From NCBI RefSeq assembly GCF_016907715.1, contig NZ_JAFBCM010000001.1, positions 186,001 to 250,000 on the forward strand: a DNA stretch of 64,000 bases, written 5' to 3'. The stretch comes from Tenggerimyces flavus. GTDB lineage: Bacteria > Actinomycetota > Actinomycetes > Propionibacteriales > Actinopolymorphaceae. A program made the position numbers and the translations under genes. Below the pieces are notes generated by a model. The model saw only the letters and a program-made list of their open reading frames with translations, did no database searches and was not told the origin of the DNA. This document shows, piece by piece, positions 1 to 64,000 of this stretch; the first letter of the stretch is position 1, and every line of letters begins with the position of its first letter.

Positions 1-399
1 GGCAGGTCGAACGGCACGTTCCTCGAAGGCGTGGACAGAAGGTCGATCCGCTACGTCAGCCTGTTCCCCAACCTGCTCGTGTCGGCCCACCCCGACTATG
101 TGATGACGCACCGCCTCGTCCCGAAGACGACGAACCAGACGTACGTCGAGTGCTCGTGGTACATGCCAGCAGACGTTGACGATCCGACGTACGCGGTGGA
201 GTTCTGGGACGTGACCAACCGCGAGGACTGGGCGGCGTGCGAGTCGGTGCAGCGGGGCTTGGAATCACCGCATTTCCGACCCGGCCCGCTCGCGCCGAAC
301 GAGGACGCGGTCTACCAGTGGGTCGCGCTGCTCGCGAGCTCCTACCTCGACCCGTCCGCCGCGCTGGACAACAGCGTGCGGATGTCGTCCCAGGCGTAG
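1..399 (+). CDS. Rieske-type ring-hydroxylating oxygenase alpha subunit, C-terminal part (5' end outside window)
   Basis: The frame is open from base 1 and ends with TAG at 397-399, so only about 132 C-terminal residues are present. The segment resembles the catalytic (SRPBCC-fold) end of Rieske non-heme iron oxygenase alpha subunits: SLFPNLLVSAHPDYVMTHRL, then an aromatic-rich strand and the terminal helix with QWVALLASSYL. The Rieske iron-sulfur domain and most iron ligands would lie upstream and cannot be checked. Such enzymes hydroxylate aromatic or quaternary-ammonium substrates using electrons from a reductase; the substrate here is unknown. The 3' end overlaps the convergent GNAT gene by 58 bp. 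Confidence 0.75.
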   Translation, partial: GRSNGTFLEGVDRRSIRYVSLFPNLLVSAHPDYVMTHRLVPKTTNQTYVECSWYMPADVDDPTYAVEFWDVTNREDWAACESVQRGLESPHFRPGPLAPNEDAVYQWVALLASSYLDPSAALDNSVRMSSQA

Positions 400-911
400 A
401 CGGACTCGTCCAGCCGAACGCCCTCGTCGAACGTGTCCCGCTCGCCGAGCAGCCGACCGCCCATGGCGGCGTAGAACCCACGCGCCGGCGCGTTCACGGA
501 CAGCACCCCGAGCACCAGTCGCGCCACCCCGTCCGCGGCCAGCCGTGCAGCGAGCCCGCGCAGCAACGCACCACCCACACCCTTGCCCTGCAGGGAAGGC
601 GCGACGTAGAGCGCGTAGCACTCCCCCGTCAACGACGCGGACCGCGCGACGTCGTCCGGCGGCCAGGGCACCGCCGGGCCTACCATCCCCACGCCGGCGA
701 TCGCGCCGTCGAGCACCGCGACGTACACGTACTCGCCCGGAGAGGGCGATGCCAACGTCCGCGCCCAGCCGTTGCGAGACACCTCGTACGTACGCGTGTC
801 CAGCAACCAGTCCGGAAGCTGCCCGCGATGCCCGGCATAGAACGAGTCGACGAACACCCGTCCCATCGCCTCGGCGTCAGACACCGTCGCGGCCCGGATG
901 GAAAGCTCCAT
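342..911 (-). CDS. GNAT family N-acetyltransferase
   Basis: About 189 residues from ATG at 911, beginning MELSIRAATVSDAEAMGRVF; an upstream in-frame start at 947 would add 12 residues with no family resemblance. The acetyl-CoA binding signature is visible as LYVAPSLQGKGVGGALLRGL (Q/R-x-x-G-x-G/A type), followed by LGVLSVNAPARGFYAAMGG, the usual last strand of the fold. It should transfer an acetyl group to an amine; the substrate cannot be told. It is convergent with, and overlaps, the Rieske oxygenase gene. Family assignment is secure, function is not. Confidence 0.85.
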   Translation of the reverse strand: MELSIRAATVSDAEAMGRVFVDSFYAGHRGQLPDWLLDTRTYEVSRNGWARTLASPSPGEYVYVAVLDGAIAGVGMVGPAVPWPPDDVARSASLTGECYALYVAPSLQGKGVGGALLRGLAARLAADGVARLVLGVLSVNAPARGFYAAMGGRLLGERDTFDEGVRLDESVYAWDDIRTLLSSAADGSR

Positions 912-955
912 CCGGGCATCGTCGCAGGCCAAGGCTGCCCTGGCCAACGAGGTCC

Positions 956-1432
956 CTAGAGGATGCCGGGAACCATTTTGTCCGTGTTGTGACGGAAGAT
1001 GTTCACAGCACCGATGACCTCGTCGGCCTCGTCGCGGATCGGGAACACGTTGACGAGAGCGAGCAACCGCTTGCCGTCAGGCTGTTCGCAGATCACGTCC
1101 GCGTTCCGGACCGTCCCACCGTTGTTGATCACGACCGACGGCGGCGCCGACTCGTGCGGCATCACGTCGCCGGACGGATACCGCAGCCGGAACGCACCGC
1201 AGTACTTCTCGCTCGACCCCAGCTCCGGCGTCCGGCCCCATGCGGAGATCGCCGCGCGGTTGCAGGCGATCAGCGTGCCGTCCTTCTCCATGACATAGAT
1301 ACCGACGCCGATCGCGTCCATCGCGTCCTGGTCGGCGAGCAGTCCACCGGGAACGAGGTGCTCGTCGTCCAACCGGCCCCGGAACTCCAAGCTGTCGAGC
1401 GTTCCGGCTTCGATCATCGTGCTGGTGTCCAT
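956..1432 (-). CDS. PAS domain protein
   Basis: 158 residues from ATG at 1432, preceded by GGGGAG as ribosome site. Residues about 38-155 form a single PAS fold: AIGVGIYVMEKDGTLIACNRAA, then a strand ending ALVNVFPIRDEADEVIGAVN. There is no kinase, GGDEF or DNA-binding domain attached, so this is a stand-alone sensor or adaptor module that may bind a small ligand or partner protein. It lies 44 bp after the GNAT gene on the same strand and is divergent from the kinase-like gene at 1546, with a GTAC-centred palindrome between them. Confidence 0.75.
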   Translation of the reverse strand: MDTSTMIEAGTLDSLEFRGRLDDEHLVPGGLLADQDAMDAIGVGIYVMEKDGTLIACNRAAISAWGRTPELGSSEKYCGAFRLRYPSGDVMPHESAPPSVVINNGGTVRNADVICEQPDGKRLLALVNVFPIRDEADEVIGAVNIFRHNTDKMVPGIL

Positions 1433-1456
1433 ACGACTCCCCTTTGAGAGAACGGA

Positions 1457-1468
1457 CAGTACGTACTG
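1457..1468. promoter_or_regulatory. 12-bp palindrome CAGTACGTACTG between divergent genes
   Basis: A perfect dyad that extends to 18 bp with one mismatched pair (GGA...ACC flanks). It sits in the 113-bp divergent spacer between the PAS gene and the uridine-kinase-like gene, so it is placed as a regulator site would be. No cognate regulator is adjacent. Confidence 0.35.
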
Positions 1469-1545
1469 ACCACGTGCTCCGCCGGCGACCGGTTCACCCC
1501 TCGCCTCCGCGGTGGCGCAAGAGCGACCGCCCGTACGCTGGACCG

Positions 1546-2178
1546 ATGCGGGTACGGGCGGTCACCACGGCCGCGTTGGTCGACGAGCTCGTCGAACGGA
1601 TCGACGCCCACGCGCGCGATCAGTGGGTACGCGTCGCGATCGACGGCGCGGCGGCCACCGGGCCGGAACGCCTCGCCGACGAGCTCGTCGATCCGCTGCG
1701 CTCCCAGGGCAGGGACGTCCTTCGCCTGTCCAGCAAGGACTTCCTGCGACCGGCGTCGCTGCGGTTCGAACACGGCAAGCAGGACGCGGAGGCCTTCTAC
1801 GACGACTGGCTGGACTCGAACGCCCTGGCTCGCGAGGTGCTCGACCCGCTCGATCCGGGCGGCACCGGACGCGTCCTGCCGAGCCTCTGGGACGCCGAGA
1901 CCGACCGCGCCACCCGCGCCGACTACATGACGCTCAAGAAGGGAGGCGTCGTGATCCTCGACGGCACGCTCCTGCTCGGCCGCTGGCTCCCGTTCGAGCT
2001 CACCGTCCACCTCACGCTGTCGAAGGTCCCGCTCCAGAGAAGGACGCCCGAAGACCAAGCGTGGACGCTGCCCGCGTACGAGCGCTACGCCGACGAGGTC
2101 GACCCGGAAGCCACCGCTGACGTCGTCGTTCGCTGGGACAACCCGGAGCGGCCGGCGATCATCGACCGCCCGGAGTGA
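1546..2178 (+). CDS. Uridine kinase-like P-loop protein with degenerate Walker A
   Basis: 210 residues from ATG at 1546; a frame extending back to 1444 exists but that part has no family resemblance. The architecture is that of actinobacterial uridine kinase-like proteins: VRVAIDGAAATGPERLADEL where the P-loop is expected, then SSKDFLRP, the YDDWLDSNAL block and a C-terminal VVRWDNPERPAII. The normal GxxxxGK[ST] is replaced by GAAATGPER, without the lysine and Ser/Thr, so nucleotide phosphorylation by the classical route is doubtful. It may be a non-catalytic paralogue. The 3' end overlaps the response-regulator gene by 20 bp. Confidence 0.65.
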   Translation: MRVRAVTTAALVDELVERIDAHARDQWVRVAIDGAAATGPERLADELVDPLRSQGRDVLRLSSKDFLRPASLRFEHGKQDAEAFYDDWLDSNALAREVLDPLDPGGTGRVLPSLWDAETDRATRADYMTLKKGGVVILDGTLLLGRWLPFELTVHLTLSKVPLQRRTPEDQAWTLPAYERYADEVDPEATADVVVRWDNPERPAIIDRPE

Positions 2179-2797
2179 GCAAGCCCTGCTCGAAGGCCGC
2201 GGCGACGGCGGCGGCACGGTCGTTCACCCCGAGCTTCGCGTAGATGTGCAGCAAGTGCGTCTTGACAGTCGCCTCGGAGATGAACAGCTTGCTCGCCGCG
2301 TCCCGGTTCGTCGAGCCGCGCGAGATCAATGTCAACACCTCGAGCTCCCGTTGCGACAACGGCTCTCGAGCGGGCGAACGTACCTGCCCCATCAGCCGCG
2401 TCGCCACCGAGGGCGACAGCACGGCCTCGCCCCGGGCGGCCGCTCGCACGGCCCGGAACAGCTCCTCCCGCGGCGCGTCCTTCAGCAGATAGCCGGTCGC
2501 CCCCGCCTCGATCGCCGGCAGCACGTCGCTGTCGGTGTCGTACGTCGTCAACACCAACACCCGTGAGGAAATCCCCCGCGCGGACAGCAGCCCGATAGCG
2601 CTCACGCCGTCCATCGTGGGCATCCGCAGGTCCATCAGCACGACGTCGGGCGTCAGTCGTTCGGCCAGCACGAGCGCCTCCGCACCGTCGCCCGCCTCCC
2701 CCACGACGTCGAACGACTCGTCGCCGGCGAACATGCCGCGCAACCCGTCGCGCACGACCGGATGGTCGTCGACGATCAGCAACGTGATCGGGCTCAA
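2159..2797 (-). CDS. NarL/LuxR-family response regulator
   Basis: 212 residues. Receiver domain residues 1-120 with acidic pair D10-D11, phospho-acceptor D56 (VVLMDLRMP) and K106 (LLKD); LuxR-type HTH at about 145-205 (LSQRELEVLTLISRG, then ISEATVKTHLLHIYAKL). The start is TTG at 2797, sharing TTGA with the stop of the upstream histidine kinase, so it is translationally coupled. It is the last gene of a four-gene operon with an ABC exporter and probably activates that operon. Signal unknown. Confidence 0.92.
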   Translation of the reverse strand: MSPITLLIVDDHPVVRDGLRGMFAGDESFDVVGEAGDGAEALVLAERLTPDVVLMDLRMPTMDGVSAIGLLSARGISSRVLVLTTYDTDSDVLPAIEAGATGYLLKDAPREELFRAVRAAARGEAVLSPSVATRLMGQVRSPAREPLSQRELEVLTLISRGSTNRDAASKLFISEATVKTHLLHIYAKLGVNDRAAAVAAAFEQGLLTPGGR

Positions 2798-4068
2798 GAC
2801 TCACCTCCAGGCAGGATCGCCGGCACGCTGGCGGAGATCGCCGTGCCCTCGCCCGGCGCCGACTCCACTGCCAGGGACCCGGTCAACCGCTGCACCCGCT
2901 GGCGCATCGAGTGCAGGCCGAAGCCGCCCGTCGCCGAGGGGTCGCGCCCCTCGACCCCGGCGAGGTCGAAGCCCGAGCCGTTGTCCCGAACATCCAACGT
3001 CACCACGTCTTCCATGTACGACAACGTCAAACCCGCGCGCGAGGCACCGGCGTGCTTCGCGACATTCGCCAACGCCTCTTGACCAACGCGCAGCAGCGTG
3101 ACCTCGACCTCCGGGTGCAGCGGCCGCGGCGTCCCCGTCGTCACGACCTCGGCCGGGACGCCGTTCAGCGCCGACCACCGTTCGACGACCTCCGACAGGG
3201 CCTCCGGCAGACGGGCGGTCTCCAACGCCTCCGGGCGAACGGCATGCACCGTACGCCGCGCCTGCGCCTCGGCCAAGGCGTCCCGGGCCAGCCGGACAGC
3301 GTTGTCAAGGTGACGTTGCCCCTCGGCCGGACGCTGCGTGCCCTCCGCGGCCTGCACCTGCGTGATGATGCCGGTCAGGCTCTGCGCCAACGTGTCGTGG
3401 ATCTCGCGCGCCATCCGTTGCCGCTCGTCGAGGATGCCCGCCTCGCGCGCCTGCGTGAGCAGCTGCGCGTGCAGTCCGGCGTTCTCCTCCATGGTCTCCT
3501 TGAGCTTGGCGTTCAACGCCTCCAGCTCGACGACCATCTCCTTGCGCTGCTGGCTCTGTCGCACGCTGATGTGGCCGATGAAGGAGAACGTGCAAGCCAG
3601 CATGGTCGTCACGGCGAGAACGACGAGATACATCGGCGCCTCTTGCCAGGTGCTCGGCGGTGCGCCGCCGTAGATCGCATTGCCGGAGATGAGACCGGTC
3701 ACCGCGACGCCGACGAACCCCCATTTCCCCTTCAGGACCTGCAGCGCGTAGATGTAGCCGGCGAACGCGAAGAAGCCGAAGACCGAGGCCCGGTACTGCA
3801 GGACCGCGTAGAACACCACCAGGCCGAAGAAGAACAGCCCCCCGAACTCCGGCTTGATCCGGGTGGGATCGAACCCGACCCACGCGAACATCCAGACCCC
3901 GGCCGCGGCCGCGATCACCGACGTCCAGACCAGGGATCCTCGGACCGGTGTCTCGGAGGCTGTGATCCAGGCGATGCCCAGCGAAATGCCGAGCATGACG
4001 TAGGGAATGACGGCTGAGAGACGTTCCAGCCGCCGGTCCCAACTGTCGAGCTCGCTCTCGGCCATCAT
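2794..4068 (-). CDS. Membrane sensor histidine kinase (HisKA_3 type)
   Basis: 424 residues; ATG at 4068 or the next ATG at 4065. The N-terminal about 170 residues contain five or six hydrophobic segments with no obvious extracellular sensor domain. A coiled region (EMVVELEALNAKLKETMEE) follows, then the HisKA_3 box MAREIHDTLAQSLTGI with the phospho-acceptor His, and an HATPase_c domain with DNGSGFD and GGFGLHSMRQR. It should phosphorylate the downstream response regulator. Its stop overlaps that gene, and it starts 10 bp after the ABC permease. Intramembrane-sensing kinases beside ABC exporters often respond to membrane-active drugs; that link is inference here. Confidence 0.9.
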   Translation of the reverse strand: MMAESELDSWDRRLERLSAVIPYVMLGISLGIAWITASETPVRGSLVWTSVIAAAAGVWMFAWVGFDPTRIKPEFGGLFFFGLVVFYAVLQYRASVFGFFAFAGYIYALQVLKGKWGFVGVAVTGLISGNAIYGGAPPSTWQEAPMYLVVLAVTTMLACTFSFIGHISVRQSQQRKEMVVELEALNAKLKETMEENAGLHAQLLTQAREAGILDERQRMAREIHDTLAQSLTGIITQVQAAEGTQRPAEGQRHLDNAVRLARDALAEAQARRTVHAVRPEALETARLPEALSEVVERWSALNGVPAEVVTTGTPRPLHPEVEVTLLRVGQEALANVAKHAGASRAGLTLSYMEDVVTLDVRDNGSGFDLAGVEGRDPSATGGFGLHSMRQRVQRLTGSLAVESAPGEGTAISASVPAILPGGES

Positions 4069-4078
4069 CCGACCCTAC

Positions 4079-4819
4079 TCATTCCCACCGGAAGATCCGC
4101 GCCGCGATGACGCCCAGGGCCACTGTAAGTGCTGCCATCATTCCGAGCTGGCCCAAGTGCGGCGAGGCTCCGGCCCAGGCAGCGCCGACGGTGTCCGTCA
4201 GGGCGCCGAGCGGTGAGTACGCGCCGATCGTGGCCAGCCAGTCCGGCATGTTCGTACGCGGCAGCCAGGCTCCGGCGAGGAACAGCATCGGGAAGAACAG
4301 CACCGGCCCGATCGAGCCGGCGATCCGCCCGGTCGGCGACAGCGCGGCGACCACCATGCCGATCGCGAACAGCGAGGCCAGCCCGAGCACGACGGCCGCG
4401 ACGAAGCCGAGCACGTTCTGGGGCAACGGCATGCCGATGACGAAGTGGGCGACCAGCGTGATCACGAGGACGGCGACCACCGCTGCCGCGAGCTGGACGA
4501 CGAGCTGCGCGGCGAGCAACCGGCCCGGGTGCACGGGAGTCGTCGACAGCCTTCGCAGGATGCCCTTCTCCCGGTACGTGCCGAGGACGCTCGGAAGTCC
4601 GAAGAAGCCGAGCATGCCGACCGCGATCATCAACGACAGCGCGGGAAGGAACGTCGGTTGGTCGTGCTGTCCCGGGTTGGCCGGTGCCGGGGAGTCCTGG
4701 AAACCGAGGCCGAAGATCAGCATCAAACCGAGCGGCAGGATCAGCGTGAACGCGAGGGTGGCCGGCTCGCGGAGGAACAGCTTCGCCTCGACGCGAAGGA
4801 GGCTGGCGAACTCTTTCAT
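4079..4819 (-). CDS. ABC-2 type exporter permease
   Basis: 246 residues, ATG at 4819. About six membrane segments, including FTLILPLGLMLIFGLGF near the start and LFFPMLFLAGAWLP in the second half, the layout of DrrB/YhgE-like ABC-2 permeases of usual length. It begins 9 bp after the ATPase gene, so both are co-translated. With the ATPase it should form a two-component exporter for a hydrophobic molecule such as an antibiotic or lipid; substrate unknown. Confidence 0.88.
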   Translation of the reverse strand: MKEFASLLRVEAKLFLREPATLAFTLILPLGLMLIFGLGFQDSPAPANPGQHDQPTFLPALSLMIAVGMLGFFGLPSVLGTYREKGILRRLSTTPVHPGRLLAAQLVVQLAAAVVAVLVITLVAHFVIGMPLPQNVLGFVAAVVLGLASLFAIGMVVAALSPTGRIAGSIGPVLFFPMLFLAGAWLPRTNMPDWLATIGAYSPLGALTDTVGAAWAGASPHLGQLGMMAALTVALGVIAARIFRWE

Positions 4820-4828
4820 GATCGTCCC

Positions 4829-5737
4829 TTAGGAGTTGATGGAGTGGCCGATGAGGGTGACGAACGCGTCGTCAAGGCTGGCTTGCTCCACGCGCAGGTC
4901 GTTGGCGATCACCTGCTGGCGCGCGAGGAGCGACGTGACGGCGGCGAGGACGTTGCCCGAACCCGTGACGACGATCGACTTGCCGGTACGGACGACGCTG
5001 GTGACCTCGGGCAGGTCCTCGAGCAGCCGCTCGTCGATCGGCGTCGAGGGGCGGAACCTGATCCGCTGCTCGGTGCTCACCCGCGAGACCAGGCCGGCGG
5101 GAGTGTCGAGGGCAACGACGCGGCCGGAGTCGATGACGGCGATCCGGTCGCAGAGTCGCTCGGCCTCTTCCATGAAGTGGGTGACGAGCAGGATCGTCAC
5201 GCCGCGGTCGCGGATCTGCTCGATCAGCTCCCAGGTGTCGCGACGCGCCTGCGGGTCGAGGCCGGTGGTGAGCTCGTCGAGGACCGCGATCTCGGGGTTG
5301 CCGATCAGCGCGAGCGCGATCGACAGGCGCTGCTTCTGGCCGCCGGAGAGCTTGCCGTACGCGCTGTTCGCCTTGTCCGCAAGGCCAAGCTCGCCCAGCA
5401 GCTTGGTGCCGTCGGCGGGGTTGTCGTAGAAGGAGGCGTACAGCTCGATGGCCTCGCGGACCTTGAGCTTGTCCGGCAGCTCGCTCTCCTGCAGCTGGAC
5501 GCCGACGCGCTGGCGGAGCTCAGTACGGCCCTCGTGCGGGTCGAGGCCGAGCACGCGGATCGTCCCGCCGTCGTGCTTGCGGAGACCCTCGACGCACTCG
5601 ACCGTGGTGGTCTTGCCGGCACCGTTCGGGCCGAGGATGCCGAAGATCTCGCCCCGCTCGACCGTGAACGAGACGTCGTCGACCGCGACGGTGTCGCCGT
5701 AGCTCTTGTGAAGGTGCTCGACCTCGATGACCGGCAT
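4829..5737 (-). CDS. ABC exporter ATP-binding protein (DrrA-like)
   Basis: 302 residues, ATG at 5737 with an AAAGAG ribosome site. Walker A is GPNGAGKTTT, the signature LSGGQKQRLSIAL and Walker B IAVLDELTTGLDP; the usual Pro after Glu is Leu here, a tolerated change. A C-terminal extension of about 90 residues follows the nucleotide-binding domain, as in DrrA-type ATPases. It is the first gene of the operon ATPase-permease-kinase-regulator. A 9-bp-arm inverted repeat lies 13-42 bp upstream of the start. Confidence 0.92.
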   Translation of the reverse strand: MPVIEVEHLHKSYGDTVAVDDVSFTVERGEIFGILGPNGAGKTTTVECVEGLRKHDGGTIRVLGLDPHEGRTELRQRVGVQLQESELPDKLKVREAIELYASFYDNPADGTKLLGELGLADKANSAYGKLSGGQKQRLSIALALIGNPEIAVLDELTTGLDPQARRDTWELIEQIRDRGVTILLVTHFMEEAERLCDRIAVIDSGRVVALDTPAGLVSRVSTEQRIRFRPSTPIDERLLEDLPEVTSVVRTGKSIVVTGSGNVLAAVTSLLARQQVIANDLRVEQASLDDAFVTLIGHSINS

Positions 5738-5749
5738 GGTCTGCTCTTT

Positions 5750-5779
5750 CCTCGATGGGATTCTTGCTCTCCATCGAGG
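5750..5779. promoter_or_regulatory. Inverted repeat upstream of ABC/two-component operon
   Basis: CCTCGATGG and CCATCGAGG form perfect 9-bp arms separated by 12 bp, starting 13 bp before the ATPase start codon. The position, in the promoter or leader, fits a binding site for the operon's own response regulator or a leader hairpin. Confidence 0.45.
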
Positions 5780-5851
5780 ATGGCTTTCGAGGCCGGTCGC
5801 GCGAATCGCCCAGCCGGCTGCACTCCGCTGTGGCTAGGGATGATCCTGGCT

Positions 5852-5869
5852 ATCCACCGATCGGTGGAT
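5852..5869. promoter_or_regulatory. 18-bp perfect palindrome ATCCACCGATCGGTGGAT
   Basis: A perfect dyad without spacer, 3 bp beyond the stop codon of the CBM48 gene and about 115 bp upstream of the ABC operon. It could end transcription of the CBM48 gene or be an operator for the ABC operon; no T-run follows, which favours a protein-binding site. Confidence 0.4.
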
Positions 5870-5871
5870 GG

Positions 5872-6150
5872 TCACACCCGGACGAGGCTGCCACCGCCCG
5901 GCTCGAGCTGGTCCGCGGCCTCCTCGTCGAACCAGCGGCCGCCGGTCGCGAGGTAGCGGAAGCGGTACGTGCCCGGGCCGAGGATGACCGAGATCGTCCG
6001 GGCGCCGTTGCGGCGGCGGACGAGCTCGTGCTTGCCGGGCCGCCAGTCGTTGAAGTCGCCGACGACGCTGACCGCACCGTCCGGCTGATGAGTGGGCAGG
6101 CTGAACGTGATGCGTTGCTTGCCGCCGAACAACCTGGTGCGCCTCAACAT
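5872..6150 (-). CDS. Small glycogen-binding (CBM48/isoamylase N-terminal) domain protein
   Basis: 92 residues from ATG at 6150, chosen because GGGAGTG precedes it; the frame is open further upstream without family resemblance. The whole protein is one early-set/AMPK-type glycogen-binding domain: VSVVGDFNDWRPGKHELVRR, then ILGPGTYRFRYLATGGRWFD and a C-terminal strand. Such small stand-alone domains are common in actinomycetes and are thought to bind alpha-glucans or act as adaptors; no catalytic part is present. Confidence 0.8.
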   Translation of the reverse strand: MLRRTRLFGGKQRITFSLPTHQPDGAVSVVGDFNDWRPGKHELVRRRNGARTISVILGPGTYRFRYLATGGRWFDEEAADQLEPGGGSLVRV

Positions 6151-6247
6151 GTGACACTCCCTGACCGCGTCCCTTTGTACGTACCCAGCCTTTCGTACGG
6201 ATATGCCCGATCCATGGGTCGACACGCGGAGCGTAATCATACGTTTA

Positions 6248-7273
6248 CTAGGCGTTCACGCCCGCCGCCCGGAGCAGCTCGCCGAGCTTCACGTCATCGA
6301 ACGGCGTGTTCTTCCGATTGTTCGCACTCATCGTGTCGAAGAAGTCGTCCATGAAGACGATCACGTCGCGATAGCGCACGACGGCTTCGACCAGCGGCTG
6401 CGGCATGAGGCCCACGAGGTCCTCGACTCCAACGATCAGGACGCGCGGTGACACCTCGTCGACGCCGAGCCGTCGTGCGACCGCTGCCTGCTTCGACTTC
6501 GACAGCGACGCGTACCACCCCCAGGGTGGCCAACCCACCGAGTAGACGACCTCGCCGAGGTCGTAGTGCGCATGCTCGTCGAGGAACGCGCGCTCACGCG
6601 CCGACAGGTCGAACCGGGCGTCCAGGGCCAGCCCGAAGTCGCAGAGGTAGACCCTCTCCCCATCGGTCATCGCGTTGTTGAAGTGGGCGTCGAAATGTCG
6701 GATGCCCTGCTCCCGCAGGAACGTGACGGTGTCGCAGAGCTGCCGCACCAGCCGCTCGGTGTCCTCAGGATGCTTGCTGAGCCAGTCCCACATCGTGTGC
6801 GGCAGCTGCTCTTGGAAGATCAGCGCGGCATGCGTGCCGTGGGCGCGTTCCTCCATGTAGCGCGCGATGTTCTTGCTGGAGTTCCAGCGGCGCACGTACT
6901 CGTCGACACCCATCGACCCGAACGGATCGGACAGGCGCGGCCGCGGCACGATGCGGAAGTGGTACATCAGCGGGAACGTCTCGATCGCGTCGGCGAGCAC
7001 CCAGTTCGTCGTTGTCACGTGGGTGAGGATCTCCCGCCACGCGCCGAACCCGGCCGAGCCGACGCCGTACTGGTAGTACGTCGGCAGCCGGTAGTGGTTC
7101 CTCGTCGAGAACGCGCGGTCACGCTCGAGGTCGGTGACCGGGACGATCTTCACGAACACCGGAACGCCCTCGACCTCGATCCGATGCGTCGTCCCCCAAC
7201 CCTCGCGGGCGGACCTTGCCGGCAGCAGGCGGCGCAGGGCGTTGTCGTCGAGATACGACAACGCCCTGCTCAC
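6248..7273 (-). CDS. Protein kinase-like fold protein
   Basis: 341 residues from GTG at 7273. An N-lobe with VPVFVKIVPVTDLE (possible ATP-anchoring Lys) precedes a C-lobe with GIRHFDAHFNNAMTDG, which matches the HxDxxxxN catalytic loop, and YLCDFGLAL as the metal-binding DFG. Both key motifs are intact, so phosphotransfer is plausible. The C-terminal about 100 residues are helical and not a known sensor. No transmembrane segment or signal peptide is seen. It lies 41 bp downstream of the glycyl-tRNA synthetase gene on the same strand. The substrate could be a protein or a small molecule. Confidence 0.7.
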   Translation of the reverse strand: MSRALSYLDDNALRRLLPARSAREGWGTTHRIEVEGVPVFVKIVPVTDLERDRAFSTRNHYRLPTYYQYGVGSAGFGAWREILTHVTTTNWVLADAIETFPLMYHFRIVPRPRLSDPFGSMGVDEYVRRWNSSKNIARYMEERAHGTHAALIFQEQLPHTMWDWLSKHPEDTERLVRQLCDTVTFLREQGIRHFDAHFNNAMTDGERVYLCDFGLALDARFDLSARERAFLDEHAHYDLGEVVYSVGWPPWGWYASLSKSKQAAVARRLGVDEVSPRVLIVGVEDLVGLMPQPLVEAVVRYRDVIVFMDDFFDTMSANNRKNTPFDDVKLGELLRAAGVNA

Positions 7274-7314
7274 CTTGGCATAACGTTCTCGCCGCGCCGC
7301 CGGGTCCAGGTGGC

Positions 7315-10299
<2,985 letters not shown>

Positions 10300-10317
10300 C
10301 CAACGATAGAGGTGGCG

Positions 10318-11316
10318 CTAGTCGCCGCGGACGGCGGGAATCACCTCTGCCGCGAAGAGCTCCGTCGCCCTGGTGGCCTGCTCGACCGACAGACCGGGCA
10401 GCCGGCCCCAGAACGCGAAGTGGTCGAACGGTGCTCGTTCCCGGATCGCCAGCAACCGCTGGGCCACCTCGGCGGGCGAGCCGACCAAGAAGTCGGCGCG
10501 CTCGAGATCATTCACGGTGATCGGCTTCTCCTCACCGCGCGCGATCCGCAGCTGGTCCTCCAGGTACGCGAGCGCCGGCCCCGCCTCGGCCCACGCCTCG
10601 TCCGCCGAGCCCGCGACGTGGGCGACGCTCGTCCAGACGAACGGGAACGTGTCGGCCCTCCGGCCCGCCTTCGCCAGCGCGGCGGCGTACGTGTCGTACC
10701 GCCCGTAAAGGTCCTCCTCCGCGGTGACGTAGGTGAGCATCCCGTCCGCCAGCCGGACGGCCCGCTCGACCGCGGCCGGAGCGACCGCACCGACGTAGAT
10801 CGGCGCGTCCTGAGGTGGCTGCGGCGAGAACGGCCCGTCAGGCAAGGAGAAATGGCGCCCATCGTAGCCCGTACGTCCGTCCCGCCAGGCGCGGCGGATG
10901 ATCTCGATGCCCTCCTCGAAGCGCTCGGTCCGGCCGGTCCGCTGCACGCCGAACAGCCCGAACTCGTGCGGCGAGTAGCCCTGCCCGAGGCCCAGCACCA
11001 GGCGGCCGCCGGAGAACGCGTGCACGACCGCGCCGTTCTCCGCGACCTGGAGCGGGTGGTGCAGCGGGAGCAGGACGACGTTCGTCCCGATCCGGATCCG
11101 GCTGGTGCGCGCGGCGATCGCGGCGGCCGAGACGAGCGGCGACGGGGCGAAGCCGTCCGCCCGGCCGTGGTGTTCCGACATCCAGACGGCGTCGAAGCCG
11201 GCCCGTTCCGCGGTGACGACGAGGTCGAGGCACTCGGCGTAGTAGTCGGCCGACGGGGTGGTCAGCGGGAGTCGTTGGGAGAAGTCGTGCATGACACCGA
11301 ACGAGGGAGCGGTCAT
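10318..11316 (-). CDS. LLM-class flavin-dependent oxidoreductase (luciferase-like)
   Basis: 332 residues, ATG at 11316. A single luciferase-like TIM barrel: FDAVWMSEHHGRADGFAPSP near residue 40, RIRIGTNVVLLPLHHPLQVAE, then SGGRLVLGLGQGY, which are the conserved F420/FMN-binding blocks. It should oxidise or monooxygenate an organic substrate with reduced flavin or F420. It ends 18 bp before the start of the glyQS gene on the same strand, so both could be on one transcript. Substrate unknown. Confidence 0.88.
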   Translation of the reverse strand: MTAPSFGVMHDFSQRLPLTTPSADYYAECLDLVVTAERAGFDAVWMSEHHGRADGFAPSPLVSAAAIAARTSRIRIGTNVVLLPLHHPLQVAENGAVVHAFSGGRLVLGLGQGYSPHEFGLFGVQRTGRTERFEEGIEIIRRAWRDGRTGYDGRHFSLPDGPFSPQPPQDAPIYVGAVAPAAVERAVRLADGMLTYVTAEEDLYGRYDTYAAALAKAGRRADTFPFVWTSVAHVAGSADEAWAEAGPALAYLEDQLRIARGEEKPITVNDLERADFLVGSPAEVAQRLLAIRERAPFDHFAFWGRLPGLSVEQATRATELFAAEVIPAVRGD

Positions 11317-11396
11317 GGGTCCATGATCGTCGGCGGTGCCAAACTCTCACTTTCGGTAGTGCCGAGCGACGCCGCCGACCGCCTACGGTGGCTCAC

Positions 11397-12554
11397 ATGA
11401 CCAGCACCACCACTGGCCACGGCCCGACGCCCCTGCGCGAACGAGCGCTCGCCCCCGACCTCGCGCGCGGCGTGATGCTCCTGTTCATCGCGCTGGCGAA
11501 CGCGCACACGTTCCTGATCCGGGAAGCCGAGGTGACCGTACGCGGCTACCCGGTCGAGCACGGATCGCTCGCCGACTCGATCGTCGCGGGGATCCTCACG
11601 CTGTTCGTCGACGCCCGCTCCTACACGCTGTTCGCCGCCCTGTTCGGGTACGGCCTGGTGCAGCTCTACCGGCGCGAGGAGCGCGTCGGCTCGGACTGGC
11701 GCACCGCGCGCAAGCTGCTGCGCCGGCGCGGGTTCTGGATGATCCTGATCGGCCTCCTGCATGCGGTCCTGCTGTTCTACGGCGACATCATCGCCGCGTA
11801 CGGGCTGGTCGCGGTCATCTTCGTCGCGGCAGTGCGCTGGAAGGATCGGACGATCTTCGCGGTGGCGTTGGTCTTTCTCGTGCTCGGCTCGGCGTTCTAC
11901 GGACTCGCCGGCATCCCCCTGACGGACACGGCGACCTCGGCGCTAACGAGCGAGAGCCTGATCTCGGCGGCGCTCGGACGCCTGGAGACGTTCGGTCTGC
12001 TGGCGGTCATCGCGTGGGTGAGCACGGTCTGCGCGTTCCTGCTCGGCGTCTGGGCGGCGCGCCGTCGTGTCCTGGAGGAGCCGGAACGTCACCTCACGCT
12101 GCTGCGGCGGACCGCCGTGTTCGGCATCGGCGCCGCGACGCTCGGCGGCGTGCCGATGATGCTGATGACGACGGGGCTGGTCACCGCCGGCGCGAGCTCG
12201 GGCTACTGGGCGAGCGCGCTGCACGCGGCCACGGGGTACGCCGGCGGGCTCGGGTACGCCAGCGCGATCGCCCTGCTCGCGTTGCGGATCGGCTCCCGGC
12301 GCGGGCCCTTCACGCAGGCCGTCGTGGCGGTGGGGCAGCGGTCGATGACCTGCTACCTCACCCAGTCGGTGGTCTGGGCGGTGCTGTTCCCTGCGTCCAC
12401 GTTGGGCCTGGGCGCCACGCTTGGCGTCGCCGTCACCGCGGTGATCTCGATCGCGACCTGGCTGCTGACCGTCGGGCTGGCCGAGCTGATGCGGCGGCGC
12501 GACCTGCGCGGTCCGTTCGAGGTGCTGCTCCGGCAGCTGACGTACGGCCGCTAG
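11397..12554 (+). CDS. DUF418 (YeiB-like) membrane protein
   Basis: About 385 residues from ATG at 11397; a GTG at 11388 is also possible. The start carries the family motif RALAPDLARGVMLLFIALANAH, followed by about eight to ten membrane segments and the C-terminal DUF418 part with VAVGQRSMTCYLTQSVVW. Members are polytopic inner-membrane proteins, often near transport or lipid genes, with no settled function. The stop codon overlaps that of the convergent TetR gene (CTAG). Confidence 0.85.
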   Translation: MTSTTTGHGPTPLRERALAPDLARGVMLLFIALANAHTFLIREAEVTVRGYPVEHGSLADSIVAGILTLFVDARSYTLFAALFGYGLVQLYRREERVGSDWRTARKLLRRRGFWMILIGLLHAVLLFYGDIIAAYGLVAVIFVAAVRWKDRTIFAVALVFLVLGSAFYGLAGIPLTDTATSALTSESLISAALGRLETFGLLAVIAWVSTVCAFLLGVWAARRRVLEEPERHLTLLRRTAVFGIGAATLGGVPMMLMTTGLVTAGASSGYWASALHAATGYAGGLGYASAIALLALRIGSRRGPFTQAVVAVGQRSMTCYLTQSVVWAVLFPASTLGLGATLGVAVTAVISIATWLLTVGLAELMRRRDLRGPFEVLLRQLTYGR

Positions 12555-13279
12555 GGCCGCAGTCGTTCCAGCCCGTCCAGCAGGACCTTGACCCCGGACT
12601 CGAACCGCAGGCTCACCTTGTCCGAGCCCGCCCCCGCGATCAGCTGGTCCCGTACCGCCACCAGATGCGGGTAGGTGTCCTCGGGCAGGGCGTGGAAGAA
12701 CTCGGCGTACTGCCGCTGCAGGTCTGGAACATCGACGTCCTCGCGCTCATAGATGTGCTGGAACGACCGCTCCAGCATCACCGTCCCGATCACCGTGTCC
12801 AGCAGCACGTTGTGGGCGTGCACCACGACGTCGTCGGGAAAGCCGCTCGTCCGCAGCACCCCGAGGATCCGGTCGGTGAACCGCAACGACCCCGGTCCCA
12901 CGTTCGGCATCCCTGCCGCCAGATCGAACAGGTCGCCGAACTCCAGCATCACCTCCCGGATCCGCTGGCAGATCTCGTGGCAGTCCGCCCGCCAGTCGCC
13001 CGACGGCTCCGGGAGATCGACCGCGACCAGCACCTCGTCGAACGCGAGCGCCACCAGCTCGTCCTTGTTCTGGACGTGCCAGTAGATCGAGGCCGCGCCT
13101 GAACCGAGCTGCGCCGCGAGCTTGCGGATGGACAGGTTGCGCGCGCCGTCGCGGCGGACCAGCTCGAGCGTCGCCTGGACGATCTGCTCCCGGCTCAGCG
13201 AGACCTGCGACGCCTGACGTGGGCGTTCGCGGTCCCGCCACTGCTCCAGGAGCGTCGGGCGCTGTTGCTGCGGAGCCAT
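12551..13279 (-). CDS. TetR-family repressor of the divergent MFS pump
   Basis: 242 residues from ATG at 13279. The HTH lies at about residues 25-70 (SREQIVQATLELVRRDGARN, then SIRKLAAQLGSGAASIYWHV). The C-terminal domain resembles that of tetracycline-repressor class proteins. It is divergent from an MFS drug exporter; the 116-bp spacer holds a 31-bp dyad and a second 11-bp dyad that share GAACACTGT half-sites. The simple model is repression of both genes, lifted when the pump substrate binds. Confidence 0.9.
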   Translation of the reverse strand: MAPQQQRPTLLEQWRDRERPRQASQVSLSREQIVQATLELVRRDGARNLSIRKLAAQLGSGAASIYWHVQNKDELVALAFDEVLVAVDLPEPSGDWRADCHEICQRIREVMLEFGDLFDLAAGMPNVGPGSLRFTDRILGVLRTSGFPDDVVVHAHNVLLDTVIGTVMLERSFQHIYEREDVDVPDLQRQYAEFFHALPEDTYPHLVAVRDQLIAGAGSDKVSLRFESGVKVLLDGLERLRP

Positions 13280-13320
13280 GTGAGCTACCTCTCGCCGGCC
13301 GGCTCGGAAAACAGCCTTGC

Positions 13321-13370
13321 CGAACACTGTACGACCATCGTACGGTGTTCGAGTCACTGGAACACTGTTC
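13321..13370. promoter_or_regulatory. TetR operator region (two dyads)
   Basis: Dyad 1 at 13321-13351 has arms CGAACACTGTACGA and TCGTACGGTGTTCG with a 3-bp centre, matching at 13 of 14 positions. Dyad 2 at 13360-13370 is GAACACTGTTC. Both lie between the divergent TetR and MFS starts and share the same half-site. Confidence 0.75.
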
Positions 13371-13395
13371 GAGTCCTGGTGAGAAGGAGTCTCTC

Positions 13396-14940
13396 ATGTC
13401 GGCCCCGGTTACCGAGTCAGCTGGACATCCGCGCCGCTGGTGGATCCTCGGCGCCCTCTGCCTGACCTTGTTCGTCGTCGTGATCGACAACACCGTCCTG
13501 TCGGTCGCGCTCCCCAGTCTGATGACCGGCCTCGGCGCCTCGACCAGCGACCTGCAGTGGATCGTCTCGGCGTACCCGCTGGTCTTCGCCGGCCTGCTGC
13601 TCACCAGCGGCGCGCTGTCCGACCGGTTCGGGCGGAAGCGTTGGCTGTTGATCGGCGTGGCGCTGTTCGGCGTGGGCTCGGCGGCCGCGGCGTACGCGGG
13701 CTCGGTCGAGCTGCTCGTCGCCGCGCGCGGGTTCATGGCGATCGGCGGCTCGATGATCATGCCGACGACGCTGTCGATCCTCATGCAGGTGTTCCCGCAG
13801 GCGGAGATGCCTCGCGCGATCGCGACGTGGAGCGCGATCGCCGCGCTCGGTGTCGCCGGCGGACCGGTGCTGGGCGGCTTCCTCATCGAGCACTTCTGGT
13901 GGGGTTCGGTGTTCCTGATCAACATTCCGATCGCGGTGGCGAGCCTGATCGCCTGCTCTCGGCTGCTGCCGGAGACGCGTGACCCGGTGAAGCGCCGCGC
14001 GGACGTCGGTGGCTCGTTGCTGTCGATCGTGATGATGTCGTCGTTGGTGTACGCGGTGATCGAGCTGCCCGAGAACGGGTGGACTGCGCCGACGCTGGTG
14101 CCCGCGGGGATCGCGGTGGCCGCGGCGGTGGCGTTCGCGTTCTGGGAGGCGCGACACCCGGAGCCGATGATCGACCTGTCGCTGTTGCGGGTCCGGCGCT
14201 TCGTCGGGTCGGTGACCGTGGGTCTGCTGATCATGTTCGGGATCGCCGGCAGCATCTTCGTTCTGACCCAGCACCTGCAGCTCAACCTCGGCTACACGCC
14301 GCTCGAGGCGGGTCTGGCGATCGTGCCGGAGGCGGTGCTGCTGATGGTCGGCTCGTCGATCTCGCCGCAGCTCATGCGGCGGCTCGGGATCCGCGCGACG
14401 ATCGCGTTGGGGCTCGTGCTCTGCGCCGGCTCGCTGTTCGTCCTGGCCACGGCCGGGGTGGGCGACGGCTACCTGCCGGTCGGCATCGCGCTGGGGCTGC
14501 TCGGCCTGGGCGCGGGCATCGCGAGCCCGCCGGCCTCGCAGACGCTGATGTCGGCGATCCCGGTGGAGCGCGCGGGCATTGGCTCGGCGATGAACAGCAC
14601 GGTCACCGAGGTCGGCAACGCGCTCGGCGTCGCGGTCCTGGGTTCGGTGCTCGCGGCGGTGTACGCCTCGGGTCTTCCGTCCGGCCTGCCGTCCGAGGCG
14701 ACGAAGTCGCTCGGCGCGACGATGGGCGAGGCTCTCCGCCTCGGTGGCCAGGCGGGCGCGGAGCTGCTCGCCGCGGCCCGGGAGGCGTTCACGGGAGCGA
14801 TGTCCGTCACCGTCACGATCGGCGCGATCTTCGTCCTCGCCAGCGCCGTGGTCGGCATGATCCTGCTGCCGAAGCGCCTGCCGGGCATGGAGGCTGCCCC
14901 GCCGGCAGCCGACGACCAGAAGGAGTCCGTCTCCGCCTGA
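13396..14940 (+). CDS. MFS drug exporter, DHA2 (14-TM) family
   Basis: 514 residues from ATG at 13396, preceded by GAGAAGGAG. The N-terminal end shows DNTVLSVALPSLMTGL (DHA2 motif D1), then LSDRFGRKRWLLIG (motif A) and AALGVAGGPVLGGFL (antiporter motif C). Length and hydrophobicity fit 14 membrane segments as in EmrB/QacA. It should expel drugs or toxic metabolites by proton antiport. It is controlled by the divergent TetR, and its transcript probably stops at the 48-bp palindrome just downstream. Confidence 0.92.
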   Translation: MSAPVTESAGHPRRWWILGALCLTLFVVVIDNTVLSVALPSLMTGLGASTSDLQWIVSAYPLVFAGLLLTSGALSDRFGRKRWLLIGVALFGVGSAAAAYAGSVELLVAARGFMAIGGSMIMPTTLSILMQVFPQAEMPRAIATWSAIAALGVAGGPVLGGFLIEHFWWGSVFLINIPIAVASLIACSRLLPETRDPVKRRADVGGSLLSIVMMSSLVYAVIELPENGWTAPTLVPAGIAVAAAVAFAFWEARHPEPMIDLSLLRVRRFVGSVTVGLLIMFGIAGSIFVLTQHLQLNLGYTPLEAGLAIVPEAVLLMVGSSISPQLMRRLGIRATIALGLVLCAGSLFVLATAGVGDGYLPVGIALGLLGLGAGIASPPASQTLMSAIPVERAGIGSAMNSTVTEVGNALGVAVLGSVLAAVYASGLPSGLPSEATKSLGATMGEALRLGGQAGAELLAAAREAFTGAMSVTVTIGAIFVLASAVVGMILLPKRLPGMEAAPPAADDQKESVSA

Positions 14941-14951
14941 CCGTCCTCGTG

Positions 14952-14999
14952 CAGCTGTTGTACAACGCGTGTTTTAAAACACGTGTTGTACAACAGCTG
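14952..14999. terminator. 48-bp near-perfect palindrome, bidirectional terminator
   Basis: Two 24-bp arms meet without spacer and differ at one position, which is a G:T pair in RNA. Each arm holds its own small dyad GTTGTACAAC, and the centre is GTTTTAAAAC. It lies exactly in the 61-bp gap between convergent genes (MFS ending 14940 and GNAT ending 15002), as a two-way terminator would. Confidence 0.7.
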
Positions 15000-15001
15000 T
15001 T

Positions 15002-15979
15002 TCACTTCATCGGCCTTGCGTAGTTGGCGAACGAGCGTAGCACGACGAAGCCGAGCCGTTCGTACAGGCCGAGCGCGCCGGTGGGGTTCTCCGCATCCAC
15101 ACCCAGCCCCACCCGCCGGTAGCCGGCCTCGGCTGCCGCCGTCAACACCTGCGCCAGCAGGGCACGCGCGACGCCGCGGCCGCGGTACGGGCGCTGCGTT
15201 CCCACCTGTCCGATCCACAGCTCGCGGACGCCGGTCGCCTCGGCCTCAGCGGCGTGCTCGTAGCTCAACACGTACCCAGCCACCTGGTCGCCATCGAGGG
15301 CGAGCCGGCACAACGGCGCCCGGAACGAGCGGGAGCCGCTCACCCACGTCCGCCAGTCCTCGGCGTCGCGCGGCCGCGAGCCCCAGTGATCGCGGAACGC
15401 CTCGTTGTGCGCGACCCGCGTCGCCTCGTCCCACCGAGCGTCGAACGCGCTGACCATCAGCCCGGCCGGCGGTTCGGCGATCGGGACGGGCTGCGTCAGA
15501 TCGCGCTTCAGGTTGGAGAAGTACCGGGAGGGAGCGAACCCCGCATCGACGTAGAGAGCCGCCGCACCGGCGTTCTCACTGTTCGCCCCGGCCATGCAGG
15601 CACCGGGCACGTCCGGGTTGTGCTCGGCGTGCGCGGCGGTGGCCCGAGCGCAGCTCCACTCCAGCAGTCGGCGGCCCAAGCCGCGCCGCCGCCAGTCGGG
15701 GTCGATCCGGCCCTCCATCCAGACCCGGTCGACCTCGACGGCGCCGGGCCTCGTCGAGACTTTGGCGTACCCGACCATCCGTTCGCCGTCCCAAAGCCCC
15801 AGCGTGTCGAGCGCCGGATCGAGCTTCGAATCCGCCAGTTCCTCGAGCAGATCGTCCGCGTCGTAGTTCTCGCCCTCGTCGTCGACCCGCTCGACCGCCT
15901 GCAACAGCGCGACCCAGGCGTCGACGTCGCCCTTGTCGATCGCCCGGGCGACGATCCCGGTCGGCCAGGCAGCGGCCAT
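15002..15979 (-). CDS. Double-GNAT-domain acetyltransferase, paralogue 1
   Basis: 325 residues from ATG at 15979, which shares its A with the stop of the preceding paralogue (TGATG). Two GNAT domains are stacked: the first with IDPDWRRRGLGRRLLEWSCA, the second with VGTQRPYRGRGVARALLAQV and the closing block GVDAENPTGALGLYERLGFV. The second acetyl-CoA loop is the canonical one. The layout is that of mycothiol synthase-like bi-GNAT proteins, but it lacks clear MshD identity. It is the last of three tandem copies; substrate unknown. Confidence 0.85.
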   Translation of the reverse strand: MAAAWPTGIVARAIDKGDVDAWVALLQAVERVDDEGENYDADDLLEELADSKLDPALDTLGLWDGERMVGYAKVSTRPGAVEVDRVWMEGRIDPDWRRRGLGRRLLEWSCARATAAHAEHNPDVPGACMAGANSENAGAAALYVDAGFAPSRYFSNLKRDLTQPVPIAEPPAGLMVSAFDARWDEATRVAHNEAFRDHWGSRPRDAEDWRTWVSGSRSFRAPLCRLALDGDQVAGYVLSYEHAAEAEATGVRELWIGQVGTQRPYRGRGVARALLAQVLTAAAEAGYRRVGLGVDAENPTGALGLYERLGFVVLRSFANYARPMK

Positions 15980-16926
15980 CACATCTCCAGGGAGTAGTTC
16001 GCGGTCTTTCGCCTCGCCACGAAGCCGATCCGCTCGTACAGGCCGAGCGCGCCGGTGGCGTTCTCCGCGTCCACGCCCAGCGTGGCGACGGCATAGCCGT
16101 CGACGGCGGCCGCTGTGAGCACGCGGGAGACGAGGGCGTTCGCCAGCCCGCGGCCGCGGTGGGAGCGTCGGGTGCCCACGAAACCGACATGCAGCTCGCC
16201 TTCTCCGTGGTCGTACCCGAGGACGTACGCCACCACCTGGTCGCCGTCGAGGGCGAGCTGGGACATCGGGCCGCGGAACGTACGCGAGCCCGTCACCGAC
16301 GCGCGCCAGTCCTGCTCCGTACGTTCGCGGCTCCCCCAGTGATCGCGGAACGCCTCGTTGTGCGCCATCCGCGTGGCCTCGTCGTACGCGGGATCGAACG
16401 TCACGACCCGCAGTCCCTCTGGCACCGGCGCCGGCGGAATCTCCAGCGACAGTTGGCGTTCCATGCCGAAGTAGCACCGCGCGAGCGCGAAGCCCGCACC
16501 GGTGAACAGGGCGGACGCGCTCTCGTTCGTCGCGTTGCACCGACCCTGGAACTTGCCCGGGACACCCGGGTGGCGCTCCGCGTGCGCTACCCGAGCCCGC
16601 GCACAGCCCCACTCCAGCAGCAACCGACCCAAGCCGCGGCGACGCCAAGACGGATGGATCCGGCCGTCGATCCACACCCGGTCGACGTCGACCACTCCCG
16701 GCCGAGACCACACCTTGGCGCACCCGACCATGCGCCCGCCGTCCCACAGGCCCAGCGTGTCGAGCGCCAAGTCGAGGTACGGCGTGTCCAACTCCTCGAT
16801 CAGGTGGTCGGCGTCGAAGCTCGTCCCGTGGTGGTCGACGGCCTCGGCAGCAGCCAGCAGCACCGCCAAGGCGTCGACGTCGGACTTCGCGAGCGGCCGC
16901 GCGACGATCCCGGCCGGCCAGCGCAT
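15979..16926 (-). CDS. Double-GNAT-domain acetyltransferase, paralogue 2
   Basis: 315 residues from ATG at 16926. Same two-domain plan as its neighbours: IHPSWRRRGLGRLLLEWGCA in the first half and VGTRRSHRGRGLANALVSRV with GVDAENATGALGLYERIGFV in the second. It starts 5 bp after the upstream paralogue's stop and overlaps the next by one base, so the three genes form one operon. Divergence between copies is moderate and spread out, implying an old duplication. Confidence 0.85.
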   Translation of the reverse strand: MRWPAGIVARPLAKSDVDALAVLLAAAEAVDHHGTSFDADHLIEELDTPYLDLALDTLGLWDGGRMVGCAKVWSRPGVVDVDRVWIDGRIHPSWRRRGLGRLLLEWGCARARVAHAERHPGVPGKFQGRCNATNESASALFTGAGFALARCYFGMERQLSLEIPPAPVPEGLRVVTFDPAYDEATRMAHNEAFRDHWGSRERTEQDWRASVTGSRTFRGPMSQLALDGDQVVAYVLGYDHGEGELHVGFVGTRRSHRGRGLANALVSRVLTAAAVDGYAVATLGVDAENATGALGLYERIGFVARRKTANYSLEM

Positions 16927-16930
16927 CGAC

Positions 16931-17914
16931 TCAGGCCATCGGCTTGTTGTACGACACGAACTTCCGCCTGACGACGAAACCGAGCCGCTCGTACAGCCCG
17001 AGCGCACCGGTCGGGTTCTCCGCGTCGACGCCGAGCGACGCGCGCTCGTAGCCGTCGGCCTTGGCCGCGGCGAGCGCGCTGGCCAGCACCGTTCGGGCGA
17101 GGCCGCGGCCGCGATACTCGCGGAGCGTGCCCACCTGCCCGACGTACAGCTCGCGGATCCCGGTCGCCTCGGTGTCCGCGACGTACTCGTGCCCGAGCGC
17201 GTACGAAGCCACCACGTCACCGTCCAGCAGCAGCCACGACATCGGACCACGGAAGGCCCGCGCCTCGGTCACCCACCGCTTCCAGAACTCCGAGTCGCGC
17301 GGGTTCGAGCCCCAGTGGTCCAGGAACGCCGTGTTGTGCGCCACCCGCGTGGCCTCGTCCCACTTCGGATCGAACGCAACGAGTTGCAACCCGTCGGGCT
17401 CGGTCACCGCGGGGATCGGCTGGGCGAGATCGCACTCCATGCTGAAGAAGTACCGCGCCGGAGTCATCCCGAAGTCGGCCGCCAGCTCCGCGATCCCCGG
17501 CGTGTTGACGTTCCCGCCGATTTGGAGCACGCCCGGCACGTCCGGGTTGCGCGCGAGATGCAACACCTGGGCGCGCTCGGCGCCCCACGACACGAGCCGT
17601 CGGCCCAGTCCGCGGCGCCGCCAGGACGGATGGACGAAACCGCCGATCGACACCCGGTCCGTCTCGACAGCGCCGGGGTGACAGTTGACGATGGCCGAAC
17701 CCACGATCTGGTCGCCGGACCACAGCGCGAGGGTGTCGGCCGCCAGGTCCAGGTCGGGATCGGCCAGCTCCTCGAGCAGGTCGTCGGCGTCGTAGTTCTC
17801 GCCGTTGTCCTCGGCCTCTTCGACCGCCGCGTACAGGACGGCCAACGCGTCCACGTCGCCCTTGTCGATCGGCCGCGCGACGACTCCCGCCGGCCAGCCC
17901 CCAGCTTCGCTCAT
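16931..17914 (-). CDS. Double-GNAT-domain acetyltransferase, paralogue 3 (operon lead)
   Basis: 327 residues from ATG at 17914; the frame continues upstream without family resemblance. First GNAT domain with VHPSWRRRGLGRRLVSWGAE, second with VGTLREYRGRGLARTVLASA and GVDAENPTGALGLYERLGFV. First gene of the three-copy operon and divergent from the PadR gene; 49 bp separate its start from the PadR -35 box. Confidence 0.85.
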   Translation of the reverse strand: MSEAGGWPAGVVARPIDKGDVDALAVLYAAVEEAEDNGENYDADDLLEELADPDLDLAADTLALWSGDQIVGSAIVNCHPGAVETDRVSIGGFVHPSWRRRGLGRRLVSWGAERAQVLHLARNPDVPGVLQIGGNVNTPGIAELAADFGMTPARYFFSMECDLAQPIPAVTEPDGLQLVAFDPKWDEATRVAHNTAFLDHWGSNPRDSEFWKRWVTEARAFRGPMSWLLLDGDVVASYALGHEYVADTEATGIRELYVGQVGTLREYRGRGLARTVLASALAAAKADGYERASLGVDAENPTGALGLYERLGFVVRRKFVSYNKPMA

Positions 17915-17962
17915 CCGCACAAGGTACGGCCCGGGTGGAGCTGGAAGCACCCGATTTAGGGG

Positions 17963-18003
17963 TTGGCACTGTCGTACGGCCTGCCTATACTCCACGTGGA
18001 GTA
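17963..18003 (+). promoter_or_regulatory. PadR promoter with overlapping operator
   Basis: -35 TTGGCA at 17963-17968 and -10 TATACT at 17986-17991 are separated by 17 bp, a near-consensus vegetative promoter. The -10 box overlaps a 16-bp perfect palindrome TACTCCACGTGGAGTA at 17988-18003, 30 bp upstream of the PadR start. This is the expected place for self-repression by the PadR protein. Confidence 0.75.
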
Positions 18004-18033
18004 ATTCGTACGGACTATCCAGCGAGGAGCACC

Positions 18034-18624
18034 ATGCCGACCCGCGCGCAGGTCACGCCGCTCGCGCTCGCCGTGCTCGAGCTGCTGCACGAGCGACCCC
18101 GGCATCCGTACGACATGCAACAAGTGATGCGCACCAGGCACACCGACCGGCTGGTCAAGCTCAAGGCCGGCTCGCTCTACCACACCGTCGAGCGGCTGGA
18201 GCGGCTCGGCTTGGTCGAGGTCAGCGAAACCGAACGGTCCGGCCGGCGCCCCGAACGCCGCGTCTACGCGATCACCCCGGACGGCCGCACGCTGTACCGC
18301 GAGTACGTCACCGACATGCTCGCGACCGTCGCCGAGGAGTACCCCGAGTACCCGCTCGCGATCTCCCTCGCCCACGCGTTCGAGGGCGAGACCGTACGCG
18401 CCGAGCTGCAACACCGCCGCGACGAGCTCCAGCAACAGATCACCGAACTCTCCGAAGCCAACGACCGCCTCGAGCGGATGGAACTGCCCCGCAGGTACTG
18501 GCTCGACATCGACTACCTCAGAACCATGAAGCGGGCCGAGCTCGCCTGGACCGACCGGCTCATCGGCGAGCTCGCGTCCCAGCGCATCGACTGGCCCGCA
18601 CCGGGCACGAAGGAATCTCAATGA
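18034..18624 (+). CDS. PadR-family transcriptional regulator
   Basis: 196 residues from ATG at 18034 with GCGAGGAG upstream. N-terminal winged helix: LALAVLELLHERPRHPYDMQ, then LKAGSLYHTVERLERLGLVE and the wing GRRPERRVYAITPDG. The C-terminal half is helical (Vir_act_alpha_C-like) for dimerisation. It overlaps the MFS gene by ATGA, so the two are co-translated, and it probably represses its own promoter. Confidence 0.92.
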   Translation: MPTRAQVTPLALAVLELLHERPRHPYDMQQVMRTRHTDRLVKLKAGSLYHTVERLERLGLVEVSETERSGRRPERRVYAITPDGRTLYREYVTDMLATVAEEYPEYPLAISLAHAFEGETVRAELQHRRDELQQQITELSEANDRLERMELPRRYWLDIDYLRTMKRAELAWTDRLIGELASQRIDWPAPGTKESQ

Positions 18625-20240
18625 TCGACACCCCCCGCCCGTGGGCAGCGTTAGGAGCGCTGTGCATCGGCTTCTTCATGATCATGGTGGACACGACGAT
18701 CGTGAACGTCGCGATCCCCGCCATGTTGACCGGACTCAATGCGACCCTCACCGACATCATCTGGGTCAACAGCGTGTACCTCTTGACGTTCGCGGTCCCG
18801 CTGCTGCTCACTGGCCGGCTCGGTGACCGGTTCGGGCCGAAGCGGATGTTCGTCGCCGGACTGGTGATCTTCACCGCGGCGTCGGCGCTGTGCGGTCTCG
18901 CCGACTCGGCCGCGTTCCTGATCGGCGCCCGCGCCGTGCAGGGCCTGGGCGCGGCGATGATGACGCCGCAGACGATGGCGTTCATCACCCGGCTGTTCCC
19001 GCCGAGCAAGCGCGGCGCGCCGATGGGCCTGTGGGGCGGCGTCGCCGGCATCGCGGCGATCGTCGGCCCGCTGCTCGGCGGCGTGCTCGTCGAGACGCTC
19101 GGCTGGGAGTGGATCTTCTGGGTGAACGTGCCGATCGGCGTCATCGGCCTCGTGCTCGCGGTCTGGCTGGTGCCGGACTGGCGGCCTGGGCACAGCCACA
19201 GCTTCGATCCTCTCGGCATTTTCCTCAGTGGGGCTGGGCTGTTCGCGATCGTGTTCGGCCTGCAGGAGGGGCAGCGGTACGAGTGGGGTGCGATCGGGCC
19301 GATCTCGATCCCCGTACTGATCGGCCTCGGCGTCGTCCTGCTCGGGCTGTTCGTCTGGTGGCAGTTCCGGAACAAGAACGAGCCGCTGCTGCCGATGAAG
19401 CTGTTCGACAACTGGAACTTCTCGATGGGCACGCTCGGCACGATGGCGATCGGGTTCGCGATCACCGGCATGTTCCTGCCGTTGGTGATCTACATCCAGT
19501 CGGTGCTGGGCTTCTCAGCTTTGGAGTCGGGCTTGCTGACCGCGCCGATGTCGTTGGTGTCGGGCGTGGTGGCTCCGTTCGCCGGGCGGCTGTCGGACCG
19601 GGTGAACGCGAAGTGGGTCGTGGCGTTCGGCTTCCTCGCCCTGGCGGCGGGGACGGCGATCATCGCGGCGCAGGCGCAGCCGACGACGAACGCGTGGACG
19701 TTGGTGCCGGCGCTTCTCGTGTGTGGGTTGGGGATCGGGCTGGTGTTCTCGCCGCTGACGAACCTGACGACGCACAGCCTGGACCCGCGGTTGATCGGTG
19801 CGGGGTCGGGTGTCTACAACACTTCCCGCCAGGTCGGCGGCGTGATCGGTGCCGCCGCCGTGGGTGTGATGCTGCAGGCGCGGCTGTCGGTGGAGCTGCC
19901 CTTGCAGGCACGTTCGGTGGCGGGTCAACTGCCGCCGGAGTTCCGTCAACCGTTCGTCGACGGCTTCGAGCAGGCGGCCAAGGGGTCGGCGGAGTTCAGC
20001 AGCGGAACGTCGTTCCCGGTGCCCGCCGGCGTACCAGCGGAGGTGGCGGATCGCCTGCAGTCGTTGGGGCACGAGGTGTTCACCCACGCGTTCACCGGCG
20101 CCGCCAAGGCCAGCCTGCTGCTCCCGATCGCGGCCATGCTCCTCGGCATCGTCGCCATGATCGCCGCCCGCCGCGCCACCACCCCGCCGCCACCCGGCGA
20201 CACCCCGCGGGAACCCGCCAGCGCCACCTCGCACCCCTGA
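18621..20240 (+). CDS. MFS drug exporter, DHA2 (14-TM) family
   Basis: 539 residues from ATG at 18621, inside the PadR stop. Motif DTTIVNVAIPAMLTGL, motif A LTGRLGDRFGPKRMFVAG, and motif C IAAIVGPLLGGVLVE are clear, with 14 hydrophobic segments. Same family as the pump at 13396 but not a recent copy. PadR-MFS operons usually give inducible multidrug or phenolic resistance; the inducer here is unknown. The gene ends shortly before a set of inverted GC-rich repeats. Confidence 0.92.
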   Translation: MIDTPRPWAALGALCIGFFMIMVDTTIVNVAIPAMLTGLNATLTDIIWVNSVYLLTFAVPLLLTGRLGDRFGPKRMFVAGLVIFTAASALCGLADSAAFLIGARAVQGLGAAMMTPQTMAFITRLFPPSKRGAPMGLWGGVAGIAAIVGPLLGGVLVETLGWEWIFWVNVPIGVIGLVLAVWLVPDWRPGHSHSFDPLGIFLSGAGLFAIVFGLQEGQRYEWGAIGPISIPVLIGLGVVLLGLFVWWQFRNKNEPLLPMKLFDNWNFSMGTLGTMAIGFAITGMFLPLVIYIQSVLGFSALESGLLTAPMSLVSGVVAPFAGRLSDRVNAKWVVAFGFLALAAGTAIIAAQAQPTTNAWTLVPALLVCGLGIGLVFSPLTNLTTHSLDPRLIGAGSGVYNTSRQVGGVIGAAAVGVMLQARLSVELPLQARSVAGQLPPEFRQPFVDGFEQAAKGSAEFSSGTSFPVPAGVPAEVADRLQSLGHEVFTHAFTGAAKASLLLPIAAMLLGIVAMIAARRATTPPPPGDTPREPASATSHP

Positions 20241-20248
20241 CCGCAGAC

Positions 20249-20410
20249 TGGGTCGGGGGCACCCTCGTCCGGACCGCTTCGATAGAGGGACGCCCTCATT
20301 CGAAACGTGGCGGGGTGGCCGTTGCAGTGGTGGGACCTGGTGCTGGCGACGTCTGATTGGGTCGGGGGCACCCTTGTCCGAACCTATGGGACCAGGGTGC
20401 CCCCGACCCA
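20249..20410. repeat. Three copies of TGGGTCGGGGGCACCCT (two direct, one inverted)
   Basis: The 17-bp unit occurs at 20249-20265, at 20358-20374 and, inverted, at 20394-20410. The last two form a perfect 17-bp hairpin with a 19-base loop. After the unit, copies 1 and 2 continue with related bases (GTCCGGACC, GTCCGAACC). The array fills the 191-bp gap between convergent genes, so it probably works as a two-way terminator, and may be a REP-like family. Confidence 0.6.
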
Positions 20411-20431
20411 AATCGCGCGAGCCGTCAGCGG

Positions 20432-21301
20432 TCAGCGGACGGCGCCCGAGGCCAAACCGTGGACGATCAGGCGCTGGAAGATCAGCACGAGGATCAGCGG
20501 CGGGATGACGGCGACCACTCCCGCCGCGGCCATCGAGGTGAACGACACGTTGAGGTCCGTCGCGAAGTTCGCCGCGATCACCGGGATCGTCTGCGCGTTC
20601 GCCGTGCTGGTCAGGTACAAAGCAAACATGAACTCGTTCCACGCCGTCATGAACGAGAAGATCGCCGCCGCCACCAGCCCCGGCGCCGCGATCGGCAGGA
20701 AGACCGACCGCATCATCCGCCACCACGAGCACCCGTCCACCCGCGCCGCGTCCTCGATCTCCGACGGGATCGTCCGGAAGTAGTCCTTCAGGATCCAGAT
20801 CGTGAACGGCAGCGCGAAGGTCGTGTACGACAACACCAACGCGCCGTAGGTGTCCAGCAGGTTCAGCGAACGCATCACCAGATAGAACGGGATGATGATC
20901 GCCACGCCCGGCACCATCCGCGTCGCCAGATACACCATCAACAGCACCTGGCTCCCCCGGAACTTCATCCGGGCGAACGCATAGGCAGCCGAGATTCCCA
21001 AAGCCAGGTTGAGCACAGCGGTCATCGACGCCACAACGGCCGAGTTCAGGAGCGCGTAAGGGATCGCCTCGGCCGCCCGCGACCCCAACAGAGCCCCAGC
21101 CCCGGAAGGGTCGATGAACGCCAGGTAGTTGTCCAGCGTCGGGTTGGTCGGGATCCAGTCCGGCGGCGTCGACAGCGCGTCCGCCTCGGTCATGAAGCTC
21201 GTCGCGATGATCCAGTAGAACGGCAGGATGATCCACAGCGCGAAGAACGCGGCGAGTACGTAGACGACGATCTTCCGCCACGGCAGACCTCGGCGCCTCA
21301 T
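20432..21301 (-). CDS. Sugar ABC transporter permease (MalG type)
   Basis: 289 residues, ATG at 21301. Six membrane segments with the EAA loop ARVDGCSWWRMMRSVFLPIA in the cytoplasmic loop that contacts the ATPase. Carbohydrate-uptake (CUT1) inner-membrane subunit, paired with the MalF-type gene that overlaps it by 4 bp. No ATPase gene is nearby, so a shared MsiK-type ATPase elsewhere is likely. It ends just before the GC-rich repeat terminator. Confidence 0.92.
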   Translation of the reverse strand: MRRRGLPWRKIVVYVLAAFFALWIILPFYWIIATSFMTEADALSTPPDWIPTNPTLDNYLAFIDPSGAGALLGSRAAEAIPYALLNSAVVASMTAVLNLALGISAAYAFARMKFRGSQVLLMVYLATRMVPGVAIIIPFYLVMRSLNLLDTYGALVLSYTTFALPFTIWILKDYFRTIPSEIEDAARVDGCSWWRMMRSVFLPIAAPGLVAAAIFSFMTAWNEFMFALYLTSTANAQTIPVIAANFATDLNVSFTSMAAAGVVAVIPPLILVLIFQRLIVHGLASGAVR

Positions 21302-22245
21302 ACGTCGACCTTCCCCCGCCGGTACAGGAACGAGATGTAGATCACCGAGATCAGCAGCGTCACCAGCGTGATGATGTACGCGTACGCGTTGCCCCGCCCG
21401 AAGTCGGTGAACGCGAACGCCGTTCGCGCTGTCTGCAAGGCGATCACGTTCGTCGCGTCACCCGGACCGCCACCGGTCAGTACGTACACGACGTCGAACG
21501 CGCGGAACGACGTCATCGTCATCAGGATCAGCACCACCAGCAGCGGATGCAGCATCCACGGCAACGTCACGTGCTGGAACCGCTGCACGATGTTCGCCCG
21601 ATCGACCCGGGCCGCGTCGTAGAGCTCGTTCGGGATCGTCGACAGCCCCGCCAGCAGGATGATCACCGCGAGCGGCAGGATATTCCAGACCTCCGCGACA
21701 CAGGCGATGAAGAACGCGGCGACCGGAGACGTCAACCAGGCTTGATAACTGTCGATGAACCCGAGGCTCGCCAGCGCCCCGTTCAACGCTCCGACCTTCG
21801 CGTCGAAGATCCACCGCCACATCAGCCCGTTCACCACCCCGGGCATCGCCCACGGCAACAGAATCAGCGAGCGCAGGAAGCCGCGCCCGAAGAACGACTC
21901 GTTCAGCACGAGCGCCGCCGTCATCGCCATCACTATCGTCATCGACACCACGACGAGCGCGAACGCCGCAGACACGGTGATCGAGTTGCGGAACGCCGCG
22001 TCGCCGAACAGCTCGATGTAGTTGGACAGCCCGAGGAATCGCCGCAGCCCGGGCTGTTTGAGGTTGTAGCGCTGCAGGCTCAGCCAGAAGGAGTACCCGA
22101 TCGGAAACGCGATCAGCGACAGGATGACGACGAGCGCCGGAACGTTCATCAGGTACGCCATCGGGCCCTCGCCGAGCCGCCCGTACATCCCGCTGCCGGA
22201 CTTCCGCCGGGCGGACACAGGCCGTTGCGAGGTCGCCGTGCTCAT
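21298..22245 (-). CDS. Sugar ABC transporter permease (MalF type)
   Basis: 315 residues, ATG at 22245. An N-terminal tail then six membrane segments; the EAA loop reads DAARVDRANIVQRFQHVTLP. Partner of the MalG-type permease. It starts 13 bp after the binding-protein gene, so the operon order is binding protein, MalF, MalG. Confidence 0.92.
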   Translation of the reverse strand: MSTATSQRPVSARRKSGSGMYGRLGEGPMAYLMNVPALVVILSLIAFPIGYSFWLSLQRYNLKQPGLRRFLGLSNYIELFGDAAFRNSITVSAAFALVVVSMTIVMAMTAALVLNESFFGRGFLRSLILLPWAMPGVVNGLMWRWIFDAKVGALNGALASLGFIDSYQAWLTSPVAAFFIACVAEVWNILPLAVIILLAGLSTIPNELYDAARVDRANIVQRFQHVTLPWMLHPLLVVLILMTMTSFRAFDVVYVLTGGGPGDATNVIALQTARTAFAFTDFGRGNAYAYIITLVTLLISVIYISFLYRRGKVDV

Positions 22246-22258
22246 GCCGCGAGGCCAG

Positions 22259-23587
22259 TCAGGAGTACTGCTTCTTCAAGGCAGCAGCGGTGTCGGCCAT
22301 CTTCTGCACCGCCGCGACGGGATCGGACTGTCCGGTGAGGACCTGCTGGATGACCTTCTGCGTCTCGATCTCGTACTCGGTGTACCAGGGCTCCGCGATC
22401 ACGCGCCGCGGCTTGGCCACCTCGGCGAGGTGCGCGTACACCGCGGGATCGGCCCACTTCGTCAGCTGTTCCTTGATCTTGGCGTCGTTCGCCAGATCCT
22501 TGAACGCGAATCCCAAGCCCTGTTGCTCGAACCAGAACCGAGCCGTGTACGGATCGTCGTTCTCGTCGAAGCCGCCGAGGTAGTAGATGAGCTTGTACGC
22601 GTCGTCCTTCTTCTCGGTGTTCTTGGACAGGCAGTACATTCGCGTGTTGCTGACCGTGCCCTCGGTCGCGCCGTCGATGCTCGGCGGCAGCGCCATCTTG
22701 ACCTTGCCGGCGACCTTGGACGCCTTGGGGTCGTTGTACTTCCGCGACCCGTACCGCGCGGCGAGGATGTACGCGTACTTGCCCGCCATGAACGCGTTGT
22801 CGAGCGGGATCGGCAACAGCGTCGTCGAAGCGGGGTCGATCACCTTCGACTTCGTCGCCGCCTGCTGCATCCAGGCGTACACGTCCTTCGAGACCGGGTC
22901 GGTCGTCGCCATGGTCGGGGCCATCTTGTCGTCGAACAGCGTGCCGCCGCTCGCGAACACCAGCCCCCACCACCACGCCCACCAGGTGTCGGACAACTGG
23001 GCGGACAGCCCGATCGGGTGTTCGAGAATCCCCTTGTCCTGCAGGGTTTTCGCCTGCGCCTCCCACTCCTCGAGACTCTTCGGCGGCTCCTTGATGCCGG
23101 CCTTGGCGAGGAGTTCGACGTTGTACGTCAGCGCCATCGAGTCGGTGTAGTACGGCAGCCCGTACCTCTTGCCGTCGTACGTCATCGTCTCCGCGTTGCC
23201 CGGATAGATCGCGTCGTAGACCTTGTCCAGGTCGGGCATGTCGTCGATCGGCTGCAGGTACTCCGCGCCGATCCAGGCCGCGAGCGAGTCGTCGTACACG
23301 TACAGCGCGTCGGGCTCGGTGCCGCCGGTGAACTGGGCGGTGACCTTCTGGACGTACTGCGCGCTGGTGATCGGCGTGTAGTCGACCTTGATGCCGGCCT
23401 TGTCGACGAAGCGATCGACGTTCTGCTGCACGAGCTGCGACTCGAAGTCCCAACCCTGGAACTTGACCGCGCCGGTGTCGCCGGAACCGGAACGTCCGGC
23501 GCCACTGCCGCAGCCGGCGAGAACGCTCGGGACGGCCGCCAACGCTCCGAGTTGAAGCAGCCTGCGTCGATTCAGATGTGGACTCAT
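22259..23587 (-). CDS. Sugar ABC transporter substrate-binding lipoprotein
   Basis: 442 residues from ATG at 23587 (GAAGGGG ribosome site). The signal begins NRRRLLQLGALAAVPSVLAG and ends in lipobox LAGC with Cys26; the double/triple Arg suggests Tat export. The mature protein is a family 1 extracellular solute-binding fold: VKFQGWDFESQLVQQNVDRF, then YGLPYYTDSMALTYNVELLAK. It captures an oligosaccharide or related polyol and hands it to the two permeases. No sugar hydrolase or LacI-type regulator is adjacent, so the ligand is unknown. Confidence 0.92.
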   Translation of the reverse strand: MSPHLNRRRLLQLGALAAVPSVLAGCGSGAGRSGSGDTGAVKFQGWDFESQLVQQNVDRFVDKAGIKVDYTPITSAQYVQKVTAQFTGGTEPDALYVYDDSLAAWIGAEYLQPIDDMPDLDKVYDAIYPGNAETMTYDGKRYGLPYYTDSMALTYNVELLAKAGIKEPPKSLEEWEAQAKTLQDKGILEHPIGLSAQLSDTWWAWWWGLVFASGGTLFDDKMAPTMATTDPVSKDVYAWMQQAATKSKVIDPASTTLLPIPLDNAFMAGKYAYILAARYGSRKYNDPKASKVAGKVKMALPPSIDGATEGTVSNTRMYCLSKNTEKKDDAYKLIYYLGGFDENDDPYTARFWFEQQGLGFAFKDLANDAKIKEQLTKWADPAVYAHLAEVAKPRRVIAEPWYTEYEIETQKVIQQVLTGQSDPVAAVQKMADTAAALKKQYS

Positions 23588-23814
23588 CGCTACCCCTTCG
23601 AGTTGGGGTCCCCGCACGAAGTCCGTGCGCCCTCCCGTGGCACTTGCACTGCGCGTCGCGTCACCTTCGCACGCGCGTCCGATGATCGTCAACGGCGTGC
23701 ATTGGCAGTCGATCACCAGCGTGTTACCAGTAGCGTCTCGTCGAACCGCGAGTGACCTCAATCGGCCAGGTAGACAACCGGGAAGTCTCGCGAGCTCGCC
23801 GACGTTGCATGGTC

Positions 23815-24186
23815 ATGAGTCGTGATCCGAACCACCGCATCGAGATCCGCCCGGCGACCCAGCGGGTGACCGTCTCGCTCGACGGGACCGTCCTCTCCGA
23901 CAGCAAGCAAGCACGCGCCCTGTACGAGACGGGGCTGCCCGTGCGCTGGTATCTCCCGCGCGAGGACGTGCGTATGGACCTGCTGACGCCGACCGACACC
24001 TCGACGGTCTGTCCCTACAAGGGCGAGGCACGTTATTGGTCGGCACGAGTCGGCGATCGTGAGGTGACGGACGTGGTCTGGTCGTACGAACGAGACCGCG
24101 GCCTGGTCCCCGAAGCGGAGGACGTCGAGGGCTATTTGTCCTTCTATGACAGCAAAGTCGACGTGGTCGTGAGCGATGCTTCCTAG
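23815..24186 (+). CDS. DUF427 domain protein
   Basis: 123 residues from ATG at 23815 (ATG at 23809 is equally possible). The DUF427 fold is recognisable: IEIRPATQRVTVSLDGTVLS, WYLPREDVRMDLL, then STVCPYKGEARYWS with the conserved CPYKG and a C-terminal YLSFYDSKVDV. Small soluble beta-rich protein of unknown activity, common in actinomycetes. The stop codon overlaps that of the convergent monooxygenase (CTAG). Confidence 0.88.
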   Translation: MSRDPNHRIEIRPATQRVTVSLDGTVLSDSKQARALYETGLPVRWYLPREDVRMDLLTPTDTSTVCPYKGEARYWSARVGDREVTDVVWSYERDRGLVPEAEDVEGYLSFYDSKVDVVVSDAS

Positions 24187-25295
24187 GCTCGACCGCTGAG
24201 GACGGGCAACGCGCGGGCGGCCAGGTTGCGGACGGCGATCCCCAACTGAGTCTTGGGCACCAGCATCGCCGCGGAACGTCCGACCGCGCGTTGTCTCGGC
24301 TCGATCCGCTTCCGGTGCTCGGCTTCGTAGCGCCGGAACGCGTTGGCGTGATCGGTTTCGGCGAGCTGGTGGGCCAGGTCGTACGCCGCGATGATCGCGT
24401 TGGTCGAGCCGTCGCCGAACAAGGAGACGCACGAGGCCGCGTCGCCGAGCAAAACGATTCGCCCCCGTGACCATGCGGGCATGCGCACCATGCTGACGCC
24501 GTCGAAGTAGACGTCGTCGGCGTCGCGCAGGACCCCGAGCAGCTCGGGGACGCGCCACCCGGCACCTTCGTACGCCGCCGTCACGATCCGCTTGTGCTGT
24601 TGGGGATCGCGGTAGTCCAGGTCGTCGACCGTCTCGTGCCGGAAGATGAACGCCGCGCCGGCGTTGTCGCGGGACGGATGGATCGCGACCAGCCTGCCGG
24701 GGGTGTTGAACAGCTGGACGACCTCGGGCTCGTCGGCGGGACGGTCGAACGAGACCGTCGCGATGTACATCCCGAGGTGTTGGACGTAGTCGCGCTCCGG
24801 CCCGAACGCCAGCCGCCGTACGTTCGAATGCAGCCCGTCCGCGCCGATGACCAGGTCGAACCTGCGCGGCGCCGCGTGCTCGAACGTGACCTCGACGCCG
24901 TTCGCGTCCTGCTCGAGCTCGGTGATCGAGTCGTGGAACATCCACTCGGCGTCGCCCTTCGCGACGTCGTAGAGGATCGCGGCCAGGTCGGTGCGCGGGA
25001 TCTCGATCTCCGTTCCCGTACCGCCGGCGCCCGCCATCGGGATCCGGACGACCTCGCGTCCGGACGCGTCGATCAGGCTCATCGCGCTCGCAGTGGTGGC
25101 CGCCGCGCGCAACGCGGGCACGGCGCCCATCCGCTCGACGATCGACATCGCCTGGCCACGGATGTCGACGGGGTTGCCGCTGGAGCGCAGTCCTTCGGCG
25201 CGCTCGACGACCGTCGGCTCGAAGCCGTTCCGGGCGAGCCAGTAGGCGAGCGTCGGGCCGGCGACGCCGGCGCCGGAGATCAGCACGGTGGTCAT
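24183..25295 (-). CDS. FAD-dependent monooxygenase (PHBH-like)
   Basis: 370 residues from ATG at 25295. Dinucleotide motif VLISGAGVAGPTLAYWLARN, the DG motif LVIGADGLHSNVRR and the FAD ribityl motif IVLLGDAASCVSLFGDGSTN are intact, as in p-hydroxybenzoate hydroxylase-like enzymes. It should hydroxylate an aromatic or polycyclic substrate, perhaps a drug, using NAD(P)H and oxygen. It is divergent from a TetR regulator and a strong dyad lies between them, so expression is probably substrate-induced. Confidence 0.9.
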   Translation of the reverse strand: MTTVLISGAGVAGPTLAYWLARNGFEPTVVERAEGLRSSGNPVDIRGQAMSIVERMGAVPALRAAATTASAMSLIDASGREVVRIPMAGAGGTGTEIEIPRTDLAAILYDVAKGDAEWMFHDSITELEQDANGVEVTFEHAAPRRFDLVIGADGLHSNVRRLAFGPERDYVQHLGMYIATVSFDRPADEPEVVQLFNTPGRLVAIHPSRDNAGAAFIFRHETVDDLDYRDPQQHKRIVTAAYEGAGWRVPELLGVLRDADDVYFDGVSMVRMPAWSRGRIVLLGDAASCVSLFGDGSTNAIIAAYDLAHQLAETDHANAFRRYEAEHRKRIEPRQRAVGRSAAMLVPKTQLGIAVRNLAARALPVLSGRA

Positions 25296-25312
25296 GCCGA
25301 CGACCATACGCG

Positions 25313-25338
25313 CACTCAGTGCAATTCTGCAATGAGTG
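25313..25338. promoter_or_regulatory. TetR operator, divergent monooxygenase/TetR promoters
   Basis: Arms CACTCAGTGCA and TGCAATGAGTG match at 10 of 11 positions around a 4-bp centre (ATTC). It lies 18 bp from the monooxygenase start and 35 bp from the TetR start, covering both promoters. Confidence 0.7.
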
Positions 25339-25372
25339 CTGTTTTGCGTTCGATGCAGTAAGGTCTGCGCCT

Positions 25373-25972
25373 GTGAGTCTTCGCGAACGCAAGCGCGCCC
25401 GGACGCGAGAGGCCCTCGTCTCGGCCGCGGCGGAGTTGTTCGAACGGGATGGCTACGAGTCGACGACGATCGCCGACCTCGCGGCGGCCGCGGAGATCGG
25501 GACCCGGACGTTCTTCAGCTATTTCGCGAGCAAGGAGGAGCTGCTCTTCCCGGAGAGCGACGGGCGGATCCAGGCGGCGATCGACGCGATCGCCACGCGG
25601 CAGCCGGACGAGCGCCCCGCCAGCGTCCTGCTCCGCGCGCTGACGACGGTCGGCGACGAGAGCGACGACATGACCGGCGGCCTCGCGGCGCTGCGAGTGC
25701 GGCTGATCCGTACCGTCCCGTCGGTGCGCGGCCATGCGCTGCGGATGCAGCTCGACGCGCAACGGGAGATCGCCCGCCACCTCGCCGCGGCGTACCCGGA
25801 CGAGCTCGACGAGGTCCGCGCGGCCGCCCTGACCGGCGCCTTCATCGGCGCGATCAGCGCGGCACTGCAGGTGCTGCTGGAGGACGCCGAGACGCCAGCC
25901 GACCCGGCGACCGTCCGTACGGCGATGCGCCAAGCCACCGACATCGCCCTGGCCCCATGGCTCAGCTCATGA
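25373..25972 (+). CDS. TetR-family regulator
   Basis: 199 residues from GTG at 25373 (MSLRERKRARTREALVSAAA); the upstream open frame would run through the operator. HTH at about residues 25-50 with YESTTIADLAAAAEIGTRTF followed by FSYFASKEELLF. It should repress itself and the divergent FAD-monooxygenase through the adjacent dyad. Ligand unknown. Confidence 0.9.
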   Translation: MSLRERKRARTREALVSAAAELFERDGYESTTIADLAAAAEIGTRTFFSYFASKEELLFPESDGRIQAAIDAIATRQPDERPASVLLRALTTVGDESDDMTGGLAALRVRLIRTVPSVRGHALRMQLDAQREIARHLAAAYPDELDEVRAAALTGAFIGAISAALQVLLEDAETPADPATVRTAMRQATDIALAPWLSS

Positions 25973-26050
25973 CGCCGGCGAGCACCGCTTTGACAGCTTG
26001 GTGGACGGTAACACGGTCGGGCTGAGGTGCGGCACGATCGGCCGAGAGAG

Positions 26051-26082
26051 GGCAAATGATCATGTTTACATGATCATTTGCC
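26051..26082. repeat. 32-bp AT-rich palindrome
   Basis: Perfect 15-bp arms GGCAAATGATCATGT and ACATGATCATTTGCC around TT. It is much richer in A+T than its surroundings and lies in the 206-bp gap between convergent TetR and asd. No T-run follows. It looks like an operator without a gene, or a remnant of a lost locus. Confidence 0.5.
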
Positions 26083-26112
26083 GCTCTACGTGGGATGCGC
26101 CCCGCGTAGAGC
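26083..26112. terminator. Hairpin after the AT-rich palindrome
   Basis: Arms GCTCTACG and CGTAGAGC, 8 bp, with a 14-base loop, directly adjoining the preceding palindrome. Probable terminator for the TetR gene or for asd on the other strand. Nothing else was seen in 25973-26178. Confidence 0.4.
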
Positions 26113-26178
26113 ACCCACTCGCCAGGTCAAGCGGCATCAGTGCCCATCCACCAGCACCCCCGACCCATGCAACAGGTC

Positions 26179-27276
26179 CTAGGCGGTCGCCACCGCCATG
26201 AAGTCCTCGGCGACGACCTCAGCGATCTGCGCGGTGTTCAACGCCGCACCCTTCCGGAGGTTGTCGCCGCAGACGAACAGGTCCAACGCCTGCGGGTCGT
26301 CCAGCGCGATGCGGAGCCGGCCGACCCAGGTCGGATCGGTCCCGACCACGTCCGCCGGCGTCGGGAACTCCTGGTGCGAGGGGTCGTCGAACAACAGCAC
26401 CCCGGACGAGTCCCGCAGCAGCTCGTACACCTTCGGCAGCTCGATCGGCCGCTTGAACCGCGCGTGCACCGCCAACGAGTGCCCGGTCACGACCGGCACG
26501 CGCACGCAGGTCGCCGACACCGGCAGGTCCGGCAGCCCGAGGATCTTGCGCGACTCGTTCCGGACCTTCAGCTCCTCCGAGGTCCACCCGTCCGCGCCCG
26601 CCGAGCCGACCCACGGCACGACGTTCATCGCGAGCGGCGCGGCGAACGGGCCGAGGTCGTCGTCGACGATCCGGCGTACGTCACCCGCCCGCGTGCCGAG
26701 CTCGCGATGCCCGGCCACCTTGGCGATCTGGTCGTACAGCGTGTCGATCCCGGCCTGCCCGGCGCCCGACGCGGCCTGGTACGACGCGACGACGAGCGAC
26801 TCGAGCACGTACGCGCGATGCAGCGCACCGATCGCGACGATCATGGAAAGCGTTGTGCAGTTGGGGTTTGCGATGATCCCCTTCGGCCGCTTGCGGGCGA
26901 CCGACGCGTTCACCTCGGGCACGACGAGCGGTACGTCCGGGTCCATCCGGAACGCGCCGGAGTTGTCGACCACCACGGCACCCGCCGCGACCGCCACCTC
27001 GGCCCACTCCGCCGACACCTCGTCGGGAACGTCGAACATCGCGACGTCCACGCCGTCGAAGACCTCGGCGGTCAACGGCAGCACGGTCGTCTCCTGACCG
27101 CGTACGACCAGGCGTCGACCAGCAGAACGGTGCGACGCGATCAGCCGGATCTCGCCCCACACGTCGCGGCGGGTCGAGAGCAGCTCGAGCATCACCGTTC
27201 CGACCGCTCCGGTGGCTCCGACGACCGCGAGTGTCGGCTTGGCTCCCTCCGGCGCCTTCCCCCGTGCCCCCGTCAC
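26179..27276 (-). CDS. asd: Aspartate-semialdehyde dehydrogenase
   Basis: 365 residues from GTG at 27276. NADP-binding loop [18 protein letters not shown], phosphate-binding [11 protein letters not shown], catalytic Cys in [13 protein letters not shown], and the substrate block [13 protein letters not shown]. It reduces aspartyl phosphate to the semialdehyde in the lysine/threonine/methionine and diaminopimelate pathway. Its start overlaps the lysC stop as GTGA, so the two enzymes of consecutive steps are co-translated. Length is normal. Confidence 0.96.
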
Positions 27277-28589
27277 CGTCCGGTCCCGCCGTAGACGACG
27301 GCCTCGACCTCGTCGGCGTCGAGCTCGAACGCGTGGTGGGCGGCAGCGACCGCGTTGTCGACATCGTCCTCGTCGACCACGACCGACACCCGGATCTCCG
27401 ACGTGGAGATCATCTCGATGTTGACGCCAGCCTCCGCGACAGCGGCGAAGAAGCGCGCGGCGACGCCGGGGTTCGTCCGCATGCCGGCGCCAATCAGCGA
27501 CACCTTGCCGATGCGGTCGTCGTACAGCAGCTGCTCGAACCCGACCTCTTCCTTGATCTTCGCAAGCGCGTTCATCGCGGTCTGGCCGTCCTCGCGCGGC
27601 AGGCTGAACGAGATGTCCGTCCGTCCGGTCGCCACCCCGGAGACGTTCTGCACGATCATGTCGAGGTTGATCTCGGCGGTCGCGAGCGTGGAGAAGATCC
27701 GCGCTGCCTCACCGACCTTGTCGGGCACTGCCACGACAGTGATCTTGGCCTCGCTCCGGTCGTGTGCGACCCCGGAGATGATCGCCTGTTCCATCTCGAC
27801 CCCTTCCGCTGCTTCGGCGTCGACGAGGCCCTTCTCGACCGCCGCCTGGTAGGTGTCAGCATCGGCGACCCACGTTCCGGGCTGATTGCTGAACGACGAA
27901 CGTACGTGAATAGGTACCCCGTATCGGCGTGCGTACTCGACGCAACGCAGGTGCAGCACCTTCGAACCGCAGGCCGCCATCTCCAGCATCTCTGCGTAGC
28001 TGATGCGAGGCATCCGGCGCGCGGTCGGGACGACGCGCGGGTCGGCGGTGAACACGCCGTCGACGTCGGTGTAGATCTCGCACACGTCCGCGTCCAACGC
28101 GGCGGCGAGCGCGACGGCGGTGGTGTCCGACGCGCCGCGGCCGAGCGTGGTGATCTCCTTGGTGTCCTGCGAGACGCCCTGGAAGCCGGCGACGATCGCG
28201 ATCGCGCCCTCGTCGAGCGCTTTGCGGATCCGGCCCGGCGTGATGTCGATGATCTTCGCCTTGCCGTGCACCGAAGTCGTGAGGACGCCGGCCTGGCTGC
28301 CGGTGTACGACTTGGCCGTCTGGCCGAGGTTCGCGATCGCCATGGCGAGCAGGGCCATCGAGATCCGTTCGCCCGCGGTGAGCAACATGTCGAGCTCACG
28401 GGGCGGCGGGAGCGGGCTCACCTGCTGGGCAAGATCGCGGAGGTCGTCGGTGGTGTCACCCATCGCCGAGACGACCACCACGACTTCATGGCCGGCCTTC
28501 TTCGTGGCGACGATGCGTTGGGCGACTCGCTTGATGCACTGCGCGTCGGCCACCGACGAGCCGCCGTACTTCTGCACGACGAGGCTCAC
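27273..28589 (-). CDS. lysC: Aspartate kinase
   Basis: 438 residues from GTG at 28589, with AGGAG upstream; the frame extends further upstream with no homology. Kinase domain starts [20 protein letters not shown], with [11 protein letters not shown] and [20 protein letters not shown] as nucleotide and substrate sites. Two ACT domains fill the C-terminal 170 residues for lysine/threonine feedback control. It phosphorylates aspartate as the first step of the pathway and precedes asd. An internal start for a separate beta subunit, as in other actinobacteria, is likely but was not located. Confidence 0.96.
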
Positions 28590-28646
28590 TTGAGAAACTC
28601 CTGCTGACGAGAACGTCTGTGTGCGTACGGTCACTGAACCGTCACT

Positions 28647-28666
28647 CGGCGGCACCGTTGCCGCCG
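28647..28666. terminator. GC hairpin between DUF402 gene and lysC
   Basis: CGGCGGC and GCCGCCG pair perfectly around a 6-base loop, 8 bp after the DUF402 stop and 58 bp before lysC on the same strand. It should end the DUF402 transcript or act in the lysC leader. Confidence 0.5.
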
Positions 28667-28673
28667 TTCGAGT

Positions 28674-29312
28674 CTAACTGCGCACGTCAACGTCCGTTGC
28701 GGCGTCCCGCATGCCGAGAACGTCCCAGCCCGCTGGGAGCTTCTCGCGCGGCTCCCACTCGGCCGGCGGAGTCCAGGTCGCCCAGCGGGGATCCCACCAG
28801 ATCCCCTTCGCGACGAGCCTGTCGGCCAGCGTGCGACCACGTTCGACCATCGCCACCGCGAACTCCTCGGTGAATCGGCCGTGCCGCACGCACTCCGCGA
28901 TCGCGTCGACGTCCTTGAGTTCGACCTTCCCGTCGGGCCTCGCGACCACGTCGACCTCGTGGTCGAGCGTGTCGAAGCCCAGGTCGGTGCGGACGAACGG
29001 CGCCTGCAGGTTGACGTACCAGCTGTCGAACGCGCGATCCGGTCCGCTCCAGAACACCCAGACGGAGTAGTCCTCGTGGGGCCAGAGGAGCTGCAGGCAG
29101 CCGTGTCCGTGCCAGCGGGGCTTGTCGTGCCAGGGATGCAGTCCGTCGGCCGTCGGCCAGTCCCCCGCCGCATAGCCCATCGGCGCTCCGGTGGGGGTGA
29201 ACACGGCAAGCAGATCCGGCTCGTCGCGTACGACGACGACGTCCATGGCCGCCCAGACCCCGCCGTTCCACACCTCACGCCGAACGACGTGCTCCCCTGC
29301 CTGCCAACCCAT
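28674..29312 (-). CDS. DUF402 domain protein
   Basis: 212 residues from ATG at 29312. The DUF402 core occupies residues about 95-185: SWYVNLQAPFVRTDLGFDTL then DHEVDVVARPDGKVELKDVD, with the acidic residues that bind metal in family members such as FomD, a nucleotide-phosphonate hydrolase. By analogy it may hydrolyse a nucleotide diphosphate or related ester; no pathway context supports a substrate. Confidence 0.85.
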   Translation of the reverse strand: MGWQAGEHVVRREVWNGGVWAAMDVVVVRDEPDLLAVFTPTGAPMGYAAGDWPTADGLHPWHDKPRWHGHGCLQLLWPHEDYSVWVFWSGPDRAFDSWYVNLQAPFVRTDLGFDTLDHEVDVVARPDGKVELKDVDAIAECVRHGRFTEEFAVAMVERGRTLADRLVAKGIWWDPRWATWTPPAEWEPREKLPAGWDVLGMRDAATDVDVRS

Positions 29313-29365
29313 GGCGGGCGAACCTACCGCAGCGGTGTCCTTACCGCCCGAGTAGCGTTCCGCTG

Positions 29366-29854
29366 GTGGGACTGATCCGGCACCTCTGGAACCGGTTCGA
29401 ACATCTGGTGAAGGAGTTCGCCAAGTTCGGCACCGTGGGAAGTGTCGCGTTCGTCATCGACGTCGGCATCTCGAACCTGCTGTTCCTCGGGTTCGACTTC
29501 GGCCCGCTCACCTCGAAGACGATCTCGGTCGCGATCGCCGCGACAGTGGCGTTCCTCGGCAACAGGTTCTGGACGTTCCGGCACCGGGCCAGCCAGGGCC
29601 TCGCCAAGGAGTACTTCATGTACTTCGTGCTGAACGCCGTCGGCCTGCTCATCGCGCTGCTCGTCGTCGGCTTCACGACCTACATCCTCAAGCTGACCGG
29701 GCCAATCGCGTACAACATCTCGGCGAACGTGATCGGCCTCGGGCTCGGCACGGCGTTCCGGTTCTGGTCGTACAAGAAGTGGGTCTTCCTGCCGCCGGAC
29801 CTGCCGCCCGTCGACCCGCACACGGGGCTTCCGGAGCGGCCGAAATCCTCATAG
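29366..29854 (+). CDS. GtrA-family membrane protein
   Basis: 162 residues from GTG at 29366. Four membrane segments with the GtrA hallmarks FAKFGTVGSVAFVIDVGISN at the start and AFLGNRFWTFRHRAS after the second segment, ending FRFWSYKKWVF. The family moves lipid-linked sugars across the membrane or helps cell-wall polysaccharide assembly. No glycosyltransferase is adjacent. It is divergent from the DUF402 gene. Confidence 0.88.
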   Translation: MGLIRHLWNRFEHLVKEFAKFGTVGSVAFVIDVGISNLLFLGFDFGPLTSKTISVAIAATVAFLGNRFWTFRHRASQGLAKEYFMYFVLNAVGLLIALLVVGFTTYILKLTGPIAYNISANVIGLGLGTAFRFWSYKKWVFLPPDLPPVDPHTGLPERPKSS

Positions 29855-29896
29855 GCTGCGCGGGAAATCGAATTCTCCCGCCGCCGGAGGTGCCGC

Positions 29897-31018
29897 ATGG
29901 TCCACGTCGTCCTGCTGAGCGGGTTCCTGGGCGCGGGCAAGACCACGACGATGCTGGCGGCAGGTCGGGCTTTCACCGCGCAGGGCAAGAACGTCGCGGT
30001 GATCACGAACGACCAGGCCGCGGACCTCGTCGACACCACGCTGGCGAAGAACGAGCTGGACGACGTCGCCGAGATCTCCGGCGGCTGCTTCTGCTGCCGG
30101 TTCGAGAATCTCGAAGCCATGATCAAGCAGCTGATCGACGAACGCGGCGCCGAGGTGATCATCGCGGAGGCGGTCGGCAGCTGCACGGACCTGCAGGCGA
30201 CGGTCGTACGTCCGCTCCGCAAGCTCTACGGCGACGTCCTCACGGTCGCGCCGGTCACGACGATCGTCGACCCATCCCGGCTGCGCGCGATGATCGGCGA
30301 CGAGTCCGATCTCGGCTACCTGTTCGCGAAACAGCTCGCCGAGGGTGACGTGATCGCGCTGAACAAGTCGGACGTGCACGGCTCCTCCTTGCGCGCGATC
30401 GGCAAGGAGCTCGGCGCCGCGTTCCCGCACGCGCGGGTACTGTCGTACTCCGCTGCGACCACGGAAGGCCTCGACGCCTTGATGGCAGCGTGGGACGAGC
30501 CGGCGACCGCGGACATCGATCTCGAGGTGGACTACGACCGGTACGCGGCCGCGGAGGCGGCGCTTGCGTGGCTCAATCACACGGTCGAGCTGGGCGCCTC
30601 CGACGCGCCGTTCTCACCAGCGTCGTGGGCGGAACGAGCGCTGGCCGAGGTCTCCGCGGACTGTGCCCGCTCCGGCTATCTGGTCGGCCACGCGAAGGTG
30701 TCGGTCGAGTCGCCGGCCGGCCTCGTCAAGCTGAGCTTGACGGAGGCGGGCAAACCGGTACAGACCGACCGCACCGCTCCGGGCACCGTGCTGATCGCGA
30801 CCGCGACGCTCAACCTGCGGGTGAACTGCGAGCCCGCGGCCCTCGACGAGCTGGTCCGCCGCGCTGCCGAGGCCGCCGGCCACGAGGTCGGGGCGGTCGC
30901 CCGTTCGACCAACGGCGCCTCGTTCCAGCCCTCGTACCCGCGGCCGACGCACCGGATCCCGGCGGGCGCGTCGTTTCCCAGGGAATCTCCAGGTCATTCA
31001 CACCGTCTCCTGACGTAG
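29897..31018 (+). CDS. CobW/COG0523-family GTP-binding metallochaperone-like protein
   Basis: 373 residues from ATG at 29897. P-loop LLSGFLGAGKTTTMLAAGRA, metal-binding GGCFCC (CxCC), and the G4 motif ALNKSD. The G3E GTPase family includes zinc chaperones and cobalamin-pathway proteins. The C-terminal region differs from the usual CobW_C domain, and the chain ends with a His-containing tail (HSHRLL) that could bind metal. No cobalamin gene or Zur-type site is nearby, so the metal is unknown. It reads toward the MacA-like gene 19 bp downstream and may share its transcript. Confidence 0.85.
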   Translation: MVHVVLLSGFLGAGKTTTMLAAGRAFTAQGKNVAVITNDQAADLVDTTLAKNELDDVAEISGGCFCCRFENLEAMIKQLIDERGAEVIIAEAVGSCTDLQATVVRPLRKLYGDVLTVAPVTTIVDPSRLRAMIGDESDLGYLFAKQLAEGDVIALNKSDVHGSSLRAIGKELGAAFPHARVLSYSAATTEGLDALMAAWDEPATADIDLEVDYDRYAAAEAALAWLNHTVELGASDAPFSPASWAERALAEVSADCARSGYLVGHAKVSVESPAGLVKLSLTEAGKPVQTDRTAPGTVLIATATLNLRVNCEPAALDELVRRAAEAAGHEVGAVARSTNGASFQPSYPRPTHRIPAGASFPRESPGHSHRLLT

Positions 31019-31037
31019 GCGAGCCACGCTCCTCCGC

Positions 31038-32306
31038 ATGGCAAGGTGGGGGCGCAGACGCGTCGTGCTCAATGTCGGTTTGGTGCTGCTCCTCGTCGCG
31101 GGCGGGGTCGGGATCTGGTTCTTCGTGCTTCGCGCGGACGAACCGGCGACCGCGGCCGCGCCGCGGACGACTGCCGTCCAACAGGGAACGGTCACCAAGA
31201 CCGTGTCGGCGGCCGGCAACCTCGAGCCCGCGAAGCAGACCGCGATCAACTTCGCGACCAGCGGGACGATCAGCGCGGTCAACATCCAAGTGGGCCAGAA
31301 GGTCGCCGAAGGCGCGGTCCTCGGGCGGTTGAAGTCGGCGGACGCCGAGCAGGCGCTCGACCTGGCGTCCGCGGAGCTGGATTCCGCCGAAGCCGGCCGG
31401 ACCGAGGCGTACGCCAACAAGGAGGCCTGGGAGGACGCCGAGGAGGAAGCTGAGACGGCGACACCCGCGCCGGCTGAGCAGTCGGGCGGACAGACCCAGT
31501 CCGAGGAGTCGCTCGACGCCGCGATCGCGCAGGCGGAGGCGCAGGTCGAGAGCGCGAAGCAGCAGGTCGAGCAGGCGCAAGCGGCGGTTGACAACTGCAC
31601 GTTGATCGCTCCGGTGACCGGAACGGTCGTGACGCTGAACGGCGTGCCGGGCCAGAACGTCAACGGTGGCAGCGGATCCAGCGGGTCGAGTGGTGCCGCC
31701 GCGTCGAGCGAGACCACCACGGCGAACACCAGCGATTTCGTCGTGATCGCCAACCTCGCCGCGTTCAACGTCCGCGCCTCCTACACCGAGGCGGACATCG
31801 TCGACGTCAAGGTCGGGCAGGCCGCGACGATCGTTCCCAACGCCTCGCCCGACACCGAGCTGACCGCGAAGGTCACTCAGATCGACCCGACCTCGACCGT
31901 GATCAACAACGTCGTGACGTACGGCGTGACGCTGCAGGTCACCAGCAAGAACGTCGCCCTCCGAGCCGGGCAGACCGTCAGCGCCCGGGTGACCGTGGCC
32001 GAGGCGAAGGATGCGCTGTACCTGCCGTCCACGTCCGTCCAGGGGACCGGCGACCAGACCCGTGTGACCGTAGTGCGTGGCGGCGTCCAGACACCGACGA
32101 CCGTGCAGGTCGGATTGCGTGGCGACCAGACCACGCAGATCCTGTCCGGTCTCGAGCTCGGCGACCAGGTGGTGATGGTGGGCGCCACCGGCACGGGAAC
32201 TGGTACGGGAACTGGCACCCGCCCTGGTGGCGGGGCTGGCTTCCCCGGCGGAGGCGGCGCCGGCGGGTTCCCCGCCGGTGGTGGCGGCGGGGGCGGCCGT
32301 CCGTGA
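31038..32306 (+). CDS. Membrane-fusion/adaptor protein of MacAB-type exporter
   Basis: 422 residues from ATG at 31038. One N-terminal membrane anchor (VVLNVGLVLLLVAGGVGIWF), a lipoyl/barrel-sandwich part split around a helical hairpin rich in Ala, Glu and Gln (residues about 100-190), then beta-barrel domains (YTEADIVDVKVGQAATIVP). The end is Gly-rich (GTGTGTGT, GGGG). In an organism without outer membrane it would extend from the membrane into the wall. Its stop overlaps the ATPase start as GTGA. Confidence 0.88.
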   Translation: MARWGRRRVVLNVGLVLLLVAGGVGIWFFVLRADEPATAAAPRTTAVQQGTVTKTVSAAGNLEPAKQTAINFATSGTISAVNIQVGQKVAEGAVLGRLKSADAEQALDLASAELDSAEAGRTEAYANKEAWEDAEEEAETATPAPAEQSGGQTQSEESLDAAIAQAEAQVESAKQQVEQAQAAVDNCTLIAPVTGTVVTLNGVPGQNVNGGSGSSGSSGAAASSETTTANTSDFVVIANLAAFNVRASYTEADIVDVKVGQAATIVPNASPDTELTAKVTQIDPTSTVINNVVTYGVTLQVTSKNVALRAGQTVSARVTVAEAKDALYLPSTSVQGTGDQTRVTVVRGGVQTPTTVQVGLRGDQTTQILSGLELGDQVVMVGATGTGTGTGTGTRPGGGAGFPGGGGAGGFPAGGGGGGGRP

Positions 32307-32992
32307 GTGCCGTGATCGCGCTTCGCAACGTCAGCAAACGGTATGGCAGCGGCGACACCATCGTGCACGCCCTGCGCAATGTCACCTTGACAGTGGAGAC
32401 CGGCGACTACGTCGCCATCATGGGCGCATCCGGCTCCGGCAAGTCGACGTTGATGAACATCCTTGGCTGCTTGGACGTTCCGACCTCCGGCGAGTACGAG
32501 CTCGACGGCATCCCGGTCGCCGAGCTGAACGAGCACCAGCTCGCCCTCGTACGCAACCGGAAGATCGGCTTCGTCTTCCAGTCGTTCAACTTGATCCCGC
32601 GCACCTCCGCGTTCGCCAACGTCGAGCTGCCGCTCGTCTATGCCGGCTTGGGCAAACGCGAACGCCGCGAACGTACGGGGAACGCGCTCGAGCTCGTCGG
32701 ACTCGGCGACCGTACGAAACACCACCCGAACCAACTGTCGGGCGGGCAGCAGCAGCGGGTCGCGGTCGCTCGTGCCCTCGTGACCTGGCCCGCGCTGCTG
32801 CTCGCGGACGAGCCCACCGGCAACCTCGACTCGCACTCGTCCAAGGAGGTGCTCGCGATGTTCGACGAGCTGAACGCGACGGGCCGGACGATCGTGCTGA
32901 TCACGCACGAGGACGACGTCGCCGCGCACGCACGTCGCTTCGTACGACTGCTCGACGGCGCGATCGTCGAAGACTCGTTGGCGCTGCGATGA
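32303..32992 (+). CDS. MacB-like ABC ATPase
   Basis: 229 residues from GTG at 32303. Walker [20 protein letters not shown], signature [15 protein letters not shown], Walker [13 protein letters not shown]. The sequence is of the LolD/MacB class, which couples ATP to mechanotransmission rather than substrate passage through the membrane. It overlaps the permease start by ATGA. Confidence 0.94.
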
Positions 32993-34215
32993 CGGCGTTG
33001 GAGGTGCTGCGGTTCGCGGCCCTCGGGCTCGCGGCGAACAAGCTGCGTTCGGGATTGACCGTCCTCGGCGTGCTGATCGGCGTCGGCTCGGTGATCCTGC
33101 TGGTCGCGGTCGGCAACGGCTCGTCGCAGGCGATCCAGAGCCAGATCGAGTCGCTCGGGACGAACGTTCTCACCGTGTCCGTCGGCGGTCCGGGCGCCCG
33201 CGGCGGTGGCTCGACGAGTACGCAGACCCGCCAGCTCACGTTGACGCTCGACGACGCGAAAGCCTTGCAGGACACGGATTTCGCACCGGACGTGAAGACC
33301 GTGTCGCCGGTCGTCAACGCGCAGCAGGTGAGCGCGACGTATCAGGGGACCACGCACTCGCTGGGCTCGATGATCGGGACGAACGAGTCGTACTTCGCGA
33401 CGCAGAACCGCGAGATCGCTTCAGGTGTGGCGATTTCCGCCGACGACGTCGAGGCCGCGCGCAAGGTCGTGGTGCTCGGGAGCACGGTGGCGGACACGCT
33501 GTTCGGCGGCGAGTCGGCGGTCGGGCAGAGCGTGAACCTGAACGGCGTCCCGTTCCAGGTCGTCGGTGTGCTGGTCGCTCGCGGGTCGACCGGGTTCCAG
33601 GACGCCGACGACCTCGCGATCGCGCCGTACTCGGCCGTCCAGCAGTCGTTGACGGGGTACGGGTCGTTCAGCCAGTTCGTCATCCAGGCAACGGCCGCGG
33701 ACGCGCTCGACGCCGCCGAGGCTGAGACGTTGGCGATCCTGCAGCAGCGGCACAACGTCACGGATCCGACGCAGGGCACGTACTCGGTCCTGAACCAAGC
33801 GTCGCTGCTGGAAACGCGTTCGGAGACCGCGGCGACGTTCACCGTCCTGCTGGGCGCTGTGGCCGCGATCTCCTTGCTGGTCGGGGGAATCGGGATCACG
33901 AACATCATGCTCGTGAGCGTCACCGAGCGGACGCGGGAGATCGGCATCCGGAAGGCGATCGGCGCTCCGCACGGCGCGATCCTCGGCCAGTTCCTCGCGG
34001 AGGCGACGCTGCTGTCGATGGTCGGTGGAGCGCTGGGGGTGCTGTTCGGCGTGGTCGGCAGCCAGTTCACGATCGCCGGGATCGCGCCGGTGGTCTCGCC
34101 GTCGTCGGTGCTGTTGGCGTTCGGCGTCTCGGCGTTGATCGGCTTGTTCTTCGGCAGTTTCCCGGCCAACCGGGCCGCGAAGCTCCGTCCCATCGAAGCA
34201 CTGAGACACGAATGA
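32989..34215 (+). CDS. MacB/FtsX-type ABC permease
   Basis: 408 residues from ATG at 32989. First membrane segment near residues 20-40 ([20 protein letters not shown]), then a large extracellular MacB_PCD domain of about 220 residues, and three C-terminal segments with [19 protein letters not shown] between them, the FtsX signature. With the ATPase and adaptor it forms a tripartite-like pump for antimicrobial peptides, macrolides or lipoproteins. Substrate unknown. Confidence 0.92.
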
Positions 34216-34225
34216 GGTTTGGCAG

Positions 34226-34714
34226 ATGAGTGATCTGGACCAGGAGCTCGCGGCGCGTGGATCGAAGGCCTCGCGTACGTCCAAGCTCACCTTGGCCCTG
34301 GTGGTCGCCCTGGTCGCGGTGGCGGCGTTCGGCGGCGGCGTGTTCTTCCAGCGCTCCACGGGTGCGACCACCACGACGACCACGGCCGCGGGCGGTCCGC
34401 CCGCTGCCGGGCGGCAGGCGCCTGGCGGTGGCGGGGCTGGCGGCTTCGTCTCCGGCGAGGTGACGAAGGTCTCCGGCTCGACGTTGACGATCACGCAGCC
34501 CGACGGCTCCTCGGTCCAGGTGACAACGAACGGCGAGACGCGGGTGACCCTGAGCTCGGACGGCGCGCTGACGGACCTGAAGCCGGGCGACACTGTCGTC
34601 GTGCAAGGCGAACAGAGCAGTGACGGCGACCTGGCGGCCTCGTCCGTGACCGAGGGCATGCTGGGTGGCGGCTTCCGCAACAGCGGCGGCCCCCGCCCGA
34701 CCCGTACTCCCTAA
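34226..34714 (+). CDS. Membrane-anchored OB-fold-like protein at end of MacAB operon
   Basis: 162 residues from ATG at 34226, 10 bp after the permease. A membrane anchor at about 20-42, a Thr-run (TTTTTT) and Gly-rich linker, then a small beta domain: GEVTKVSGSTLTITQPDGSS with a second DLKPGDTVVVQGEQ block, resembling DUF5666-type domains. It probably sits on the outer face with the adaptor and may modulate the pump. The stop overlaps that of the convergent DUF5063 gene. Confidence 0.65.
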   Translation: MSDLDQELAARGSKASRTSKLTLALVVALVAVAAFGGGVFFQRSTGATTTTTTAAGGPPAAGRQAPGGGGAGGFVSGEVTKVSGSTLTITQPDGSSVQVTTNGETRVTLSSDGALTDLKPGDTVVVQGEQSSDGDLAASSVTEGMLGGGFRNSGGPRPTRTP

Positions 34715-35250
34715 GTGTTCGCGGGCTCCTGCGAGTCCAACCGGGCGTGCGCGATCACCGAGTGCAGGGAGCGGAGCACCGCGCCCGCCTCGGAGCCCCA
34801 GCTCGACAGGTACGAGAACTGCCACCACCACAGCGCCTCGTCGATCCGCCCGGCCCGGTGGTGCTTGAGCCCCTGCACGAGCGCGGCGGCGATGCTGGTG
34901 AGGTCGTCGGACAGCCGCCCGTTCAGCAGCTCCGGCGGCTCGGCGTACGGGTCGAAGACCTCGGTGTAGTGGTCGATCTCCGCCAGCAGGTAGCCCAACC
35001 GTTCGCGCAACTCGTCCAGGTCCGGGTCGGGCCCCGCGTCCGGCTCGAACCGGTCGTCCGGCACCACGTCGGTGATCGCGCCGAGCCGGCCGCCGGCGAG
35101 CATCAGCTGGCTGACCTCGAGCAGCAGCATCGGCACCGCGGTCGACTGGTCCTCCGCGCGCGCGATCTCCCGCAGCGCGATCAGGAAGCTCTCGACCTGA
35201 TCGGCGATCTCCTGAGCGAAATCCTCGACTTCACTGGTGGCCTCAGACAT
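34711..35250 (-). CDS. DUF5063 domain protein
   Basis: 179 residues from ATG at 35250, inside the end of recR (8-bp overlap). All-helical protein with the family ending [22 protein letters not shown] and [14 protein letters not shown]. It is regularly encoded directly after recR in actinobacteria, a link that suggests a role near DNA repair or replication, but no activity is known. Confidence 0.85.
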
Positions 35251-35842
35251 CGAGCAGCCTCCTTCCCTCGAAAGCCCGGCCCAGCGTGACCTCGTCGGCG
35301 TACTCGAGGTCACCGCCTACCGGTAGTCCACTCGCGAGCCGGGTGACTCGCAACCCCAACGGGTTCAGCATGCGGGCGAGGTACGTGGCGGTCGCCTCGC
35401 CCTCCAGGTTCGGATCGGTGGCGAGGATGACCTCCTGCACCGACCCGTCCGCGAGCCGCTGCATGAGCTCGCGTACCCGTAGATCATCGGGTCCGACGCC
35501 CTCGATCGGGCTGATCGCCCCGCCGAGAACGTGGTAACGACCGCGGAACTCGCGCGTCTTCTCGATCGCGACGACGTCCTTCGGCTCCTCGACCACGCAC
35601 AGGATCGCGGGATCGCGCCGGGTGTCGCGGCAGATCTTGCACTGGTCCTCTTCGGCGACGTTCCCGCACACCGTGCAGAAGCGCACCTTCTCCTTGACCT
35701 CGAGCAGCACCTCGGCGAGCCGGCGGACGTCGTTCGGATCGGCCGCGAGCAGGTGGAACGCGATGCGCTGGGCACCCTTGGGCCCGACCCCGGGCAGCCG
35801 CCCGAGCTCGTCGATGAGGTCCTGGACGACCCCTTCGTACAC
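35243..35842 (-). CDS. recR: Recombination protein RecR
   Basis: 199 residues from GTG at 35842. Helix-hairpin-helix [20 protein letters not shown], the four-Cys zinc finger CTVCGN...CKIC (residues about 56-71) and the Toprim domain with [14 protein letters not shown] and [16 protein letters not shown]. It forms the ring clamp that loads with RecF/RecO at gaps for RecA loading. It follows ybaB by 24 bp as usual, but dnaX, normally upstream, is absent here. Confidence 0.96.
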
Positions 35843-35866
35843 CGCCGTTCCCCCTTGTCCGTGTGC

Positions 35867-36232
35867 CTACGCGCCGGGAAGCCCGGGAATGCCGCCACCG
35901 CCGCCGAGCCCGCCGCCGAGCCCGCCGAGGGCCTGGGTCATCGGACCGAGCTTGGCCTGGGCGAGCTGCTGGGCGTTGGCGTTCGCGTCCCGTACGGCCG
36001 CGACGACCAGGTCGGCCAACGTCTCGACGTCGTCAGGGTCGACGGCCTCGGGCTTGATCTCGAGCGACTGCAGCTCGCCCGTTCCGTTCACCGTCGCGGT
36101 CACGAGCCCGCCGCCGGAGGTGCCCTTGACCTCGGCGTGCGCCAGCTCCTCCTGCGCGGCCATCATCTGCTCTTGCATCTGCTGGGCCTGCTGGAGCACT
36201 GCCTGCAGGTCGGGGGTTCCGCCAGGGAACAC
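35867..36232 (-). CDS. ybaB: YbaB/EbfC nucleoid-associated protein
   Basis: 121 residues from GTG at 36232. N-terminal helix rich in Gln and Met ([20 protein letters not shown]), the central [20 protein letters not shown] strand pair, and a Gly-rich tail. It binds DNA as a dimer and is normally made with dnaX and recR. Here it is the first gene of ybaB-recR-DUF5063. Confidence 0.93.
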
Positions 36233-36268
36233 GTGGACTCCTCGTGGTCGACTCGCTTGGTGCCGAGC

Positions 36269-37564
36269 CTACGGTGTCCCACCCTCACGCGTTGGCATGA
36301 CCTCGTCGGCCCGCGAGTATCGGGTCTCCGGCATCCGCAACGCGAGCAGCGGACCGATCAGGACCACGCCCGCCGTCATGCCGAACGCGGCGCCGAAGCT
36401 GACCTCGTCGGCCAGCGCACCGGCAGCCAGCGGTCCGACGACGGCGCCGAGGTCGCCGGCCATCTGGTACGCGGCGACGACCTGCCCGCCGCGTCCCCTG
36501 ACGACATCGCCCACCACGGCGCTGGGCGCGACGCCGAGATACGCGCCGGCGATGCCGAACAGGGCCATCGCGACGAGGTACGCGGGAAGGTTGTCGAACA
36601 GCGCGATCGTCCCCATCGCGGCCGCGGCGACCAGGCCGCCGCCAATGATCGCGGGCTTGCGGCCGATGGTGTCGACGAACCTGCCGGCCGGCATGAGCAG
36701 GATCGCCTGGAAGACGCTGGAGACGAGGAAGCCGATGCCGGTCCAGATCGGGCCGACCCGCATCGCCTCGATGACGAAGAGCGGGATGAGGCTCGTACGT
36801 ACGCCCCACAGCGACCAGCCGGCGCCGAGGTTGGAGGCGAGGGCGGCGCGGAACGCCTTGAAGCCGAGGGCCTGCCTGAGTGTGGTGCGTTCGGTCTCGG
36901 CGGCCTGGTCGGCCTTCTCTTTGTGCTGGAGGTTGGCCTTGGCGAGGAAGGCCATGGCGATGACGCCGGCGATGGAGACCGAGACGGCGTAGACGAAGAA
37001 CGGGAGGCGTACAGAGACCTCGGTGAGCAGGCCGCCGAACACCGGCCCGGCCAGGCCGCCGGCGAGGAAGCCCGCCTGGAACCAGCCGTTGGCCCTGCCG
37101 CGATACTCGGCGTCGACGACGCGGAGCAACAGCGAGACGGCGGCCACCGTGAACATCGCGCTCCCGATGCCGCCGAGGGCGCGGAGCGCGAGGAGCATGA
37201 AGTAGGAGTTCGCCAGCCCGGCCAGACCGGTGGTGACCGCGACGAGCGCGAGCCCAGTGGCGAGGACGGCCCGTTCGCCGAACCGGTCGACGAGCCGCCC
37301 GCTGCTCAGGGCGGAGACGAACCGCATGAACGCGAACGCCGAGATGACAGCGGCCGCGGCCGTCCTGCCGACGCCGAAGTCGCGCGCGAAGATCGGCACC
37401 GCGGGAGCGATCACCCCGAACCCGATCGCCACCGCGAACGCGATCGCGGAGAGAACGGGCACTTCGCGGGGCATGTTGCCGAACGGACTACGGAGCTGGA
37501 AGCGCTTCCTCCCAGCTGTGTCGCCCGGTGATTCTGAAGGAGGCACGATCACCGATCGTGTCAT
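36269..37564 (-). CDS. MFS transporter (DHA1-like)
   Basis: 431 residues from ATG at 37564. Twelve membrane segments, motif A-like LSSGRLVDRFGERAVLATGL after the second segment and AGRFVDTIGRKPAIIGGGLV in the second half. Probably a drug or metabolite exporter. It lies 36 bp upstream of ybaB on the same strand, the position usually held by dnaX. Confidence 0.88.
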   Translation of the reverse strand: MTRSVIVPPSESPGDTAGRKRFQLRSPFGNMPREVPVLSAIAFAVAIGFGVIAPAVPIFARDFGVGRTAAAAVISAFAFMRFVSALSSGRLVDRFGERAVLATGLALVAVTTGLAGLANSYFMLLALRALGGIGSAMFTVAAVSLLLRVVDAEYRGRANGWFQAGFLAGGLAGPVFGGLLTEVSVRLPFFVYAVSVSIAGVIAMAFLAKANLQHKEKADQAAETERTTLRQALGFKAFRAALASNLGAGWSLWGVRTSLIPLFVIEAMRVGPIWTGIGFLVSSVFQAILLMPAGRFVDTIGRKPAIIGGGLVAAAAMGTIALFDNLPAYLVAMALFGIAGAYLGVAPSAVVGDVVRGRGGQVVAAYQMAGDLGAVVGPLAAGALADEVSFGAAFGMTAGVVLIGPLLALRMPETRYSRADEVMPTREGGTP

Positions 37565-37713
37565 ACCCGTAAGGACCTGCGACCTCCCCCGTCCATGACC
37601 GGTCAGCCCTCGGCCCGACCTCGGCCGAGTCGCCAGCGCAAGGCAGCGACTTGCCGGTCACCTTGCTGGAATTGCGTGGCACTCGCTGTCGGCCGTCTCG
37701 TACCGTGCGGCGG

Positions 37714-38583
37714 GTGGAGGTCTTGGGGATCGAGGTCGAGCCGTCCCTGATGCGCCGATGGGTCGGGTGGCTGGCGCCGGCCTGCCAGCCGTTCGTCTTG
37801 ACCGCCGCCGAAGCGGCCGAACTCGGGCTCGCTTCCGAGGGTGGTGTCGTGGACGACCTCTCGCCGGAACTTCGCGACACGTACGAGACGTGGAACCTCG
37901 CCAAGGATCTGGACGTCGTGTGGCTCGACGAAGACGCGTTCCATGCTCTGCCGCCCGAGGTTCGTGCCCGGCTCGTCCTGGCGCAGGTCAGCCACGGGCG
38001 AGGAGCCGTGCCCTCCGTCACCGATTGGGCGGACCTCCTTGACGCACAGGTGCTGCGCGAGCAGGCCGACGGGCATCGGTTCGTCTGGTGGCCGCCCCTG
38101 GTGGAGCCTCAGCTCGAGACCGTCTTCCAGCGCGTTTTCAGTGAGTGGCAGCTGCCCTGTCAGCGCCTGGCGGTATCGGAGGAGATCTGGCGCTCCGCCT
38201 CATCCATCCTTCCGCGTGCCCGAGCGCTCAGCGGGACCTTCGCCAGCGGGAGTAGAGGAAGCCCCTTCGCCCGAGGAAGCGGGGCAAACTGCTTCGCCAC
38301 CGTGATGGCTGCGGCAGGAGTTCAGTGCCCCGACGATGAGCCGTTCGACGACTGGCTGGCCACCAACTGCACGGCGGGAGGCAGCGACGACCGGCCCGGC
38401 ACCGTACTCGTCTGGCGCAACGCCGACGGCATCAACACCCACGCGGCAGTCACCCTGGGAAGCGGCTGGGTGTTGCACAAGCCAGGTCAGGAATGGCTCA
38501 GCCCTCACCAGGTTCTCACGGTCGGCGACCTCAACCGCCTCGCTCCACCAGGAGTAACGCTTCACCGGTACGCCCTGCAGTAG
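37714..38583 (+). CDS. Unknown protein, possibly NlpC/P60-like fold at C-terminus
   Basis: About 289 residues if GTG at 37714 is used; TTG at 37651 would add 21. I do not recognise the family. The first 150 residues are mixed helix/strand with many Trp and Leu. The last 110 hold GSGANCFATVMAAAGV and later THAAVTLGSGWVLHKPGQEW, a Cys and His in the spacing of a papain/NlpC-like or CHAP-like domain; this is weak. The stop codon TAG is the first triplet of the left repeat of the integrative element, so this is the last chromosomal gene before it. Confidence 0.55.
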   Translation: MEVLGIEVEPSLMRRWVGWLAPACQPFVLTAAEAAELGLASEGGVVDDLSPELRDTYETWNLAKDLDVVWLDEDAFHALPPEVRARLVLAQVSHGRGAVPSVTDWADLLDAQVLREQADGHRFVWWPPLVEPQLETVFQRVFSEWQLPCQRLAVSEEIWRSASSILPRARALSGTFASGSRGSPFARGSGANCFATVMAAAGVQCPDDEPFDDWLATNCTAGGSDDRPGTVLVWRNADGINTHAAVTLGSGWVLHKPGQEWLSPHQVLTVGDLNRLAPPGVTLHRYALQ

Positions 38584-38700
38584 GCAGCGAAACGGGCCGG
38601 TCCCTGGTGTGTGGGCCGGCCCGGCGCTTTCCCTTACGGGCTTGGGCGGAGGATGGGGGATTCGAACCCCCGAGGGGTTGCCCCCAACACGCTTTCCAAG
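38581..38700. repeat. attL direct repeat of the integrative element
   Basis: 120 bp matching 50205-50322 except for a 2-bp GT insertion and one A/G change. Bases 38647-38700 are the 3' half of tRNA-Ser (T arm, variable arm, anticodon stem and loop) and the rest lies 3' of the tRNA. It contains a GC hairpin (GGGCCGG with GCCGGCCC) that serves as terminator on the tRNA side. Confidence 0.9.
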
Positions 38701-38795
38701 TCTGGGGACCTTCGTTCGCTGACGTTTGGTCCAGTCCGCCAGGCGTAGCGTCGGAGGGTCGCTCCAGGCTCCGGACCTGGGCGAACGCGGGTGAA

Positions 38796-38815
38796 TGAGA
38801 CTAGAACTGAGACTA
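38796..38815. promoter_or_regulatory. Putative integrase arm-type sites (left)
   Basis: TGAGACTA, four bases GAAC, TGAGACTA: a direct repeat identical to that at 50187-50206 at the other end of the element. The same pair in degenerate form occurs at 53995-54014. Its placement inside both att ends suggests integrase or excisionase arm binding. Confidence 0.5.
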
Positions 38816-38862
38816 CGGCCGGAGGAAGGTGGAGCGGAGCGCAAGGCCGGCTGGACCCCGAG

Positions 38863-38961
38863 TTGCCAGGCCTAACAACAGTGGTGTAACTACGTCCGCT
38901 ACCATTTTTCACGAACGCACGAACCCCGGTCGCCCGACATGGGGTCGGGCAAAACCGGGGT
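38863..38961 (+). ncRNA. Promoter-like boxes and two-tier hairpin leader
   Basis: TTGCCA (38863) and TAACTA (38887) with 18-bp spacing could be a promoter. Downstream, ACCCCGGT (38923-38930) pairs with ACCGGGGT (38954-38961), and inside it GCCCGAC (932-938) pairs with GTCGGGC (944-950) over a 5-base loop. This 15-bp stem may be a small RNA, a leader of the gene at 39080 or a terminator. The rest of the 379-bp stretch 38701-39079 shows no coding sign apart from the arm-site repeat. Confidence 0.4.
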
Positions 38962-39079
38962 CCGATGCTTCGTTCTGGCGAACAGTTTCGGACCATAGCA
39001 AAACTGTGGCGGGGCGCACCCGCGTTTCGCAGGTTTCTCCCTCCGGTCACGCTCTGTGTTCAGACTGGAGGTGATTACC

Positions 39080-39319
39080 TTGGCTTCCAAGCCGACGCCG
39101 CGTCCGGCGCCGAGTAAGGGACCGAGCAAGGCGCCGAGCAAGGCGCCCGTTAAGCCCGGGACACCTGCTCCCGCGTCCGGACAGTACAAGCCGGTCGGCC
39201 CCAAGGGCGGGAACGTGGGATCTACTGAGATCACTGCCGTGCAGGGCAAGCCCCTGCCTCCGACCGACAAGGCCGGGCAGAGCTGGGTCCTGGTGGACCC
39301 GACCAAGCACAAGGCCTGA
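39080..39319 (+). CDS. Small YjzC-like protein with Pro/Ser/Lys-rich N-terminus
   Basis: 79 residues from TTG at 39080, chosen because GGAGGTGAT lies 8 bases before it. The first 25 residues repeat PSK and AP (basic, disordered). The remainder, PGTPAPASGQYKPVGPKGGN then GKPLPPTDKAGQSWVLVDPT, resembles the small YjzC family (PGxxAPxxGxY ... W). Function unknown. A hairpin terminator follows at 39335. Confidence 0.6.
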   Translation: MASKPTPRPAPSKGPSKAPSKAPVKPGTPAPASGQYKPVGPKGGNVGSTEITAVQGKPLPPTDKAGQSWVLVDPTKHKA

Positions 39320-39334
39320 TCCATAGGTAACGAG

Positions 39335-39361
39335 TGGCCCGATCGAGCGCCGGTCGGGCCA
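39335..39361 (+). terminator. Hairpin terminator of the YjzC-like gene
   Basis: TGGCCCGA and TCGGGCCA pair over an 11-base loop, 16 bp after the stop. The rest of 39362-39598 is non-coding with no further structure seen. Confidence 0.6.
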
Positions 39362-39598
39362 GCTCCTTGTTCTGAGGCGACCACTTTCTGCCGTCGTCCT
39401 CGCATGTAGCCGGTTCGTAGGTCGGAACGGAGCGGGTCAAGGGTCGAAGATCACGAAGTGACGCCGTAAGGCGCCCTTGACGCGTGGAGTGGAGGCCGAA
39501 GACTGGCGTGCGAGGAGGGCGGCACCCCGTCACGTGCTCGGGACGGGTCTTGGTGAGATCCAGGTGTCCGTCGTCGTAGGCGTGCGAGCATCGAGGGC

Positions 39599-40174
39599 AT
39601 GTCGGTATTGGAGTTCGTCCCAGCAATGATCTCTGCACTGGCTGCGCTGGCGTGGCCAGTCGGAATCGTGGTCGTAGTGTTCATATTCCGGCGCCAGGCC
39701 CGCGCGTGGCTGACTGACCCCCCGTCTGTCCTGAAGCTCGGTCCGGGAGGCTTCGAGGCACAGTGGAACCGACAACTGTCTGCGGTTGCGGACGCTGTAG
39801 AAGAAGCCTCGATGCTGGACGTTACGAAGAGCCCGTCCACCGAGACAGACGTGCCAAGCGAGCAGCTCCCACCGGTCACCGAGAACCCTCCACTCGTGGC
39901 CATCGTGGAGGCAGCCGCCGATGTCGAGCGGGCTTTGACGAACCGTTTCGAGCGAGCAGGCATGACGTATGACACGAAGCGTGGCATGGCTGTTCGGGCA
40001 GAGTTCGCGTATCAACGTGGGTTGATCAGCGAGAAGACGGCCGCGTCAGTCCGTGGGCTGAACATCATGCGCAACCTGGCGATACACGGACCCGGCTACG
40101 TCAGCGACACAGAGGCGCGAGAGTTCGTGGCGCTTGCGGAAGCAGCGATCTACGCGATCGACCAGGCTGGATAA
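39599..40174 (+). CDS. Membrane-anchored HEPN-like (DUF4145-type) protein
   Basis: 191 residues from ATG at 39599 (GAGGG before it). A single membrane segment at residues 8-30 (WPVGIVVVVFIFRRQARAW) is followed by a Glu/Pro-rich linker and a helical domain. The last helices read GLNIMRNLAIHGPG and then EAREFVALAEAAIYAI. RNLAIH at 158-163 fits RNxxxH, the active site of HEPN ribonucleases, and the arrangement matches DUF4145-like domains. If active it would cut RNA next to the membrane. It faces the SIR2-like gene across 140 bp and is cargo of the element. The RNase role is inference from one motif. Confidence 0.6.
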   Translation: MSVLEFVPAMISALAALAWPVGIVVVVFIFRRQARAWLTDPPSVLKLGPGGFEAQWNRQLSAVADAVEEASMLDVTKSPSTETDVPSEQLPPVTENPPLVAIVEAAADVERALTNRFERAGMTYDTKRGMAVRAEFAYQRGLISEKTAASVRGLNIMRNLAIHGPGYVSDTEAREFVALAEAAIYAIDQAG

Positions 40175-40314
40175 GAGGCCGAGTCAGCTTGGGCGTGCCG
40201 GCCCGGCCGAGGACGGGCCCCCAGGCCCGCCCGCAAGGCCGAGTGCCGGGGCGGGGCGCGCCGTAGGCGCGGCCTTGATCTCATAGAGGTCAACTCAGCA
40301 ATGCGATACGCGCG

Positions 40315-41307
40315 CTACCCAATGCGGAGGGTGGACTTCCCCAGGGGGTGGGTTGTGGAGTCGAAGAAATACACAGTGTGGGGCTTGAGTGCCTTCTTGA
40401 TCCTCGCCTTCTCCTGGACGGTTCCTTCAGGATCACCGGTCGGATACATGGCGAACGCAATATCCCGCTTCGGGCCCGCCTTGATCGCATCAACGATGTG
40501 GCGGTCCTGCTCGCTGAGGGAATGGCCAAAGATAAGGATCGGTCGCACGTCTTCGGTAAGGGATCTAAGGCAGAAGCTGAGATATGACGAACGCTTTATA
40601 GTCCGAAGCTTTGCGGGCGATGTTCCCTCGCTGACAAACAACGGTCGTCGTGCAGCGGCAGCGGAGGAGTATCGACTTGCGAGCTGCAGGAGACTCCCAC
40701 TATCGGCATTGATCCACTTGCCGTTCTCCCCATTGTCATCCTGCCAAAGATGAATCGCTCCATGTAGATAGTGGATCGGCGTTTGATTGGGGCGGAGGTC
40801 CACGTCTGACGGGTTGAACTTTCCGGCGTCCCAGAGGTAGTCGACGAGTTTGACGCGCGGCAGATTCCGCACCTGGGACCAGTAGAGGCAGAGGTCATAG
40901 TTCGTCGTGAAGACGCAGGAGTGGCCGTCGAGCCATTTGGCAATTTTTCTGTGAGTACTGTCGGGAAATTCTTCCCATGGTACATGTACTTTGCCAACCG
41001 CGCCGAATAGGGCGTCGCGAATCATCGCGTAGATATTGTCAACCTGTCTGGTTGATCGCCCGAGCGCCTTAAGAACGAGGTGTGAGTGATGAATCGATTC
41101 CAGGACGGCCTCGAAATTCCTCGTTTTCAGTCCCGTGAATATGCTCTTTGCGCTGGATGTAAGGGTGGCGGCCCTGTACAGGCTGCTGTAGTTGAACCTA
41201 CTCCACAGGTTGATGCTAAGCCCATTGCCGATAAGCAGGACAGGCCATACGCCGCTATTCAAACTGGCCCAGGAAGGCAATTCTTCGCCAACAACGAGCT
41301 TCGTCAT
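40315..41307 (-). CDS. SIR2-like DUF4917 protein (candidate NAD-consuming defence effector)
   Basis: 330 residues from ATG at 41307, chosen for AGGAGG 7 bases upstream. The SIR2-like nucleotide fold shows VLLIGNGLSINLWSRFNYSS (Gly-rich loop with Asn), CVFTTNYDLCLYWS (NYD motif) and IHYLHGAIHL with the His expected to be catalytic, then ILIFGHSLSEQDRHIVDAI. This is the DUF4917 pattern. SIR2-like proteins of phage-defence systems (Thoeris ThsA, DSR, SIR2-HerA) destroy NAD+. Codon use is clearly more A/T-rich than in neighbours, a sign of recent arrival. It is convergent with the HEPN-like gene, inside a mobile element. NADase activity is inference. Confidence 0.7.
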   Translation of the reverse strand: MTKLVVGEELPSWASLNSGVWPVLLIGNGLSINLWSRFNYSSLYRAATLTSSAKSIFTGLKTRNFEAVLESIHHSHLVLKALGRSTRQVDNIYAMIRDALFGAVGKVHVPWEEFPDSTHRKIAKWLDGHSCVFTTNYDLCLYWSQVRNLPRVKLVDYLWDAGKFNPSDVDLRPNQTPIHYLHGAIHLWQDDNGENGKWINADSGSLLQLASRYSSAAAARRPLFVSEGTSPAKLRTIKRSSYLSFCLRSLTEDVRPILIFGHSLSEQDRHIVDAIKAGPKRDIAFAMYPTGDPEGTVQEKARIKKALKPHTVYFFDSTTHPLGKSTLRIG

Positions 41308-41335
41308 TCGCAATCCTCCTAGATCCCGGCCGGAG

Positions 41336-42145
41336 TCATTTGCCTAGATCGACCGCAGCGGCGGACACGACGTCGAGTAGGTCGTCGAGGATCGCGGGCG
41401 TTGCGGAGATGGTCGCTCGGGAGCTGGCGTCGTGGTCCTTGCCGTCGAGGTCGACGACTTGGAGGCCGGCTTCGCGGGCGATGATGGCGCCGGCGGCGGT
41501 GTCCCACGGCTTGTTGCTGAGGAGGACGGTGCCGTCGATCCTGCCGGCTGCTGCCCACACGAGGTCGATTGCTGCCGAGCCAAACATCCGGATGCGCTCT
41601 ACGCGGTCGGCGAGCTGGTGGGTCAAGGCATGCCGCTGGGCGTTCTTCTGGGCGGCTCGTGCGCCTACAGCGTAGTCGCCGATGGCGATTATGGCGCCAC
41701 GTAGCTCGGTGGTCGTGCTCCCGTGGATCTGTCGGCCGTTGAGCTCGGCTCCACCGTGCTGGGTGGCGTAGTACCGCTCGTTCAGGAACGGCAAGTCGAC
41801 AACGCCGAGGATCGGTTGCTTGTGGTGGATGAGGCCGAGCGACGAGCCGCAGAGTGGCAGACCGTGGACGAGGTTGGCGGTGCCGTCGACGGGATCCAGT
41901 GCCCAGTAGGGGCGGTCCGGGTCGAGGTTGGCCGCCCCTTCTTCCTCGCCGAGGAAGCCGATCTTCGGCGTTTCCGCTTGCAGGAAGTCGCGCATCTCGC
42001 GCTCGATCGCGTAGTCCAGGTTGGAAGCGAAGTCCCGATCTCCCTTCTGCGTAAGGGCATTCGGCGCCTGCTCGCGAAGGGTTCGGCGGGCGATGTCGAT
42101 GGCGCGCATGGCGATCGGGAGCAGCTCCGCGGTCGCGATCGTCAT
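41336..42145 (-). CDS. Inositol monophosphatase-family phosphatase
   Basis: 269 residues from ATG at 42145, overlapping the upstream gene by ATGA. Metal-site motifs are complete: GEEEG (Glu67-69), WALDPVDGTANLVHGLP (Asp84, Asp87) and KPWDTAAGAIIAREAG (last Asp). It should remove phosphate from inositol phosphate, a sugar phosphate, or 3',5'-ADP. It is third in the GntR-XRE-phosphatase operon of the element, where Nudix hydrolases are more usual in AICEs, suggesting a control or nucleotide-signal role. Confidence 0.88.
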   Translation of the reverse strand: MTIATAELLPIAMRAIDIARRTLREQAPNALTQKGDRDFASNLDYAIEREMRDFLQAETPKIGFLGEEEGAANLDPDRPYWALDPVDGTANLVHGLPLCGSSLGLIHHKQPILGVVDLPFLNERYYATQHGGAELNGRQIHGSTTTELRGAIIAIGDYAVGARAAQKNAQRHALTHQLADRVERIRMFGSAAIDLVWAAAGRIDGTVLLSNKPWDTAAGAIIAREAGLQVVDLDGKDHDASSRATISATPAILDDLLDVVSAAAVDLGK

Positions 42146-42987
42146 AGCCGAGTACCTCGTTCCCAGAGGGTCTCAAAGACCTGCTCGAAGATGGGAAACA
42201 GACCGCCTGGGAGCGTCTGTCGATTGATCATGAACGTGGGTGAGTCGATCCCGCGTGTGTGCGGAAAGTACGGCTGCATGACGCAGACTTGGTGATCGAC
42301 GATGAGCAGGTTGAACCGGCTCGTCTCGTTGTAGGTGGCGACCTGGAGCCGAGCTTGCGCCTCGATGGGCATGCGGTCACGCACCCGCTTGACGATGGCT
42401 TGGATGTTCAGCTCAGTAAGGGCGGAGATCTGCCCAGGGATGTAGCCTTCCTCGTCCTCGTAGGTCTTGACCGCCTCGCTCGCAGGGTCGAGGAAAAGGC
42501 ACCGCAGCGTCGCGCCGCGTTCGAGGACTGCCCGTAGGTTGCGGTCCGGGTACTGCTGGCACAGGAGGTTAAGCGAGATACCCACGGCGTCGATCGTGTC
42601 CGCGTTGTCGAGTAGCTCGGTCAGCGACACCTCGGACGCGAAGTCCGAGCGCGTCATGTAGATGGCGGACAAGTCGGCGAACCGGTCGCCCATGAGCTGG
42701 CTCACAATGTCCATGGCGTCCGTACGCTCACCAGGCGCACTCGTGTGGGTGGCCAAGCTCGCCGCGACCAGGACGTCACCAGGCGGCGTGGTGCCCGTTT
42801 CCCACGACTCGACGGCATGCGCCGACGGCTCCCAACCCAGCAGAGGCGTGAGCAGCTCGGCGAATTCCGCATGCGTCAAGCCGAGCCGCTCACGTGCGCT
42901 TGCGACCTGGCCCCGCGCAATCGACCCGAGATCGGGCTTGTACCCGTGCCGGTTGCGCAACTCGACAAGACGAGGCGACTCGCTCAT
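42142..42987 (-). CDS. XRE-type HTH regulator with C-terminal DUF5919-like domain
   Basis: 281 residues from ATG at 42987. Residues about 20-75 form a helix-turn-helix (ARERLGLTHAEFAELLTPLL then SAHAVESWETGTTPP). The rest resembles a phospholipase D-like or DUF5919 sensor fold: LLDNADTIDAVGISLNLLCQ and FNLLIVDHQVCVMQPYFPHT, without a complete HKD motif. Such proteins occur beside GntR genes in AICEs and probably control transfer and excision. Overlaps both neighbours by 4 bp. Confidence 0.7.
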   Translation of the reverse strand: MSESPRLVELRNRHGYKPDLGSIARGQVASARERLGLTHAEFAELLTPLLGWEPSAHAVESWETGTTPPGDVLVAASLATHTSAPGERTDAMDIVSQLMGDRFADLSAIYMTRSDFASEVSLTELLDNADTIDAVGISLNLLCQQYPDRNLRAVLERGATLRCLFLDPASEAVKTYEDEEGYIPGQISALTELNIQAIVKRVRDRMPIEAQARLQVATYNETSRFNLLIVDHQVCVMQPYFPHTRGIDSPTFMINRQTLPGGLFPIFEQVFETLWERGTRL

Positions 42988-43484
42988 CGGCGCCGCCGCT
43001 CCGTCCCGGTAGCGACAGACGGTGCCGGCTTGGCGTCGTGCGGGAACTGCTCGCCAGTGCGGCCGTACAGGTCCATGAGCTGGGTCTGAAGAACCGCAAT
43101 CAGGCGTCGCAGCTCGGCGACCTCAGCGCGAAGCTCCGCCACGGTCGCCCCGCCCTGCTGGTCCTTCACGATCGACGAGAGGTCCTTGAGTCCGGCTCTG
43201 AGCTGTTCGATCTGCTCCGCGAGGTCTTCGATCTGGACGGAGCGTCGCTCGGCCTCATCTGGCGTCGCAACGACGAATACCGCCTTGCCTGGCTGGCCCC
43301 GAACGATGCCCTCCTGGCGGAGGATCGCGACTGCGCCGCGTGCGACGGTGGCCGAGACGTTGTAGTGCTCGCATAGGCGCGCAGTGGAGGGGATCGGATC
43401 ACCGACCGCAAGCTCTCCTCGCCGGATCTGCGCCCGAAGGTCTTCGGCGACCTGCTGGTATGCGGGCGTCCCGTAGTCGGCCAC
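42984..43484 (-). CDS. GntR-family regulator of the integrative element
   Basis: 166 residues from GTG at 43484; GGAGG sits 6 bases upstream and decides this start over ATG at 43502. Winged helix at residues 5-70: AYQQVAEDLRAQIRRGELAV, IPSTARLCEHYNVSATVARG, GIVRGQPGKAVFVV. The remainder is a coiled coil (ELRAEVAELRRLIAVLQTQL). Like KorSA of pSAM2 it should repress the divergent activator operon. A palindrome and a partial copy lie between the two promoters. Confidence 0.85.
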   Translation of the reverse strand: MADYGTPAYQQVAEDLRAQIRRGELAVGDPIPSTARLCEHYNVSATVARGAVAILRQEGIVRGQPGKAVFVVATPDEAERRSVQIEDLAEQIEQLRAGLKDLSSIVKDQQGGATVAELRAEVAELRRLIAVLQTQLMDLYGRTGEQFPHDAKPAPSVATGTERRRR

Positions 43485-43576
43485 TGCCGACCTCCAATGC
43501 ATAGCTGAGCCGTGTATGGCAGGACGAGCGTACTCAGGCGTAGGTCTGGTCTCAACATCTGGACAAACTATGAGTG

Positions 43577-43601
43577 CATAGCTGTGCTATGTATGTATAG
43601 T
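43577..43601. promoter_or_regulatory. Operator and -10 box of the activator operon
   Basis: CATAGC and GCTATG form a dyad around TGT at 43577-43591, directly before a -10-like TATAGT at 43596-43601. A related GCATAGC sequence lies at 43499-43505 before the GntR start. This fits a GntR site acting on both divergent promoters. Confidence 0.5.
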
Positions 43602-43630
43602 TGAACCTCCCGAACAAGGAGGTACGGATC

Positions 43631-44089
43631 ATGGCAATGCCCCGCAGAATTCCGATCCCGTTCGGTGAGGCGTTCCCGAAGGGCGCTTTCGCCGTGGGTG
43701 ATGTCGAGCCGTTGCGCGACTTCGACAAGTCGTCGCGGGACAAGATCGTCCAGGCGGTCGACGAGGACAGCGGCGAACCAATCTGGACGCTCGACGTGAT
43801 CGACGCCGATGACGACGCCACGAAGACCACGCGTTCGCTCTCGGTGCGGATCGTGGCGGCTTACAAGCCGCTCTTGCCGGACATGCCAACCGGTATGCCG
43901 TCGGCGTTCTCGTTCATGCGACCGGTGGAGTTCGTCGGGTTGTCGGCGTCGCCGTACGTCGCGGACTCGCCGATGGGTAACGGCAAGGGCCGGCTGGCGT
44001 GGTCCTTCCGTGCGACTGGGATGAAGGCGCCTGGCATCGATGCCAAGCCCACCAAGCCCGGACCGGCCGCGAAGGAGAACGCGGCATGA
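43631..44089 (+). CDS. Replication, integration and excision activator-like protein (Pra-like)
   Basis: 152 residues from ATG at 43631 with a strong AAGGAGGT. The pattern AMPRRIPIPFGEAFPKGAFA, VEPLRDFDKSSRDKIVQAVD, WTLDVIDADDDATK and FMRPVEFVGLSASPYV, followed by RLAWSFRATGMKAP, matches the AICE proteins annotated as plasmid replication, integration and excision activators. By analogy with Pra of pSAM2 it would turn on rep, xis and int. First gene of a run of overlapping genes reaching the translocase. Confidence 0.7.
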   Translation: MAMPRRIPIPFGEAFPKGAFAVGDVEPLRDFDKSSRDKIVQAVDEDSGEPIWTLDVIDADDDATKTTRSLSVRIVAAYKPLLPDMPTGMPSAFSFMRPVEFVGLSASPYVADSPMGNGKGRLAWSFRATGMKAPGIDAKPTKPGPAAKENAA

Positions 44090-44379
44090 GCACCGGGCAG
44101 GCTCCACGATCGGATCCGGTGCTTGACGCCCTCCGAGAGGCGCGGGCGGTCCGCGATGGCGCGGACGAGGCCATCCGAGTTCTGCTCGCGTGGGCGCGTG
44201 AGGTGTCGTCCCCGCGGCCGTATCGGCTGGCTGATCTAGCCGACGCGTCGGGGTTGTCGATCTCGGGCGTTCGGAGTGCCTACGGGCCTGAGGACGTGGA
44301 GCTTGTCCGGACCCTGCTGCAGGTCGGCGAGCTGCCTGCAGAACGTGCGGTCACTAGCGCCCAGGAGGTTGTCCGATGA
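44086..44379 (+). CDS. Small helix-turn-helix protein of the element
   Basis: 97 residues from ATG at 44086, overlapping its neighbours on both sides by ATGA. The second half holds a likely HTH: YRLADLADASGLSISGVRSA. Position between the activator and the transfer genes suggests a regulator or accessory DNA-binding protein. Family not recognised. Confidence 0.55.
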   Translation: MSTGQAPRSDPVLDALREARAVRDGADEAIRVLLAWAREVSSPRPYRLADLADASGLSISGVRSAYGPEDVELVRTLLQVGELPAERAVTSAQEVVR

Positions 44380-44669
44380 CAGAACAGGCGTGGGACACAG
44401 TGGCGGAGCTGCACGCCTACGCGGACCGACTGAGCGAGGGTACGGCGCGTTGGCCGGCTCCAGGCCTCGGCTGTACGCGGATCGGCGGCTACACGGTCGT
44501 GCCGGTCGCGATCCATCGCGCGATCTGCGGCTGGCGCGTGCAATCCGCACAGGACACGACCCCGGACGTCGCGTACTGCTGGGGCTGCCATCTGGCGATG
44601 TTCACTGACGAGCTTTGCGCGGCTCCACCTGCTCCGACGAAACGCTGGGTGATCGCTGCTGCGCACTGA
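44376..44669 (+). CDS. Small Cys-containing protein of the element, unknown
   Basis: 97 residues from ATG at 44376. Four to five Cys, including ICGWRVQ and YCWGCHLAMF, could bind zinc. It belongs to the overlapping operon of the activator. No family recognised. Confidence 0.5.
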   Translation: MTEQAWDTVAELHAYADRLSEGTARWPAPGLGCTRIGGYTVVPVAIHRAICGWRVQSAQDTTPDVAYCWGCHLAMFTDELCAAPPAPTKRWVIAAAH

Positions 44670-44763
44670 AGCGACGCGGGGACGGCACTGGACCTTTGGC
44701 GAGGGAACCTGCCGTCCCCGCGTCTTCCAACCCCAGATCCTCCGATGTGGAAGGCGAGGTGGC

Positions 44764-45030
44764 ATGTCCAACCGTAGCTGTCAGGGTCAGCTCGGACTGT
44801 TCATGTGGTCGAACCAGTCGGGCGGCGAGCATCTCCGGCCGAGTCAGGAGTGGAAGTCGTGGCTGTACTGGTGCGGCCGGTGCAGTGAGCTGGAAGTGTC
44901 GGTAGCGGGCACGTTGTGTCCGGCGTGTGACAAGCCTAGGAAGCGAGCGGCCGCGACCAGGCGAGCGGTGCGTAAGGCGATCGCGAACGGCCCAACGAAC
45001 AAGCCGGCTCGTAGTCGGGGGCGGTCATGA
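44764..45030 (+). CDS. Small zinc-ribbon protein of the element
   Basis: 88 residues from ATG at 44764. CGRC...CPAC, 16 residues apart, forms a zinc ribbon, followed by a very basic tail (KPRKRAAATRRAVRKA). It overlaps the translocase start by ATGA and may be a DNA- or partner-binding transfer accessory protein. The 94 bp before it hold no gene. Confidence 0.5.
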   Translation: MSNRSCQGQLGLFMWSNQSGGEHLRPSQEWKSWLYWCGRCSELEVSVAGTLCPACDKPRKRAAATRRAVRKAIANGPTNKPARSRGRS

Positions 45031-46718
45031 TGCCAACGAACTTCGAACCGCAGGTTCGCGGAGAGACGGTGAAGGTCGGCTTCGTCACCGTCGTTCTGGC
45101 GTTCCTCGTCTGGAAGGTCGGCCGTGGTGTCTGGTGGGCGGCACGGCAACCGGTGCTGTGGGTTGCGCTCGTCTCCGGATTGGCTTTGCGCCGGCTGTTC
45201 GAGGCGTCCGGCCTGTGGGCTGTGCTGGGCGTCGTAGCGGCGGGCACGGCAGCGCTGGTCACCTGGCGGCTGCTCCATCCGTCGTCGTTCCGCCAGATGG
45301 TCTGGTGGCCGCTGCGGTCCTGGTGGCGACGAGTCGCGGTCTACCGGCCGGAATGGGACGTCGTGTGCAAGCAGCTCGGGCTGCACCAGGTCAAGGACGG
45401 GCAGGAGATCTACCCGCCCGTCTTGCGTGTCCAGTCAACGGGTTCGGTGGACAAGGTGCGGGTTCGGATGTTGCCCGGCCAGATCTTGCCGGACTATGCG
45501 CAGTTCGCGCACCGGTTCGCCCAGACGTATGAGGCGTTGGACTGCCGGGTGCGGTCGGTGCCGAAGCACCGGCTTTTCGCGACTGTCAAGGCGGGGTTGC
45601 GGCGCGGCTTGCCGGGGTTGTTCGACCCCGCGATCCGGAAGGCGAAGAAGGCCGCCAGCCGTGACCTGCACGTGCTGGACTCTGGGGTGCCGGAGGCCGA
45701 ACACGTTCCGGACGACGTCGGTCGGGAAGGGACCGAACGTCAGGCGCCGTCGCGGGTGGTCGAGCTGTGGTTCCTCACTCGGGATCCGCTCGCGGCTGTG
45801 GTCCCGATGCTCGACGTCGCGGCCCGTCCGAACCTCGGTGGCCTGGCGGTGGCGCTGCGCGAGGACGGCCTCGTGTGGACGCTGCGACTCCTCGCGACCC
45901 ACGTACTGATCGTCGGTGCAACCGGTGCAGGCAAGGGCTCGGTGCTGTGGACGATCGTCCGTGCGCTGGGGCATGCGATCCGAACCCGGCTGGTCGAGCT
46001 GTGGGTGATCGACCCGAAGGGCGGCATGGAGTTCGCCGCCGGACAAGCGCTGTTCGCCCGCTACTGCTACGGCGACGACGCTCCGGAGAACGACGAAGGC
46101 GAGGATGTTGACCGCAAGCGGGCCTACGAACTGACCTATGCGGAGTTCCTCGAAGACGCTGTCCGTGAGATGCGGGACAGGCAGCGACGTCTGCGCGGGA
46201 TCTTCCGTACGCACAAGCCCGCGCCGGGCGACCCCTTGATCGTGCTCATGATCGACGAGATCGCGTCGTTGACCGCATACGTCGTCGACCGAGAGGCGAA
46301 GAAGCGAATCGAGTCGGCGCTCAACGTGTTGCTGTCGCAGGGCCGAGCGGTGGGCGTGGTGATCATCGGCGCCGGTCAGGACGCCCGCAAGGAAGTGCTC
46401 ACCATGCGGGGCCTGTTCCCGACCCGGATCGCGCTCCGACTCAATGAGGCCGAAGAGGTCGATCTCGTGCTCGGTAACGGCAAACATGAACGCGGCGCCC
46501 GCTGCGAAGAGATCCCCGACGACATGCCCGGAACCGGGTTCGTGGTCGTCGAGACCCAACCCGAGCCCGTGCGGCTGCGGTTCCCGTACCAGTCCGACAC
46601 CGAGATCCGCACCATGTGCAGCCTCTACGAGCCGGGCGCGAGCTACGACCACCGCGACCCGCGCGCCGGTCTGCGATCTGTGTCCGACCTGTACGACGAG
46701 CTGGAGGAGGTCGCCTGA
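45027..46718 (+). CDS. FtsK/SpoIIIE-type DNA translocase (TraB-like)
   Basis: 563 residues from ATG at 45027. Two membrane segments near residues 17-35 and 65-82, then the motor domain: Walker A LIVGATGAGKGSVLWTIVRA at about 293-312 and Walker B LIVLMIDEIASLTAY at about 405-419. In AICEs a single TraB-type hexamer moves double-stranded DNA between hyphae and is sufficient for conjugation. A C-terminal winged helix for recognition of clt sites is expected but not obvious. Intact. Confidence 0.88.
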   Translation: MMPTNFEPQVRGETVKVGFVTVVLAFLVWKVGRGVWWAARQPVLWVALVSGLALRRLFEASGLWAVLGVVAAGTAALVTWRLLHPSSFRQMVWWPLRSWWRRVAVYRPEWDVVCKQLGLHQVKDGQEIYPPVLRVQSTGSVDKVRVRMLPGQILPDYAQFAHRFAQTYEALDCRVRSVPKHRLFATVKAGLRRGLPGLFDPAIRKAKKAASRDLHVLDSGVPEAEHVPDDVGREGTERQAPSRVVELWFLTRDPLAAVVPMLDVAARPNLGGLAVALREDGLVWTLRLLATHVLIVGATGAGKGSVLWTIVRALGHAIRTRLVELWVIDPKGGMEFAAGQALFARYCYGDDAPENDEGEDVDRKRAYELTYAEFLEDAVREMRDRQRRLRGIFRTHKPAPGDPLIVLMIDEIASLTAYVVDREAKKRIESALNVLLSQGRAVGVVIIGAGQDARKEVLTMRGLFPTRIALRLNEAEEVDLVLGNGKHERGARCEEIPDDMPGTGFVVVETQPEPVRLRFPYQSDTEIRTMCSLYEPGASYDHRDPRAGLRSVSDLYDELEEVA

Positions 46719-47116
46719 TGGCCACCTGGAAGCACGCCCTACCCGTGTGGGTCGACCTCGCAGCCCTGCCGGGTGAGTGGGAGCTGCTGTACGACCCCAC
46801 GACCGACGCCTACGCCGTTGCTGGCCGCGCTCACTCCTCAGCCGCCCCCGACGTCGTGATCCGGATCGACTACGCCGTCTCCGGCTCCCACGCCGACACC
46901 CGACGCATGATCGGCTCGGCGATCGTCCACGGCTTCCGCACCGTCATCCGCCGACACCGCGCCGAGCTGGCGCAAGCCGAGGAGGGTCTCCGACAGGTGA
47001 TCGATGACGACGGCCCGAGCTGCGCGACCTGCCTCGGCTTCGGGCACCTGGAGAACCTCGGCGCTTGCCCAGACTGCAATCCCGGTTACCCCAACGAGAG
47101 AAGGGAGAACTCATGA
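46718..47116 (+). CDS. Small zinc-finger protein between translocase and Rep
   Basis: 132 residues from ATG at 46718, sharing one base with the translocase stop and preceded by GGAGGAGG. N-terminal beta-rich part, then CATCLGFGHLENLGACPDCN, a DnaJ-like CxxC...CxxC cluster. Overlaps Rep by ATGA. Function not known; probably replication or transfer support. Confidence 0.55.
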   Translation: MATWKHALPVWVDLAALPGEWELLYDPTTDAYAVAGRAHSSAAPDVVIRIDYAVSGSHADTRRMIGSAIVHGFRTVIRRHRAELAQAEEGLRQVIDDDGPSCATCLGFGHLENLGACPDCNPGYPNERRENS

Positions 47117-48726
47117 CCGATGCGAACGACAGCACGGACGAGAATCTCGGCTCCGCGAACGGCGCGGGCGATCTGCCCAACCTGTCCGCGGAGCTGGTGA
47201 AGGCCGGCGCGATTGCTGCCGGTGTGTGCGTTCGCCCGATCGTTCGTGAGGTCATCGACACCCAGACCGGCAACACCCAACTGATCCCCATTCCGTGTCA
47301 GGCGACCCTTGCCAGCAAGTGCCAGCCGTGCGCCGAACGAGCCCGTCGGCTACGGATGCAGCAGTGCCGCGAGGGCTGGCACCTCGACACCGAGCCAGCG
47401 GACAAGCCGCGTTCTGAGCCGCCCGTGCATGAGCCGGGGACGAGCTGTGCGTACGGGTGTGTGGATTGTTCCGCCCCGACCCACCTCGCCCACGAGGAGG
47501 AGACCCCAGAGCCAACCGAGACAAGGCGCACGCGCTCGACTCGTCGTCGCAATGACGTTCCAGACCTTCCCCGGCTGCCCGTCGAGGCTCGCACAGTGGG
47601 CCGCACCTTCACCGCACCGGACGGGAAGACCTGGCGACCGTCGATGTTCCTCACGTGCACTATGCCTTCCTACGGCCCCGTGAATGACGACGGCACCCCG
47701 AAGAATCCTTCGACCTACGACTACCGCCGAGCGGCGCTTGACGCGCTGCACTTCCCGAAACTGTGGGACCGGCTCGTCCAGAACCTCCGCCGCGCGGTCG
47801 GTTACGAGGTCCAGTACTTCGCCGCGATCGAACCGCAACGGCGGCTCGCACCGCACGTCCACACCGCGATTCGTGGCGCCATCCCGCGCGCCCTTCTGCG
47901 AGAGGTGATCGCGGCCACCTATGCCACCGTGTGGTGGCCAGCTCACGATCGCATCCTCTACTCGACGAGCAGTCCGCCGGCCTGGGACGTCGCGGGTGAG
48001 GCGTACTGCGACCCGGACACCGGGCAGCCGCTGCCGGCGTGGAGCGATGCCGTCGACTCGTTGGAGGTCGAGCACGGCGGCCCGGCCCATGTGCTGCGGT
48101 TCGGCAAGCAGAGCGACATACAAGGCCTCATCGCCGGCACGTCCGACGCGGACCGCCGGATCGGATACCTGACTAAGTACCTCACGAAAGCAATCGTCGA
48201 CCCGATCGACGACGGGGACGCCGCGAGCTCGCGGCGAGAGGCACACATCGACCGACTCCACCGCGAGGTACGACACCTGCCCTGTTCGCCGAAGTGCTGG
48301 AACTGGCTCCACTACGGAGTCCAACCCAAGGACGCTGACGCCGGCATGGTTCCCGGACAGTGCCCCAGCAAGGCCCACGATCGCGAACACCTCGGCTGCG
48401 GCGGCCGTCGCGTCCTCGTCTCCCGCAAGTGGACCGGCAAGACGCTCACCGAGCACAAGGCCGACCGCTACAGCGCCGTCAGGACGGTCCTCGAGGCGGC
48501 CGGGATCGACCTGCAAGACGCCGACCGCTGTTCGGCAACCGCGACCCAGCCGGACGGGAGCCCGCGGTTCGTCTGGCAGACCGTCGACCTCGACGACATC
48601 CCGACCTATCACCACGTCATCGCCCAGTCCGTGGCTGAGAGCAACCGATGGCGCGACCAGTACGAGGAGGCCAAACGACGAGCAGGACCACCGTTCAGCA
48701 ACTCAGCAAACGGCCGGGCGGCGTGA
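47113..48726 (+). CDS. RepSA-like replication initiator
   Basis: 537 residues from ATG at 47113 with AAGGGAGAA upstream. N-terminal Cys cluster (CQPCAERARR, CAYGCVDC), then the initiator core with FLTCTMPSYGPV, YFAAIEPQRRLAPHVHTAIR (two-His motif at about 248-250) and IGYLTKYLTKAIVD, which carries a Tyr in the region of the nicking residue. This is the rolling-circle initiator family of pSAM2 and related AICEs. It lets the excised circle replicate. Intact. Confidence 0.85.
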   Translation: MTDANDSTDENLGSANGAGDLPNLSAELVKAGAIAAGVCVRPIVREVIDTQTGNTQLIPIPCQATLASKCQPCAERARRLRMQQCREGWHLDTEPADKPRSEPPVHEPGTSCAYGCVDCSAPTHLAHEEETPEPTETRRTRSTRRRNDVPDLPRLPVEARTVGRTFTAPDGKTWRPSMFLTCTMPSYGPVNDDGTPKNPSTYDYRRAALDALHFPKLWDRLVQNLRRAVGYEVQYFAAIEPQRRLAPHVHTAIRGAIPRALLREVIAATYATVWWPAHDRILYSTSSPPAWDVAGEAYCDPDTGQPLPAWSDAVDSLEVEHGGPAHVLRFGKQSDIQGLIAGTSDADRRIGYLTKYLTKAIVDPIDDGDAASSRREAHIDRLHREVRHLPCSPKCWNWLHYGVQPKDADAGMVPGQCPSKAHDREHLGCGGRRVLVSRKWTGKTLTEHKADRYSAVRTVLEAAGIDLQDADRCSATATQPDGSPRFVWQTVDLDDIPTYHHVIAQSVAESNRWRDQYEEAKRRAGPPFSNSANGRAA

Positions 48727-48745
48727 CGTGATGGAGGAAGGTCCC

Positions 48746-48961
48746 GTGGAATTGCTTTTGACGGTTGAAGAAGCGGCGCAGCGCCTTGGGATCGGGCGAA
48801 CGCGCATGTGGTCCTTGGTGTCGAGCGGGGCGGTTCGGTCGGTGTGCATCGGTCGGCTCCGGCGTATCCCCGTGGAATGCCTCGCTGAGTACGTGGGTGC
48901 GCTGCTCGCCGGGGCCGACGAACGCAGCTCGACGGACGAGGTGGAGCCCGATGCCGCGTAG
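48746..48961 (+). CDS. xis: Excisionase-like HTH protein
   Basis: 71 residues from GTG at 48746; GGAGGAAGG 5 bases upstream decides this start over GTG at 48728 or ATG at 48731. MerR-type excisionase fold: LLTVEEAAQRLGIGRTRMWS then GRLRRIPVECLAEYV. It directs integrase toward excision. It overlaps the integrase start by 11 bp. Confidence 0.85.
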   Translation: MELLLTVEEAAQRLGIGRTRMWSLVSSGAVRSVCIGRLRRIPVECLAEYVGALLAGADERSSTDEVEPDAA

Positions 48962-50189
48962 GTCGAACGGCGAGTCGAGCATCTATGAGGGGTCAGACGG
49001 CTACTGGCACGGCCGAGTGACCGTAGGCGTCAAGGACGACGGCAAGCCGGACCGTCGTCACATCATGGCCAAGACTCGGCCCGAGATCGTTCAAAAGGTG
49101 CGGAAGCTCGAAAAGGATCGGGACAGCGGCAGCGTTCGCAAGGTAGGCCAGCGGTGGACCGTAGCGAGTTGGCTTGAGCACTGGGTCGACAACATCGCGG
49201 TACCGCCGGCGGTTACGGACAGCACGCATTCGGGCTACGCCGTGGACGTCCGAACGCACCTCGTGCCCGGCATCGGTGCCCACCGCCTGGACAAGATCGA
49301 ACCCGAACACCTGGAGCGCCTGTACGCCAAGATGCAGACCGCCGGCAAGTCGCCCGGCACAGCACACCACGTCCATAGAACGGCTCGCGTTGCGTTCAAC
49401 CAGGCGGTTCGGCGCGGCTACCTGACCGTGAACCCTGCCGTTCGTGCGGTCCCGCCCAAGCTCGATGAGCTGGAGGTCGAGCCGTACGACGTCAACGAGG
49501 TCAAGCGCGTGCTCAAGGTGGCCGCCGAGGGCCGGAACAGTGCCCGGTGGGCGATAGCGCTCGCACTCGGGCTACGACAGGGTGAGGTGCTCGGACTTCG
49601 TTGGGAGGACGTCGACCTCGATCGGGCGGTCCTGCGTGTACGGCGCGGCTCACCTCGTCCGAAGTACCGCCATGGGTGCGGTGAAACGTGCGGGCGGAAG
49701 CCTGGGTTCTGCCCTCAGAAGGTCCGGAGCAACCCGCCAACGGCGGACACGAAGTCACGCGCTGGCCGACGACGGATCGGGCTGCCGGACGAGCTGGTCG
49801 AGCTTCTTCGCGAGCACCGGATGGAGCAGGCCTCCGAGCGCGACGAGGCTCGCCAGCTCTGGCACGAGGAAGGATGGCTGTTCGCGAACCCGACCGGCCG
49901 CCAACTCAACTCCAACACGGACTATCACCAGTGGAAGGCACTGCTGGCCAAGGCGGGTGTCCGGGAGTCACGCTTGCACGATGCTCGGCACACGGCCGCG
50001 ACGGTGCTGCTCGTGCTCGGGGTTCCGCCTCGGACCGTCATGGCGATCATGGGGTGGTCCAGCTCGAAGATGGCCGAGCGGTACCAGCACGTCACTGACT
50101 CGATCCGGGCGACTGTGGCGAAGAGCGTCGGCGGGCTTCTCTGGGACACCGTGGACGAGTCGGACGAGGCCGGCGCCGATCCCAAATGA
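48951..50189 (+). CDS. int: Tyrosine-type site-specific integrase
   Basis: 412 residues from ATG at 48951. An N-terminal arm-binding domain (GYWHGRVTVGVKDDGKPDRR), a SAM-like core-binding domain, then the catalytic domain with Arg in ALALGLRQGEVLGLRW (about residue 206), His/Arg in RLHDARHTAATVLLVLGVPP (about 343) and nucleophile Tyr in MAERYQHVTDSIRAT (about 378). A Cys-rich insert CGETCGRKPGFCPQK lies in the middle. It recombines the tRNA-Ser 3' half with the element. Its stop codon lies in the putative arm site, 15 bp from the right repeat. Confidence 0.95.
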   Translation: MPRRSNGESSIYEGSDGYWHGRVTVGVKDDGKPDRRHIMAKTRPEIVQKVRKLEKDRDSGSVRKVGQRWTVASWLEHWVDNIAVPPAVTDSTHSGYAVDVRTHLVPGIGAHRLDKIEPEHLERLYAKMQTAGKSPGTAHHVHRTARVAFNQAVRRGYLTVNPAVRAVPPKLDELEVEPYDVNEVKRVLKVAAEGRNSARWAIALALGLRQGEVLGLRWEDVDLDRAVLRVRRGSPRPKYRHGCGETCGRKPGFCPQKVRSNPPTADTKSRAGRRRIGLPDELVELLREHRMEQASERDEARQLWHEEGWLFANPTGRQLNSNTDYHQWKALLAKAGVRESRLHDARHTAATVLLVLGVPPRTVMAIMGWSSSKMAERYQHVTDSIRATVAKSVGGLLWDTVDESDEAGADPK

Positions 50190-50206
50190 GACTAGAACTG
50201 AGACTA
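50187..50206. promoter_or_regulatory. Putative integrase arm-type sites (right)
   Basis: TGAGACTA, GAAC, TGAGACTA, identical to 38796-38815. The first base triplet is the int stop codon and the last two bases enter the right direct repeat. Confidence 0.5.
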
Positions 50207-50322
50207 GGCAGCGAAACGGGCCGGTCCCTGGTGTGGGCCGGCCCGGCGCTTTCCCTTGCGGGCTTGGGCGGAGGATGGGGGATTCGAACCCCCGAGGGGT
50301 TGCCCCCAACACGCTTTCCAAG
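50205..50322. repeat. attR direct repeat of the integrative element
   Basis: 118 bp matching 38581-38700. Bases 50269-50322 are the 3' half of the intact tRNA-Ser gene; identity with attL stops just past the anticodon loop, where the crossover probably took place. Confidence 0.9.
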
Positions 50323-50354
50323 CGTGCGCCATAGGCCAACTAGGCGAATCCTCC
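50269..50354 (-). tRNA. tRNA-Ser(GGA)
   Basis: 86 bases. Acceptor GGAGGAT pairs with ATCCTCC and discriminator G; anticodon stem CACGC/GCGTG encloses loop TTGGAAA with anticodon GGA at 50317-50319 (reads UCC/UCU); a long variable arm marks a serine tRNA; T arm GGGGGTTCGAATCCCCC. CCA is not encoded. A TACACT -10 box lies at 50366-50371 on the same strand. This is the integration site of the element; the 5' half is chromosomal and the 3' half is restored by attR. Confidence 0.95.
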
Positions 50355-50407
50355 TCGGCTGGAAGAGTGTACGGGACCGGGTTGGGGCGGGTGCCAGGGG
50401 ATTCACG

Positions 50408-50413
50408 TACACT
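50408..50413 (+). promoter_or_regulatory. -10 box of the SRP RNA gene
   Basis: TACACT ends 7 bases before the first base of the SRP RNA. The same hexamer serves the divergent tRNA-Ser gene. A -35 box at normal spacing is not clear; TTGGGG at 50382 is 20 bp away. Confidence 0.5.
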
Positions 50414-50420
50414 GGCGCCC

Positions 50421-50508
50421 GGTCCCCCGCGCGGCGGGATCTTGCCCAACTCCCCCAGGGCCGGAAGGCAGCAAGGGTAAGCGAGCTCTACCGGGTGCGC
50501 GGGGGGCC
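50421..50508 (+). ncRNA. ffs: Signal recognition particle RNA (4.5S type)
   Basis: The conserved domain IV core is present: GGGCCGGAAGGCAGCAAGGG and GTAAGCGAGC. The 5' GGTCCCCCGCGC pairs with 3' GCGCGGGGGGCC to close the hairpin, giving about 88 bases. It binds Ffh and guides ribosomes to the membrane. ffs between tRNA-Ser and dnaX is a known actinobacterial neighbourhood. Its 3' end overlaps the end of the antisense MFS gene by about 20 bp. Confidence 0.93.
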
Positions 50509-51594
50509 TTTCATGCCCGCCAGCAGCCAGATCGCCACGGCGAGGGCGATGCAGGCGAGGAACGTGGGGACCAGGCCGAGCCACGCTGCCGCGATCGGCG
50601 CGACCAGGCCGCCGAAGCCCCAGCCGGTGAAGACCAGGCCGTACGCGAAGCCGAACGAGGCCGCCGGCACCCGGTCCGCGACGCCGGCTGGGACGATCGC
50701 CGCCAGCGAGCCGTACTGGGTTCCGAGCCCGAACAGTGCGACGTACGTCAGCCAACCGCCACTGCTGAGCGGCAGCGCGACCGAGCACACCGCCAGCAGG
50801 ACGCAGGACAGGCGCAGCGTCGTGGGCGCGCCGATCCGGTCCAGCAACGGGCCGCCGACCACGCGGCCGAACAGGTTGCCGAACGACAGCAGCGCCACCG
50901 CCAGTCCGGCCAGCGCTGGCGAGCCGATCAACGGACCCGCGTGCGCGAACCCCACCAGCCCTGGCGCCGACGCCAGGCAGAACACCAGCCACCACCGGGC
51001 GACCACGCGCCAGGGCAGGGCGGGACGACCCGACGACGGCGGCGCGGGCGGCGTCCCCGGTACGAGGAAGCTCGCCACCGCCATCGCGACCGCGAGCAGC
51101 ACGCCGAGCGCGACGAACGTCCACCGCCGCCCGTACGACTCCAGGGCAGCCTGAACGAGCGGCGCCAGCACCACGGTGGCCGCGGCGTACGCGCTCACCA
51201 CGACCGTCAGCGCGAGCCCACGCCGACGCGACGCCGTCACAGCGACCCGCACCGCGACCGCGTACCCCATGCCCGTCGTCACGCCCAGCACGAGCGAGAA
51301 CGCGACGACCAGCGCCCACAACGAGCCGGCGAACCCGCACCACGCCAACCCGACCAGCACACCGGCCGCGCCGACGCGCACGAGCGCCCGCGACGACCAA
51401 CGGTCGGCCGCCCAGCCGCCGGCGAGCACGCCCACGGTGTACAGCCCTACGCCGACCGCGAACACCGTGGCGAGCGCTGCCCGGGAGGTGCCGATCTCCC
51501 GAGCCAGCCACGGTGTGAAGACATCCCAGACGAACAGCGCGCTGACCGCGAGGTCGACGAGCACCGCTCCCGCGATCGCCCGACGCACGCTCAT
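50488..51594 (-). CDS. MFS transporter
   Basis: 368 residues from ATG at 51594; longer upstream frames lack resemblance. Eleven to twelve hydrophobic segments, motif-A-like LAGGWAADRWSSRALVRVGA, and second-half FGRVVGGPLLDRIGAPTTLR. Of the oxalate/formate or YbfB-like class; substrate unknown. Its last codons overlap the 3' end of ffs on the other strand, and it separates ffs from dnaX, with which it is divergent. Confidence 0.85.
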   Translation of the reverse strand: MSVRRAIAGAVLVDLAVSALFVWDVFTPWLAREIGTSRAALATVFAVGVGLYTVGVLAGGWAADRWSSRALVRVGAAGVLVGLAWCGFAGSLWALVVAFSLVLGVTTGMGYAVAVRVAVTASRRRGLALTVVVSAYAAATVVLAPLVQAALESYGRRWTFVALGVLLAVAMAVASFLVPGTPPAPPSSGRPALPWRVVARWWLVFCLASAPGLVGFAHAGPLIGSPALAGLAVALLSFGNLFGRVVGGPLLDRIGAPTTLRLSCVLLAVCSVALPLSSGGWLTYVALFGLGTQYGSLAAIVPAGVADRVPAASFGFAYGLVFTGWGFGGLVAPIAAAWLGLVPTFLACIALAVAIWLLAGMKGPPRTR

Positions 51595-51719
51595 TCGCCG
51601 AGACGTTAGTGGTCGAAACCCTACGTCGGGCACGGCCAATCGGCGCGGAAGTGGTATCGAGCTGTGGACAACCCACACGGGCCGCGTACTCGTCGGTGTT
51701 CGGGGTTAGGGTTCGACCC

Positions 51720-53777
51720 GTGGAAGCCCCGCTCGCTCTCTATCGCCGCTACCGGCCGGAGACCTTCGCCGAGGTGATCGGCCAAGACCACGTCACCGGT
51801 CCGCTGGGGCATGCCCTCCGCAACAACCGGGTCAACCACGCCTACCTCTTCTCCGGCCCACGCGGCTGTGGCAAGACGACCAGTGCGCGCATCCTGGCCC
51901 GCTGCCTGAACTGCGAGAAGGGCCCGACGCCGGAGCCGTGCGGGGAGTGCCAGAGCTGCCGCGACCTCGCCCGCGGCGGACCCGGCAACATCGACGTGAT
52001 CGAGATCGACGCGGCCAGCCACGGTGGCGTCGACGACGCCCGTGACCTGCGCGAACGAGCGTTCTTCTCGCCCGTCTCGAGTCGCTTCAAGATCTACATC
52101 GTCGACGAGGCGCACATGGTCACGACGCAGGGCTTCAACGCCCTGCTGAAGCTCGTCGAGGAGCCGCCGGAGCATCTCAAGTTCATCTTCGCGACGACCG
52201 AGCCGGACAAGGTGATCGGGACGATCCGGTCCCGTACGCACCATTACCCGTTCCGCCTCGTTCCGCCCAAGACGCTCCAGGACTACCTCGCTGAGCTGGC
52301 CGAACACGAGAAGGTCACGATCGACCACGGCGTCCTCCCGCTCGTCGTCCGCGCGGGCGGCGGGTCGGTGCGGGACACGCTGTCCGTGCTCGACCAGCTG
52401 ATCGGCGGGTCCAGCGACGACGGCGTGACGTACGGGCACGCGATCGCGCTGCTCGGGTACACGCCGGACTCGCTGCTCGACGAGGTCGTCGACGCGTTCG
52501 CAGCGCAGGACGCCGGGACCGTGTACGGCGTGATCGACAAGGTGATCGAGTCGGGGCAGGACCCGAAGCGGTTCGCCGAGGACGTACTGCACCGGCTGCG
52601 CGACCTGCTGATCGTCGCCGCCGTACCCGACGCCGCGACGCGTGGGTTGCTCGACAGCCCGGCTGACCAGGCCGAACGGTTCGGGGCTCAGGCGGCTCGG
52701 TTCGGATCGGCCGATCTGACCCGGGCTGCCGAGGTCATCAACGCGGGCCTCACCGAGATGCGCGGGGCGACGGCACCGCGGCTGCACCTGGAGCTGATGT
52801 GCGCGCGGGTGCTGTTGCCCGGGCTGGACACGACGGACGTGGGACTGCACGCGCGGATCGACCGACTCGAGCGGCGGCTGTCGATCTCGGCGGGGCCTGC
52901 TGAGCAGGAGGCTGCGCCGCCGGCGAACCCGCGAGCGGCGGCCCGTGAGGCTGCGGTGGAGGCGCGGGTGGCGACGCCTCCTCCGGCAGAGCCGGCGCCC
53001 GAACCTGTGAAGCCCGCGGCGGAGCCTGAGCCGAAGGCAGCCGAGACGGTCAAGGCCGCGGAGGTCGTCGAGGAACCGGCGGCCGAAGCGCCGCCGCCCC
53101 CTCCGGCTCCTCCCGCTCCGACTCCGACTCCCGTGCAGGCGGCCGCGCCGGGCGACCTCGGGCTGGCGGATGTACGGAGGTTGTGGCCGGAGATCCTCGA
53201 CGCGGTGGCCAAGCGGCGCCGGCTCGCCTGGAGCCTGATCAGCCACAACGCGCAGGTCACCGATCTGCTGAACGGTGTGCTTACGGTCGCGCTGGTCAAC
53301 CCGGGCGCGCGGGACTCGTTCGTACGGAGCAAGAGCGACGAGGTGCTGAAGGAGGCGGTCCGCGAGATCCTCGGCGTGGACTGGCGGATCGACCCGATCG
53401 TCGACTCGACCGCCGGACCCAGTGGCGGTGGGGGTGGTGGCGGTGGGGCTCGACGCCCGCCGAGCCCGGAGCCGCAGCAGGACGCGCCCGCCACGCCGCC
53501 GACGACGGGCGGCTGGGACGAGCCTCGGCCTGCCGCGCCGGAGCCTGAGCCCGCCCCGGCCGAGCCCGCCGCGCCGACACCCCAGCGGAGCAGCGCGGCG
53601 CGGGAGGCGATGCGGAGCTCGAAGCCGACCGACGCCGAGCCCGAGCCGCCCCGCAACCTGGACGAGGACGTCGACCCGGAGACCGACGCGGCGGTGGCGG
53701 ACTCGCCGCAGACCCAGACAGAGCTGCTCGCCAAAGAGTTCGGCGCCCAGATCATCGAGGAACGCCCGAACGAGTGA
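51720..53777 (+). CDS. dnaX: DNA polymerase III subunit gamma/tau
   Basis: 685 residues from GTG at 51720. AAA+ domain with ALYRRYRPETFAEVIGQDHV, Walker A FSGPRGCGKTTSARILARCL, zinc-binding CLNCEKG...CGECQSC and Walker B IYIVDEAHM, then the collar domain to about residue 370. A long Pro/Glu/Ala-rich linker separates it from the tau C-terminal domain (VRRLWPEILDAVAKRRRLAW) that binds polymerase. It drives the clamp loader. No A-rich slippery site for a short gamma form is visible. It is 15 kb from ybaB-recR and in opposite orientation, unlike related genomes. Confidence 0.95.
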   Translation: MEAPLALYRRYRPETFAEVIGQDHVTGPLGHALRNNRVNHAYLFSGPRGCGKTTSARILARCLNCEKGPTPEPCGECQSCRDLARGGPGNIDVIEIDAASHGGVDDARDLRERAFFSPVSSRFKIYIVDEAHMVTTQGFNALLKLVEEPPEHLKFIFATTEPDKVIGTIRSRTHHYPFRLVPPKTLQDYLAELAEHEKVTIDHGVLPLVVRAGGGSVRDTLSVLDQLIGGSSDDGVTYGHAIALLGYTPDSLLDEVVDAFAAQDAGTVYGVIDKVIESGQDPKRFAEDVLHRLRDLLIVAAVPDAATRGLLDSPADQAERFGAQAARFGSADLTRAAEVINAGLTEMRGATAPRLHLELMCARVLLPGLDTTDVGLHARIDRLERRLSISAGPAEQEAAPPANPRAAAREAAVEARVATPPPAEPAPEPVKPAAEPEPKAAETVKAAEVVEEPAAEAPPPPPAPPAPTPTPVQAAAPGDLGLADVRRLWPEILDAVAKRRRLAWSLISHNAQVTDLLNGVLTVALVNPGARDSFVRSKSDEVLKEAVREILGVDWRIDPIVDSTAGPSGGGGGGGGARRPPSPEPQQDAPATPPTTGGWDEPRPAAPEPEPAPAEPAAPTPQRSSAAREAMRSSKPTDAEPEPPRNLDEDVDPETDAAVADSPQTQTELLAKEFGAQIIEERPNE

Positions 53778-53788
53778 CCTGAGCAGCC

Positions 53789-53916
53789 GTGCTAGTTCTC
53801 CGCGGCGAAGTCGGCGAGGGTCTCGTGGATCAGCGGGTTGCCGTCGGACACCGCAGCGGGGTTGCGGGTGCGGTAGTACGGGATCGCGATCATCTCCAGG
53901 GAGAGGACCCAGCCGC
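53789..53916. repeat. 128-bp copy of the 3' end of the phosphotransferase gene (left copy)
   Basis: Matches 57118-57245 at 126 of 128 positions (differences: one G/T and one C/G). It begins 11 bp after the dnaX stop and covers the last 41 codons and stop of the APH gene on the minus strand. It ends exactly where tRNA-3'-like sequence begins. The two copies are direct repeats flanking 3.2 kb. Confidence 0.9.
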
Positions 53917-54014
53917 TCCCCCATCCTCCGCCCAGCCAGGTAAGACGAAACTCGGACCAGGCCCCGAACACGGGGGCACCGGTCCGAACTCGTCGGGTCT
54001 CAGTTTTGGTCTCA
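53917..54014. repeat. Left att remnant: tRNA-Ser 3' fragment, hairpin and arm-like sites
   Basis: 53917-53934 equals the last bases of tRNA-Ser and its flank. GGACCAGGCCCC and GGGGGCACCGGTCC at 53956-53985 can form a hairpin. GGGTCTCA-GTTT-TGGTCTCA at 53995-54014 is, on the minus strand, a degenerate version of the TGAGACTA repeats of the intact element. Confidence 0.65.
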
Positions 54015-54067
54015 TGTGAGGTCCGGCCGCCCAGATCGACGCCCTCATCCGGGTCCTCGTGATCGCC

Positions 54068-54193
54068 TCACAGCAGTCCATCGGCGCTGTGCGCGACAGT
54101 TGACCGGATCGAGTCCATCACGTGTTGGTATCGCTCGGCCATCTTGGAGATGGACCACGCCATAGTCGCCAGGACAGTTCGTGGCGGGACGCC
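54068..54193 (-). pseudogene. Integrase C-terminal fragment
   Basis: 41 codons and stop encode GVPPRTVLATMAWSISKMAE and RYQHVMDSIRSTVAHSADGL, closely matching the end of the intact integrase at 48951-50189, including the nucleophile Tyr. Upstream of this the frame has no integrase sequence: the N-terminal about 90 percent has been replaced by the DUF3644 fragment on the other strand. Confidence 0.85.
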
Positions 54194-54217
54194 GACGTCA
54201 TTCGGACAGGAGCCAGC

Positions 54218-54517
54218 ATGGCTCGACCTAAGAAGCACTGGCCGATGGTTGCCGCATCGCGGGACGAGGCGAGCCTCGCGGTCCGCTTGTACAACGACCC
54301 GGCCGAGATGCGATCGTTCGAAGGCTTCGTCATCCATATGCATCTCGCCTGGCTCTATCTCCTGCATGCCGAGTTCATCAGGGACGGTGTCGATCACCGG
54401 TCGACACGTCGAGCCTGGCGCTTCGATCACGAGCCAGAAGGGCCGAGCCGCCCCGACCGAGGAGAGAAGCGTCAGTCTTCATCGCCAACGATCACGTCCA
54501 CCACCTCTGGAGCATAG
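54218..54517 (+). pseudogene. DUF3644 protein, truncated
   Basis: 99 codons from ATG at 54218, with GACAGGAG before it. The N-terminal part matches DUF3644 proteins: MARPKKHWPMVAASRDEASL, AVRLYNDPAEMRSFEGFVIH and MHLAWLYLLHAEFIRDGVDH. Resemblance is lost after about 75 codons and the frame ends inside the 3' end of the Fic gene; full-length relatives are several times longer. DUF3644 genes are often found in phage-defence and mobile regions. Probably non-functional. Confidence 0.65.
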
Positions 54518-55683
54518 AAGCGACGGGCCGCACCCGATGCACCTGGGAGCGGAGCGAGTAGACCCAGATCCACAAGTTGACTGACTAGGCCGTTCGCACG
54601 ACCATAGGAGATTCCTAGCCCACGCTCGACCCCACGAACGGTAAAAGACACGTGCGCAACTGCGTAGTCGACCAGCGTGTGTGCGGTATCAGCCCTGAGG
54701 TTCGATTGGCGGACACGCTCCTTCATTGAAGCCTGCAATTCAACTAGCGCGAGCATTCGGCGGTGCGTGGACTTTGCCGATGCCTCAAGGCCGGTCGCAA
54801 AGAAGCGAACGTAGGTATCCCAATCGCCGGCGGCACTTACGCTAAAGAGACGATCGTAGTACTCATGGCGGCGCGTCTCGAACCACGGCGAGACTGTCAG
54901 TGTCGGTTCAAGGAGGGTTCCCCTAGTAAGGAGGTGCACGACGATTAGAAGGCGTCCGATGCGCCCGTTCCCGTCGTGGTATGGATGCAGAGTCTCGAAT
55001 TGGTAGTGCGCTAGTGCAGCCGCAACGACTGGGTCGACTTCCTGGCTGACGCCGTCGTCGTCCATCCAGTCAAGGAGGCCCTGGAGATTAGCCTGGAGAT
55101 CCAAGCCGGGAGGAGACGGCACGAACCGCGACGCATATATCGTGGCTTCATTTCGACCAACCTCCTTCCGTCGACCCACTATCACCTGCTGGGTTCTGAC
55201 CGCTCCCGACTCGGCTGTCTGGTTGGCCGTGCCTTGAACCAAGTTCAACTGCAATTCATTGAGCATTGTTACGGAGAGATTTCGCCCTTGCTCAATCCAC
55301 CCGAAGGCCACATCGGCCATACGCACGAAGTTCAGAACCTCTTTAAGGTCCGGACTTTGAGGCTGGTCCTCATCCGCAGTAAGAACTGCTGCTAGCGGAG
55401 CATATGTGCCCTCTAACGCCGACGTGCTCTGCGCCTCCGCTTGAAGCGATGGACGCCGGAAGAGCCGAGGGTTGGGCAGCCGCCTAGCCGTACTGTCGAG
55501 CGCTGCCAGTTCGGCTCGGGCGTTGGCCACTACGCGGTACGTCGACGGCGATAGGTCGGGCGTAGTTCTCGGCAGCGGGTACGGCACGAACGCAGCGTGC
55601 TTCCACTCCCCTCGAACGGGATCAGTGCCACTGATTTGCACCAGGCTCCCGGGGGCCTGGTCCGTGAAGCTGCTCAGGTCCAT
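54472..55683 (-). CDS. Fic-family AMPylase-like protein with C-terminal wHTH
   Basis: 403 residues from ATG at 55683 (MDLSSFTDQAPGSLVQISGT); earlier ATGs at 55713 and 55773 are less typical. The N-terminal inhibitory motif [ST]xxxE[GN] is T87-S-A-L-E91-G92. The active site HPYHDGNGRIGR spans residues 233-244 and is complete. A winged-helix region near the end (VRGVERGLGISYGRANGLVS) is usual for class II Fic proteins. It should transfer AMP to a hydroxyl of a target protein, held in check by Glu91. More A/T-rich than neighbours; lies in the decayed element next to a hairpin repeat array. Confidence 0.92.
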   Translation of the reverse strand: MDLSSFTDQAPGSLVQISGTDPVRGEWKHAAFVPYPLPRTTPDLSPSTYRVVANARAELAALDSTARRLPNPRLFRRPSLQAEAQSTSALEGTYAPLAAVLTADEDQPQSPDLKEVLNFVRMADVAFGWIEQGRNLSVTMLNELQLNLVQGTANQTAESGAVRTQQVIVGRRKEVGRNEATIYASRFVPSPPGLDLQANLQGLLDWMDDDGVSQEVDPVVAAALAHYQFETLHPYHDGNGRIGRLLIVVHLLTRGTLLEPTLTVSPWFETRRHEYYDRLFSVSAAGDWDTYVRFFATGLEASAKSTHRRMLALVELQASMKERVRQSNLRADTAHTLVDYAVAHVSFTVRGVERGLGISYGRANGLVSQLVDLGLLAPLPGASGAARRFYAPEVVDVIVGDED

Positions 55684-55844
55684 GATTTCATCGTACACAC
55701 CCTTGTCAGACATCGCCACCTTGATTGACAACTTCCCGTTGTATGAAACGTATACGCTAGGTAGTGGTAACATTACGATGGGTATGGCGGGCTGTCTTCT
55801 TCCATCCCCAGCTCGTTACTGGCATTGAGTTGGCATAAATCCTG

Positions 55845-56058
55845 CGGATCACTGACACGAACACTGCTGTCGTGTCCAACAAGTGCAACGCAGCAACCCT
55901 CCGTTGCACACATCCCACGGATCACTGACACGAACACTGCTGTCGTGTCCAACAAGTGCAACGCAGCAACCCTCCGTTGCACACATCCCACGGATCACTG
56001 ACACGAACACTGCTGTCGTGTCCAACAAGTGCAACGCAGCAACCCTCCGTTGCACACA
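55845..56058. repeat. 73-bp tandem repeat, 2.9 copies, two hairpins per unit
   Basis: Units start at 55845, 55918 and 55991 and look identical. Each has stem 1, GACACGA with TCGTGTC over a 9-base loop, and stem 2, GTGCAACG with CGTTGCAC over an 11-base loop. A degenerate partial unit precedes the first copy. The array lies 162 bp upstream of the Fic start, in the opposite reading sense to any clear gene. No convincing coding sequence crosses it. Confidence 0.9.
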
Positions 56059-56082
56059 GATCCCCACAGGTGTAGGGGATCT
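56058..56082. repeat. Hairpin closing the repeat array
   Basis: AGATCCCC and GGGGATCT pair perfectly over a 9-base loop directly after the last repeat unit. It could be a terminator for a transcript of the array. The following 150 bp up to 56239 show no gene. Confidence 0.55.
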
Positions 56083-56239
56083 GAAGCTCCAGGGATTGGC
56101 ATGCAACACACTGCTTCCAGTCTCATTCCTAGCCTCATACATCAACGTTCGAGCAGGTCCGTGCTGCTCTCTTGCCATAATCTGCACCTGAGCGGGACCA
56201 TGCTGTACGCATATGAACTGGACGAAACAGACTTAGAAG

Positions 56240-56303
56240 GCGTGTTTGGGGCAACCCTTCGGGGTTCGAATCCCATCGTCCGCCCAAGCCCGCAAGGGAA
56301 AGA
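56240..56303. repeat. Right att remnant: tRNA-Ser 3' half
   Basis: Reads like the 3' half of tRNA-Ser in plus orientation: variable arm, T arm GGGGTTCGAATCCC and a decayed acceptor ATCGTCCG, then the same flank CGCCCAAGCCCGCAAGGGAA as the intact copy. Weaker similarity continues to about 56358 (GGCCGGTCCGAATTCG, TGGTCTCAG). It lacks the 5' half, so it is not a tRNA gene. Confidence 0.75.
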
Positions 56304-56360
56304 GTCGGACGGGTCTCCGCCTAGGGGCCGGTCCGAATTCGTTGGTCTCAGCGCAAGCTG

Positions 56361-57092
56361 TCATCGCGACCCGAGCTCAGCGAGGTAGTCGCGAAGGACG
56401 GCACCAAGCTGCCTTGGATGCGTGTACCACAGATCATGCGGGGCGCCAGGCACGATCTGAAGCCGACCATCTGGAACCAGTGCCGTGAGCTGCGCCACTG
56501 GCCAGACCGGTCGCACATCCAGTTCGCCATGCACCGCACGGAATGGCGCCTGGAGGTTCGCGACATCGCTCCACAAGTTTCGGCGGCGCACATACCGCTT
56601 GTAGTCGGCGTTAGCGACCTCGTTACAGTCTGCGTTCCACCTGTATGTACCTGCGGGGACTTCCCGATCCGCACCGGCTTCCCGACCCGCGTGGTACGCC
56701 GCATGCCACGACCGATCGTTCTGCAGTCCTGCCCCCGCGATGTAGAGAACGGCTGAAGCTCGCTCCGGATGCTGCAGCGCGTACGCGAGCGCGAGGAAGG
56801 CACCATGGGAGTGGCCGCCCATTATCCAGCGTTCGATCCCGAGCAGCCGCCTCAGGCCCTCGAAGTCGCCCAGCGTGGTCGCCAGATCGTAGTTGCCGTC
56901 ATGAGTGGACCGTCCGCAGCCGCGTGGCTCGACTCGGTACGCGGTGGCGAACCCGTCGATCTGCTGCGCGACCGGCTCCATGTAGTCGCTGCAGCCGCCG
57001 CCTCCGGGTATGAGGAGCAACGGAGGTCCCGAACCTGTCTCAGTCACACCAAGATCGACGCCGTTGACCCGCAACAGCCGCTCCTCAGCCAT
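56361..57092 (-). CDS. Alpha/beta hydrolase
   Basis: 243 residues from ATG at 57092. Oxyanion region LLLIPGGGGCSDYMEPVAQQ, nucleophile elbow MGGHSHGAFLALAYALQHPE (GHSHG) and the C-terminal His in PGAPHDLWYTHP. Similar to proline iminopeptidase or lactonase-like hydrolases. It lies between the att remnant and the right 128-bp repeat; whether it is chromosomal or was carried in is open. Confidence 0.85.
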   Translation of the reverse strand: MAEERLLRVNGVDLGVTETGSGPPLLLIPGGGGCSDYMEPVAQQIDGFATAYRVEPRGCGRSTHDGNYDLATTLGDFEGLRRLLGIERWIMGGHSHGAFLALAYALQHPERASAVLYIAGAGLQNDRSWHAAYHAGREAGADREVPAGTYRWNADCNEVANADYKRYVRRRNLWSDVANLQAPFRAVHGELDVRPVWPVAQLTALVPDGRLQIVPGAPHDLWYTHPRQLGAVLRDYLAELGSR

Positions 57093-57117
57093 GTTGGTGA
57101 GGCTAAGCCAGATAGGG

Positions 57118-57245
57118 GTGCTAGTTCTCCGCGGCGAAGTCGGCGAGGGTCTCGTGGATCAGCGGGTTGCCGTCGGACACCGCAGCGGGGTTGCGGGTTC
57201 GGTAGTACGGGATCGCGATCATCTCGAGGGAGAGGACCCAGCCGC
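57118..57245. repeat. 128-bp direct repeat (right copy, inside the APH gene)
   Basis: The 3' end of the phosphotransferase gene; partner copy at 53789-53916. See the left copy for the comparison. Confidence 0.9.
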
Positions 57246-58041
57246 GGCCGCGTGCCCAGGTGTCCTGGTCGACGCCCAGCGCGTCGCGGAACGCCCGCCG
57301 CGAGTCACCGTCGAACATGTACCAGGCGGCCAGTAGGTCGCCCGCGGGGTCGGCGGCCCGCGCGCTGGCGAAGTCGATGACCGCGGTAAGCCGGCCATCG
57401 GCCACCAGCGCGTTGCCCGGCATCAGGTCTCCGTGGATCCACTTGGGCGGACCGGTCCAGACGGCCGCCTCCAGCGACGCCTCCCAGGCGGCAAGGGCGA
57501 GTCCGGTGTCGAACTCGTCCCGCAACTCCTCCAGCGCCTCGCGGAAGAGCTGGTCACGCGGCGCCAGCGGCGTCCCTCGGGCGAACGGGTCGTCGTCAGG
57601 TGGGAGCGGAGCCCCCGTCGTGTCGACCGTTTGCAGGCAGTGTACGAACTCCGCAAGCTCCTTCGCCGCGTCCACCGGGTCGGCCAGTTGGTCCAGCTCA
57701 AAGGCCTCGCCACCCAGCCACCGGTACACGCCCCAGGTGAACGGATAGTCCGCGCCCGGCTCCCCGACGGCCAGCGGCTCCGGTACGGCGAGCGGAAGGT
57801 GCGGTGCCAGCCGCGGCAGCCAGGTCAGATCCCTCTCCACTTGGCCCTGCGCCCACGGAGTGCGAGGCAGCCGGACGGCCAGGTCGTCGCCGGCCCGGAA
57901 CGTCACGTTGTCCGTACCCGACGCCGCGACGAAGCGAACCGGTAGCCCGGCCCATTGCGGGAACTGCTCAGCCAGCAGGCGCGACACCAGCGCCTCGTCG
58001 ATGTCGACCTCGTCGTCGTGCAGCTTGCGGATCTCAGACAT
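57121..58041 (-). CDS. APH-family phosphotransferase
   Basis: 306 residues from ATG at 58041. Catalytic loop WIHGDLMPGNALVADGRLTA (HGDxxxxN) and metal-binding VIDFASARAADPAGD are intact. Similar to aminoglycoside/macrolide phosphotransferases of the actinobacterial type; resistance function is not shown. Its last 125 bp are duplicated next to dnaX, suggesting it was once the direct neighbour of dnaX and that something inserted at its 3' end. Confidence 0.88.
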   Translation of the reverse strand: MSEIRKLHDDEVDIDEALVSRLLAEQFPQWAGLPVRFVAASGTDNVTFRAGDDLAVRLPRTPWAQGQVERDLTWLPRLAPHLPLAVPEPLAVGEPGADYPFTWGVYRWLGGEAFELDQLADPVDAAKELAEFVHCLQTVDTTGAPLPPDDDPFARGTPLAPRDQLFREALEELRDEFDTGLALAAWEASLEAAVWTGPPKWIHGDLMPGNALVADGRLTAVIDFASARAADPAGDLLAAWYMFDGDSRRAFRDALGVDQDTWARGRGWVLSLEMIAIPYYRTRNPAAVSDGNPLIHETLADFAAEN

Positions 58042-58105
58042 GGGAACGGAGCCTCGCACGCCCCCTGCCGAGGATCAACTCCTTACGCCAGCCGGATGCA
58101 GCCGT

Positions 58106-59101
58106 TCAGGTGCTCCGAAGCCGGTCCAGGATCTCGCCAACCTCCTGGTCGTTGGTCGCGATCTCGTCATCAGTGGGTGCACCAGAGCTCCGTCCAGGCC
58201 GGATCAGGTCCAGTCGCAGCCCGAGGAGATGACGCGCGCGGTAGATCTCCTGTCGGATGCCGCTCGCGACAGTTCGAGGTTGGCCGTACCCGATCCAGAA
58301 CGCTTCCCGCTCGGTCCCCGGACGCAGTAGCGCACGTTGGATCGCCCAGTCCGCCAAGGGGTCTCCCCACTCGGCACGGTCCCAGTCGCACAAGCCGGTC
58401 ACCGTCAGCTCGTCACTCCCGGGATCGACCAGGAAGTTGACCGTCCACCCATCGCCATGCAGCAAGCGGGGCTCAGTGATCTCATCCAACACGTCGCTGA
58501 GACGTTCCGCTTCATCAGCCAGGTCGCGAACGTGGCCGGTGTCCTGGAGATCCTCGGCGACCGAACGGAAGTGCGCGACGACCGCGGCGCCCCACGACGT
58601 GAACCGCGCGTTGGCGACTGGACCGAAGGCTCGCCCCGCTACTTCGTGGATGCTGCGCGTGATGGTGCCGATCTGGTGGAACAGGCTCGCCCACCGCGGC
58701 CGCGCGGACTGACCCATGGCCTCTGGCGCGGGTACGCCGGGTAGGAAGGACTGGAGCAGGTAGTCCCGATCGATCATCTGGTGCGTGAAGTCGGCGAAGT
58801 GGATGCGTGGGACCAACTCGCTGATTCCCGCAAGGTAGGGCGCGACCGCGTACTCGTTGCGCATGAGCTCAGCCTCGACGCGGTACTGCCGGGCGCGCTC
58901 CGGAGCTATCCGCAGCACCATCGGCGGCCCCGCTCGCAGGTCGACCCGATAGGCGTTGTTGTACGTCCCCCACGGCAGCTCGGTTATGGCTTCAACCTGG
59001 TGGTCGGCCCCAACGGCTCGACGACAGACGTGCTCGACCAACTCGGCGTCGAGGGCCCGTTGGCACGCATCGTCCGCGCGGTCGATGCTCTGGTATCGCA
59101 C
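58106..59101 (-). CDS. APH-family phosphotransferase
   Basis: 331 residues from GTG at 59101, chosen because AGGAGG lies 6 bases upstream; ATG at 59122 is the alternative. Catalytic loop RLLHGDGWTVNFLVDPGSDE and metal site CDWDRAEWGDPLADWA. N-lobe GTYNNAYRVDLRAGPPMVLR holds the ATP site. It is a distinct, not duplicated, relative of the gene at 57121. Substrate unknown. Confidence 0.85.
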   Translation of the reverse strand: MRYQSIDRADDACQRALDAELVEHVCRRAVGADHQVEAITELPWGTYNNAYRVDLRAGPPMVLRIAPERARQYRVEAELMRNEYAVAPYLAGISELVPRIHFADFTHQMIDRDYLLQSFLPGVPAPEAMGQSARPRWASLFHQIGTITRSIHEVAGRAFGPVANARFTSWGAAVVAHFRSVAEDLQDTGHVRDLADEAERLSDVLDEITEPRLLHGDGWTVNFLVDPGSDELTVTGLCDWDRAEWGDPLADWAIQRALLRPGTEREAFWIGYGQPRTVASGIRQEIYRARHLLGLRLDLIRPGRSSGAPTDDEIATNDQEVGEILDRLRST

Positions 59102-59133
59102 TCGGGCCCTCCTACGCGGCATCCGTCAGGTGA

Positions 59134-59745
59134 CTAGATAGCGTCTCGGTGCTTGGTGAGCAGGTCGTCGAGTCCCTCGCGGAGCAGGCTGGCTTCCGTA
59201 CGGTTCCGGGCCGAGGACAACTTGGCGAGCCGGTCGAGGCTCGCGCGCGAGTAGTAGTTGCTCTTGAGGACCATCTTCGACTCGACATAGAGCGCGGTAC
59301 GGTTCCGCCCCTCCGACTTCGCCCGATAGACGCTCTCCTCGGCCGCCCTGAACAGGTCTGGTACCGAGCCGGCGTGGGTGGGACGACCGGCGATGCCGAT
59401 GGACAGGTGGGTCTTGTGCGCCATCTCGGAAACGGGCTCGCGATCGGCAACGTGCTGGCGGATCTCCTCGAGTACGATCAGCGCGCTCTCGGCAGCCATT
59501 CCGGGAAGCGCCACGGCGTACTCATCTCCGCCGACCCGCCCGAGGATCGCGTCGGCCGGCAGGCTCCCGGCCAGTACCTCCTCCAGATCACGCAGCACGG
59601 CATCGCCGGCGGCGTGGCCGTGCTCGTCGTTGACTCGGGCCAAGTTGTCGACGTCGATCAGCGCAAGGCTCAGCAGCGCGCCGGGGTCGACCTTGTTCAC
59701 GGTGGCCTGGAACTCATCGTGGCTCAACAGTGCAGTGGTGGACAC
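59134..59745 (-). CDS. GGDEF domain fused to a ribbon-helix-helix domain
   Basis: 203 residues from ATG at 59745. Residues 22-155 form a GGDEF domain: LALIDVDNLARVNDEHGHAA, then RVGGDEYAV with GGDEY at 72-76 (Phe replaced by Tyr). Residues about 160-200, KSNYYSRASLDRLAKLSSAR then NRTEASLLREGLDDLL, look like a CopG-type ribbon-helix-helix. So a cyclic-di-GMP-type module may be tied directly to DNA binding. Neither a membrane segment nor a sensor domain is present. Direct repeats of GTCAACGT lie 43 bp upstream of the start, a likely binding site. Confidence 0.75.
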   Translation of the reverse strand: MSTTALLSHDEFQATVNKVDPGALLSLALIDVDNLARVNDEHGHAAGDAVLRDLEEVLAGSLPADAILGRVGGDEYAVALPGMAAESALIVLEEIRQHVADREPVSEMAHKTHLSIGIAGRPTHAGSVPDLFRAAEESVYRAKSEGRNRTALYVESKMVLKSNYYSRASLDRLAKLSSARNRTEASLLREGLDDLLTKHRDAI

Positions 59746-59787
59746 GGATACGCCTCCTAGCGCCTCGGGTACCGCGAGAGTACATAG

Positions 59788-59809
59788 GTCAACGTATATA
59801 CGTCAACGT
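59788..59809. promoter_or_regulatory. GTCAACGT direct repeats upstream of the GGDEF-RHH gene
   Basis: GTCAACGT at 59788-59795 and 59802-59809 are 14 bp apart, with a dyad ACGTATATACGT at 59792-59803 between them and a further ACGT at 59813-59816. Short repeated half-sites like these suit ribbon-helix-helix proteins; autoregulation is inferred. Confidence 0.5.
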
Positions 59810-60342
59810 CAGTACGTCTCTATCGATACGTGCAGGAGCTGATCCACGACAGTTGCCACTGGCTGTGTTGCGTCGATCCGTACGGCGCCGAAGCGGTCGT
59901 AGTTCTCGTCGCGGTTCTCGTTCCAGGCAAGGATCCGTTGGGCTTCCGCGTCCGTGCTGCCGAACGCGTTGCCGCCACGCGTCGCCAGCCGGTGCCGGAT
60001 CGTCTCGGCGTCGACGCTCAGGTTGACCACCAGGGCGAACAGGTTCCAGATCTCGACCTCGTTCCCCGCCGTCCCGCAGATAAAGACGAGCCCACCGCCC
60101 GCATCAGCGTCGATCTGCCGCAGCACCCGAGGCGGAATCCGCTGCGTATGGTTGGCGTACCAGCCATCGTCGCGATCCGACGGGTCGGCAGGAAGCTCGA
60201 CCTTGGCACCCGAGCCATTCGAGAACCAACGGGACAACCTGTCCTCATCGGTATCCAACGCCGCGAAGCCCCGGCGGCGGAGCTCGGCTCGAACCGTCGT
60301 CTTGCCAGCGCCGGACGTACCGGTCACATACACCAAGGTCAC
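59809..60342 (-). CDS. P-loop kinase (AAA/nucleoside-kinase-like)
   Basis: 177 residues from GTG at 60342; the upstream open frame would overlap the divergent MerR gene. Walker A VTGTSGAGKTTVRAELRRRG, then ALDTDEDRLSRWF and a LID-like region with RHRLATRGGNAFG. A small-molecule kinase of the shikimate/gluconate kinase type is likely. Divergent from the MerR gene. The 3' end runs into the GTCAACGT repeats. Confidence 0.75.
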   Translation of the reverse strand: MTLVYVTGTSGAGKTTVRAELRRRGFAALDTDEDRLSRWFSNGSGAKVELPADPSDRDDGWYANHTQRIPPRVLRQIDADAGGGLVFICGTAGNEVEIWNLFALVVNLSVDAETIRHRLATRGGNAFGSTDAEAQRILAWNENRDENYDRFGAVRIDATQPVATVVDQLLHVSIETY

Positions 60343-60381
60343 GCTTGACTCTTCCGTTGCGTGAGGGGTCAGGTTGTGAGC

Positions 60382-61302
60382 ATGACAGAGCTCGTACCCA
60401 TCGGACGCTTCGCGCAACTGACAGAGCTGACGGTCCGCGCGCTCCGGTTCTACGACGAGCTGGGGTTGCTCCGCCCCGAGCATGTCGACGACCGCTCCGG
60501 CTACCGGTACTACGCGACCGCCCAACTCGAGCAGGCCGAGTTGATCGCCAGGTTGCGGCGTACGGCGATGTCCCTGGACGAGATCCGAACGTTCTTGGAA
60601 TGCCCCGAGGCTCACCGCAAGCAGCTCCTCGACGACCACCGCGTCCGGCTGCGGGAACGGGCCGCGGCGAACACGGAGGCGATGCGAGTACTGAAGGGGC
60701 TGGCCGGAGAGGTCGGCGAGCCGTCAGTGCACGCGACGCCGATAGTCGGGAGAACGTTGTGGGATCAACCAGTCCTGTGCATCCGAGCCGAGTGGACTGA
60801 AGCGGACGTCCGGGACTACTCGTTCGTCCACGACACCGCGGACGGCGTCGGCGTGGTCCTGCCCACCTGTGACCTGGTCGCCGACAAGGGCCATATCGAA
60901 GAGGTGCTCGCGGCGGTCGAACGTCAGGGACTTGTCGCCGTTGGACCGCCGTACTTCACCTGCAGTGAGCAGGACGCGGAAGGAATCTGGCGCAGTGAGG
61001 TGGGCTGGCCGATCGAACGGCCGGGCCAGCCCGACGGACGCGTCGAACCCGTCACGCTGCCCGGCGGAGACGTGGTGAGCACGCTCTACACGGGCCGGTT
61101 CGAGGACATCGCCTTCGCGTACCGCCACCTGTGGACGCAGATCGCCGCAGCCGGGTTCACGCCTATGGGCAACCCGCGCGAGATCTACGTGACGCCGCTC
61201 GACGGCCGCGCGCCGCAGGACTACTGCACCGAGGTTCTCTGGCCGGTCAGTCGCGAAGCGTCCGCTGCCACCGAACCTCGCCGTCCTGCACCTGATCAGT
61301 AG
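60382..61302 (+). CDS. MerR-family regulator with GyrI-like effector domain
   Basis: 306 residues from ATG at 60382. MerR HTH LVPIGRFAQLTELTVRALRF then YDELGLLRPEHVDDRSGYRY, a short linker helix and a C-terminal ligand domain of about 160 residues like GyrI/BmrR. It probably senses a drug-like molecule and activates its own or the divergent promoter. Overlaps the convergent GNAT by 56 bp. Confidence 0.9.
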   Translation: MTELVPIGRFAQLTELTVRALRFYDELGLLRPEHVDDRSGYRYYATAQLEQAELIARLRRTAMSLDEIRTFLECPEAHRKQLLDDHRVRLRERAAANTEAMRVLKGLAGEVGEPSVHATPIVGRTLWDQPVLCIRAEWTEADVRDYSFVHDTADGVGVVLPTCDLVADKGHIEEVLAAVERQGLVAVGPPYFTCSEQDAEGIWRSEVGWPIERPGQPDGRVEPVTLPGGDVVSTLYTGRFEDIAFAYRHLWTQIAAAGFTPMGNPREIYVTPLDGRAPQDYCTEVLWPVSREASAATEPRRPAPDQ

Positions 61303-61756
61303 CGCTCAGACCCGCGGCGGCGGCAACGGCGGCGGAGGCGTGGTGGTCGGGGTGAACGTGAGCGACGACGGTCTGCACCGGCTGCCGCTCCAACCACTCG
61401 ACCAGTCCTCGCGCCGCCTCTCTCGCGATCCCGCGCCCCTGCCAGGGAGTCCCCACCACCCAAGCGATCTCAGCCTCCGACCCAGTGACCGTCGCCTGCA
61501 CGGTGCCGGTCAAGCAGTCCTCGTCGCGAAGTCGGATCACCCAGTTCAGCCACGAGACCTCCGCCTCCGGCGACCCCTCGATCATCCGCCGATAACGAGC
61601 CCGCAGGTTCTCCACCGTGTCCGGCGAACCGCCGATGAACGCATGCAACGCCGGATCGGACAGCACCACTGCCATCTCCTCGGCGTACTCGACAACGAGC
61701 GGGACCAACTCGAGCCGTTCAGTGCCGATGGTCTCGGCTACGACAGCGCCACTCAT
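61247..61756 (-). CDS. RimJ/RimL-like GNAT acetyltransferase
   Basis: 169 residues from ATG at 61756. IGTERLELVPLVVEYAEEMA at the start, acetyl-CoA loop VGTPWQGRGIAREAARGLVE and final strand with AAAAGLSATDQVQDGEVRW. The type that acetylates protein N-termini or small amines; substrate unknown. 3' overlap with the MerR gene. Confidence 0.85.
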   Translation of the reverse strand: MSGAVVAETIGTERLELVPLVVEYAEEMAVVLSDPALHAFIGGSPDTVENLRARYRRMIEGSPEAEVSWLNWVIRLRDEDCLTGTVQATVTGSEAEIAWVVGTPWQGRGIAREAARGLVEWLERQPVQTVVAHVHPDHHASAAVAAAAGLSATDQVQDGEVRWQRTLRD

Positions 61757-61786
61757 GGTCCGCCATCGTTGCAGACGTCGAACGGC

Positions 61787-62608
61787 CTACCCGAGGGGCT
61801 GGAGCAGGTACGCGACCAGCGGGCCGTAGTGAACGGAATCCACATCGTCGTCCAGCGGCACCACCAGGCGAAGCTTTCCCTCCGCCTCACCCACGAACAG
61901 CGCGGGGTCGTTGCAGTCGGCGAACCCCACCGTGTCCAAGCCCGCCTCGCCCGCCGCGCCAGCCCAGCCGTGGTCGCCGATCACGAGGTCTGGCTGTCCT
62001 TCGCCACTCTCGTCGAGGGTGTTGAGCACAGCCTCCATCGGTTGTGGCGAATGCGTGTCGAGGAGCCCGCTCTCCGCGGTTGTCAGTACGGCGACACCGT
62101 TCATGTACCGGACGTAGTGCGGGCCAGTCCCGATGTGCGGCTCCGGCTCGTCGAATACCACCGGGCTGCTGGGCGCCGGAGTCAGGATGCGGCAGCCGCG
62201 AAGCTCCAACGTACGGGCCAGCTCCAGGTAGAACGGAAGCAATGCAGCGACGTGACTGGTCGCCAACAGCACCGACTCCCCACGCTCGATCGCGCCGCGA
62301 AGCCGCTCAACCATTGCTTCGATCGCGTCGAGGCATCTGTCAGGGTCGATCGTTTCGACACCCGCCAGGTAGCTCTCGTCGGGACTCACGCCAACCTTCT
62401 CGGCCATCAGGGCGAGCACGTCCGACCCGTTCCACGTTCCGGAGAACGTCAGACCGAGTGTGCGCCCACGCTCTCGCCGCGCCAGGCCGCGGTACGCATC
62501 GAGGTTCACCTCCCGCGACGTCACGACCTCGCCCGCGATCGCACTTGCCACCAACTGCTCGCGTAGTTCCGCCCGGGTCGGCGCCGGAGGCAAGGCGGCG
62601 ACTCTCAC
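61787..62608 (-). CDS. Conserved actinobacterial phosphatase-like protein
   Basis: 273 residues from GTG at 62608, overlapping the upstream phosphotransferase by GTGA. GLTFSGTWNGSDVLALMAEK and GDHGWAGAAGEAGLDTVGFA with nearby NDPALFVGEAEG are conserved in proteins loosely annotated as phosphatases in actinomycetes. Acidic and His residues could bind metal. Co-translated with an APH-fold kinase, suggesting a kinase/phosphatase pair on one metabolite. Function uncertain. Confidence 0.6.
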   Translation of the reverse strand: MRVAALPPAPTRAELREQLVASAIAGEVVTSREVNLDAYRGLARRERGRTLGLTFSGTWNGSDVLALMAEKVGVSPDESYLAGVETIDPDRCLDAIEAMVERLRGAIERGESVLLATSHVAALLPFYLELARTLELRGCRILTPAPSSPVVFDEPEPHIGTGPHYVRYMNGVAVLTTAESGLLDTHSPQPMEAVLNTLDESGEGQPDLVIGDHGWAGAAGEAGLDTVGFADCNDPALFVGEAEGKLRLVVPLDDDVDSVHYGPLVAYLLQPLG

Positions 62609-63561
62609 GTCGGCTGATCCTTCAACAGCTCGGCGAGGCGATCGCGCACGAAGCGGAAGAACCAGCTGTCGGCGGCTTGGGCGCCGTCGCGGCGGTGCCA
62701 GATGGCTAGGCGGTGGCTGGCGCTGAGCGCGCAGGCGAGGTGGATGCGGCGGCGATGGTTGTCTGGGAGGGGGCGGAGCTCGGCGTATCCGCGTTCGATG
62801 TGCTCGGTCAGCGGCGGGGCTTCTTCGGCGTTCATCCACAGGGTGGCGAAGTCGAACGTGTAGTCCGTCCCGCGGATCTCGCCGAAGTCGATCAGTCCGC
62901 TGTACGTTCCGCCGTCCTCGTAGATGTGGCTCGCGTCGAAGTCGCCGTGCGCGACCGAGCACACGCCGTCCGGCGGTCCCAGCTCGATGGCCTCTTCCAA
63001 CAGCCGGACGACCGTGTTCGCCTGGTCCACGGTGAAGCCGGTCGCCACCAGCGGTGCGGCGACGGAGGGTGGGTCGACGTAGGCGGCGTACGTCGGGTGC
63101 TCGCCTCGGATCGGCCAGCCCGCCCGCTCGTGCTCCCGCTGGACCCAGCCGAAGCCCTGCACCGGCACCGCATGGATCCGCGCCAGGTCTCGCCCGGCCG
63201 CTTCCCCGATCGAGGCGGCCTCCCGCTCCGTCGTGGCAGCGCCCAAGGGGAGGCCGGCGATCTCCGTCGTGATCATGACGGAACGTTCCAGCGCCTCGTC
63301 GAACGGCTCGTAGTGCACCACGTCCGGCACCCGCGCACCCGCCGCGACCAGGACGCGATGCAGCTCGGCCTCCGGCGCGAAGCTCGCGTCCACCTCCTCG
63401 GCCATCCGGGCGTAGAACGTCTCGCCCTCGACGACCACGCGGTAGACCTGCGTCGACGACCCGGATTCCGTTCGCTGATAGGTGAATCCGCGCCCGAAGA
63501 CTCGACGGAGCAGAGCCTCGAGCGCGGGCAGATCGACATCCGGTTTCCGCGGCACGACCAC
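62605..63561 (-). CDS. APH-family phosphotransferase (HGD...H variant)
   Basis: 318 residues from GTG at 63561 (GTG at 63555 and 63576 also possible). Catalytic loop VAHGDFDASHIYEDGGTYSG with His in the position of the usual Asn, as in many APH-like proteins, and LIDFGEIRGTDYTFDFATLW. Third APH fold within 7 kb. Its stop overlaps the phosphatase-like gene. Confidence 0.85.
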   Translation of the reverse strand: MVVPRKPDVDLPALEALLRRVFGRGFTYQRTESGSSTQVYRVVVEGETFYARMAEEVDASFAPEAELHRVLVAAGARVPDVVHYEPFDEALERSVMITTEIAGLPLGAATTEREAASIGEAAGRDLARIHAVPVQGFGWVQREHERAGWPIRGEHPTYAAYVDPPSVAAPLVATGFTVDQANTVVRLLEEAIELGPPDGVCSVAHGDFDASHIYEDGGTYSGLIDFGEIRGTDYTFDFATLWMNAEEAPPLTEHIERGYAELRPLPDNHRRRIHLACALSASHRLAIWHRRDGAQAADSWFFRFVRDRLAELLKDQPT

Positions 63562-63621
63562 CCAGCCTAGACGCACAAAATCCACTGGGCACCCGGACAG
63601 CACGCCGCTAGCGTTCGCGCC

Positions 63622-64000
63622 ATGCTGATCCGGCCGGTGCGGTACGAGGACGCGGCGAGCTTGCAGCGGCACTGCTTCGGCGCCATGACGATCGAGCAGG
63701 TCGCCGCGATGATCGAGTCCCTCGTTGACGTGACCGACACGGTCTCGCTGGTCGCGGACGACGGCAGCGAGGCCGTCGCGTCCTGCACCGTCACCCGGCT
63801 CACCCACCGCCTCTGCCGGCACCGCGCCGACATCGGCGGGTTCGTCATCGCGCCTTCCGCCCAAGGAACGGGCCTGGCCCGGCGAATCGTCAACGAGGCA
63901 AGCCGATACGCCCGCGAGTGGGACTGCACGATCCTCGAGATCAGCTGCCGCGGCGGCACCCACGCCGAGGAGGCGTACGTCGGTCTCGGCTTCACCGAAT
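63622..64000 (+). CDS. GNAT acetyltransferase, 3' end outside window
   Basis: 126 codons from ATG at 63622, open to the window end. MLIRPVRYEDAASLQRHCFG, then ADIGGFVIAPSAQGTGLARR (acetyl-CoA loop) and EEAYVGLGFTE near the end, so only the last strand is missing. Divergent from the phosphotransferase, 60 bp apart. Confidence 0.8.
   Translation, partial: MLIRPVRYEDAASLQRHCFGAMTIEQVAAMIESLVDVTDTVSLVADDGSEAVASCTVTRLTHRLCRHRADIGGFVIAPSAQGTGLARRIVNEASRYAREWDCTILEISCRGGTHAEEAYVGLGFTE

Follow-up and report, generated by a model that had tools for sequence, protein, structure and literature searches.

Architecture of the locus

The window (the whole 64,000-nucleotide stretch of the Tenggerimyces flavus genome that was analyzed) carries a 73-bp tandem array at 55845-56058, with 2.9 copies, 100% match between copies, and no indels by TRF, and among the nine TRF rows of the window this is the only one with a period above 22. 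The three near-identical 73-bp units described in an earlier note on this DNA are borne out, the third spanning 68 of the 73 bases, and the two hairpins ascribed to each unit were located as perfect dyads in every one (Table 1). A closing hairpin had been noted as well, and a 9-bp dyad without a T run is indeed present there, its centre 28 bp from that of the last dyad 2, while its end lies at 56083, one base beyond the end first given. Within the array the spacing alternates: centres of dyad 1 and dyad 2 are 31 bp apart and those of dyad 2 and the next dyad 1 are 42 bp apart, with the six centres at -152, -183, -225, -256, -298, and -329 relative to an ATG at 55713, the likely start codon of a Fic gene, 131 bp upstream of which the array stands. 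Perfect hairpins (stems of at least 7 bp, loops of 3-12) paired within 60 nt occur as one further pair in the 64-kb window outside the array.

The array is not CRISPR-like, being made of identical contiguous 73-bp units with no unique spacers between them, and its near-identical head-to-tail units (TRF) are those of a minisatellite or VNTR. Degenerate additional units suspected by eye at its edges were statistically not significant. Elsewhere in the window, TRF reported a short palindromic tandem repeat (TGTTGTACAACACG) at 14952-15001.

Table 1. Features of the array, the adjacent Fic gene, and the surrounding relic element (positions in the window)
Feature	Position	Strand	Basis or description
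Relic integrase-end arm-type site	53997-54014	-	2 mismatches
Integrase C-terminal remnant	54037-54195	-	Inverted repeat I1; DNA 74% identical to the intact integrase gene of the neighboring AICE
Fic gene, intact (Fic_N + Fic + C-terminal wHTH region)	54472-55713	-	Pfam, homologues, SoFic alignment
Imperfect palindrome near the start codon, core ACAAC-n5-GTTGT	55720-55750	-	Read by eye; 5-bp core alone at chance level
Array unit 1, nearest Fic	55845-55917	-	73 bp; TRF (100% match) and covariance-model match
Array unit 2	55918-55990	-	73 bp; TRF and covariance-model match
Array unit 3	55991-56058	-	68 of 73 bp; TRF
Dyad 1, GACACGA-n9-TCGTGTC	55854-55876, 55927-55949, 56000-56022		Perfect 7-bp arms
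Dyad 2, GTGCAACG-n11-CGTTGCAC	55883-55909, 55956-55982, 56029-56055		Perfect 8-bp arms
Terminal 9-bp dyad, CAGATCCCC-n9-GGGGATCTG	56057-56083		Closes the array; no T run
Relic distal integrase arm-type site, TGAGGCTAGGAATGAGAC	56120-56137	-	3 mismatches
tRNA-Ser 3'-end fragment with downstream flank (distal att remnant)	56248-56313	+	Inverted repeats I2 and I4

Winged-helix Fic enzymes are widespread, and their role is mostly unknown. The open reading frame of the Fic gene at this locus begins at 55773 (54472-55773), and homologues point to the ATG at 55713 (MSDK) as its start. Pfam named Fic_N and Fic in the protein and did not name an HTH domain; at residues 63-431 the protein can be aligned to SoFic (3EQX, titled "FIC domain containing transcriptional regulator" in its structure record), whose structure is described as containing a C-terminal wHTH (PMC10628234). 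The protein carries HPYHDGNGRIGR and TSALEG. Matches at E 1e-30 or better were found in 21 of 293 genomes of the order, own genome included, while a search with back-translated peptides confirmed no Fic relative in the genome contigs and viral contigs, and none of the 13 closest Fic homologues kept has the array upstream. Between the gene and the array lies an imperfect palindrome whose layout resembles a 13-n5-13 palindrome upstream of one homologue (L007), and which may, judged by this layout, be the ordinary Fic operator; if so, the array may serve another Fic-type protein, another regulator, or nothing.

The setting of the array is a decayed element. An AICE (38645-50354) occupies a tRNA-Ser gene and encodes an integrase, an FtsK-like protein, and the replication initiator RepSA; its arm-type site (TGAGACTAGAACTGAGAC) is found near both of its ends. 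Two diverged copies of this site, both on the minus strand, flank the Fic gene and the array (Table 1; chance expectation 0.01 per window). Together with the integrase remnant and two tRNA-Ser 3'-end fragments, they outline a relic of the neighboring AICE's family in which little is left but Fic and the array, in agreement with the earlier note, which had placed the array in a decayed element upstream of Fic. In its 20-base form (up to 2 mismatches), the arm-type site occurs in 6 of 196 relatives and in 19 of 394 genomes of the class, each count including the own genome. At their distal ends, where readable, related elements hold scattered single hairpins at most, and no non-coding tandem array was found there; an 84-bp x 2.8 repeat of 88% identity at one such end (L096/L110) lies in open, coding sequence and has a unit of 28 residues. 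The array is also absent from the matching position of the neighboring intact AICE. Since the readable distal ends of sister elements lack such an array, we take it to be cargo of the relic and not a standard attachment feature.

Several further observations concern the surroundings and this element family. The 3' end of an APH-type phosphotransferase gene is present twice, as direct copies of 128 bp (98%) at 53789-53916 and 57118-57245, and these enclose both the relic and an alpha/beta-hydrolase gene. In a relative, arm-type sites ~17.4 kb apart with a tRNA-Ser-like site (L089/L092, G115:C1:215155-232541) mark out another element belonging to this integrase family, while those of L096/L110 stand only ~800 bp apart with the 84-bp coding repeat between them, which suggests a very small relic of the same family.

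Occurrence of the unit and the background of tandem repeats

Exact and degenerate searches confined the unit to one locus in the 8.52-Mb genome; it is therefore not the common dispersed repeat that had been considered as the opposing possibility, and the array is not REP/BIME-like. None of the 195 other genomes among 196 relatives searched, a set without a second genome of the genus, contains the unit. Among 394 genomes of the class, six of the 393 others have 20-55-nt pieces of it at E 0.001-0.043, taken as chance. A plasmid search with the unit returned one chance match (E 0.8) and a phage search none, an exact search for dyad 1 in genome contigs found none, and the array was in none of the 2, 29, and 1 viral-contig stretches examined. 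A covariance model of the unit gave weak scattered matches in 57 genomes, the best outside the array at 22.9 bits. For the suggestion that copies be sought elsewhere, with Fic genes beside them, the outcome is hence divided: the sequence is not conserved, while its period and spacing recur beside other Fic genes (see below).

How ordinary such arrays are was gauged in a sample of the same genome comprising the window and 120 stretches of 20 kb (2.464 Mb, 29% of the genome). This sample holds eight arrays with period 60-200, at least 97% identity, and at least 2 copies, the window array included; six of the eight have periods not divisible by 3, and the units of several hold hairpins of at least 7 bp. 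With eight such arrays in a 29% sample, perfect tandem identity is no sign of selection here. Of the two causes the earlier note had offered for the identity between units, recent expansion therefore suffices, and selection is weakly evidenced by it.

The same genome contains a 106 bp x 4.8 array (98%) with a strong hairpin per unit (L121:5273-5771) and an 81 bp x 3.1 array (92%) with a hairpin at its end (L128:767-1018), as well as a dispersed, often paired REP-like palindrome, TTGRATGAAGGTGCCCTTCATYCAA (e.g., L124:17225-17283, L126:13524-13582, L140:10044-10101 and 10377-10433). The 29 convergent TTGSA-n15-TSCAA occurrences in 2.464 Mb are probably due to this palindrome; a TTGSA 20-bp dyad was accordingly given no weight as a shared signature, there being 29 convergent pairs at 20 bp in the own genome against an average of ~2 per offset.

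One degenerate site in two versions

Both dyads fit a single degenerate site, TGMMACG-n11-CGTKKC, which was drawn up post hoc with both dyads already in view. It has six plus-strand matches in the array and no match in the rest of the 2.464-Mb sample of the own genome; among the other loci scanned, there was one match, in a viral contig. Read this way, the unit appears as two versions of one candidate site set at a 3-turn and a 4-turn step, and the array as this module three times over. The steps of 31 and 42 bp correspond to 3 + 4 = 7 helical turns, and it is this spacing that lifts the array above an ordinary minisatellite. The chance of a 31/42 split within a chance 71-74-bp period comes to 0.083 x 0.025, computed afterwards under uniform assumptions.

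Spacing upstream of other Fic genes

The comparison covered 42 Fic loci, each with as much as 700 bp before the start codon, the starts being set by rule and some of them perhaps wrongly. Only three of the 42 have TRF repeats of period above 21, and each of these shows a period of 73 bp. Besides the window they are L243, with 1.9 copies at 100% match, and L023, where the match is 64-66% and the repeat sits within units of 147/127 bp. The L243 Fic protein is 58-68% identical to five aligned members of its clade (L023 67%) and 30% identical to the window Fic. Homology of the window unit to other Fic upstream regions is weak at best (of 200 shuffles, 6, 14, 36, and 195 reach the score for L023, L025, L026, and L243, respectively). 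At L262, a Fic gene with a 73/147-bp array has what reads by eye like an integrase C-terminal fragment and transposase ORFs immediately upstream, and tRNA-Arg behind it.

L243 and L023 belong to a second Fic clade, with L024, L025, L026, L242, and L244, whose upstream regions carry TTGSA/TSCAA words that recur with steps including 20, 31, 41-42, and 72-74 bp; individual loci may lack some of these. The nearest words stand at -37 to -47 from the start codon, and the layout is present also where TRF finds no tandem repeat; the leading self-match offset is 72 or 73 in two loci of the latter kind (L242, L026), 31 in L025, 42 in L024, and 122 in L244. At 33 other Fic loci, offsets 41, 30, and 71 lead (57, 57, and 29; mean 8.7), and the words differ between clades. 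At L253, L254, L258, L259, and L260, dyads of CCTGAAC or AACTGGA type recur at 70-71 or 41 bp and make well-formed candidate double operators (e.g., the former type at 71 in L253, the latter at 41 in L259 and L260).

Across 38 loci (L011, a duplicate, was left out of the 42 along with the window and the two loci with tandem arrays, and at most 8 were counted per locus and offset), the total for offsets 30, 31, 41, 42, 71, 72, and 73 is 261. In 40 dinucleotide shuffles this total averages 51.4 and does not exceed 88; in 60 control-gene upstream sets it averages 119.7 and does not exceed 174. This test is not independent, as the spacing rule was first noticed in loci that it counts. By offset, the loci exceed control genes at 41 (65 vs 13.6), 71 (26 vs 7.7), 73 (19 vs 6.1), and 31 (30 vs 13.9), while offset 42 does not stand above them (33 vs 30.6). 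Control genes score high at multiples of 3, and offsets 41, 71, 73, and 31 are therefore the cleaner evidence.

In the clade to which the window Fic belongs, the 13 loci L007-L020 minus the duplicate L011, there is less of this, and that is the chief weakness of the operator reading. TRF found no tandem array upstream in these loci, offsets 31/41/71/73 sum to 17 vs 11.1 expected (42 of 300 shuffles reach 17), and the array's half-site word was found once vs 1.0 expected; the 20 loci of the remaining clades give 81 vs 16.8, reached by 0 of 300 shuffles. The array itself, with its nearest centre at -152, lies farther from the start codon than the nearest words of the second clade, and its TTGCA words are oriented opposite to the words there. 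An apparent enrichment of GACACGA upstream of the closest Fic homologues was set aside, its anagrams doing nearly as well (59 of 300 reach the score).

The only tests independent of the loci that suggested the rule are those, against shuffles and control genes, on eight plasmid Fic loci (Thermus, four alphaproteobacteria, one betaproteobacterium, one cyanobacterium, and one haloarchaeon). These were picked for taxonomic spread from 55 listed matches with their upstream regions unseen, using annotated starts and offsets fixed beforehand. Here the rule offsets score 45 in total, where shuffles average 9.8 and none of 300 gets as high; among sets of eight control genes, 62 of 2000 reach that value; for offsets 31 and 41 alone the observed 29 is reached by 1 of 2000 control sets. 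Offset 41 or 30/31 ranks first or second in six of the eight loci. By offset, the sums are 13 at 30, 11 at 31, 18 at 41, 3 at 42, and 0 at 71, 72, and 73; two offsets outside the rule, 58 and 82, reach 11 each, equal to offset 31. The 3-turn and 4-turn steps (30/31 and 41) are thus replicated in the plasmid loci, and the 7-turn step (71-73) is not.

Some of these Fic genes have neighbors that make defense contexts possible: in Aminobacter plasmid pAA04 (L279) the gene lies between a TIR-domain gene and HamA of the Hachiman defense system, and in L272 and L277 it adjoins DUF1156 and methyltransferase genes.

Folding of the repeat unit

On either strand, a single unit is more stably folded than its dinucleotide shuffles, with z -3.37 and -2.14 as RNA and z -4.13 and -3.94 as DNA. 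When it was run alongside the units of the other two 73-bp-period Fic arrays, the window unit gave z -1.82 on the fic strand and -3.56 on the other, and the L243 and L023 units ranged from -1.99 to +1.01 against shuffles. The latter two being without unusual folding, the repeats are better taken as DNA sites than as RNA. Rfam returned no family match in the array, and no terminator-like site was found in 55500-56500.

Interpretation and alternatives

The earlier note had left the array as a structured RNA, a protein-binding array, or a recombination site, and the evidence favors the second, in that both dyads fit one site and the 31/42/73-bp spacing matches that upstream of other Fic genes. 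We propose, at close to but short of an even chance, that the array arose by tandem amplification of an operator module on which a Fic-type winged-helix autoregulator acts, its dyads serving as DNA sites and not as RNA. From the computed array, its shared dyad form, its 31/42/73 spacing, and the recurrence of 30-31/41-42/71-73 steps upstream of other Fic genes, we infer how the sites would be occupied, by which protein, with what effect, and how the copies arose. Each 73-bp unit would hold two versions of one protein-binding dyad, and all six sites would lie on roughly one face of the helix. The binder would most likely be a Fic-type winged-helix protein, either the adjacent Fic or a relative formerly on the relic element, which would dock along the array as dimers or oligomers and so repress or tune fic transcription; DNA binding may also shift the AMPylation state of Fic, by comparison with another Fic-HTH enzyme (see below). 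The copies themselves would have arisen by slippage or unequal exchange.

The main rival is that the array is an ordinary minisatellite, i.e., a stretch of decaying element that had two hairpins by chance and was copied in tandem through slippage or unequal exchange, without being selected for a function. We consider this somewhat doubtful yet weighty: eight arrays of at least 97% identity with period 60-200 were found in 29% of the genome, six of them with periods not divisible by 3 and several with unit hairpins of at least 7 bp, the host element is a relic, and the unit has no homologue in 195 other genomes and leaves short pieces only in 6 of 393 others. A minisatellite, however, would give no reason to expect a shared dyad form or a division of the period into 31 and 42 bp, nor that the period should be 73 bp, as it is in both of the other arrays found upstream of the 42 Fic genes. 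The array could instead hold operators of a DNA-binding regulator that is not Fic, belonging to the host or to the element, and govern fic or a divergent transcript. This would account for two dyads that fit one site, as protein sites do, and for the lack of the array's words in the window Fic's clade, and the separate start-proximal palindrome may then be the Fic operator; we hold this to be improbable, because sites of a host regulator would be expected in the rest of the 2.464-Mb sample, where the dyad is absent, and the spacing is that seen at other Fic genes.

The remaining two options of the earlier note fare worse. A structured RNA, such as an RNA antitoxin resembling type III or a fic leader that folds, would fit the stable folding of unit and array (z -3.4 to -2.1) and the position of the repeats upstream of a possible toxin gene, and is nevertheless very improbable given that the other two 73-bp-period units fold little better than shuffles, that Rfam and the terminator search gave nothing in the region, and that the gene is Fic by Pfam and carries TSALEG (compare TSAIEG in the inhibitory helix of CbFic2). 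As for recombination, a cis-acting AICE site (an attachment arm, or a transfer or replication site) might be suspected in an array 36 bp inside the relic's distal arm-type site, yet the integrase arm-type sites are separate from it, readable related distal ends hold single hairpins at most (bar the coding repeat of L096/L110), and the neighboring intact AICE has no array there, which leaves this reading barely credible.

Beyond this locus, we tentatively extend the operator reading to Fic-wHTH genes of bacteria and archaea in general, a proposal that is possible but clearly below an even prospect. These genes would share a helically phased operator code, with clade-specific words at fixed 3- and 4-turn steps (30-31 and 41-42 bp) that in some clades sum to 7 (71-73); the DNA scaffold would oligomerize Fic and couple fic transcription to its AMPylation state, and the window would hold an amplified allele, three tandem modules that could tune or titrate by copy number. 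The evidence is stronger for a common spacing rule in Fic upstream regions than for the rule's bearing on the window array, and the rule keeps its own evidence if the array is only a minisatellite. If the rule holds across distant Fic clades, it would provide testable operators for many uncharacterized Fic genes and would point to Fic proteins assembling with a set geometry on DNA. The tandem array would offer a natural amplified substrate in tests of cooperative binding.

Comparison with known systems

Tandem repeats upstream of a potentially toxic gene are also a feature of the type III toxin-antitoxin systems ToxIN and CptIN, which, in the part of the source drawn on here, combine 36- or 45-nt pseudoknot RNA repeats with a ribonuclease toxin, whereas the window has 73-bp units, simple dyads, and Fic (PMC4627078). 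The downstream gene is Fic by Pfam and not a ToxN/CptN/TenpN-type toxin, and a terminator with the repeats, as in the cloned loci of that source, was not found in 55500-56500. Closer in form are the mycobacterial promoter repeats and MIRU minisatellites, whose tandem units likewise measure tens of bp and many of which are intergenic or in promoters (PMC12817950, PMC3635867); in M. tuberculosis the copy number of promoter tandem repeats varies and can change expression (PMC12817950). Unlike the window array, these have no helical-phase dyad rule described for them in the portions of the two sources used here (PMC12817950, PMC3635867).

Phased multi-site Fic operators or arrays of this kind were not found in the literature searched, of which few subscription papers formed part. 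Two Fic proteins provide the nearest parallels, autoregulation having been shown for CccR and DNA-controlled AMPylation proposed for CbFic2. CbFic2 resembles the window gene in its Fic domain, TSAxEG-type inhibitory helix, and C-terminal HTH, and its activity is reported to be regulated by DNA binding, with an AMPylation/deAMPylation switch proposed; unlike the window locus, it is without an array, and the text of the report considered here names no specific DNA site (PMC10628234). CccR, a Fic protein with a C-terminal HTH, is described as repressing its own promoter via an inverted repeat, a site of two inverted 10-bp boxes 26 bp apart near -35/-10, which it binds as a dimer, the dimer being needed, with DNA-binding helices 70.2 A apart (PMC9755527). 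Where the CccR site, as given there, is one dyad with 10-bp arms and a 26-bp spacer, the window has six dyads with 7-8-bp arms and 9-11-bp spacers, and its candidate sites stand at 31/42-bp steps farther upstream than a site near -35/-10. Like CccR, the window gene combines Fic with a C-terminal HTH region, recognized in the SoFic alignment, and has inverted repeats upstream.
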